Shown here piece by piece: positions 1 through 64,000 of a stretch of 64,000 bases of DNA. The notes under the pieces are model-generated. The model made no database searches. It was not told the origin of the DNA and saw only the letters and a program-made list of their open reading frames with translations. How positions within the stretch are numbered: position 1 is the stretch's first letter; every line of letters begins with the position of its first letter. Location of the stretch: contig OX637339.1 in NCBI GenBank assembly GCA_951799405.1, forward strand, positions 18,166,001 through 18,230,000, read 5' to 3'. The stretch comes from Agapetus fuscipes (taxonomy: Eukaryota > Arthropoda > Insecta > Trichoptera > Glossosomatidae). A program made the translations under genes and the position numbers.

Positions 1-83
1 AGTGTCTAATTCGTGATAAGGAGGGCTATAGGATTGTGACACATAGTAAAATGGAGCTCTCTTAGCGTGTGTCTAAAATCTAA

Positions 84-190
84 GTTGCAAAGATATATTA
101 ACATTTAAAGCTCATATCAAATGCATGCCCACAAACAAACACGTATAGTTCGCGCTTGCAAATACTGAATGTCTACTTACAAATAAAATA
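84..190 (-). repeat. (TTAGA)n-family fragment
   Basis: Shows the 3' half of the family in reverse: aagttgcaaagatatatta followed by aaatgcatgcccacaaacaa. Confidence 0.6.
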
Positions 191-379
191 AATAAAAAGT
201 ACGCAAATAATGTGTACGTACATGTGTTAATAGAATCAATGATTAAAAAGCAAAATAATAAAATAAACAAATCTTTTCAACTCGAGTTGAGTTCAATATC
301 TTGAGCGCTTTCAGAGTGTTAACACGCCATTTTCAAGAGAAATCTTATTCCTTCTTCTTCCTCCACCTTTTACAGTCCA

Positions 380-766
380 CTCTGCTATTCTGCTAAATTC
401 CTTACGACCTTAAGAGCCCGTTCCCACTTGTTGGGTGTCGGATGCGTATATTTATCGAAGGTTCCAGTGGCATAGCATTTCGGACCAAATCGGGTTCCTA
501 ACTTCCTATAAGTGTGAATAGCTCCATACATAATTTTCTGCCACTGGAACCTCCGATCAATATACGGACCCGACACCCGACAAGTGGGAACGGGCTCTTA
601 GGCGACGAGCTGGCGATTCGTGTCCAAAACAAGTCTGGAGCGCTAGCGCTTGCGTAAGAACTCCATAGATAAAAAAAATCACAGTACATCTTATGTTTGG
701 AAACGAATTGCCAGCTAGTCGTCTTAGGTCGTAAGGAATTTAGCAGAATAGCGCTTCTGGACGTAG
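380..766. mobile_element. TIR MITE interrupted by a second palindromic MITE
   Basis: The outer element has inverted ends reading ctattctgctaaattcc (about 382) and ggaatttagcagaatagcg (about 740). Inside it, 411-600 is a near-perfect palindrome beginning agagcccgttcccacttgt and ending with its complement, dropped in at a cTTA site. Uninterrupted outer copies lie at 8473, 35240 and 59394. Confidence 0.7.
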
Positions 767-851
767 GCCTCCTCCAAACTTCTCCATGTTTGTCTTTCGA
801 CTAAAATACATTAGCTTCATGTATATAACTCTGTGTCTTTCTTTCTTCCAG

Positions 852-1005
852 ATCCTCCTGGTCCACCATACATCGAAGGTTACACCAATGGAGAGACGGT
901 CCGCCGTGGACAGACTGTGGAGCTGATGTGCAGATCTAGAGGTGGAAACCCTCCAGCGCAGCTGGTCTGGTACAAGAACAGCGACCAGATCCAGATGGCT
1001 TACAG
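852..1005 (+). CDS. sns: Exon 1 in window: first half of Ig domain a
   Basis: Acceptor follows ttcttccag; donor is gtaaga. Enters in phase 1 and leaves in phase 2. It encodes the start PPGPPYIEGY, the B-strand Cys in VELMCRSRGG, and the C-strand Trp in NPPAQLVWYKN. It is isolated from exon 2 by a 33.9-kb intron that cuts this Ig domain in the middle. Confidence 0.88.
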
Positions 1006-4000
1006 GTAAGAACCATCTTTCTTCTTGCTGTCTTATGTAGAATGATGGTCAGTTTTCAGTAAATAAAAGTGAGTAAAGTATGTACCTACGCCATTTGCCG
1101 ACGTCATTTCCGGCCAATCAAATTGCAAGCAAATCTGAGTCCTCACACAGCAATGGCGGTTTGATTTCTCACTATAAATGCAACAAAACTAATTCAAAGG
1201 TCAGTGTTGTTTCTAGAACACCAGATCCTGTAAAAAGATCACAGCGACTGGCCAACCGCTGATAATGCCGTGGTAGCAATGGACGAAACTCTCCGGAAAG
1301 AATCAACCAGACCACGGCTACACAGCCCGAAAAAAGTGAATTCGCACTTTAAAAAATAATTGAATAGTGTTCGATTTCTCTCCGATCCCGTCGTAAAAAG
1401 TTGCGCAATATGTTCAACATCTAAATCTAAGTTGCAAAGACATTATCATTTAAAATTCATATTAAACGCATTCCCACAAGCAGACACGTACAAGTTCGCG
1501 CTTGTGCATAACACATGTGAACCTACAAAATTAAAAATAAATCTCAAATGGACATACACCCTGCAACTCCTGCCGACCGTCTCTGAAACAGGGGTGATAT
1601 TGACACAGTGAACCATTTTCAACAGCATAGATGTCAGCCGCATACCAACCTATAAGTCAAGGAACACACACGAGAAATTACATTTTTAACTATCAAATAT
1701 CGGCGGGAAAAAAATCAAAGGAATACAGAATGGACAGTATGTAAAACACAGTATTTGATCTGTGATGTTGGCGGCTGGGGTTTGTTAAAGTAAAATTGGT
1801 TTTATGATTTAGTTTTTTATGTCCATGTATATATTGTTATTTATTGATTTAAAAAAAATGTAATTTGTCATGTATGTTCCTTGACTTATAAGTTGTTATG
1901 CGGCTGACCACCCATACTGTAAAAAATTGGTTCACTTTGCCAATGTCACCCCTGTTTCAGGGAAGGACGGCAAGAGTTGCAAGGCTTATGTTCATTTGAG
2001 ATTGGGTTTTTATATTGTAGGTCCACATGCGGCATGTGTTAGCGCGAAATTATACATATCTGCTTGTGGGAATGCATTTAATATAAATCTTAAATGATAT
2101 ATATATTTGCAGCTTAGATTAGATTAGATTAGATTAGACAGTAACCTATTTAACAAATGTCTAAAGATCCACTCTTCGTCCAATCATATGTTCAAGCGCC
2201 TTTAGAGTGGCACACTGTCATAAATGGCGCTATATAAATTTTGTATTAATAATACAGTAACATAAACTCAAAAGCATGCACGGTACAAGTCGTGGTATTG
2301 GACCGTTGAAATCTCGAGTGTATTTGTCGTCCGAATGTTCGGGAATGCTCGTGTCCCGGAATATCCCAAATATCGCGGACAATAACCTGGAATGGCGCGT
2401 TTGCAGCGAATTCACCATGCTGGGCAAATGAGGGTTTAATGCGGGTCAGCGTTTACAAGGGAATTAGCGGAGCTTAGTCGGTAATGCCGCACGACTGTTT
2501 TACCGACGTGACGTCACGGGGCCTGACGCCATTTTGGCACAAGCGTACCTCGGTATTTGAATGGTTTGGTTTGCGTACTTTAATCTATAATCTCTTACAG
2601 GACTATTCTTAGACATTTTAGTCGTCGGTTGAGCCTACGCTTTTACGAACTAATGATGCGTTTGTTTTAAGACCTGGCAATCCAAGATGAACATGTCAAG
2701 CAAGTGAACAGCTTATTTGTCTTCATACAAATATTAACAAAATTCGGTAGGTAAGAATGACCGTGCTGATGAAACTTCCAGCGCAGGCAACATTAGTTTG
2801 TCAAAGCGTGGGCTCAACCGACGACTAAAATGTCTAAGAATAGCCCCGTTATAATCTGAGTTGCAAAGATATATTAACATTTAAGGCTCTCAAATGCATG
2901 CCCACAAACAAACACGTGTAGTTCACGCTTAAAAATGCTGAATGTGTACATACAAATAAAATCCAAACCTAAAATGAACATAAGCCGTACAACTTTTGCC
3001 GACCTGGCACAGGGGTGATATTGGCAAAGTGAACCATTTTTTTACAGCATAGGTGGTCAGTCGCATACCAACCTAAAGCGAAATATACAAAGCTTATATC
3101 GATATGTGACATATTAAGTGGGTTTCTCAGATATAAGTATACATCTGTTTTCCTATTTTCTATGAGAGAAATCACTCTAAAAAACGTGCTAAAATCCTAT
3201 ACATAGTTTAGAAGTTTTTCATGAGCACTTCCTTATAATTAGTTCACTTACTATCAGAAGTTACACACAATAAATTGTTTAACCTACCATTTCTCAAATC
3301 ATTGAATCAGCACTTATTCTGTTTTACCTTTAACAAGGTGATTTCTTTTTTTAAATATTTGTTACACTTATTTTAAGAGTCCGTTAAATAAATTGATTCT
3401 TTCGAGAAGACTTTGCCCTAAATCTTTAGCTTTGTCGCTTCGATGTGCGAACGTTTCGACAACCAAACACACACAACGAGCTTGTTCGTAAGTTGAGGTA
3501 TTTTTTATGTATTATCAAATGTCATTTTTGCATGGGCACAATGTTTACGACGCCTATGCGAAAAAAATGAATTTGCAAACGTGGCACGACTGCTAATGCC
3601 GAGAGTAATGATATATGAAGGATTCAGGGGGGAAAACATGCGTATCAAAAATCAATCAAATCATTGAAAAGCAGAAAATAATTACTAAAATCATGGATAT
3701 TATGCGCGACTAGATGATCCGGTCGATAGATCAGTTGGTAGAGCGCTTGCATTCCATGCTGTGAGCTCGGGTTCCAATCCTACCAAGGGTGTCAGAAATG
3801 AATAATGAGTTTTGGCTTACACGGCCGGCTGATGATGCTAGAGTGATGTTTTCCGGGATCTGTTGCCGTGGTCTGTGGGAGCTGGAGCTTCCGGACGTTT
3901 CGCCCATTTCTCCGATGGGAATCTTCAGCGTGAAGTATGATGATGAAGATGATTTTAATTAAAACTGTGAGAAGAAGCCCATCGTAGAAATGGGCGAAAC

Positions 4001-7000
4001 GTCCGGAAGCTCCAGCTCCCACAGACCAATGCAACAGATCCCGGAAAACATCACTCCAGTGTCAGAAATGATTTCTCGTTTCGATGTGAATTTCAAAGCC
4101 CAAAATAAAATACCGGCAATGTTTACTCAGCCTTCACAAGAAATGAGTGCCAGCCCCCTCGGGAGCTAGGAAACTGAAGTGGTTGGCGTAAGGCCGGCCC
4201 CTTTACCTGTAAATATAAATTTGTTCCACTCGCCACATGCGAGTTACACTATATGTGTAGCTTAATTGCGTTGCGTTTGCGACTATACAGAGAACCAATC
4301 TCGAACAAATTATTATCCCATCCATGTATTTATTTCTAGATAGACTTATACACACACTAACACAGACAATCCACAACACGCAAATTACGCAACTAAGCTA
4401 CACATTTAGTGTAACTTCTTGCCTGCGTTATCCCCGCAGGGGTCGCATGTGGTGCTTCGGGACCTAATTATTTTTACAGGTAAGGGGACCAGCCTCACAC
4501 CAACCTCTTTCAGTTGAAGGGGGGGTTTCCCAGCTCCCGGGGGGGCTGGTTCTCATTTCTTGTGAAGGCTGGAGTAAGCCTTGAGATTGAACCTGTGCTC
4601 TCGGCATGGAATGCAAGCATTCTAGCAATTGAGCTATCAACTTTTTTCACGAGCTTGGTCGTCATCGCTACAAAGCGCCAATTGCTGTAAGGCTGGATGG
4701 ACCTTTGGTGACCGGTCATTGATAAAGGTTTTATAAATTTTTCAACCCAGCCAAGAGCAAATTTGAAAATATAAATGGTATATTTTTTTGTGCTCTGCCG
4801 GGAATCGAAACCACAACCTTCCCATTCGGAGTCCGAAGTGTTACCACTGAACTACGGACCGGACAACACACAACTACATATTCTTAACAATGCATTTTTT
4901 TCTATTTACCTCATTTGTCCGTTTATCACATCCCATTCTTTTCACACAAACAAACCATCATTTCTTTTTTGCACACCTCAACAATCAACTTCACACATCA
5001 AATCTTTTGTTTTCCTTTCCTTCCTTTCACATTCCATTACTTTTATTACACCCTGTATCTCTCTTTCAAAACGGCAAAAAATTCACTATTTTTACATAAA
5101 GCATCATCTTGCAATAATATACAGGGTGCGTCAAAAAGTTACACGCTGTGTATCTTATTTTTTTCTTTTTTCTTTCTTTTTTTACTCACTCTCTATCTCT
5201 TTATAGTCCGGAGCCTTTACTGGCATTTGTATGGGGGTACGGTCCCATCCGCAAGATAGCGTGAAATTTGGCGTGCGCATGAATTGAACTGTAAAAAATA
5301 ATAGGTTCCACCCATCTATCATAACTATTATCTAACTTGCAAAGAGATATTGACATTTAATGCATCTCCATTTATATTTTAGTATTGTTCTTTTTTTTTT
5401 TTTTTTTTTTTAATAATTTATTCAACAAAACAGGAAAATACATTAAAATATATAAAACAATAATAAAAATATATACAATTGATGTTGTACCTTCCCAATT
5501 ACAATGTTGACATTAAATATAAGTATTAAAAATAAAAAGAACATAAAAAAGAATATAAATATAAATACTAATGACAGTAAGATATTTTTTCATACAATGT
5601 TGACATTAAATATAAGTATTAAAATAAAAAAAAGAATATAAATATAAATACTAATGATAGTAAGATATTTTTTTTTTCTTTTTTCAAACACAAAATATAA
5701 AATATAAAAACCTATTAAAATAATCATGATAACCGTAATGACACCAAACAATAAGAGATAAAAACAGAATTACATATATCAAATCAGCCTTACATTCACT
5801 TGAACATGCCAATATTTTTAATTATAATTTTAATTTTTCCCACTCACTAATACCTACACACTGAAATTCTAGTCAGAATTCATTATATTTCATGAACACG
5901 TTTCTATTATTATTACAATTACAATTATTATTATTATTATTTTACATCATTAATCAAGAATTAAGGGCAAAGTATGGCCGTCGTTAACTTTTTCAAAGTA
6001 TTGGTCGATTGGTAAAAAATATCCAGTTCACTAAACTTTTCATTGAACAACCGCGAAGCTCTCAAGAGGAATGAGTTTCCGTATGAATTTGTTCTGTGAG
6101 ACGGAATATAGAGCTGGATTTTGGTGTTTCTTGACGTCATCCTAGGCACTCGGATTCCCATGTTTTCGGTTCTCGGTTCTGCATGTTTGTAACATTTTTT
6201 TGGTTGCTATTTGCTTTTTCGGTTTAATTTTTTTTCAGTTCTGTCATTTTTTATTTTGTTGTTATTATTTTCTTTGAATACTATTTTTATTGTTTAACTT
6301 TTTGTATAAGTTTATTAGATATATATATAGACATATTGAGATAAAAAATATGTAACTAGTATCTATCCCGCCCTGCATGCACACAAGCATTCGGCTTTCT
6401 GCATTAGGGTAAGCAAAAAAAAAACATTGTTTTTAAAATATATGTATTTGTAATTTGTTCAAAATAATAAAACACTTTTTTCAATTTCACCCTTTCATAT
6501 TGTCTTAAGAAACACATTCTACACAATCCGAGCTTATAAAAGAATTTGAAATGCGTTAATGTGAGAGCTAAATTATAAATATTTTTAAATCAATTTCCAG
6601 TTTTCATTGTACACATTGGTCCAGTACAGTATCCAAGCGTTGCTTATGTAAAATTATTTCTTCTGGAAATAAGACAAGCAAGCAGTATAGGGGCGATTTA
6701 ATGCATGCCCGTAAACAGACGCATGACGCATTCTGCATGTGCACATACAAGTTAATAAACTTTACAACTCATGCCGCCATTCCCTGGAACTGGGGTGGCA
6801 TTGGCAAAAGTGTACCAATTTTCTACTATTAATTTAAAATAACTCATTTGTAATTGACTAAATTGTTAAAGATGGCTCCAATCGAAATAAAATTTTGAAC
6901 TTGAAATCTAAATATCAAGCTTAAATGAATTTTTGTACCATATCATATTGCCTACCTATTAGGCGCATATGTGTCTGTATGCGATGCACGCTCCTCGTCA

Positions 7001-10000
7001 TTGGGTAGTATTTTTTTTTTTTTTAAGAAAGCCTGTGCGGGAGACTCCCTAGATTCAAGAGACTCTAGGGGTATATGACACTTGTTATAGTGCCGCAGAG
7101 TTTTTGGTGATGTGGCAGTTGTCCTTGTCCGGTTGCAGGGCCGTTAGCTGCGCAGTGCCGTCGTGTGTGTTGCGTTGCGTTGTGTTTTGAGACACTGAGA
7201 GGAAATGGCGATTGATATTGGATTTGAAATGGGTAAGGTTAAATTGGGATGGAAACACAGATACCGGTAACTCATTCCATGAGCGAGCATTTTGGCAAAG
7301 GAATGAGTCGTGAAAACACCAAGTTCTCATAGTTTTGATATCGACTGCAAATGGTTGAATGTGAGCCGTTCTACGAGTTGCCCTTGTTGTGACGAGAGGA
7401 GGGGGTATAAGTAATGAATTATTAACTGATAATTTTTAATACCGGTTTCTTGCCAGGCAAAATAGGTTAGTGGACTCTTTTCCTCTTCACAAATCTATTT
7501 ATAGATATGTAGACATATATCCCTTAAATTACATAAATTGTAAATTGACTCTCCAAGACACTTTACAAGACATGACCTACGAAGATACAGAGAAGCTCTT
7601 AATTGTAGTTGAATAAATTTATATTTCTATTTTACATTTGTTTATCCTAATTTCTTGAGTTAACTAAGTTTATAGTATTAGAACCAAGATTTAAGATGGT
7701 AGTATTAAAATATGAATTAATGTAATAATTATTATTTACTTAGGTATATACATATTGAGTACAAGCTCTCTACGCCTGAGATACAGGATTTCCTAGTTCA
7801 GGCACATGTATTTTTCTTATAGCTAAAGTTCTTATGTGTACAAATGTAATGTGAAGAGGTGTTTTTGTATAAATAAATAAATTATTATTATTATATTATT
7901 ATTATTTAAAAAAAAACACATGAAATCTACGAGCACGCCAAGTTTCATGCTGTCTTCCGGATGAGACCGTAAGCCAAGCTAAGGACCAAGTTAAGTATTA
8001 CAACTTTCAGGACCCTGAGTACGAGTTTTTTCACTTTACTCGAAATATTGTGTATTCGAGAAAAATGTATGTGAACTTGTAAAGCCCCCCTGGCAAAAAA
8101 GGTATCGAAACTTGTTTTGCCAGAGGTGCTTTACAAGTTCACATACATTTTTCTCGAACACTCAATACTTCGAGTAAAGTGAAAAAACTCGTACTCAGGA
8201 TACAGATGTGAGGAGTTTCTTTTCTTTCCCATGTGCGTTCAAAACCATAAATTCACATTTTATATTATTCAAATTACACTTGGCTTTTATACCTACATAT
8301 CTCTGTGTGTGTGTTTTTTTTGCTGATCTTTTTTCATTTTAATATTATTTTTATCTTTTGTTTCCGCATGTTTACGGACCTGCCTGGATTATTTGTTTTT
8401 AAAAAAAAATGAAAAACATCAAGCATTTTTTTTAACATCCCTTAGTTTTGTTTGTGTTATATCCATCAGAAGCGCTGTTCTGCTAAATTCCTTACGACCT
8501 TAAGGCGACGGGATAGCGATTTGAATCCAAATAAAACGTGTACCTACTATGATTTTTTATCTATCTTTCGCAAGCGCTAGCAAGCTCCGACTTGGATTGA
8601 TATCCAAAGTGTAAGGAATGTACCAGAATAGCGCTTTAGAGGTTTATTGACTTATGGGTTGGTATGAGGCTGACCACCAATGCTGTAAAATTTTTTGCAC
8701 CTGTTTCAGGGAAGGTCGTCTGCAATAGTTGCAGGACTTATGTTCATTAGAGATTGGGTTTTTATGTTGTAAGTCCACATGCAGCATGTGTAAGCGCGAA
8801 CACTTCACATCTATCAAAAGTTGCGTTTTACAAGATGGTGACTTTAGTTCCGTTTTTCAACCATTTCACTTTAAGAGTCTAGAATAAACGTGACTGAGCT
8901 TTACAAATAGTGTAACTCCTTGCTGCGTTTTCCCCGAAGCGGTCGCATGTGGCGAGTGGGACCAACATATTTTTAAAGATAAGAATGTCAGCCTTACACC
9001 AACTATTTCAGTTGAAATGGGGGTTTCCCTCCACCCGACGGGACTGCTAAACATTTCTTGTGAAGGCTGACTTAACCTTGCTAATGTTTTTTTTACTTGG
9101 GTTAGAAATAAACACAAAAACGGGAAATTATTTCAAACCCTAGCTCTTGGCATGGAATGCAAGCACTCTACCTACTGAGCTATCAACCGGATTTAGAATG
9201 TAGATCCATGTTTCAAAATACAAAAAGCTTCGTCCATCCGAAACTAGATGCCTCTATAAGTGTTGTCATATTAAAAATTTAGTATTTACAGCAACGACTA
9301 TGATGATGATGATTGCCTAAAAAAAGGAAATAAAATAAATAAAGAGATTTTCCTTATTCAAATAATGCGTAAGGGAAAAAATCCTTGTATATGCGAGTCT
9401 CATGTGAAATAACTGGCGCTCGCTGGATACATATATTATTAAGGAGTACGGATTCGAACCCAGACTCGCTGCACGGGATTTGGGTGATTTACCGCTTGAC
9501 TAATGTCGTCAATATAGCACGCAGGCTTTCGCGGTAGGGGGTGGCGGGAGGCGCGTGAAAAAAAACGAATAAAATCCATACATTCACGGCAAAAAGAAGG
9601 TTCAAATGTTTCTAAATATGTGTTGTTTTTATATAGGTTCAGAGACTAAGAAAAAAATACATTTCGGATCGAAGATCCCACGGAGTTGCAAGGATATTTA
9701 AAAAAAAATATTTGAAACAGATTCGTCTACCATCAAGTTCTTAAAAAAAGAGAAACTTAAATGTGATGAGCCACCATACTGTAAAAAAAATCGTTCATTC
9801 GTCAATGTCACCCCAAGAGTGCTTATGTTCATTTGAGAAATGATTTTTTTTAAATATTGTAGGACCACATTATTCCTTGACTTATAGGTTGGTATGAAGC
9901 TGATCATCCATACTGTAAAAAAAATGGTTCACTTCGCCAAAGTAGCCCCTGTTTCAGGGAAGGCCGGCAAGAGTTGCGGTGCTTATGTTCATTTGAGAAT

Positions 10001-13000
10001 TGTTTTTTTTTTATATTGTAGGGTCACATGCGGCAAGTGTAAGCGCCAACTTATACGTGTCTGCTTATGGGAATGCATTTAATACGAATCCTTCATGTTG
10101 TATATCTTTGCAACTTAAGTTACAGATTATAGATAGAAAAGAGGATATTTCTATAATCAAACTTGCTAAGACAGTATGCATGCGCTTAAGCAGATTCTTG
10201 CTAGTTCGCGCTTTCACATGCTGCATGTGTGCTTACAAAATGAAAACAAATGTTAAGTTTACATTAACCCTGCAAGTCTTGCCACCGTTCTTTGAAATGC
10301 AAACGCAACGCACTAAACTACACACACAGTGTAGCTTCTTGCTGCGTTATCAACGAAGTGGTCGCAGTCGCGAGTGCAACGTATTTTATTTTTGACAGGT
10401 AAGGGGTCCGGCTCTACGCCAACCACTTCAGTTGTAGTGGGGGGTTTCCCACCTTCTAGGGGGGCTGGAACTCATATCTTGTGTAGGCTGGGTAAACCTT
10501 TCCGGTATTTTATTTTCGGTTTGAAATAGACACTGAAACGGGAAATCATTTGCACACTTTGGGTGGGATTCGAACCCGAGCTCTCGACATGGAATGCAAG
10601 CATTCTACCAACTGAGCCATCGACCTAACGGGCGACATCGGTAAAGCAATTCAAATTTGCGGTATGGTTAGCCAGTTTCATCTATAATCTAAGTTGCCAA
10701 GAGATATATTAACATTTAAAATTAAAATTAAATGCATGCCCACAAACGGTCACGTGTTAGTTCGCGCTTACACATGCCGCTTGTGGACCTACAATATACA
10801 AAACCCAAATCTCAAATGAACGTAAGCACTGCAACTTTAATCGACTTTCCCTGAAACAGGGGGACATTGGTGATCTGAACCATTTTTTTACAGTATGGGT
10901 GGTAAACGACGACGATACCATGTTGAAAGCACCGGTTCTCATCAGATCACCGAAGTTAAGCAACATTGGGCGCAGATGCTACCTGGATGGGTGACCGCTC
11001 AGGTACACTGCGTGTTGTTGGCATTTCTTGGACCGGTCCGTAGTCCAGTAGCAACACTTCGGACTCGTAAATGGAAGGTTGCGGATTCGAATCCCGGCGG
11101 AGCACAAAAATATACCATTTATATTTCCAAAATGTGCTCTTTGCTTGGTTGAAAAATTCATAAACCTGTACCAAAGACCGGTCACTGAAAGGTCCATCCA
11201 ACCTTACAACAACTGGGTCTTGCTAGAGAATTGGCGCTTTCTACAGCGACGACCAAGCTCGCAGAGGGCTCTTGAGGTGTGATACACACAAAAACAGCGC
11301 TCACCAAATAAATCATCCTAATATTATTATTATTATTAAGCCTCATACCAACCTATGACTCAAGGTACTTATATCAAAATGAAATTCATAAATAATCAAT
11401 CAGGAAGTTTCAAAACAAAATGGCGAAGCAATTCAAAATGGCGGCGATCCGTGAAACCAGATGTTATTTGTGTGTGAGTGTGTATCCATTTTTTTTCTTG
11501 TGTTTTCACGAAATGCAAAAGAAAACTTTTCGAATAAATAAGCAATCTATATGAAAATGAAATGGATATTATATTTTCAATGAAATTATGTGCAGAGAAT
11601 AACATTTATATTGTGTGTGTGTTCTTGTAGCGCGGGAAGCTGCCGCCATTTTGGATAAAGCCATCAAATCTGCTGGGCTTTTATTTTATTGCTTTTCGTG
11701 GTTTATATAATTCTTTACCTTAGAGCATAAACAACGGAAGTCCACTTTTTGCGTTTATGAGTTAAGGGGGATTTGAGACCCAAAACAACTTTGGCTGTTC
11801 AAAAAAAAAATATATGGTCGTCTTCCTGTATATTTAAACGAAATGAAAATATTTTTTTTTTTTTTTTTTGCCTTCCAATCAGCTGGAAATATGCAATAAA
11901 CTATTTAAAAAAGGCTCATTTTCCAATGCAACTCACGTTTCTTTTATTAATATTTCAAATCCAAATATTCAATTTAATGATAGAGTATGTATTCAGCTAA
12001 ATTACCAGGATTTCCGAAAATTCATTATTTACTTAGTTACTGAGTTATTAATTTTTTTGAAAATGTATTTACGTAATTTTTTTTCGTACGCGTTTTAAGT
12101 TCCTCCGAGTAATTTTCCGAAAAAATCACATCGTGATTAAATTAAAGAAATGTTTTTAATTATTTACGTAAATTTTTCATTTGTTTAACTTAATCAGCTA
12201 ATTTTATATTTTTGTACTGTTTTATTTTTTGCACAGATGGCGGTTTCTTCCCCGTTTGGGTATTTTGCCGATTGCAATGGCGGACGGAAGACCGAAACAC
12301 TAATGTATCATTATGATACTGCATAAGCAATATATGTATGAGTATATATGTTTAAAAAAAACTCCGAGCCATGGAAAAGAGTAATAATAGGAATTCCAAT
12401 GGAATTAATAATATTGCGGCAGCCGGCGAAACACACTTTACTATCTCGTTTCATGCATTACTCTTCATAAATCTATTTTAAAAACACATCCTTAACACAG
12501 CCTTACACCAACTGGGTCTTGCTTGAGAATTGTCGCTTATGATTTTAGCTGATTATTGAGTTCGTTGACAAAATATAGGTTTCTATTTAAGGCTGACCCC
12601 CTATGCTATACAAACTTAATTCACTTTTGCCAATCACACCACGTATTAGGGAATGGCAGCAGAGGGCCTTTCCTAATGGGCAAGAGTGGTGGAGGTGGCC
12701 TTGCGTCAACCACTTAGGTTTCCAAGCTCCCAATGGGCCTGAATGGAAGGTTGTGAGTTCGAATCCCGGCGGAGCACAAAAAATATTGCATTTATATTTT
12801 CAAATTTGCTCTTCGCTGGGTTGAAAAATTCATACACCTCTACCAATGACCGGTCACCAAAGGTCTATCCAGCTTTACAGCAACTGGGTCTTGCTTGACA
12901 ATTGGCGCTTTGTAGCGACGACGACCAAGCTCGTAAAAAGTTCGATAGCTCAATTGGTAGAATGCTTGCATTCCATGCCGAGAGCAAGGGTTCGATCTCA

Positions 13001-16000
13001 AGGCTTACTCAGACTTCACAAGAAATGAGAACCAGCCCCCTCGGGAGCTGGAAAACCCCCACTTCAACTGAAGTGGTTGGTGTAAATCTGGTCCCCTTAC
13101 CTGTAAAAATAAAAAGGCTCGGAATCGCCCCATGGGACAACGCAGGCAAGAAGTTACACAATATGTGTAGCTTAGTTGCGTTCTGTGCTCCACCGGGAAT
13201 TGAACTTACGACCTTCCGATTATGAGTTGGAAGCGTAACCACTAGACTACGGACCGATCTTTAGCACGCATTAGGAAAAAAATCACGAATTCTAAGATTA
13301 TAAATATTATTAATGAATATAATAATAAAAATGGAATTCAAGTTTTTACCCGAACAAATAAGAAATATTATTACGTAGGTATTATATAACAAGTAGGTAG
13401 GTACTGTTATGTTTCGATTGAAAGGTATCTTCAGGATACTTACATCCGGCTAGCTCTCATCAGCATCACTCTCAGGGCGTGGGGTTCTTTCTCTGGTATT
13501 GCTTACTTATATCATGGGAAGGGTTTTATAATTAAAAGATAAAGTTAACATGAACAAATAAGGGTTTATTACTGTACTAATATGGGGGGGAAAAGGGGAA
13601 ATAAGGGATTGGCCAGACCTACAGGTTGTCACCAGAACACTTCCTATTCCGTTGGCTGGAGTTCTAAACGGAAGGCCTGGGGCAGCGCCCCAGGCTAGCG
13701 GTGGTTCACAAGGCGGACGCCTCCACACGTTGGAGCCCCTGGGTGGGCGCTCCTATGCCTCTGGTCCACAAGGCGGGTGCCTTGCTGGCAGGAAATCCAA
13801 GTAGATGGGGGGGGAGGGAGCTCCATCGTAGTGCCCCCTCTTGCACCGCTTGGTGCTTGGTCGCTAACGTCTGACTCACTTCACATCTCGCCGGGAACTG
13901 ACGATGAACTCACGAGGGTGGGCCGATTGATTCGCACGGCGCAGTTCGGCCGTTTCCGTGACCGTTCGGCCCACAAACAGACACTGCACACTTCGGGATT
14001 GTTTTTTTATAATATGTTATTTAAAATAACATAACATTCCCCTTTCTCACAAAAATAAAGAAAGAAAACCAGGAGCAACACAACAGTCTTCACACACAAC
14101 ACCAGGTCTTTGGCCATTAAGAAAATTGAAAAATTTATGGGAACACAAAAAGGAAAAGGGGATTTACAGGAACATCCTTCTGTCCTATCAACACACCAGA
14201 AAGAAGGAAGAAGAAAACTGGTGGCTGTGAGAATTATCGATTTGGTTTGGGAAATTTAAGGTGGTTCCAATAACCGACAAGACGCGGATTAAAAGCGATC
14301 TTGTAACAAGGCCTTTTTTCTTCACCAAAACATGTCGAAAACTCTAAACAATAAATAATAATCACAGCAATCAAAACATATTTTACACTGGTACTTATAT
14401 TAACCAAGTCATAACTCGTTACAGGAGTCGACTATTATATAGCAATAAGTTCTGAGCTGAATACAAAAAAAAATACATATTGAGTCAACATCCAAGACTC
14501 GCTCAAAATACTTAATATGTTAGTGCGTAAAATCCACTACGAACTCACTCGAAAAAAGAGTGGAACATTCCATATAAAACATCTTAAAGTGATAATGGAA
14601 TACACAAACGAAATATTACAAATACACCAGCTCTTTAAAGCCTCAAACACGTCTGTTCTCACAGACATTTTCCCCCTTCGACAAAATGAACAAGGCTTTA
14701 AGTGTCATCTTATACACAAAAGTGCATATCAGATCCCAGATTTACGAAACGTAACATCTCAAGAAAATGCGCTCCCTTTTCCAAGAAAAAGGCCAGCATT
14801 TCTTCCCCTTACATCAATTTCCACTCAAAGCAGTGATAATTTCATCCCTACATCAACATACCGTGGAAAATCCACACAAGGACCTACGAAAGTAGAATCC
14901 CGGAAAACGGCTTCCCTTGCCCAAAGGACCACATTTTCCCACTCTTTCTCGGTGGCGCCACTTCATTTTTTTAGAAGAATAAAGAAACTTCATTATTCAA
15001 TCTTTTTCCAAAGGGTTAATTCGGAAAACCATTGAAATTTTACACAAAAAAAAAACTGTTGAAGATATTTACATACATAAAAACAAATGTAGTCAAGAAA
15101 TCCTAATTCTAACTAAATTACCTATTTGTACACTATAAAACAAAATTTCTCCGATGTTTTTTGAGAACCGTTCAAGTTTAAATCTCCAAGTGACCCGTAT
15201 ATCAGTCAAACATCGCACAAAAGTGATATGCTATTGGCTTGCAAGAAATAAAACCATCGTAAATATTAAACTAAAATGAATCCTAAGCTACCTTTTTACA
15301 AAAATTACAATCCTCTATCGTTTTTTGAGGGTTCTTGGAACGATTTCAATGTTCCCTGACAACACACAAAAGTACCTAAAGCTAATCTATAAATTTATTT
15401 ACAAATGGCAGCCAACCGAATAGCCATAGTTCTTAGTAAATTTCTAAAAGGAGCTAATCACCAGTCTACCCCGAGAAAAAAAATATATATTTTAAAATGT
15501 TTTTGAGAATAGCACATTCAAAAAACCAAATGGGGGAAAAAAACATCATGAATTACCAAACACTTAATCCTCACATTAAATAAAATACTTCTGAGAATCC
15601 TTTAATGTGGAAAAAAGTTTGTTAAAAGCTTTTATGAAAAAAAACATAAAGTGAAAGTTTATTTGCCTAGCAACAAATAATGCATCAATTTGAAGGTAGG
15701 TACTTATGTAAAATAAACAAAGCTAGATTTCTGTGAAAAAAATAAAACAAAATAATGATGCTTTCTCAAATGAATTCTCAAAAATGCATGTACATTTTAT
15801 TGATATTAAAATTTCACAGAATTTTAAATCGTCAAAGCACATTTACGCAAATGCAAAAACAAAAAGGAAGCGACCAAAATAGTGTTAGAATCAAAATAGA
15901 CAGAAATACTAAATGTTGAAGAAAAAATGAAATTTGGCATAAAAAATTAAAATGTGACGAGGTTTCTTAGCAAATGATAAAAAATTTAATGATCTATTTT

Positions 16001-19000
16001 TCAGGCTTCTCAAAGATTGCATGTCAATTTATATTGATATAAAAATTCTATCATAATTTTTAATCGTCAAAAGGACATTACAGCAAAATGCAAAAGCAAT
16101 CAAAACAAAAACAATTCATTCTAAAATCAAAGCAAGAAAACATATGACGTCACAATGAAAGCAAAAAAATACACTAAAAAAACAGAGCTTCACAAAACAA
16201 TTCCCAAAATAAAAGTTCGCAATATCGAAAGAATCCCAGTTGGATGCGCCAGTGTTATGTTTAGATTGAAAGGTATCTTCAGGATACTTACATCCGGCTA
16301 GCTCTCATCAGCATCACTCTCAGGGCGTGGGGTTCTTTCTCTGGTATTGCTTACTTATATCATGGGAAGGGTTTTATAATTAAAAGATAAAGTTAACATG
16401 AACAAATAAGGGTTTATTACTGTACTAATATGGGGGGGAAAAGGGGAAATAAGGGATTGGCCAGACCTACAGGTTGTCACCAGAACACTTCCTATTCCGT
16501 TGGCTGGAGTTCTAAACGGAAGGCCTGGGGCAGCGCCCCAGGCTAGCGGTGGTTCACAAGGCGGACGCCTCCACACGTTGGAGCCCCTGGGTGGGCGCTC
16601 CTATGCCTCTGGTCCACAAGGCGGGTGCCTTGCTGGCAGGAAATCCAAGTAGATGGGGGGGGAGGGAGCTCCATCGTAGTGCCCCCTCTTGCACCGCTTG
16701 GTGCTTGGTCGCTAACGTCTGACTCACTTCACATCTCGCCGGGAACTGACGATGAACTCACGAGGGTGGGCCGATTGATTCGCACGGCGCAGTTCGGCCG
16801 TTTCCGTGACCGTTCGGCCCACAAACAGACACTGCACACTTCGGGATTGTTTTTTTATAATATGTTATTTAAAATAACATAACAGTACCTTTTGTAGTAT
16901 TTTGGCAGTTTCTTCGAGTTTCTGGGTCTCCATACTATTATTATTTGCAATGCACGTGTTCAACCATTTAATGCGTTAGGGCTGTCAAAAATATATTGTC
17001 TTCATGCGTGAAATAAATTTAAAAATATTTTTTCGTTACTTTGGCTTAGCTTAAAATCTATAATCTATAAAGCCCTATTGCCATTTAAGTACGGCATATT
17101 TTAATGCATAACCTCACATGTTGTACAATAATAGTAAAAATTATAATATTAGGATGATTTATTCGATGAGCGCTGTTTTAGTGTCAATCCAACCCTTTCT
17201 CCCTCGAGCCCTATGCGAGCTTGGTCGTCGCTGTAGAAAGCTCCAATTCTCATGCAAGACCCAGTTGTTGAAAGGCCGGATCGATCTATTGTGACCGACC
17301 TTTGACAGAGACATTAATTTTGCAACCTAACGAAGCGCCAATTTTAAAAATGAAACCTTTTTTGTGCTCCGCCAGAATTCGAACCCACTTCCTTCCAATC
17401 TGGATTCAAAGTTGTGACCACTTGACTGCGGACCGGTGTGCCTTTTTATGTGTAGGTTCCTACAAAATAAATCAAATCTCACATGAACATGAACTTAGCA
17501 ACTCTTAACGCCGTGTTTTGAAATCGGGGTGGCAATTGCAAAAGTGAACCAAGTTTGTTTCAGTATGGGGGTCAGCCTCATACCAAACAACTAGTAAAGA
17601 TAAATAGATAAAGGCATTATTTTCTCTAAACTTACTCATTTGATCTCTCTTTAAATAATATTAATTTATGTTGACAGACTGCATTTGCGTCAACCCTTGT
17701 GAGTGATAAAAAATATGTGCATGTGTCGCCGCTACACAAACGTGTAGCGGCGAAAAAACACACACTGCAATGTTTTTTTTTTTATATTGATGGGATAGCT
17801 CCAAAACTTAATATATACATTTTGTATTATTTTCAAAACAATTCAAAGATTTCAAAATAAAATTGACAGTTAATTGTGACAGGTTTGTAGTTCAGTAGTA
17901 ACACTTCGAACTCTGAATGGAAGGTTGTGGGTTCGATTCCCGGTGGAGCAAAAAAAAAAACATCTATATTTTCAAATTTGCTCGGCTGGGTTGAAAATTC
18001 ATAAACCTTGACCAAAGACCGGTCATCAAAACGTACGCTTAATAATAAAGAGCAATAACTCAAAAAATAAGAATGTTGGGAAATCACGTTTGAAGTTCAG
18101 AGAGCCAGTACAACTTGTATGGGATGAAAAAGGCGACCGATTTTTTATCTCGGTCATATTCGTCCAAATTTAACGGCTGTCGCATTCTACCTATTCTTCT
18201 CGCATTGTTCTTGCGTTTTATTATAAAATCTCGACTTTCCCAATTTTTGAGTTATTGCTCTGTATTATTAAACGTGCGAAAAGGTCTATCCAGCCTCACG
18301 GCCGTAGCTAGGGGGGGGGGGGGGGGGGGAAGGCATTGTGGGGCAATGCCCTACCTTGAAATCACAATGCCCTACCTTAAAAATACCAAAAACTAAGACA
18401 AATTATTATAATTAAATTGTTTGTTCATAGCTTGAGATAAAAAAATGTAGTAATTAACCAAACTTTACGCAGATCAGTTTAAACAAAATCAGTTGATCTG
18501 AACGAAGTTCTTCGCATTTTTAATAACATGGGGAATCGTAAAACTCAGATGTTTTAAATATTTTTATTATTATGTTAATGGAGAGATTTCACATTTTTTT
18601 TAAATATATTTTTATTAAATATTTTTGGGTAACCAAATAATTTGTACTTACGTGATTTTTTTTTCAAAATTCTCATTACTTTATTATTTTGTGGGAAAAC
18701 AAAAAATCATCATGTACATTACTGACCCGTGCTTCGAGGGCAGATATTATGATATTTTTTTTACTTCCGCCCTACTTGTAACCAATGCTGCCCTACATCA
18801 AATTCGACTCTAGCTACAGCCCTGTCCAGCCTTACAGCAACTGGGTCTTTCTTGAGAATTGGCGCTTTCTAGAGCGACGACCAAGCTCGCAGAGGGCTCT
18901 TGAGGTGTGATACACATAAAAACAGCGCTCACCAAATAAATCAGCCTATTTTTTATTTTTTTAAATAACATCGATTTGGAGCTCCCTACGTTTGACAGTA

Positions 19001-22000
19001 TGCCACAGACCGGATAGCAGACAGAGTGCAAAATATCTATGTATTGGTAGAGTCTGGTCGTCTTAGTGTGGAATTGTAGAAAAAATATGATTATTTTAGT
19101 TAGCACATCTGCCTTAACACAGTCAAAGTTAAACATTATAAAAAAGTGCTGACCTTATTTAGTTACGACATTTATCAACAGATTACGAATTTTACGTTTT
19201 GTTACGAATTCCGTGTATCTATAACTTGCCGTTAATGATGCAGAAATTATTATAATTAGCTGTTCTATAAGTGGTAAAAATATTGGAGTCCTCGGACTCA
19301 TAGTTACTGAGATATCAAGTGTAATAAATATGGGATGCACATAAAAGTGCGAGCATAAACCACGGAAGTTCCACGTACGTTGTTTACATTACTTCACATT
19401 AAATAAATATCTTTAAAAGAAGATAAACAGTTTTTACAGATCAAAAATATCTCGTCTAGTTTAGAAGTTATGATGGTTTTATAAAAATGCACATTTTCAC
19501 TAAAACTCGTCTCCTGCACATTTTACTAAATGTGACTACCGTTGTTTATGCTCTAAGGCAGTGGTTCCCAAACTATGGTACGCGTACCACCAGTGGTACG
19601 CGGCGCTTCTTAAGGTGGTACGCAAGCAGCCATGGCCAGAGGAAATACATAGTAAATAATAAGATAAAACGTTTTTCAATTTCGCGCTTCAAGTTAAGTA
19701 CAACTGACCCAAATATTTCCTCTTTTGTTTCGAACATGCAGCACCATTTTTCAGACTAAGACAGGCCTGTCCCGCCACGATTACAAAAATACTAATGTTG
19801 GACACCCCTGCACTACGAGTATTGTATTTTTTTTCTGTAATAAATAAATAAGCATAATGCTTTCATTAACAATTGCAGTTTTTATTACTTTACCATTTGA
19901 TTGATTTTTTTAACTGTTGCACTTCAGTGGTACGCCACTGATTTATAATTTCATTAGTGGTACGCGAAATTAAAAGTTTGGGAACCACTGCTCTAAGGTA
20001 CAGATATTTATAGCGTCTCCCAGTGCTTGTTTCGCTTATCTACCATTCTCATCTCACCTAATCTAATCGAAGTTGCAAAGATATGTTACATTAGAGATTC
20101 ACATTACATGCATTTTCACTAGCATACACGTACAAGTTCGCGCTTGCACACGCCGCATGTGAACCTACAGTATAAAAACCCCAATCTCAAATGGGCATAC
20201 ACCCTGCAACTCTTGCCGTCCTTTCCTGCAACAGGGGTGACATTGGCAAAGTGAACCTAAATGAACTGTGAATTCGATTCAAAGATAACCTGTAAATTAA
20301 ATTATTATCCTAAGGAGGATCACATTCTACGCATTTACAATAATAATAATTACTTACACAGTCAAAATTTATTAATTATCGGATTTTAGACAAATCTTTA
20401 AAAGAGATCTTACATTATTTTCGACGTTTCTTTAGCGATGTAGCTAACGTCTTCAGAAGACACCCTCTCTGCACGACTACTGAGAATGAACTGATTTTTT
20501 CTATAACAATTGTCACGGCATACATACTCAAATAACGGCATACCTTCGCGCAAAGGTAAATAAAAAAGGCCATTTTCTGTTTTGAGGAAATCCTATGGTC
20601 CGGTCGATAGCTCAGTTGGTAGAGTGCTTGCATTCCATGCCGTAATTCGGGTTCGAATCCCGCCGAGGGTGTCAGAAATGATTTTCCATTGCGGTGTTTA
20701 TTTCAAACCCCAAAATAGAATACCGGCAAGGTTTACTCAGCCTTCACAAGAAATGAGTACCAGCCCTCTCGGGAGCTGGGAAACGCCCACTTTACCTGAA
20801 GTGGTTGGCGTAAGGCCGGCCCCCTTACCTGTAAAAATAATTAGGTTCAATTCGCCACATGCGACCCCTTCGGGGAAAACGCGGCAAGAAGTTACGCTAT
20901 ATATGTGGCTTAGTTGCGTTTTTTTTGTATTATTTCCTAGAAAATTTGCATTTTCAGAAATCTGTTATGATTTCCAAATAAAAGTATTGCTCTTTAAATT
21001 AATAAGAGAAAACAACTTCAAAAAGCCAATACAATAAATAAATTCAAAATAATTCAATAACAAAATATTTGTTTGCCTTTTACCTAGCATCCCGGCCGCG
21101 TGACGTCACAGTTTTGTATACGTCATTTCAGGTGCAGAGCTCATTGAATATTTCTTTGCCAAGTTTCTTATTTCAAGTCTATTTGACCGGTCCGTAGCTC
21201 AGTGGTAACACTGCGGACTCTGAATGCGAAGGTTATGGGTTCGAATCCCGGCGGAGCATAAAAAATATACCATTTATATTTTCAAATTTGCTCTTCGCTG
21301 GGTTGAAAAATTCATACACCTTTGCCAATGACCGGTCGCCAAAGGTCCATCCAGCCTTGATGCCACTGCGTCTTCCTTGAGTATTGGCGCTTTGTAGCGA
21401 CGACCGAGCTCGTACACCTCTGCGGCACTACAACAAGTGTCATAGACCCCTAGAGTCTCTAGAATCTAGGAAGTCTCCCGCACAGGATTTCTTAAAAAAA
21501 AAAAAAAACTATAAATTTTTTAAACGTCAGAATCAATTTTCATTTAGAATTTAATGTCAATAGGAATAGATATATGAAAGGAAATAGATACGCTGTTGAG
21601 GGATTCGTTTTTCACAATAAATAGAAACAAAAAAGTTTTTTTGTTTTTTTTTGTTTCCATTCACGGCGGGATCTGCGAGAATGAATGATCGGCCATATTT
21701 CATAATAAACTTAATAGTCGGTGAACTTTAAAAATAAGACAAAAATAAAAAGAAAAAACAACACAAAATAAAAACAATTTTTCTCTTTATAATCTGCTAG
21801 AAGCGTGGCGGTCGTGATAAATAGCTATTCTAAAATAGATATTTGTTTTTGTTTTTCAAGTTTCGTATTTGCTCCTTGACTGATAGGTTGGTATGAGGCT
21901 GACCCCCGTGCTGTAAAAATCGGTTCACTTTTGCCAATGCCACCTCGGTTTCAGGGAAAAGCGGCAGGAGTTGCAAGGTTTATGTTCATGTGAGGTTTTG

Positions 22001-25000
22001 TTTATTTGTATGCATGCATGCAGGATGTGTAGGCGCGAACCTACATGTGCCTGTCTGTGGGCATGCATTTAATATGAGCCTTGAATGCTAACATATCTTT
22101 ACAGAATAGATTATAGATAGATTACAGTATACCTGATGATGGTCTGAGGACTAAAAACGTTTGTTATTTGTAATCTCTACAATAATAGTGAAAATAAAAC
22201 AGTGTTTTAAATCAAGTTAAAATATTTTCTTTTTATGTAGATTTTTGTAAAAAAAAATCACATTTAAAAACCATTAGTATATAATTCTAAAATTCCAATC
22301 AACTTCTTCAGTGATCTTGTCCATTATCAGATTAAAAAGGAAAGGTCTCAGGTTATCCCCTTGTCTGATGCCTTTTGTGGTTTTAATTTGTGTAAAAGGT
22401 TCGCAAAATATCCGGATTAAATAGTTTCACAACTGATTATTTTTGTTTCAAAAATATACCAAAAAGTTTTCTGCGGGATTATTTTTAATTAAAATGCCAG
22501 AATTGATTTTTGAAGTATTTATTTTTCAGTATTTATTTTTCACAGCTTACAATTTATTTCACCACTTGACAGTCACTGGTTATATGTGTTACTTAGCGAA
22601 GTGCTTTCTTATGACTTCTGTATCCTATCATTTTGACCTCTTGTATAGTAAACCGGAGAGGTAATTCTCGAAATTTCTGGATTATTCCACCACCAGAACA
22701 TTTACGCACACACAATCACTAGAATGTCTATACAAGGCACGACTACTCCTAGAAGGTTCTGTATTACGTGCTTCAGTGTGTGTTTTTTGATGTATGTGTG
22801 TATAAGCGCACGTATTTCAAGTTCGCAACATTATAGTTAAACGCATTATCAAAAATCGTCATCTTGAGAGACAAAATTAAGTTTAATACTGTAATTGAAA
22901 AGAAAAATATATATTTCCAAAGTATGGCACATAAAAATACGATTAAAAATGTGAAAAAAAACGTTTTTTTTTCTTTAAATATTTATTTATGGTGGCACTT
23001 TTTAAGTTACTTATTTTTTTAGCCTCTATAATGTGAATGCATAATCAATAAACACGACTGATTTTTGCATTACTGTCACTCTTTTACTAAAACCATAAGG
23101 ATTAAGAAACATAATTTAAAAACAAAAACGGCAATTTTTGTGAAATTCAGAAAAAGAAATTCCAAAATAATTTCATAAAATATATTTTGTTTATTGAATA
23201 CTACAATCGCTATGAAAATGTCTCTACGAATGTGGGAATGGAAAAAAATTAAAAACAAAAGATTGATTTATCACTCCTATAGAGGGAAGGCGGGGAACAG
23301 TGGCGTAGCGAGGAATTGGAATGGTGGGGGGGGGGGATGTTTTCATTTTATGATGTTTACTTTTCGCGTAAGTTCTTTATTCAGCTCCGCCCTTGACAAA
23401 TGAAGTTAATGCCTTTTTAAAAATCTGTGAATGTGTTAAGATAAAAAGTTGAAATAAAAAATGCCCTGACTTTGTATGCCTTTGGTATGCGGCTGACAGC
23501 CCATACTGTAAAAAAATGGTTCACTTTGCCAATGTCACCCCTGTTTCAGGGAAGGACGGCAAGAGTTGCAGGGCTTATGTTCATTTGAGATTGAGTTGGG
23601 TTTTAATAGTGTACATAGGTCTACATGCGGCATGTGTTACGAAATTATACATGTCTACTTGTGGAGATGCATTTAATATAAATCTTAAATTATATATATC
23701 GTTGCAGCTTAGATTAGATTAGATTAGATTAGATTAGAAGAGGAATGCCCGGTGAGAGAATCGTCCGGTCGATAGCTCAGTTGGTAGAGTGCTTGAGTTC
23801 GAATCCCACCGAGGGTGTCAGAAATGATTTCCAGCTTCGGTGTTTATTTCAAACCCCAAAATAAAATACCGGCAAGGTTTACTCAGCCTCCATGTTCCAA
23901 ACACGCTAGTCAAGAAGAGCGACTTGACTCCCTCGGCCGTAACCCTGACATTGTTATAATCTAAGTTGCGAAGGTATTATATTATAATTCAGGATTTACA
24001 CACACAAGGAAGCGCGTACAACTCTGCGCTTACGCATGCTGCATGTCTGTAATCTATGATCTAAGTTGCAAGGCTTAAATTCATGTGAGGTTTATTTCGT
24101 AAGTACACACGCAGAATATGATAACACGAACTTACGTGTGCCTGTTTGTGGGCATCCATTAATTATGTATCTCCAACGTCAATCTATCTTTGCAGCTTAG
24201 ATTATAAATTATAACCTCCCATAGCATAGTTTATGAACGCTATGCAAGTCAATCAAACTTTTATCACTCGCAAAAAAAAAAAACTCTGAATTTGATCCTT
24301 TTATATGGGTCACCGTGTCCTCGTCTATCCCGCTCTGGCGCACTGCTTTGCACGCGTCGGAGAGAGACGGCGATACACACACCTCGGATGGGAAGTGTAT
24401 GGGGAGTAGGGTGGCTCATAACACTTGGCTCTTGATTAAAAAACTTTTCACCGTCCTCGCGGTGTATATCTAAAAACTAGAGTAAAACAAGAGAAAAGTG
24501 GCTGGAGCATCCGACCGCGCGGCTACCATGCGTTTTTTTGTTGTTTTATTTATTTTATTCTTAGTCGACAATTTTTATTTAATTGATCTGTTTTTTATTC
24601 TTTGCTTTCAAATATTTTTTGTATTTTGTCTTTCAAATGCCCATTTAAATTTATTAAAAAATTGTAGAAAACAAGATGCATACGAATTTTTCATGCTTCC
24701 AATCTTTTGCTTTTCAACCGTCTAAATTCCGAATCAGACCCACGACCTTCTGATAACGACTCCGTAGCGTTCACCATCAGACCGCGGCCCAGTTTTTTTT
24801 TTATTCCTGAACGTCCCCTCAGTGCTTGTTTGGCTTATCTACCATTTGATTCAAAGGTGACCTTTCAATGGAATTGTCTTCAGAATCACATTCTTCACAA
24901 TCTAAGCTACAAAAACCACGTTAAACACGATAATGTGAGAGTTATGAATATTATACATAAACATACAACGGACCGGTCCGTAGTCCAGTGGTAACACTTA

Positions 25001-28000
25001 GGACTCGTAAATGGAAGGTTGCGGGTTCGAATCCCGGCGGAGCACAAAAAACGGGATTTCGCAGCTCCCGGGCGGGCTGGTTCTCATTTCTCGTGAAGGC
25101 TGAGTACACCTTGGGATCGAACCCTTGCTCTCGGCATGGAATGCAAGCGTTATGTTCCTTGACTTATAGGTTGTTATGCGGCTGACCACCCATAATATAA
25201 AAATTGGTTCACTTTGCCAATGTCACCCCTGTTTCAGGGAAGGACGGCAAGAGTTGCAAGGCTTATGTTCATTTGAGATTGGGTTTTTATATTGTAGGTC
25301 CACATGCGGCATGTGTTAGCGCGAAATTATACATATCTGCTTGTGGGAATGCATTTAGTATAAATCTTAAATGATATATATCTTTGCAGCTTAGATTAGA
25401 TTAGATTAGATACCAGTTGGGCTATCGACCTTTTTTACGAGCTTGGTCGTCATCGCTACAAAGCTTCAATTCTCTGGACCGGTCCGTAGTCCGTAGTGGC
25501 AACACTTCGGACTCGTAAATGGAAGGTTTTGGGTTCGAATCCCGGCGGAGCACAAAAATATACCATTTTTATTTTCAAATTTGCTCTTCGCTGGGTTGAA
25601 AAATTCATAAACCTACCAATGACCGGTCACCAAAGGTCCATCCAGCCTTACAGCAACTGGGTCTTGCTTGAGTATTGGCGCTTTGTAGCGACGACCAAGC
25701 TCGTACACCTCTGCGGCACTACAACAAGTGTCATAGACCCCTAGAGTCTTTAGAATTTAGGCAGTCTCCCGCACAGGATTTCTTAAAAAAAAAAAAAAAA
25801 ACTTTAGCAAGAGCAAGTTGCTGTAAGGCAGGATGGACCTTTGGTGACCGGTCATTGGTAAAGGTTTATGAATTTTTCAACCCAGCGAAGATATTCGAAC
25901 CCACAACCTTCCATTCAGAGTCCGAAGTGTTAGGTACCACTGAACTACGGACCGGTCTATCTCCATGTTCGTCATAACCCAATTGTGATTTTTATCGTAC
26001 GAAAATAATTGCGTAACTTAAATGAAATCCTGATAATATGGCTTCTGGTTGTAAATATATATTATATATTTTTATACATTCCCGGGCATTGTCGTGGCCA
26101 TAAAAATGTTGTGAACCATAAACGTATGGAGGCAGATTAATACGGAGAGATAAACTATAAAAATGGCCGACCGTACGCGAAGTATAAATCGTTACATTTC
26201 GGCTCACCGTTTACCGCGTTACGCGTCTAATCTTATCCAATCTAAGTTGCAAAATATATTGCACGTTTAGTAATAAAGAGCAATAACTCAATAAATAAGA
26301 ATGTTGGGAAATCGCGTTTGAAGTTCAGACAACCAGTACAACTTGTATGGGATGAAAAAGGCGACCGATGTTTTATCTCGGTCATATTCGTCAAAATTGA
26401 ACGGCTGTCGCATTCTACCTATTCTTCTCGCATTGTTCTTGCGTTTTATTACAAAATCTCGATTTTCTCAATTTTTGAGTTATTTCTCTTTATTATTTAA
26501 CGTGCGATATGAAACATTAAAGATTCACATTATTTGCATTTTCACAAACAGACACGCACAAGTTCGCGCTTAAACATGCCGCATGTGGTCCTACAATATA
26601 AAAACCCGAATCTCAAATGGGCATACACCCTGCAACTCTTGCCGACTTTCCCGGAAGACAGGAGTGGCATTGGTAAAGTGAACCATTTTCTACAGCATAG
26701 GTGGTCAGCCTTATACCAACCTATAAGTCAAGGAACCTACACAACAAATTAAATTTTTTAAATCAACAAATTATAATATGTATGGATATCAAAAACTAAC
26801 AGAAAACTAATGTTATCTAATCTCATCTAAGCTGCAAAGATATACATCATTTAAGATTTAAATTAAATGCGTTCCCACAAGCAGACATGTATAATTTCGC
26901 GCCAACACATGCCGCATGTGGACTTACAATATAAAAACCCAATCTCAAATGAACATAAGCCCTGCAACTGTTGCCGTCATTCCCTGAAACAGGGGTGACA
27001 TTGGCAAAGTGAACCATTTTCTACAGCATGTGTGGTCAGCCGCATACCAACCTAAAAGTCGAGGAACATACACAACAAATTACATTTTTAAAATCAACAA
27101 ATTATAATATGTATGGATATCAAAAACTAACGGAAAACAAATTAAAATTTTAAAAACCCCTAGCCGGCAATATCACAGATCAACCGCCATATTTTCTGTC
27201 CTTACACACTTCTTTCATTTCCTCCAGAGTCATAACCTTCTTCATACAGGCTCTCCTTTTATTATGACGCGTAAACCAAAATTTGTATAGAAAACTTAAA
27301 GCAGCGCCTCTAATGAGCAATTTAGTTTTCAATACTTTTTCAATACTACGTATTTGTATCCAGCCGTCAATTCCGCAAGGGGTGGTCATATCTCCGTAGA
27401 TGTGTCTCCACCTGCTAGAGAGATGTTTTCCGGGATCCGTTGCCGTGGTCTACGTGAGCTGGAGCTTCCGGATGTTTCGTCTTTATCTATGATGCGCTTC
27501 TTCAGCGTGAAAGTGCCTCCACTTGTTAAACATTAGAATGTTATAATCTATCTACTCGTATAATCTGATTTGCAAAGATATATCTGTAATCTAAGTTGCA
27601 AAGATATATGACATTCAAAACTCATGTGTAAGTTCGCGCTTACAAATGCTGAAGGTGTACTGTCCATAGTTCAGTGGTAACACTTCGGACGCTAAATGGA
27701 AGGTTGTGGGTTTGAATCCCGGCGGAGCACAAAAAATATACCATTTATATTTTCAAATTTGCTCTTCGCTGGGTTGAAAAATTCATAAACCTTTACCAAT
27801 GACCGGTCACCTAAGGTCCATCCAGCCTTACAGCAACTGGGTCTTGCTTGAGAATCGGCGCTTTGTAGCGACGACGGCCAAACTCGTAAAAAAGGTTGAT
27901 AGCTCAATTGGTAGAATGCTTGCATTCCATGCCGAGAGCAATGGTTCGATCTCAAGGTTTACTCAGCCTTCACAAGAAGAAAGTTTCAGTTTAAGTGGGA

Positions 28001-31000
28001 AACCCCCACTTCAACTGAAAGTGGTTGCTGTGAGGCCGGCCCCCTTACCCGTAAAAATAAATAGGTCCCGAATCACCACGTATGCAAGCCCTTCGGAAAT
28101 AACGCAGGCAAGAAGTTACACTTCATGTGTAGCTTTGTTGCGTTGCGTACTTACAAATTACAATCCAAACGTCGAATTAACACAAACCCTGCAACTCTTG
28201 CCGACTTTCCCTGAAATATGACTGACATTGAACAAGTAAACCATTTTATACAGTATGGGTAATCAGCCTCATACTACCATATCAGTCGTAGAACTAGTCA
28301 AACATTTTTTTTGGGTTTTAAACGCTTTGAATGCGTATAAACGCCGCGTTTTCATACTCGCGCCTCAATACTCGTCATAATTCACCGCATAAAACCTATA
28401 AATGAAAGAACAATAGATTGGCGATCGGTCGACGCTACAATAGGCCGGAATAGCCAACGGCCAGTGGCGCAACGCCATTCATAAAGAGGGGGCTGGGGAA
28501 ATTGTATCATGAAAAAGATTATTGAAAAAAAAAAAGATTTAAAAGATTTGACCGGTCCGTAGCTCAGTGGCAACACTGCGGACTCTGAATTTTTTTTTTT
28601 TAAGAAATCCTGTGCGGGAGACTCCCTAGATTCTAGAGACTCTAGGGGTCTATGACACTTGTTGTAGTGCCGCAGAGATGTATGGGAAGGTTATGGGTTC
28701 GAATCCCGGCGGAGCACAAATACCATTTATATTTTCAAATTTGCCCTTCGCTGGGTTGAAAAATTCATAAACATTTACCAATGACCGGTCACCAAAGGTC
28801 CATCCAGCCTTACAGCAACTGGATCTTGCTTGAGTATTGGCGCTTTGTGGCGACGACCAAGCTCGTGCACCTCTGCGGCACTACAACAAGTGTCATAGAC
28901 CCCATAGAGTCTTAAGAAACTAGGGAGTCTCCCGCACAGGATTTCTTTAAAAAATATATATAAATTGTCATCATTTTCATCATCATGAGCTCGACAGTCC
29001 TGGGTGGGTCTTGGCTGAATCCAGGATTATCCTCCACTCTCGCCTATCCATCCCCTTTGCTCTCCAGCTATGTATCTCTGCCTGATCTTCCTAGTCTCCT
29101 TCGTCATAGTGGAACTAAGAGTGTTAGGCGTTTAATGGACTTGGCGTCGTCCATTATCTATCTATAATCTAAGTTACAAAGACATATTAACATTCAAAGC
29201 TCATATCAAATGCATGCCCACAAATAAACAAGTTTAGTTCGCGTTTACAAATGCTGAATGTGTACTTACAAACTAAATCCAAGCCTCAAATGAACATAAA
29301 CCCAGCAACTTTTGCTGATCTTCCCTGAAACAGGGGTGACATTGGCAAAGTTAACTTTTTTTTAAAAGTGTGGATGGTCAGTCTCATACCAACCTGTAAG
29401 TCAAGGAAGTAAGTCAATATCACTCATACAAATATTCACTAAATTAGGTAGGTATGAAATAAGTTTTTTTTTTTTTTTAGGGAAATCGGTTGTAATAAAT
29501 GTGTACATATTTTGGAATATACACTACTTTCTTTCTAATCTAATCTAATCTAAGCTGCAAAGATATATATCATTTAAGTTTTATATTAAATGCATTCCCA
29601 CAAGCAGATATGTATAATTTCGCGCTAACACATGCCGCATGTGGACCTACAATATAAAAACCCAATCTCAAATGAACATAAGCCTTGCAACTCTTGCCGT
29701 CCTTCCCTGAAACAGAGGTGACATTGGCAAAGTGAACCAATTTTTACATTATGGGTGGTCAGCCGCATAACAACCTATAAGTCAAGGAACATTTAATTTA
29801 ATAATCTATAATCTAAGTTGCAAGGATATATTCATTTAAAGCGCTCAGATGCATGTCCACAAACCAACAAGTGTAGTTCGCGCTTATAAATGCTGAATGT
29901 GCACTTACAAATAAAATCCAAACCTCAAATAAACATAAGCCCTGCAACTCTTGCCGACATTCTCTGAAACAGGGGTGACATCGGCAAAGTGAACCATTTT
30001 TTACAGTATGGGTTCATACATGATAAAACGCTTGTCAGTAAAACGTATGAAAGAAAAATAAATGTTTTCAAAAATGAAATTCGGTTAAACGCCACTGTTC
30101 AAGTTGTCAAATAAAAACCATGATTTGTAGGAAAATTTTCGCAAGAAAAGATCTCTCCATCCACGCTCCGCAGTGGCGTACCCACAGCCCTACAATAATT
30201 GATTTCCCCCCTCCACCAGTATCCCATCGTGCCATGACAATGCTTGCCTCCCCCCCACCACATCTAAAGTTCAGAGATGTGCCCGTGGAGCGGCGCCCCT
30301 GACAGATGGCTTCATATCATGTTTCATTAATCAATTGTTTTTCTTTCCCTTCTCTCTTTTTTTTTTTTGGTGGGGGTTCTATATTGTAGGTACGCCATTC
30401 CTGTGTATTTTCTAACCTCAATTTTCATCCACTCGATATTTGGAAATTGAAAACATGAGCGAATGGTTATATTGTTATGTAAATAGGTAATATTAAAATA
30501 AGTATAGGTATTAGTTATAGCTATGTAATAGTAATCCTTTATTGTATTGGTGGGTAGAATTGATAATTGTGAGTAAATAGAAAAGTCACTAGATCACTTT
30601 AATTATGTATGTGCTTCGAGAACAGTCTAGCAACAATGTGTTCTCGACAGTTCCATCTTCTTAATATAAAAAGGGTGCAAGTTGCTTGCACTGGGCGTCA
30701 GTCTTCTGCAAGCTTCACAAATACATTGAACAAATTCGACCAGTGAACTAAAACCAATAATTGAAAGTGTCTTTGTAAAAATAAATATAAACGTGTAAAA
30801 TAAATTAGTAAAAAGAAGAGTAGTTTAATTTGAAAGTATCCGAACCAAAAATCGTAACAATATTTTGAAATTTGCTCTTCGCTGGGTTGAAAAATTCATA
30901 AACCTGTACCAATGACCGGTCACCAAAGGTTTGAAAGAATTGGCGCTGTGTAGCGACGACTACCAAGCTCGTAAAAAAGGTCGATATCTTAATTGGCAGA

Positions 31001-34000
31001 ATGCTTGCATTCCATGCCGAGAGCACGGGTTCGATCTCAAGGTTTACTCAGCCTTCACAAGAAATGAGAACCAGCCCCCCCCAAGGAGCTGTGAAACCCC
31101 CACTTCAACTGAAAGTGGTTAAAAAAAAAAAAAAAAATTAGACTGATTTATTTGGTGAGCGCTGTTTTTGTGTGTATCACACCTCAAGAGCCCTCTGCGA
31201 GCTTGGTCGTCGCTGTAGAAAGCGCCAATTCTCAAGCAAGACCCAGTTGTTGTAAGGCTGGATGGACCTTTTGATGACCGGTCTTTGGTAAAGGTTTATG
31301 AATTTTTCAACCCAGCGAAGAGCAAATTTGAACATATAAATGGTATATTTTGTGTGCTCCGCCGGGATTCGAACCCAAGACCTTCCAGTTACGAGTCCGA
31401 AGTGTCACCACCTGGACTACGGACCGGTCAACCTACGACCGGTGGTTGGTGTGAGGCCGGCCCCCTTACCCGCAAAAATAAATAGGTCCCGAATCGCCAC
31501 ATGCGATCCCTTCGGGGATAACGCAGGCAAGAAGTTACACTATATGTGTAGCTTAATTGCGTATGGTCGAGGGGTTAGGCGTTACTAACGCCGGTTCGAA
31601 CCCCGCCTGCGTCATGTCCTATCGCCGATAACTTCGGCTCTGGTTCGCCTGGAAGCTGGCACCTGGCGGCTTATTTATAAGGCTACAATAGTTAATTGAA
31701 ATTAAAATATTGAAGGTATTCAGTGCTTTAATGAAATATGCGAATACCAAATATCGATACCTTAAAGATCAAACTGAATTAGTGTCGTATTTAGCTTGCA
31801 TTCGTTTATCACATAAATGCACCTTTTTCCTATTTCCTACGAGAAGAAAAAAAAAAGTATGAAAATCCTGTAATTTAGAAGTTTTTCAAGAGCACTTACT
31901 ATGACAAGTTACACACAATAAAATGTTTTATCCACGATTTTTCAAATCAGTCATTTGAAAAGTATGACAGGAAAAACACTGAAAGATAGAGTGAGAAACG
32001 AATGGGTTCTGAAAGAATGCGGAGTAAAAGAAAGCGTGAAAGTGAAAGTTCAAAGAAGTATGATGCGATGGTTTGGACATATTGAAAGTATGAATGAAGA
32101 CCGACTAACAAAAAGAGTGTAAAACGGGAATATAATAGGTAAGCGTGGAAGGGGAAGACCTAGGAAAGAATGGATTGTTCAGATAAGTGAGATTGCGAAT
32201 GAATGGAATCTACAGAGTGTAAACAAGAGAAGAGCGTGCATAAAAAGAGTGATGAAACTAGATGAGATGAAAGAAGTATGCAAGGACAGAGTCAAGTGGA
32301 GGTACTGGCCACCCCTAGAGGAATGGCGGCAGGATACAAGACAATACAAGCACTTATTCAGTTGTACCTTTAAGGTGGCATGATTTACCTGCAAAATGAA
32401 AACAAACGTTTTCTTGTTCAATGAATGAAACAGTGCGAGTAGCAAGCAATACTTGTAGGACGAATTTCGAGGGCTACAAGGTTGTAATAATATAATTCCA
32501 TTTTTCCAACTGGAACATTTACGTTACAACGAAAAACATAATATCGCCGGTGTAAATCTATCGATACAACTTGGCAGTATTTTTTTTATAATTAAATTAA
32601 TTTATTTATTATTTTACTGAAAAGCGAAACCCATTATCATACGAATATATCGACGGTTAAAAGGTAGTTAAAAGGAGAGCAGTTTAAAGTATGAGATTGC
32701 AGAAAAATGGCAAAACTTTTTTTATTTTTTATCATATCATTAAAATTTGTGGCGGGAACATTCAAATATCATTCTGTCATTCATTAGTTCTGTTCACAGC
32801 CATCAGCTGACGCTCTGACTGTTGACGCGACCCAAGGACGCCATCTTGGTTGTCCTTCCACGCAGACCTGATGACGAGGACTCCGCACTCGACTCTCTCG
32901 CGAACAACACGTCTCTCTGACCTACCGTCGTCCATCCGCCATTGTCGCCTTTCTTGATTTCTGTGCCATAATAATTATCTTAGCTTCATTCGTCTCTAAA
33001 TAATTATTATCATTACAAATCAAATACCAAACTGTGTTAATCTCATTCAACAAAAATTCAAGTGTTGAGAGTGTTTTTATTTCCAAATCTTATTTTTCAG
33101 AACATATTCTTTTGGTAATAACGGGAAGTGATTCAGACTTCAGCGACGATCACGACCCCTTATCACCAAAAATTCAAACAGCTCTACAATAAAAAAAAAT
33201 AAAGGTATCTCACCAAATAGGTGAGATTTCGAAAGAATGGAATCTGCAGAGTGAGAATAGAGAAGAGTATGTATGAAAAAGGTGATGAATATTGAGGAAA
33301 TGAAAGTGGTATGTAAGGACAGAAAAAAGTGGAGGCGCATCTGCGGAGGCACCGGCCACCCCTAGTGGAACGGCGGCAGGATACAGTACAGTATTGGAAT
33401 TCCTATTAATGTGGTTTTACGATGTTTTAGGATTTTTTTATCTCACAAACGCCTAAAGGCCAAAATGCCCAAAATTTGTCAGTTACATCAAAAGCATACT
33501 TTGAAAACGCAGTTGTTTGCTTGGGCATAAACAACAACAAAAAATCATTGTACAGCTATGGGAGTTATCGCATTAGAAAGAGCGGAAAATTATATGTAGG
33601 ATAGCATTCATTACTCATTTTTGACCAAAACATCGATATGTTTCTTTATAACAAAAAAAAGACAATCAGGATTATTCACAAAATCACAACACGTTTGATC
33701 CCTATCTGATCCGTTTAAAAAACTGATACTTTTTTTTTCTTCAAGTAAACTGCGTTTTCAAATTTGAACTTACAACATAAATCTATGTATTAACATTTAA
33801 AATTCATATTAAATGCATGCCCACAGACACGTATAAGTTAGGACTTACAAATAAAATGCTGCACGTGTACTTACAAATTAAAATCCAAACCTTAAATGAA
33901 CATAAACCCATTAACTTTTGACGAACCTTCTCTTAAACAAGGATGACATTAGGATAGTGAACCTCTCTTTACAGTGGTTCGGCTCATACCAACCTATAAG

Positions 34001-37000
34001 TCAAGGAATTCGAAATAAGAATAAGCTCTACCTGAAATAGGGCTGGCGTCGGCAAAGTGAACTTTTGTTTTTCAGTAAGGTGGGTCAGTCTCATACCAAC
34101 CGATGAGTTAAGGATAATTGAAAACACCTCTTACAGATAATTAACTTATTAAACTTATTTAAATATTTTGCATCGTTTGCCAAGATACCTTTGTCAGACT
34201 CTGCCTCTCTCGACCAAAAAGATGAACCCCATTTATATCCCTTTTCTATAGATTCCGGTATTTCTGTTCCATGACGTCATAAAAACTGTAACAGTTTCTC
34301 TTTGCCACCGCGCGTTAGACCATTCCAAGTGTAGTGGTCAATGCCTCGGACTCAATGTAGTGGACAATGCCTCGCAATCAGAATGTACACGATTTACGTA
34401 CAAAGTCTCGGTAGAACTTAAAATATCATCTTCAACAGTCAAGTAGTTGGCTCAATCCGATTAAAGTTTGATTTCAACTAACTTCCTTAATAATTTCATT
34501 AGCAGTCATTTTCTGGCTTCATATTCATTTTTCATCATGTGTTTTCGAACCCCCGACCTTTCAATTACCGAAGTCTCAAGCTTTAACCACAAGACTGCGA
34601 AGCTGGGCTGGAAGTCTCATCACCACGGTAATTTCTTGCCTACCGAATATCGGTAATATTTGTATGTAGACCTGTCAATCCAAGATGGCCGCAAGGGAAC
34701 AGCTGATTAGTCTTAATAAAAATATTGCCGATATTCGGTAGGTAAGAATTACCGTGGTGATGAGACTTCCAGCCCAGCTCATTCTGCCATTGGACTGACC
34801 TGACCATTCCTTTCCAAGATGTTTCTGCCACTTTTTCTAAGGATTTCTTCCCGAAATGTTTCTGATCTGTGTCTTCCGCTTGTTCCAGGACTGCTGGCAG
34901 ACTATCAGAGAACCTGTACACCTTCACGGCTGACGCATCCGACAACAAGGCTCGGTACAAGTGTGAAGCCATCAACACCATGATATCCACTCCTCTGAGG
35001 GCTGAAATCGACCTGACAGTGCATTGTAAGTATTAAAACATAAAGATTAATGACGCTTTTCGGATATTAGACGAACCTTGACGGGAGAACTCACATTCTT
35101 ATCGACGTTTCGCTAGCGACGTAGCCAACGTCTTTAGAATACACCCTTTCTGCACGACAACTGAGAATGAACTGATTCTTATTTATGTATCCTCGAACTA
35201 AGGCTATAATTGTGTTTGGAAAAGGTGCTGAGTGGCTATCTGCTAAATTCCTTGTGACCTTAAGGTGACGAGTTAGCGATTCGTGCCTAAAATAATGTGT
35301 ACTGTGATTTTTTTTATCTATGGAGTTCTTTCGCAAGCGCTAGCAAGCTCCAACTTGGATTGATATCCAAAGTGTAAGGAATTTAGCAAAATAGCGCTTC
35401 TGGTTTCCGAATATTGAGAAATTTAAAACAGCCATCTTTCTGTAATCTAAGTTGCTAAGATACATTAACATTTAGAATTGATATTAAATACATGGCCACA
35501 AAGAGACACGTGTAATATGACATAGTTGTTAATCTCGGGTTAGACCATGTTTTATCTGTAGTAATTTGTCTGCTAACGTTTCGTTCCCTCGAGCGGGGAA
35601 CATTTTCATGGCTCGAAGCGACGGGCCACCTTTATGTTCCGCTTGCTTTTGGCAACTGAAAAAAACTATGTCATCTAACACCAACCATGAAAGAGAAAGT
35701 GAAAGTTTAAAACTTTATTAAATAAGAAACTTGTGACTTACAAATTCTGCATGTGTACTAAGACATTAAAATCCAAACCTCAAATGAATAGAAATATCAG
35801 TAAATAACCAAACGGGAGTAGAATAGAAACAGGTGTTTTATATTGAGGTATTTTTTTACAGTCGCACCAGAACAAGTCTCCATATCCGGAGCTACAGAAG
35901 CCAGGGTCGGAGAGGCTGTGGCCTTGACATGCACTACGGCACCTTCCAATCCTCCAGCTGAGATCAAATGGACAGTCACGGGGAAGCAGTACAAGAATGC
36001 AACCACCAAATCCACAGTGTCTCCTGAAGGTGAGTCATCAATGATTTTGGATAGAATTTTGTGACCTATTGTTTTGCCTTAATTGTAAATCTTGTACCAT
36101 TGAACATCTTGAAAGTATGGATGATGAACAATTCACGAAGAAAGTGAACAGAGGAAAGGTCAGGGAAGATCGAGGAACGAATGGATAACCAAGTAGGTGA
36201 GATTGCGAAAGAATGGAACATGCAGAGGGAGAATAAAAGAAGAGTTTGTATGAGGAAAGTGATGAATGTTGAAGAGATGAAAGAGATATTCAAGGACAGA
36301 AAAAAGTGGAGACGAATCTGAGGAGTTACTTTTCACCCCTAGCGGAAAGGCATGTTGTGCCATGTTTTACGGGATAGCGGTACATGAAAAAATCATGCCG
36401 TGTTCCCCGGCTGTAGTCATCTGGAACATAAAGCTTTAAACTCTTTAACTGGGCGGCACTGACAATCAATGATCGAGCTAGCAAGTAGAAGGCTTTTTGG
36501 TCAATTGTCTCACGTTTTTCCTTTCATTGCAGGTGGCTGGATCACAACTTCAAACATCACTGTCATCGTTGAGGCAAACAGGAAGTCTCTGGTCGTAGTC
36601 TGCCACGGTCTTAACATGCAGTTGACTGAAAATGTCGTATCCACACATCACATCAACGTGCTATGTAAGTCATCGTCTCAATATTGTAAATTTGAGGATA
36701 CATAGAGATCCAGGAGGTGACTTGGAGAGATCTTCCCCACTTTGTTTTCTTCGTCTCAAAAAATTTGAAGCCTCAGGACCTCCGGCACCACAATCTTCCA
36801 GGACTCTCTGTCTTGTGGTGCCCCCCTCTATGGTCCCCTCACTCCCAGATCTTCGGCGTTGACCTTGACAACGTTTGCCCACCGCATTCTGGGACATCGG
36901 AGTAGTCTGACTTCGTACTTTGCTAATTATCTTGTATTTCTCTTCATGTACTATGAGCACATGTTCAAAACCCGTCCGTAATCTAGTGAAAACGCTTCGG

Positions 37001-40000
37001 ACTCATTAATGGAAGTTCGTGGGTTTTAAACCCGGCAGAGCACAAAAAAATTACCATTTAAACTTATTTGATAGAGATACCGCCACCTTAAAGATAAAAC
37101 TGAATAAGTGCTGATTCACTGATTTCAGAAATCTCCGATACAACATTTTTTTTGTGAGTAACTTCTCATAGTAAGTGAACTAATTATAAGGTAATACTGA
37201 TGATAGACTCCTAAACTACAGGATTTTCACTCTTCTTTAATGTTACTTCTCGTAGAAAATAGGAAAAAACGTGCATAAATCTGAGAAACGCTAGCTTAAT
37301 ATGTCAGTTATTCAGTTTTACCGTTAAGCTATCTATATATTCTATATAACGATTGGTTAGCTTCTTCAGCTACAGAGAGTTGTGGTCCTTATTTTAAGGC
37401 ATGAATAATGATCATTCTCGAATCATTGAGAATTGGAAAATGTGTGACTTTACTAGAACATCCGACCAAACGCTCGCGCAATCTCAATACAAATACAATG
37501 GTTTCGACATATTTGTGGTCTACCTGGTAATTTATGATGTGTTTTCTCCATGCCCAGATCCACCTTCGGCTCCCATGATAACTGGCTACCAGCCAGGGAC
37601 CGCCTTGGACGCTGGGAAGGTCCAGAAGATCATGTGCATCTCATCAGGAGGAAACCCACTGGCCACGCTGACCTGGTTCAAGAACGAGAAAAAGGTAAAC
37701 GAAACATTTATTTAATATCCTTCACTTTTTTTTTAATAGGTTTGTGAAGAGGAATGCAATTCACCAACATTTTTTTCCTGGTCAGTTGTCTTCGATGAAG
37801 ATGATGAGTTGGGGATTTCTTTATAGCGCCGCTTCGCGACGTAGTCACTCCAAGGGCGCAAAATATTCACGCTTGCTTTTGTTACGAAAGCATCTGTGGA
37901 ACCAGGGTGGAAGTTATGGTCAATGGGCCAGACGTGATTCGAACCAACGTATTCTGTCCCAAATACGCTAGAAAGATCACCCACTTGATCCCTCGGCCAC
38001 AACACCGACCTTACCTACATTAAAGAAAAAAAATTCAATAAGGCACCTCGTACTAGGTTATAAACAGAGGTAAACGCAAACGCAACTAAGCTACACATAT
38101 GTATAACTTCTGGCCGCGTTATACCTGAAGGTTTTCGTATGTGGCGAGTTTAACCTATTTAGTTTTTAAGGTGAGGGTGCCGGCCTTACACCAACCACTT
38201 CAGTTGAAGTGGGGGCTTCCCAGCACCTGAGGAGCCACGTACTCATTTCTTGTGAAGGCTGAGTAAACCTTTCCGGTATTTTATTTTGTGTTTGAAATAG
38301 ACGTCGAAACAGGAAATCATTTCTTTCTAGCCACATTCGACTACTTCGGAAAAAGCGCGGTGAGAAGTGACGTTATGTGTGTGGCTTAGTAGCTTTAGCT
38401 TTAAAAGGTACGATAAATAAATATTTACAACGTTCTCTATGGTATTTAATACCATTTTTAATCAACCATTCATTCATATTCAATTCCATTAAGTTCTTAA
38501 TATATTTGTTTATAACCTCAATATAAGTACAACTGGTCTATTATAACACAATTGTGTTTTAGTATTCATCAGGCGTTATGTTTTTATATTGTTAACTAAC
38601 AGAATGATGGCCTCTCTGGCAGTTAAGGCTCGCTCGTAATGTGAAAAATAAAGGGGTGGCCAATTATTATCCAGCCCTCCCAGGGGCACAATCATCCCTT
38701 ACTTTTAATTACAGACGTACCTTAATATACGACCGTTTTATTTTGTAAACGAGTATATGAGTTACTTGAAAATACGATAGGGAATGCTCTTAGGGCCTGT
38801 TGCACCAAACTCCAATCAGACAAAAATCAAAATTAAGTTTGATTTCTCCCATCAAATCAAGAATTTAGTTGTATATACGTTAATCAGCTGATGTACATCA
38901 TCTTTCCTGTTCAAATATCATCATATTATTATCCCACTTCCAAGAATTATTCAACCGAGGTCTGGAGGCATGGAATGCAAGCATTCTACCAATTGAGCTA
39001 TCGACCTTTTTTACGAGCTTGATCGTCGTCGCTACAAAGCGCCGATTCTCAAGCAAGACCCAGTTGCTGTAAGGCTGGATGGACCTGTGGTGACCGGTCA
39101 TTGGTAAAGGTTTAGGAGTTTTTCAACCCAGCGAAGAGCAAATTTGAAAATTTTAATGGTGTATTTTTGTGCTCCGCCGGGATTCGAACCCACAAACTTT
39201 CCATTCAGAGTCCGAAGTGTTACCACTGAACTAAGGACCGGTCAAAATATGTTAGTTATATTAGCAAGGCTTTAAAGTTTTAACGTTGAAATAAAACAAG
39301 ATACATGTATAGTCCAACTTCTTACCGCGTCTCATCTATTTGGTCCATAGGTGCATTCCTTCTTCGGTCTTCCCCTTCCACGTATTTTTCTGACATTTCC
39401 TCTGTACACTTTCTTCGTTAGTCGTTCATTATCTATTCTTTCAAGATGTCCGAACCATCTCATTGTGGTTTTTTGTACTTTCATTCTTTAATTATCTTTT
39501 ATACCACACTCGTTCATCACCCAATCATTGCGGACTTTCATTTAGTGTATTTCCAGTAATTTTGACATCTCCTCGATCCTCGTAACTCGAAGCATTCGTA
39601 AAACGAGGTCAGTCTCGTCTTGCGAAATACCTTGCTAGACGAATGGCTTCCTCTAAGCGGTCCGAAGTTGGGCCCATTTGCGGAACAAATGCTAGTGTTG
39701 CCCGGCCGCAGTAATACCGCCAACTTGTATTCCCACTAATTCACCCCCGGATTTGGGGATATTTATGGCAGCGTCTCTTATTAAATATTAATTTAATTAG
39801 ACAGCGAGTTATACTTCCGTCACACCTGAACGCGGAATTTGGAAACGGTCGGCAACTTTGTGGGTGAAATATTCCAAATTTAAAATTGTAGGCGTTTCTC
39901 AAAGTATTTCATTTTAATGGAATTCAAACAAGGCAGAAATATACTTAAAGTTTTGATAAATTTAAATTAATAAAAAAATTCAGATACTTAAAATGAACCG

Positions 40001-43000
40001 TTGCAGGAGAGCTTCCATTATTCATGAATCATGACGTTTTAAAAGGTCTATCCAGCCTTACAGAAACTGGGTCTTGCTAAAAATAGGCGCTTTGTAGCAA
40101 AGACTAAGCTCGGAAAAAGTCCGACCGATATCTGAGTTGATAGAATGTTCGCATTCCATGCCGACACCAAGGGTTTGATCCTCCCCGAGGGTGTCAGAAA
40201 TGATTTCTAATTTCGGTATTTATTACAAACCTAAAAATAAATGCCGGCAAGGTTTACTCAGCCTTTACAAGAAATGAAAACCAGCCTCCTCGGGTGTTGG
40301 GAAACCCCCACTTCAACTGAAGTGGTTGGCCCCCGTACCCGTAAAAATGAAAAAGTCCCGAATCGCCACATGCAATAAGTTACACTATTTATTTAGCTTA
40401 GTTACAAAATTATGAAAAATTGGAAAAAAATATATAATTTTTTTCACATTGAAAACGAGTTTTACTTTTAAATATTTTAATTCTCACGCGAATTAAATTC
40501 TTACGTTTTCATACCGGAGATCAAAAGGGCGTGTTTTTACCCGTTCCCCGAATTGCTATCTCTCTCTTGATACTAAACTGAGGCATTCACCAACTTCCCG
40601 ATCTCTGGAAATCTCATTGCAGGATTCATGTTTTAATGTCTCTCACAAAGCAACTCTCGCGAGGAAGAGAGACGGATGCAATGAAAGTAAACAAGTGCGA
40701 AAGAGACAGCGGGAAATGTTGATTTCTGTCATGAAGCGTTCATCGCGAGGAAGAGAGATGGATGCAATTAAAGGTAACAAGTGCGAAGGAGATAGCACTG
40801 AAATTTTGGTTTCTGTTATGAAACGATTGTCGCGAGGAAAAGAGATGGATGCAATGAAAGTAAACAAGTGCGAGGGAGACAGATATCAAAAAAAAAATAT
40901 GAGACATAATATTATATTGGACCGGTCCGTAGTCCAGTGGCAACACTTCGGACTCGTACATGGAAGGTTGTGGATTCGAATCCGCACAAAAATATACCAT
41001 TTATATTTCCAAATGCGCTCTTCGCTCGGTTGAAAAATTCATAAACCTTTACCAAAGACCGGTCACTGAAAGGTCCATCCAACCTTACAACAACTGGGTC
41101 TTGCTTGAGAATTGGCGCTTTCTACAGCGACGACCAAGCTCGCAGAGGGCTTTTGATGTGTGATACACACAAAAACAGCGCTAATCAAATATATGATCCT
41201 AATATATTTTTTTTTATAAACGTCATACGTCAAAAAGAGACACAAGCATAAATTGTAAAGCCGGCGGCCCCCTTACCTGTAAAAATAAATAGTTTTCACT
41301 CGCCGCATGCGAAACCCTTCGGGGATAACGCGGCAAAAAGTTATTATATTGTGTAGCCAAGTTGCGTTTGCGTTTTATGACACTTGGGAAAATCGACCCC
41401 ACAGAGGCTTCGCAAGATTGCCGAAAAACAATTTCGGTGAATTACTCCACCGAACAATCCTTCTAAATACACATTATTAGGGATCCAATCCATCATAGGG
41501 CTTTTGAAATATCTCTCCTACAATATTAAATACTTGAAACCATTTCTCTTCAACAAAACCCGGACCCTTAATAATTTGCAGACGTTTTGCCTGCTAAAAC
41601 CTACCCACTCGCGAATGTTTCAAATTGCGTTGAAGTCTTACAAAATCCATTGAAATTATTTCATACATTATTGGGGCTGTGTCTTAAAAATAAATATTTA
41701 AAAATAATACAAAAAAAAAACAGGGAAAATTTTGTATCAGTTTTTATCTTTAAATATTTTTTATTTATTTAAAAAAAAAATAATTATCTAGTTGAACAAT
41801 TATCATGGACTGAATTTAGAAAGATGATGTCACCCCTGTTTCAGGAAAGGTCGGCAAGAGTTGCAGGGCTTATGTTCATTTGAGATTGGGTTTTTTTATA
41901 CTGTAGGTCCACATGCGGCATGTGTGAGCGCGAAATTATGCGTGTCTGTTTGTGGGAATGCATTTAATATGAATCTCAAATGATACATATGTTTGCAGCT
42001 TAGATTTAGATTTAGAAAGAGCCTGTATGAAGAAGGTTATGACTCTGGAGGAAATGAAAGAAGTTTGCTAAGGACAGAAAAAAATGGCGGTTGATGTGTG
42101 ATGTTGGCGGCTAGGGTTTTTTAAATTAGAATGGGTTTTCTGTTAGTTTTTGATGTCCATGCATGTTATTATTTGTTGATGTTAAAAATGTAATTTGTTG
42201 TGTATGTTCCTTGACTTATAGGTTGGTATGCGGCTGACCACCATGCTGTAAAAAATGGTTCACTTTGCCAATGTCACCCCTGTCTCAGGGAAGGACGGCA
42301 AGAGTTGCAGGGTGTATGTCCATTTGAGATTTGGTTTTTATGTTGTAGCTTCACATGAGGCATGTGCAAGCGCGAGCTTGTACGTGTCTGGCTGTGAGAA
42401 TGCATGTAATGTGAATCTCCAATGTAACATATCTTTGCAACTTAGATTAGATTAGGAACAAAGTTGTTTCGCCAGAGGTGCTTTTCAAATTCACATACAA
42501 AAGCTCCTCTGTCAAAAAAAAAATCGAAACAAACTTGTTTCGCCAGAGGTGCTTTTCAAGTTCACATACATTTTTCTTAGATACTCAATACTTCGAGTAT
42601 TGTGAAAAAACTCGTCCTACTGGTACTGGTCTATATTTTTCACATTTCAACCCTATCGCTAGTGCGCCTTAAACTCTGCTTAGCGCTGATCGTGAATGAG
42701 CGTGAAATTTATTGTTATTAGGGTACACCGAAAATTAACGGCGTTTTAAATTATTAAATAGAATTAACCGTTTCACTAATTTCCCAAGGAAAGAGGAGAG
42801 AGAGCAATTGTTATCTGGCCGAATTTTGAATTTGGAACAAATGAAGGAGAGAAATAATTATGGCCACCGTAAGTTAGGGTGTCTGCCCTTAATTATGGCT
42901 AGAGCAAAAATATTGAAAATACTGTTACGAACTGTAAATTTGTGTGTACATGTACCTAGGCACGTAGCTTGCTGGTGTACATAACTGGAATAGTGTCGAA

Positions 43001-46000
43001 CAGCTAGTATAATGATGAAATAGATTATAGTAGACTACTGTGGAATAATCCACTATAGAAGAATCTGGAATAAACGAGTAACGTCCATACGACCTGTATA
43101 AATATGAACCGCAATTGTCAGTGGAGAGTCAGAGTCGCTTGAAACATTGTGACGCGAAGTCGATATAAGCAGAGCAAGAAAAATAATCAGTGCATTGTAT
43201 TAAGCCGATATTGTGCAAAATAAATCTTGGTAAATAATTAAATTGCAGTTGAATTAAAAGAACCCAAGTAAAATCATAACAATACCTACTATTTAATATT
43301 GTTAGGAATGTGAGTAGTTGTGTGTCATAATAAGTCTCTCTAGAAATAAATAGACACTTAGTAAATAATTAATTGTATTTGGCCTGACCAGAAACAGGTA
43401 TTAATATCATAAATTAATAATTCATTATTGTATATTTTAAGGAATTATTAATTAATAATTATCCCACAGATCAGGGAATAAATATTATATTATTTTATCT
43501 ATGAATTATCCAATGACATCTGTTGAACCAGGATCAAAGTTATGATCAAATGATCCAAGCGGAGATCGAACCAGCGTTATTATATTCCAAATACGCTAGA
43601 AATATCAGCTACTTGTCTCTCTCGGCCATAACACTGATCAGCTTCAAATAAAAAATATATATAAGTAACAAAAATGATAGAAGTAGATAATTTTCATTCA
43701 AGGAAGTGAACTCAGTGTTTTTTTTTATTTTAGCAACACCATCTATTAAGAAAATCTACAAGCACAAACTAACAATTTCCTTTTCTAACTTTCAGATTCA
43801 CTCGGTGACCAAGAAATCTGACACGCAGGTGACGGCAGAGGTCACGGTCCTCGCCAATGTCACGGACAACAACGCGCAGTACAAGTGCGAAGCTGACAAC
43901 AGTGCCACGGACATTCCGCTCTTCGAGAGTGTCATGCTTAGCGTTCATTGTGAGTATGATGATGTCTCTCTCCTTGTCTTGCAAACTGCTACGCCTCCAA
44001 CTGCTTCTATCCTTCACAGCTTTCTTTCAACTTGTCACCTGGACCTTACTTACTTAACTTATCTAAAATAAACCTTGTGACTCTAGTACTTGGGGACTCA
44101 TGAATCAGTTGACTTCTTCATTGTGCTGTTTGTGACATTGTCACTCCAAAGGGGTCACAAGAACAATGATTTGTTCTGGTTGGAGATGTCTCTTGAAGTG
44201 ACTGCATTCTGCAATCTCTTGAACCACAGATGGCAGTCAGTTCCATACCCTTGTATAAAACCGTTATCAACAATCAAATTAATATCAGTTTCATTTGTAT
44301 CTATAAGTTTAAAGAGATATATTAAATAGTTTCTTGATTAGTTATTCTAGTCAAAAGTTGCCGTAATTAATGATGACAATTTATAAAGCGCCTTTTTGTA
44401 ACTTTTCTCACTGCCACTTTCTACTGAATCCTTTGTACGTAAATATGAAATTAACTTGAATATGTTGTAATATTCCAGTCGCCCCGGAAGCCGTCCGCAT
44501 CCAGGTGGACCCCAAGGAGCTGCGCCCCGGCATGCAGGCCAGGCTGACGTGTGACGGAGCCTCCAGCAACCCTCCGGCTGCGCTCTCCTGGTGGAGGGAC
44601 GGTATCCCCATCCACGGTCAGTATACTGTTATATAAACAGAATAAATATCATAAAAGTATAAGCATTTAATGTAAATAAATAATGATTATGGATACTCAT
44701 GGATCGGACAATTGATGATCCTAGTAAGGATGTTGCATCCTATTGGAAGTCCATATGGGAAGAGTAAAAGGTTTAAAAACCAAAAACTGGTCATTCTACA
44801 ACACCAGGAGGTCCCAGGATTCAATCTGCTGAGAGGACTATGGATGACTTTAAATATGGTCCGCAATTAGCAAGGCCGTTGCAACTGTTTGCTCCACAGA
44901 TGGGGATTAGCTCCATCTCCAGGGTTTGACAGTGGGACGGAGAACCAGACTGTCCGGCACATAGTGGAGGATTGCCCCATCAGAAGACATCCTCCTGGCC
45001 TGAAAGACCTCCACGAAGTCACGCCGGGAGCAGGGAAATGGATGGAGGGCTTGAATTTTTGCCTCTGACACGGCGCAATGGCTAAGAAATTTGTTGTGCT
45101 TGCCTGCCATATGAAAAGTAAAGTAAGTATGGATATATAATAAAAAAGTAAACAGCTGTGCCTACCCATTTACATGAATTGAGCTCTGTGAGGGTCCTAT
45201 AGAATATACTGGAATGTAATGGAACTTGCCAGCATATGTGTGAAGGTACTGGGCTACCTTATTTCTGGCATAGCAAGCACAATTATTTTTATAGTAATTC
45301 TCATTCCTACAGCCATCAGAATATAAAAAGGAGCTAGATTTGCCATCATCCCATTTCCCCTGTCGACTCTGACATTTCATATATTTCTAGGTTATGTCAA
45401 CTCTTCAAAGCCCGGTCTACATGGAGGCACCGTCTCTTCAATAGAAATGAAACTGGACATCACTCGAGAGATGAACGGTTAGTAAAAAATATGTTACTAA
45501 ATCTAAATCTTAATCTAAGCTGCAAAGATATGTATCATTTGAGATTCATATTAAATGCATTCCCACAAGCAGACACGCATAATTTCGCACTCACACATGC
45601 GGCATGTGTGATAATATAAATAAATACTAATTATGCTATTTAGTAAATAAATAGTTCTATGAAATACATACTATTCAAAGATCCAGTGACGTCACATCCG
45701 CCTAAATAAAAAAATTCCTGTTTGACCAAAAGTCAAAAATGTGAAAGGGCTATAATTTAAAAATCACGCAAGATATTATTTTTTCAAAAACAAAGATGCA
45801 TAAAAAATGTTGTTCCTTCCTTATAGGTTGGTATGCGACTGACCACCCATGCTGTAAAAATGGTTCATTTTGTCAATGTCACCCCTGTCTCAGGGAAGGA
45901 CGGCAAGAGTTGCAGGGTGTATGTCCATTTGAGATTTGGTTTTTATGTTGTAGGTTCACATGCGGCATGTGCAAGTGCGAGCTTGTACGTGCCTGGTTGT

Positions 46001-49000
46001 GAAAATGCATGTAATGTGAATCTCCTTGATGTAACATATCTTTGCAACTTAGATTAGATTAGATTAGTTGTCTATCATTTTATGAAAAACAACAAAAATG
46101 TGAAATTACCCTATTCGGGGGATGATCGAGGCGACTAACTCCCAAAGATGACCACGCTGATAGCTCCTACAGGATATGTTGGCAGATACGTGCTGTTCCT
46201 TTTACACGGAGCTCAAAAGGATTGCCTCGGGTAGAGAGGAATGGAGGACAACTAACAAGATGGATGCACATTGTCGCCAACCAATCCTAGGGTTGAAATA
46301 CAAAAAGATTTGTGATAATTTAATTTGATTTCTTTGTTACAGGCAACATTTACACGTGTCAAGCGATGAACGAAGCTCTTCAAAGGAGCGTACACGATGC
46401 ACATACTCTGGAAGTACTATGTAAGTCATTATATATACAAAACCTGTTATGGAAATTATTGTATAAAAATATTTACGTGAGTTTATTTACTTACTTACTC
46501 ATAACTTACCTTCTTCCTCTTTTGGTGCCACTTTGATCAAAGATTGGCGATCATCACGGCTATTTTGACAATGGATACTGCGGCTCAAAAAAGGGATTTT
46601 GAACCATTCATTGTCGCAAGTTTTTCAGCCATGATGTTTCCTTGACTGATAGGTTGGTATGCGGCTGACCACCCATATTGTAAAAAATGGTTCACTTTGC
46701 CAATGTCACCCCTGTTTCAGGGAAGGTCTGCAAGAGTTGCAGGGCTTATGTTCATTTGAGATTGGGTTTTTTATATTGTAGGTCCACATGCGGCATGTGT
46801 AAGCGTGAAATTATGCATGTCTGCTTGTGGGAATGCATTTAATATGAATCTCAAATGATACATATCTTTGCAGCTTAGATTTAGATTTAGATTTTAGATG
46901 TCCTTCGGTGTCCCTAAGTTCTTCTCCCCACAATCTTACCCTGTATGATAAGATGAGGAAGGCGGTATTTCTCGTTTCACAAAATGTAACCGAAGTACCT
47001 GAAATTGGGTTTGGGGAATTTAAAAAATGCACGTAATACCATACGTGGTAAACAACAGTTTGTACTTAAATGTATAGCAGAGATAAGGACATTTAAGTGA
47101 GCTGTATAAAATTGTTACATTTTTTATTTTATATTTACGCAATTGACGGGACTGTACACAATGTAATATAATAAAGATATCAATTTCATTTACTTTTGTA
47201 AAAAATATGATTAAACATTAACCAATCAATCATTGTTTATTTCAGATCCACCCATATTCGAACCGCTGCAACCCGAAGTGACAATTGGTGTTGAGAACGA
47301 GTCCTTGACCATCATGGTCAAAGCGGACGCCAATCCTTCCAAGATCACTTACACGTGGACCAAGAATGGACTACCAGTTCCTCAGGCCAATCAGAGTCCA
47401 GCCAGTAAGTCACAATTCCTTTTTTTTTTATTGATTGTAGAGGCATTCAATTCTTCAACTGCGATTGACAGGCATAGGCGTCAAGTGTAAACTTGCATAC
47501 AGTGCGGCTGTCAATCATAGATGTCATCCAACTTTGAACTTATCCCTGACATCTATGTTCAACAATTCAAAAGTCTGCAAGCGGAAATATGCACTAAACC
47601 TTTGTGATTTTTGTTCTTGATTACTAATACATGTGACTGTTCACATAGTTTGAAGTTTCGTCAATCAATTAAGGTAGGAAATCAATGAATGTGCTTGAAA
47701 AATATTCCGTAAGTACTAGGGGTATTTAAATAGCCAGAATATTTAGAAGCGAAAGGCTAAAAATCATTTTGTTTTGTATTTAACCCAAGCAAAATCGAAT
47801 TATTTCGCAGATTCTACCAATATAATAGGTGTAATGTCTTATTTTGAATTAAAACAATGTGTTTACAACGTGGGGTATGTGTGTATAACCTCAAAAAGAT
47901 TTGACAGATACAAAACCTTTGTATTGACAAGAGACTATAGCGCCTCTCGAAGTTAGATTTGTAAATAAACCAACCGAATGACAATGTTTATTCTCGCGCC
48001 CTTTTCAATGTTCCCACCTCATTCTCATAGCCTTCATTATAAATATGGATTTAAATGTTTTTGACAGTTGTCCTAATATTTGAAATGATTTCAATTTGAT
48101 TTTTCTTTCACAGATGGCAGAATCCTGTCTGACGGCCCGTCTGTCAACATAACCCAACTTTCCAGAAATGACGCGGGCGTTTACACATGTGAAGCCATCA
48201 ACTCCCAGGGCTCTGCTGTCACCAACATTACAATTGACGTCCACTGTAAGTTTCATCACATTTACATTACAGCGTAAATCGAAACCACGGTTTTACAGTC
48301 TTCCTTTATTTGTGCAATGTTTTTCTTCTGCTTTTTGCGAATTGCTTAAATATTTATTGTATTTCTTTTACAGATCCTGCCACAATCAAAATGATCTCCA
48401 AGGACATATTGGTGAACCCGAATGAAACAGCCACTCTATCCTGTACAGCAACAGGTAAGAATATATTTTAGTGTCCTAATGTCCTGCTAGTACAGCTGTT
48501 CAGATGGAAAATTTGAAAGTAATCAGGTTATTTTTTAACTTAAAATAATAAGAAATGTAATTTTCGATACGTGAGAGTTGCTTTCCGGCATCTGCTGATG
48601 TACTTTACTTTACTTTTCATATGACCGGCAACCCCAACAATACTCTTGGCCATTGGGCCGCGTCAGAGGGGAAGATCCAAGCCCTCCATCCACTTCCCTG
48701 CTCCTGGCGTGGCTTCATGGAGGTCTTTCAGGCCAGGAGGGTGTCTTCTGATGGGTCACTCCTCCACTATATGCCCGACAGTCTGGTTCTCATCCTGGAG
48801 ATGGAGCTTATTCACATCTATGGAGCGAGGAGTTGCAACTGCCGTGCTCAGTGTGGACCCTGTTTAAGGTCTTCATAGTCCTCTCGGTAGATTGAACCCT
48901 GGGACCTCCTGGTGTGGCAGAGTGATCAGATCTTGGTTTTTAAACCTTTTTGCTGTGATCTATTAGGGCTGAAATTTCTGGATGTTTCGCCCATTCTGCG

Positions 49001-52000
49001 ATGGACTTCTTTAGCGTGAGGATGATGATGTTGATCATAATAGTTTCATCTAAATCTCACCTCGATTGCGTACATCAAAAAAATTATGAAAACTAAATCA
49101 TTTATTTCATACATTTTCAATCTTTATAAAATTGCTATGATCCACATCATCATCATCACGCTGGAGAAGCCCATCGCAGACATGAGCAAAACTTCCGCAA
49201 GCTCCAGCTGTAATAAACAGATCCCGGAAAGCAACTCTCCAGTATCAAAAGCCTGCCGAATAAACCTAACACTCTTATTATAGTCTTTGGCAATATTTTG
49301 TTTGAGTGTCTTAAATTCTTTTTTTTCTCTTTTAAACGTCTCTTGCTTATCATACATGTACATTTTTTTTTTCCTCATTGCAATGATCTTTTTTCTTCAG
49401 GAAATCCTCTGTCGGAAGAGCACATTTCTTGGCAGAGAGACGGCTACACAGAGTTTGACAAGAAAACCCGCACCACGTACAACGCCACCACCGGAACCCT
49501 TGATCTCTACATCAAGTCCACCTCGCGTGATGATGTGGGGGCCTTCAAGTGCAAGGTGGACAACGGGGTGGGCAACGGCAGCGTGCAGGAGGCCTGGCTG
49601 CTGGTGAAGTTTAAACCGGAGATGGATACCAGCCCCAGCTTGGCTAAGGCTGCTGCCAATCAAGGGGATTCTGCAGAGCTTGTTTGCAGGTAAAGATTAT
49701 ATTCATTCAATTAATGTTTATTGTTACATTATATCTTTAATAATAGCTAGAGCTTAAAAAAAGGAGTGTTTTTTCAACAATAGCTAACTGACTTTAAACT
49801 GAAAGAAAACGACTTGTGAAAGACTTGTGAAAATGTTGCAGGTATGGTTTCCATCAATTTAGGCATTTTATGGCAAGACTTCATTAAACGATTTGTATTT
49901 ATTTTTTATTCCCTGATTTCTTTGATCAATTCTTATTTCATGGAATGCATCCTAAGGGTAAAGCCTGAGTGAATTCCGTCTTTTAACGAGTCAGTTTACA
50001 TTGTAAACTAAAAAACAAGATTGAAGTTGACCTTGTAAACTTTACAAGGTCAAATTCAATATTTTTTTTTAATACTCACTAACGAAAATGAATGCTTTGA
50101 GTTTATTGGTGGGTAGTTTTACCCAATAGCAGTATTTTATTCAATTTTTGACCTTATTGCCTTGTAAAAACTAAATAAAAACAAAAAAAAATCACCATTA
50201 GTACTATGAGGGCAGATCCGCGTTCCGGCACCTCTGGAGCTCCAGAGGTTATTTATTACAAACTATTGTCTTTTATTTCAATGAAACAAATTTATTTATT
50301 CCTCCTCAGATGTCTCTCAGTTCCCGAGCCCACCTGGACGTGGTCTCGCTCCGGAGCCACCATCCCCACAGACTCCGGATCCCGACACTCCGTCATCAAC
50401 AGCCGCCTGTCCCAGCTGCAGCACGAGACCCGGCTGAGGGTTCCACAAGTCACCTCCGGAGACTACGGCCGCTACGAGTGCGCTGCAAGGAACAGCAAGG
50501 GGTTCACGTCTTCCAAGGTCATGCTGGACGTCACCAGTGCACCAGGTTGGTATATTTTTGCCTCTTATAATCCTCTCTCATAAATTCATCAACAGCTTAA
50601 TACACAGTGCCACCCTGTTGGAGAGTTACAGGTTGTATTTGCCTAACTCTACTCTCTACTCTTGACTCTACTAATAATTATCACATGTTTTTTTTATTAT
50701 TATGGACACCATTCCTGGAACAATTTGCCCATTGGTGTTCGCTCGAACCAACGTACCACCACCTTCAGAAAGAGACTGAAGACACTGTTTTTTTCCAGAA
50801 GCCATGGCGCCCTTGAGATGGTCTTGGACCATTAAATATCGCCACAGGAAACAAATCATCCATCATCATCATCACTCATTAATTTTTATTTGAAAAGTAG
50901 ATATTTTAAAGTTGGAAGATTGTTAAAAATAAATCAAAATTATGACGTATTACATAGATTATACTCCCATTTTTCCTTCTTCAATCTTCACTCACATTAT
51001 TGTAATATTCTAAATTCCTTTCAGACCAAGTTCTCCAACTGAACGTCGTCAACACCACCCACGATTCCGTAACCCTCACTTGGATCCCTGGCTTTGACGG
51101 TGGACTGACGGCCGCGTACCGTATACGCTATCGTCCCCTCGATGCCAAGACTTACAAGTACGAAGACGTCGCTCCCGCCAACGCCACCCAGTGGACTATC
51201 GGGGGCCTCTCATTGGCCACAGACTACCTCTTCTCAATCATGGCTAGCAACCGACTGGGCCCTGCTAAATATCTACCGGATAATACAAAAGCTACGACTT
51301 CAAGTGAGTACAAAACCCTTAAACAATCCTTTTGAGTTCTTTTGACCCTTCAACTGCGGCTGACACGCATAGGCGTCAAGTGTAAACTTGCACACAGTGC
51401 GGCTGTCAATCATAAAAGTCATCCAACTTCGAATTACTTATCCCTGACATCTGTGTTCAAGAATTCAAAAGACTGCAAGGGGAAATATGTACTACACCTT
51501 TGAGATTTTTGTTCTTGTATAACTAATACCTACATGTGACTGTTCACATAGTTTGAAGTGTCATTAACTAGCTATAAGTTTTGTATAAAACTTTAGGTAG
51601 CTCTTGAGTAGGTACAAAAATTAAATTTTACATAAGTCACAATCATTCAGTACCTATATTTTAAGATCTTACTACTTTATTGAATGTCTTACCTATGTAT
51701 TCTACGGATAACTAACAAAATCCTTTCTCCTTTTTTCACGCAACCTTCATTGGATTCGGTTTGTAACAACAATATTACCCACATAACCTCAAACTCCATC
51801 TGTCATATCAACAACACGAAACCTTATCAACAAACAAAATCAATCAACAATATAAAACAAACGTAACCTAAAAATCAATCTGTCAATTCAACAACATAAA
51901 ACAAACGTAACTTCAAAATTGTCCCTTCAAAAAAAAAACACAACCTCAAAAATTATCTGTCAATTCAAACATGACAGAAGTCCCGCCATCTTTTCATTCC

Positions 52001-55000
52001 CCAAGCTCAGACAACGATCCTGGGTCTTACAACTTCGGGACTTATCCCGGAATGCTCATAATAACTGGGACGATCATCGGGACTGCTCTTATTCTGCTAA
52101 ATGTCCTCATTATCGGGTTCTGTCTGCATAGAAGAGCCAACAAGAGAATCAGGGGTGCCATGGGTAAATTTAAAAATCCAATTTTAACACTATAATTGGG
52201 ACTTTACTAAAACAATAAACGGTAAGGATAATACGGTAGCTTATAAGTACCTACATGTTTTTGCTTTTAAAATCTTAATTAATTTAGTACCCAGGTATTA
52301 AATTTACAAAATGTATTTGTTAAATTAAATTTCGCTTTTAAATAATGCTTCTAAAGACATTGTCTTTGAGGTTATGTTAATTATTCTTCATTTGAAACAT
52401 ATTGAGTTCTCAAAAGTAAGAAAAGTTGCATTAAAATATGTTTACATTGTCATACTCAGGGCGAGAGTTATACTTAAGATTTTAAAGGTGAAATGGTGTT
52501 AAAAAAATAAGTACTTCATCCATCAAAAACACATTGAAATCCTTTGAATATCCTTTTCTACCTCTCACATTTTCTTACTAATATTATTTATTTATGTTTC
52601 TTATTGCCCTTTCTATTTTTATTATTTCTTATAGGTTTGAAATCAACACAGAATTTTTTTTCTGTTTGAAATTTGAGTCAGGGATGCTATTTCGCGAGTT
52701 CAATATCGCAAGGAAAAGAGATAGATGAAAGTAATCAAGTGCAAGGGAGACAGATAACAAAGCAAAAGCCGTCCACGACAGACTTATTGCTTCTATGCTT
52801 ATGCAGATTTTTAAAAAGAAAGACAATGGAGTGACACAGGCTCTTGAAATTGCAATTTAAATTTTTTTGCAAATTCTATTCTGGCTCGCTTAAAATCAAA
52901 TACTGAATTTGTGAAATCACTAAGTTGCTAAAAAACTACTAAGTACTAACTAAGTACTAATAATAATAATAATAATAATAATAATATCAGGCTAATTTAT
53001 TTTAAATTACAAATGATAAGAGAGCGCCGTTTTTGTGTGTGTCATACCTCAAGGGCCCTCTCCGATCATGGATAAGACTTTCTAAAAAGGTGTGTCTTGA
53101 GTGCTCCGCGAAATACATCCATAGATTTGGAGTTCTTCACTCCGGGTGGCAGTCTGTTCCACTCCACCGGACCTGCAACATGGAAAGCGCGGTCTCCGAA
53201 ATTTGTACGAATCTGACGGCGTGGCTGAACCAAATTGACTATTTCATCGCCCGCGGATCTGAGTGTCTGCCTCCTTATACCCATCTCAACAGGCAACATC
53301 ATGTCAGTCAAATAAGGTGGAGCCAAGCCATTGATGGCTTTATATACCATCACACAAACACGGTAGACCACCCTCTCCGGGAAACGAAGCCAATGTAGTG
53401 TTTTTAACAGCGGAGTGATGTGAGCGAATTTGGGTATCCCGAAAATGAGTCTTGCTGCCGAATTCAACACAGATTGAAAGCGATTGAACTGCTTCTTTGG
53501 CTGACCACTATAAAGCGTCGAACAATAGTCAATCCGAGACACCACAAACGCGCCCACTAGGGTCTTGACTGCATCTGACGGTAAACACTTTCTAATAGCC
53601 TTAATTTGGCGTAGTGGAAAAAAAGAAGAAGCTATTGTGGCATCTATTTGCCTCTCCAGTGTCAGATTCCGATCCAGTAAGACTCCTAGAAGTCCCACTG
53701 AATCAGAAGGCTGGATTAGCTTACCTCCTATGGAGAGTGGTACTCCGTTCACTAATAAGTGATATAATAATAATTCTACTAACTAAGTACTAACTAACTA
53801 AGTAACTAAGTACTAACTACTAAGTACTTACTACTAAAGAATCACTAAGTTGCTAAAGAAATTTATTACGAAACAAATATTTTTCTTTAAGAACGCTAGT
53901 CGTGATATCACCCCGCAGAGAGAAATAAAGAAATTCATTTAAGATTCTGACTGTATTGTTTCATTCAACTTTGTTTTGTTTTTATTTTTCATTAATTATT
54001 TTCATTTATTTTTCTCCTTCCCCGTCCATTTCACCCAGGTTCCAATCAAGAGGCCACCAAGATCCCAGACGTAATCCTGGAAAAGGGGGATTTCGCCCAT
54101 CAATTCATCATGGCTGCCTTGGGCATTGGTGCCATTTTGCTTTTGGTCAATATTGCCATTGTGGCATTTTTTGTCTACCGAAAACGGCTGCGGCGACTTA
54201 GAGGTAAGACACTTTTTACTTCCTGTACATTCTCGGCTCACAAGACTTGAGGGCTCAGGGCTTCCTGCACCACAATCTTCCAAGTCTGTCTTGTGCTGCT
54301 TCCCTCCATGGTCCCCTCACTCCCAGAACATTGGCGTCGTCCTCGATTTTGTTTGCCCACCGCATCCTGGGACGTCCGAGTGGTCTAACAAAGGAGAGGG
54401 CACCATCCAAGACATTTCTGATTATCTTGGAGTCCTCTGCACGTAGGTACTATAATATATTAACATTTAATATTCATATTTGGTGCTAGGCTAGCTGCTA
54501 CCTTTCCCTGAAACAGCATTGGTTAAAATCAAACTAAATTTGTACAGCATGGGAGGCAGCCTCATACCAACCAAATCAGTCAAAGAACAAGAAGTGACAA
54601 ATTGTGATATCTTATTAAAAACACAAAACAATTAAAATTAAACAAATTTAAATTTAAATAGGCACTATTTTTGCCAATCCACCACCATTTTTTTAAGCCT
54701 TTGCATATATGTCTTTCATTTCATTCAGAATCATAATCTTTTTCATCATTCTCTAATATGCCATTCTAGCGGAAATGCTAAATGCAGTACGGTGCACCTG
54801 AGTGTCTTTTTAAACTACCTACATAATATGTGTATTGGAATAATGACGCTCTGTACTGTCTTTAGTCCGGCCATGTGACAACACATTCAAAGAGTCCATT
54901 AATCAGCCCATGTTTTCTATTATTCTAATTTTAAATTTGACTTTTAGAACAAGCCGGACAGTCTTCTAAATCTGCCACCATTGAGATGTACGCTCCTTCT

Positions 55001-58000
55001 TCATACAATGACACCATGACGGGCGAAACCCTGAGTTCTGTCAGCGAAAAGTCGGAGACATATTCCAACGAAGAAGACGCAGATGGCAGTGAGAGGGGAG
55101 GAGATGCCAATAGAGTTGATCATCCAGGAGTTATGCACGGAGTCATCATGGGACAGGTACTGTATTTTTCTGTATATATCGTCTTAGATTGTTGTCGGAT
55201 TTTGACCGTTTTTTTTTTAGGTTAATGCATTGATATAATTATAAGGACTGGATTGACTACGACAGCAATGCCTCGAATCATATGAATTGAGCTAACACAC
55301 CCATTTTGAAAAACTCTAAATTTAGTCTATCGGTAGCCTTCCTACCGTCAACAAGTCCATCAATTCAACCAAGCTGGACATTTTAAAAATAAAATCTATC
55401 TTCTATCTAAGTTGAAAAGATATATTGACAATTAAGGTTCATATTATTTAATGCATGTCCACAAGCAGACACGTGAAAGTTCACACGTACCTACACACGC
55501 TGCATGTACACTTACAAAATAAAGACTCAAATCTAAAATAAACATCAACCATGGAACTTTATCATAACCTTCCCTGATGCAGGGGTGGTATTAGCAAAAG
55601 TGAACCCAGTTTGTAGTCAGTTTGATACTTACAGATTTTACTTGGTTCAACCTCATGCCAACCAAGAAACAAAATATTAGTTTTTTTTTTCTCTAAATAA
55701 CTCTGATGTGTGATGTCACCATTCTGTTATCTATGACAGGGGTCGCCAAACTACGGCCCGCGAGCCAAATGCGGCCTGCAAAAGTATTTGGTCCGGTCCG
55801 CAGACACCAACAAAAAAGTTTTGTATTATATATAGAGAACGGAAAGATCGGCCGCGCAAAGACACTGAAAACTTATGTTAAAAATATAATTGTATAAATA
55901 AACTGGAAATGCTTAAAGCCACTGTTTCCAAGTGTCAAATTTCCAAATATTTCCACCCTGGGGGACAAGTCGCCCAGACCCTGTTGGACCGGCATACCAC
56001 CTCGAAATTTCAATACGGCCCTTGGGTAAAATAGTTTGGAGACTCTTGATCTATGAAATTTGAGTTGATTCCATTTTGTTTTATATGTTACTGTGTACTT
56101 TGAAATACTTCTCTCCTCCTTATAATTGCATGTTTGTTTCCAGGCCGTGAGCACATATCTGACCGAGGGAGGAGACGGTCTCCCACTGGCGCCTCCCCCT
56201 CTAGAGTACGCCCCTCCCCGTTACCAGGATACGCCCAACACCAGCACACTGCCCCATCCAAGGCACCACAACATGGCTCAGCACCCTCTGCACCACACCC
56301 TCAACAGGAACTCCAGTAAGACTTCTTTTTCTTTGTCTTCTTACATAGAACTTTACTTTCAAATTGTTATGATTTTATCTGGGACTCACTTTTAATAAAA
56401 TTGTGGTTATATTTATTCCACAGTATTTAGTTTTTAACCAGTTGATTAAATATTTACAATAATAATAACTACACAGTTAAAATTTATTAATTGAATATTA
56501 GACGAACCGTTATGTATAAAAGAACTTAAATTATTCTCAACGTTTCGTTAGTGACGTAGCTAACGTCTTCAGGAGACACCATAGTAATACCACAGACATA
56601 CATTTCATCCTCAGTCATCGTGCAGAGAGGGTGTCTCCTGAAGAGGTTAGCTACATCGCTAACGAAACGTCGAGAATAATTTAAGTTCTCTTATAACGGT
56701 TTGTCTAATATCCAATTAATAAACTTTACCTGTGTAGTTATTATTATTGTAAATGTGTCAAACGACCGTAATTCCAACCTAAACCTAATGCCCGCTTTCC
56801 ACTGCGAGCGGGAAATAGCTGAGCGGGAGCGGGAAATTGCTGAGCGGAGCGTAGTGAAATAGTTTTGGCCTTCCATTGCGAAAGAGTTTTAAAAAATAAT
56901 GGTATTTGCCTTCCACAGCCAACGAGCTCGGCGGAGTGAGCTAGGCGGGAAATGAGATGAGTCAGATGAAAGAGTTGTTTGCCTTCCATCTACAGCGGGC
57001 TTAGCGGAGCCAACTAGTGTGTGACAGCTCGTTGCAGCCTACGCCCAGATCAAACGTTTTAATTATTAATAAAAAGAAGTTTTTTTTTGTTTCGAAAAAT
57101 AAAAAGTGATGTATTATTTTGCTTTAAACATAAAAAGTAGATGTTTGAAATAAAACATACATTTTATTATTTTCAAATTAATAAAATAATGTATGATGTG
57201 TTTTTGTAAATCATGTATGATGTGTTTTATCGCTGTCACGCAACTGCGTGGGTTGGCGCGGGGGGCACGGGGGAGCTGAGTCAGTTGAAAACTAGCGGCG
57301 GAGACCATGACACAGCGGAGTCATTTTTACTCGCTCAGCCTGCTCCGCTCACTCCGCTGTCGGTGGAAGCACTTCTATGAAATTTACTGTTGCTAGTCGA
57401 GCGGAGTCCGTACGGAGTCCGCTGGAAACTCGCTCAACTTTGCGACCACTTTCGTAACTCTTTGTACTCGCTCAGTCCGCTCCGCTGACTCGCTGTCGGT
57501 GGAAGCACTTCTATGAAATTTACTGTTGCTAGTCGAGCGGAGTCCGTACGGAGTCCGCTCCGCTCGCAGTGGGAAGCGGGCATAAGAGTTGATTACATAA
57601 TATGGTTCACTCAGCAATTTCTCTCTTTGTTGGTTTCTCATAGCTAGAGCGTTAATCAATCACTCTATCGCTGCCTACTTCACAGAACTGCAGCCTATTT
57701 ATAAATGTGATCAAGGCCTATTCCCGCGTGTTCCTGAATTGACTAGGCGCCTCTAGAATAAATATTTCCAGAGAGTACCTACCAGAAGTATCAACAGTCC
57801 AAAGTGTCAAACAACTACACACGCACATACACAACAAGTAGGCACACAATCACACAAACACGCAGGCATTGATCTATACATTCGTAACAATATCTGTACT
57901 GTACTGTATCCTGCCGCCGTTCCACTAGGGGTGGCCAGTACCTCCGCAGATGCGCCTCCACTTTTTTCTGTCCTTACAAACCACTTTCATTTCCTCAATA

Positions 58001-60768: not shown

Positions 60769-61400
60769 AAAGCCAAAACAATCAAACTTCAAGGTCGTTT
60801 TGACATTTGGAATTTACAAAAAAGCTTTGACAGTTGAAACACAGATGGTGTTAATTAAAATTTAATACAATAAAAAATACTTCAATGGGAATTTGTAAGT
60901 GAGTATTTAATTTAAAAATAAATAAAATGAACAATTTGTGATTGGTGGATCGAAACGAAGTGAATTTTGAAGGTGTTTTTTTAAACATAGTGGAAACAGG
61001 CATCGAAAGTAATTTTTTTTGAGTTTTGTAGATAGACAATTTAAATAAATAAGATATTATATCAAAAAGACTTACAATAACTATGTTTAATTAATAAATG
61101 TGAATCAATGAGTGTAATTTAAAAAAAAAACTTTTTTTTTGTTTGTTTTTCGGTTGAGATTTTTTTAAATAAAAATTGTTATTGTTTTTGATTTGAAAAA
61201 AAAATACTGATGTTTTCTTACAATGTAAAATAATGCTAGGTTATATTTTTGGCAATTTTTTCCTCATAGATTAAAAAGAAAAAAAAGTAATTATAGTGTT
61301 TAATTTAAATGTTGTCAGTTAAGAAAGAAAATGTGAAATTTTACTCGGAGACTCGGTGCTTTGTTCAAATAAGCATATTAAAATTGATTTTCAATAAATT
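60769..61400 (+). other. sns: 3' untranslated region, extent uncertain
   Basis: Very AT-rich sequence after the stop codon. AATAAA polyadenylation candidates lie at 60869, 60917, 60921, 61044, 61093 and 61393; which are used cannot be told from sequence. Confidence 0.5.
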
Positions 61401-63050
61401 CCGCCCTTTATTAGAATGTAGGTACATAATTTTTTGAAATTTTGATTTTTACAAAATATGTTTATGAAACCTAATGTTAACAAAAATATATACGACTGAA
61501 CAAAAAAAAACAACAACACTGTTAAAATAACAAAAATTGTAAAATATAAACAAATACATACATTTTCCGTGAACAATCCAAATTAGATAGGAATTTAATA
61601 AATGATAATGATCCCTCATTGTTTTCCTTTTTTGTAAATGGAGTCTGCACTTTTAAATCTGACAAAAAAAAAATGACATCACTTGGCCAGGTTGCTAGGC
61701 AATTATGATTGATTGAATAACTGCTAAGGACGTTTATTTATTATTGGTGACAACCCGTAACATAATCCAGCCAAAACACTCTTTAAATGTGCAGACTCTA
61801 TTAATTTTGTGGTTCGTTTCTTGGCTAAATAAAAATAATATTATGACTTTGCATTTGACTGCTAATTTTAACTATCATTTTGAAATGATGAAAGTTTTAA
61901 GCTTTAAAATTACTTAGCTAGGTTTATACGAATAATTTTACATGGCAACGAATACCAAAAGTATATTTTATTGAGTTTAGAATTTTAAAAGTATGTTTAG
62001 CTAGCAGAGAGTCCCCTTTTTGTAAATATACTGTATTTTTTGTATTGCGACACCATCTGTTGTAAAAATCCTGAACTAGGGATTGATTTTTATTGCGATA
62101 CCATCTATTGAAAACAACTTGAAGTAGCATTCAATTTTTCTTTATTCATCACAAAAAAAACTGTTTCGTAAAGCTTTTAATATCCTGATTATGAACCCTA
62201 AATGTAACTCGACTTCTTTTAACATCAAACGCTCGATAATGAAAAAATGTATAAAAATGTTAAAAGAATTTCTGATCATTTGACACTTTTGAAATGGAGG
62301 TCTATTGCGTACAAGAGATTACAAGCGTTGAAATGGATTTTTAAACATTCTACGTTTTATTACTTGGGCATTTTTTTTTCTTGTACAAGAACAAATCAAT
62401 GTTTGATGATGTATCGAGAATTCAATGGCAAGAAAAGTTGAGTTGTATGTAAAATTTGTACTCAAATAATGGTTTGTAAATTTTTTATTATCACAAAGAA
62501 CAAAAATATTGATGCTTTAACCATAGTCGTACAGAACCAAAAACGGGAATATCGTTTTTTTTTAAATGAGACCAACACATGGAAACACAGAAAAATGATA
62601 TTTTTGTGTCTCCATTTATTTTAACTCATTTTTTTTAAATCTTGGATTGCTGCGTTTGGTTGTATTTGACTAATATCTGAAAATATTAAGAAAAAAATAA
62701 CACAACAAAACAATACTTACTTTTAGCTCCTCATAGGCGCAAGAAAGTAAAAATTCAATGCTTGCATTTCCATATTTTTTTGTAATATTGATTTGTTTAT
62801 ACCAAAGTTATGACGTTAAAAACATATTTTATTAAATAAGTAGGTAATTATAAAAAAAAAACTATACAATACTTATAAATATTGTACATTCTCACTAATA
62901 TACTGTTAGTAATTATTTTTTTAATTTACTTAATATTTTAGTTTAATTTTACTTTAATTTAATTTTTATTATAATTTTACGTTAGCTTGGTACCTATTCA
63001 ATTAATAGTCTCTCTTTGCTTTGATTAATTTTAATAATAATATTTATTTG
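61401..63050. other. AT-rich gene-flanking sequence
   Basis: No repeat family, tRNA or coding frame recognised; long A and T runs. Confidence 0.5.
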
Positions 63051-63052
63051 AA

Positions 63053-63292
63053 TAGCGCTGTTTTGTGTAATCAAACACCTCAAGAGCCCTCTGCGAGCTT
63101 GGTTATTGCTACAGAGCGCAGACTTGATCTATTTCCATTTTCTGTAAGGGTGGATAAACCTGGGTCTAGATAAAGATGGAAAAAACATTCAACCCAGCGA
63201 ATAGCGGTATTTTTTTTATGCTCCGTTGGGAATCGAACCCACTACCTTTTGATTACGAGTCTGAAGTGTTATCCGCTAGATTATGATGAGTC
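63053..63292 (-). mobile_element. Type B SINE with tail 1, diverged
   Basis: Tail atagcgctgttttgtg at the left; reverse B box gggaatcgaaccc and damaged A box at the right. Confidence 0.65.
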
Positions 63293-63714
63293 AGAAATGA
63301 TCTTGCATTTACTTAGATTTAAAAGTATTTCTACAAAGAAATTCATAATTAAAAATACATAGAAAAATAATCCAGAAGAAAATTAAAATGGAAGTTTCAG
63401 TAATTCTACATGTTTTTTAAAATAAATTGGATATTTTTGTAAAAGCTAATGTATGGAAAAATTCAATTTATTCTATTTCAATGCTGCCTGGGAAGTCTTG
63501 ACACACAAATTGATTCTATCACAGCTGATTGGACAGTCAAATGCGTTCCATACAAATTGTACAAAAAACATTTGGCTATGGTCGTTAATGATGCTGTACA
63601 CCCAGGCCACTTAAACAATGTTTTCAGGAGACATTTTCGCTGAGCAAGCAAGAAAGAGCTAATGAAAAATACTTATATAAAATATAAAAATATCCATATT
63701 TATTTTTATAGACA

Positions 63715-63871
63715 TAACGCAACTACGCAACTAAGCTACACATATAATGTAACTTCTTGCCTGCGTTATCCCCGAAGGGGTCGCATGTGGCGCTTCGGGA
63801 CCTATTTATTTTTACAGGTAAGGGGGCCGGCCTCACACCAACCACTTTCAGTTGAAGTGGGGGGGGGTTGA
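63715..63871 (-). repeat. Type A SINE 3' part
   Basis: acgcaactaagctacacata through ttatttttacaggtaaggg to gttgaagtggggggg, then unrelated AT-rich sequence to the window end. Confidence 0.65.
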
Positions 63872-64000
63872 CATGACGGGACTAAATTTAGTTTTTTATA
63901 ATTATATATACATATAAACAGTACAAAAGAATCTTTTGCATAAACAAGATTTTTACATTAACGTTCCAAAAAATATTCCATATTTTATGATAATTTAAAA

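Follow-up and report, generated by a model that had tools for sequence, protein, structure and literature searches.

The window analysed here, a stretch of 64,000 nucleotides from Agapetus fuscipes, carries a multi-exon gene whose features are collected in Table 1. All introns of the gene model, from position 852 to the stop codon (TAA at 60766-60768), are of the GT-AG type. The N-terminal part of the gene lies upstream of the window, and the Ig domains described here are those of the window part only. By Pfam (Ig families and fn3), the encoded protein consists of tandem Ig domains followed by one FN3 domain. With a membrane span and a long tail (Pfam, hydropathy), this is the architecture of arthropod nephrin / sticks-and-stones (sns) receptors. 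Among solved structures, SYG-2 of C. elegans is the best match. The 22 best matches of the ectodomain, Lepidoptera apart from two unnamed proteins and one beetle, reach 60-63% identity with it, and for the Lepidoptera nephrins this identity spans about 780-790 aligned ectodomain columns. In a 31-row ectodomain tree, the window protein is sister to 11 rows made up of nine Lepidoptera and two unnamed proteins (100/98). Sequence identity and the placement beside Lepidoptera support the gene as an orthologue of insect nephrin/sns. An earlier sequence-only reading of the window had called it a nephrin-family receptor, and protein searches, Pfam and the structure match agree.

A separate element lies in the 33.9-kb intron of the gene, where two 100% identical 621-bp copies occupy 13416-14036 and 16264-16884 on the + strand, 2848 bp apart. 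Their ends, TGTTATGTT and AACATAACA, are inverted repeats, and the pair is probably a recent small DNA transposon.

Table 1. Features of the nephrin/sns locus, in positions of the window; exon numbers follow the sequence-only reading.
Feature	Position	Strand	Basis
Nephrin / sticks-and-stones (sns) gene, remainder	852..60768	+	Gene model and homology; 21 coding exons besides 16A and 16B
Exon 15: FN3 domain, ends in phase 1	51025..51303	+	Gene model; Pfam fn3 E 7e-8
Exon 16A (likely start): A-type stalk, span, basic patch	51978..52163	+	Stalk and span homology; stalk-length comparison; splice scores
Intron between 16A and 16B, 1875 nt	52164..54038	+	Read from sequence
Exon 16B: B-type stalk, span, basic patch	54039..54203	+	Gene model, splice scores; B-type by profile
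Exon 17: first cytoplasmic-tail exon (EQAGQSSKSATIEMYAPSSYN...)	54948..55156	+	Gene model; tail start matches relatives

The two membrane exons and their splice sites

Exons 15 and 17 are the common upstream and downstream partners of two consecutive exons, 16A and 16B. Each of the two had been described as encoding a stalk, a full membrane span and a basic patch, and hydropathy agrees: the best 19-residue values are 2.48 for 16A and 2.76 for 16B, with one membrane span each plus the basic patch. The span lies at about 52052-52126 in 16A, with a membrane Asn at 52100-52102, and at about 54104-54175 in 16B, with the Asn at 54149-54151. Both exons are of phase 1/1 and join exon 15 to exon 17 in frame, as first read; the frame in fact stays open through A, B, both or neither. 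Since every combination of A and B is in frame, splicing rather than the reading frame must separate the two exons.

The start of 16A departs from the sequence-only reading, which had placed it at 52011. The 33 bases before 52011 encode VPPSFHSPSSD, a peptide resembling what beetles (KVPPSYSSPSLDE) and a stick insect (APPSFHSPSQD) have as A stalk. From the end of FN3 to the membrane Asn there are 42 residues with a start at 51978 and 31 with a start at 52011; in the A-first relatives among the listed matches, this distance is at least 36 residues in 91 of 92 and 31 in one (P0115). Because of the stalk homology and the FN3-to-Asn length of relatives, 51978 is the likely start of 16A, though the splice score favours 52011. 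As acceptors the two sites score 1.03 and 3.73, respectively, the gene's other acceptors reaching 3.01 at the lowest (leave-one-out), and 52011 may be an alternative acceptor of 16A. If 16A starts at 51978, stalk length comes to about 25 residues for A and 22 for B, and the difference of about 13 versus 20 residues that had been claimed earlier falls away.

At the other end of 16A, the donor at 52154 scores -6.63, a value equalled or exceeded by 550 of the 583 other GTs in 50-62 kb, and the donor at 52163 scores 4.26, inside the range of the gene's own donors (68 of 583 other GTs as high). Of the two donors, the usable one is 52163. Lepidoptera exons end in ..KRIR/EQ for A, which corresponds to the 52154 position, and in ..RRLK/EQ for B; relative to them, 16A here probably includes three extra residues (GAM). 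The distance from Asn to the junction, given earlier as exactly 19 codons in each exon, is equal in Lepidoptera, but here equality would need the poor donor 52154. For 16B, the acceptor scores 4.15 (54 of 623 other AGs as high) and the donor 6.91 (20 of 583 GTs), both within the gene's own range. The sequence-only reading had given both exons good splice sites; in 16A the usable ones are 52011 and 52163, 51978 being weak and 52154 very poor.

A hydropathy-plus-basic filter found no third membrane exon on either strand of introns 51304-51977, 52164-54038 and 54204-54947. A candidate span returned by the same filter from intron 50546-51024 was rejected, as stop codons lie directly before it. Simple steric exclusion of 16A and 16B was rejected, as the 1875-nt intron between them is too long for it. 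RNA pairing was considered as another exclusion device: within 3.6 kb there are 8 inverted-repeat pairs of 14-23 nt, mostly A/T-rich and imperfect, and none is convincing. The intron between 16A and 16B also holds a 238-codon open frame on the - strand (53069-53782) that has no Pfam match. By its motifs, it reads like the C-terminal end of the reverse transcriptase of a non-LTR retrotransposon, and this retrotransposon-like frame may have lengthened the intron.

Common origin and spread of the A and B segments

Counted from the membrane Asn as position 0, 16A and 16B share every residue that the sequence-only reading had listed, namely Leu at -2 and -4, Gly at -7, Ile at -8, Ile at +3, Phe at +6 and Arg at +10, +15 and +17. 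Their cores are identical at 11 of 38 positions. The resemblance of each exon to its counterparts exceeds chance: of 38 core positions, 16A shares 29-31 with each of four A cores from Lepidoptera, and 16B shares 15-16 with three B cores that are lepidopteran or lepidopteran-like and 9-16 when all eight B cores compared are included. With a beetle A core, 16A shares 25 of 38. For a profile test of A against B, cores were cut around the membrane Asn and the B columns were permuted within head, membrane and tail regions. The insect profiles (11 A, 13 B) score 22.3 against a permuted mean of -38.4 (sd 9.4) and the crustacean profiles (8 A, 6 B) 29.6 against -28.0 (sd 7.8); over all four tests, two of them mixed, the lowest score is 17 and the highest 30, with permuted means between -28 and -38, the sequences being hand-picked and the exact numbers dependent on that choice. 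In each of the four tests, 0 of 20000 permutations reached the A-B score, with or without the Asn column, and every register shift by 1 to 6 residues brings the score below zero. The Asn-anchored register also aligns the exon ends in Lepidoptera. Profile scores this far above the permuted ones bear out the claim of duplicated exons, and 16A and 16B are adjacent, homologous and of equal phase.

Relatives were gathered in three protein searches with 264, 72 and 159 matches, of which 120, 72 and 120 were listed, giving 199 distinct proteins, all from arthropods; sister isoforms are hidden by the clustering of the matches at 90%. As the core finder accepts only segments with an Asn, this residue is present in all cores by design; 197 of the 199 relatives passed, and the two that failed also have Asn in the span. 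By core profile, P0112, P0113, P0187, P0188, P0193 and P0194 are B (margins 1.6 to 21) and were set to A by their A-like stalks. Segments missed by the core finder were recognised by eye in P0010, P0117 and P0197 (set to A+B), P0199 (to A) and P0163 (to B).

With these hand corrections included, and with species and order labels assigned by hand (7 proteins are without a name), the listed matches comprise 191 pancrustacean proteins, 68 with A only, 95 with B only and 28 with both. A and B types occur in Lepidoptera, Coleoptera, Diptera, Hemiptera, Phasmatodea, Orthoptera and Psocodea (the A type of Psocodea by eye only), and among the listed matches also in branchiopods, malacostracans and an ostracod. 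Both are seen in 41 of the 147 named species listed, and the single mayfly protein in the list is B. A search of related species had been proposed as a check, and the pair is present in them. Wherever a listed protein has both types, A precedes B (28 of 28; 25 by script, 3 by eye). The listed proteins of chelicerates (six) and myriapods (two) have a single B-like span in 8 of 8 cases. Because chelicerate and myriapod proteins show this single B-like segment, the data suggest one duplication near the base of Pancrustacea as the simplest history. In four chelicerate proteins (P0172, P0173, P0174 and P0175), the lone anchor opens with an A-like stalk (TSSE.P) and becomes B-like further on (..VLS.KGELPRIIII), as though an undivided ancestral form had been retained.

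The contrast between the types was counted on distinct pancrustacean cores, 63 A and 84 B, which are not balanced by species and include many from Drosophila. GxxxG at -11/-7 is found in 45 of 63 A cores and 0 of 84 B cores, at least two Cys at +4 to +9 in 43 of 63 and 1 of 84, and His at +9 in 44 A cores and 1 B core. The A segment of Lepidoptera and of the window has a single Cys, and listed branchiopod and malacostracan A cores have at most one. Between groups, similarity is higher among A cores than among B cores in 14 of 15 comparisons of hand-picked sequences, with one tie. Such constancy of the A helix suggests contacts made by the helix itself, and since it is constrained even inside the membrane, the anchor probably has a function in its own right.

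Annotated isoforms and competing explanations

Alternative use of the two segments, as earlier proposed, is visible in annotation. Separate A-only and B-only proteins are listed for 15 species, all of them flies. When one pair was compared per species, 13 of 15 were letter-identical outside the swapped exon, as in D. suzukii X1 and X2, and the Ceratitis and Bactrocera oleae pairs differ elsewhere as well as in the exon. In the 13 pairs the whole span is swapped with ectodomain and tail unchanged, and the gene model predicts the same for the window. The listed matches also include 102 pancrustacean models labelled 'isoform X', presumably NCBI predicted models and taken here as annotation; 46 are A, 50 are B and 6 are both, leaving 96 of 102 with one segment. 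The six are Anastrepha obliqua X1, Lucilia X5, Bactrocera dorsalis X1, D. bipectinata X7, Artemia X2 and Cylas X3, and in Lucilia and A. obliqua adding the B exon to the A form gives exactly the A+B protein. The mutual exclusion first supposed is thus a rule in annotation and not absolute, as these six models and the 28 of 191 pancrustacean proteins list both exons in a row. Agapetus fuscipes presumably splices 16A and 16B one at a time as its relatives do. Small further splice variants at anchor-exon borders are seen in Musca (P0148/P0149), Zeugodacus (P0153/P0154) and D. kikkawai (P0139/P0141), with an extra Glu before the B stalk or DNSQL replacing V after the B basic patch.

Sequence and public gene models together show that the pair exists, that its two members share an origin, that it is spread over insects and crustaceans and that one-at-a-time use is the rule in annotation. 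Alternative anchors from an old duplication, normally spliced singly and with a role in sorting or clustering, are the best explanation as a whole and a probable one. In this explanation, 16A and 16B would descend from an old tandem duplication of the membrane-anchor exon of arthropod nephrin/sns, and splicing would normally pick one, giving two receptors with the same ectodomain and tail that differ in stalk, membrane helix and inner-membrane patch. Confidence in the alternative-anchor part is high. The sorting or clustering role is a tentative addition that we doubt more than we credit. The choice of anchor would alter the location or clustering of the receptor, not what it binds. The A helix in many insects has a GxxxG packing motif and a second juxtamembrane Cys, a possible palmitoylation site, and B is almost always without both, so A could pack or be lipidated and thereby cluster or sort unlike B. 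A may favour helix packing or ordered membrane, which would place it at the fusion site, in the slit diaphragm or in one neuronal compartment, with B located elsewhere. Against this route stands the fact that the contrast is not universal, given the single-Cys A of Lepidoptera and of the window and the at most one Cys in the listed branchiopod and malacostracan A cores. The explanation as a whole must also accommodate the 28 proteins, 6 of them labelled isoforms, that list both exons, the restriction of separate A-only and B-only records to flies, and the weak acceptor at 51978.

The proteins with both exons could instead reflect a pair that is not strictly exclusive, with A, B or A+B transcripts and a two-span form that has its own function, for example as an adhesive form with its tail outside the cytoplasm. 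Every exon combination is in frame, and the labelled A+B isoforms, above all those of Lucilia and A. obliqua, are what such splicing would give. Yet they are only 6 of 102, with the B stalk missing from that of Cylas; the remaining A+B records are mostly unnamed or hypothetical proteins, and two spans would place the tail outside. This alternative is unlikely, though not negligible. Somewhat less credible again is an old duplication without functional difference, each exon being kept merely because it is spliced somewhere and any helix sufficing. Identities of 29-31 of 38 positions between the A cores of the window and Lepidoptera, and of 25 with the beetle, are more than hydrophobicity needs, and both types persist in seven insect orders and crustaceans. 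The wide variation of B cores (9-16 of 38 between the window and eight others) would suit this view, as would the fact that the functional difference is so far one that we infer.

Decay or disuse of 16A in Agapetus fuscipes would account for the poor scores of its likely acceptor and of one donor, but the frame is open, the A-type stalk and span are conserved (29-31 of 38 positions), and usable sites exist at 52011 and 52163, which makes such decay very improbable. That the A and B types are two different genes deserves hardly any credence, although flies do have both sns and hbs (PMC4459997). In the window, 16A and 16B lie between the same flanking exons, and in 13 of 15 pairs a species' A-only and B-only proteins show no difference outside the exon, so the two-gene reading is refuted for the window and for 13 fly species.

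Anchor choice in known receptors

The preferred explanation, alternative anchors chosen by splicing, concerns a receptor family that also includes C. elegans SYG-2 and vertebrate nephrin. In the available parts of the literature, Sns is linked to the fusion of myoblasts, the slit diaphragms of nephrocytes and neural wiring. In the literature searched, which took in main texts and few subscription journals, no account of alternative anchor exons of sns, hbs or nephrin was found. The available portions of PMC9000958, PMC12489029 and PMC4459997, on sns, mention no alternative anchors, and a term search in those of PMC3228551 and PMC2566808 returned no such exons of sns, hbs or nephrin. Public insect nephrin/sns models ('isoform X1', 'X2' and so on) already list A-only and B-only proteins for the 15 species; they are annotation only, and no name shown calls the swap an alternative membrane anchor. 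The pair is therefore of a known kind, that of Dscam1 exon 17, and within the sources available it is present in public gene models and undescribed in print.

The anchor switch could have arisen once near the base of Pancrustacea and been kept in nephrin since, a suggestion held at slightly less than even confidence that would make it, with Dscam1, a second Ig-family case. If so, exchange of the anchor alone would give arthropods a general means of directing one recognition receptor to separate membrane domains, with A going for example to the fusion site or slit diaphragm and B to another domain. Work with single cDNAs has examined one of two receptors if both anchor forms are general in insects.

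In Drosophila Dscam1, exon 17 (17.1/17.2; TM1/TM2) likewise offers alternative exons for the membrane segment of an Ig-family receptor, one being used per transcript. According to the available part of PMC2566808, TM1 forms are largely dendritic and TM2 forms are enriched in axons. The choice of nephrin anchor would work like the switch between exons 17.1 and 17.2, in a different gene and with an effect on targeting that has been shown for Dscam1 and that we infer for nephrin/sns.
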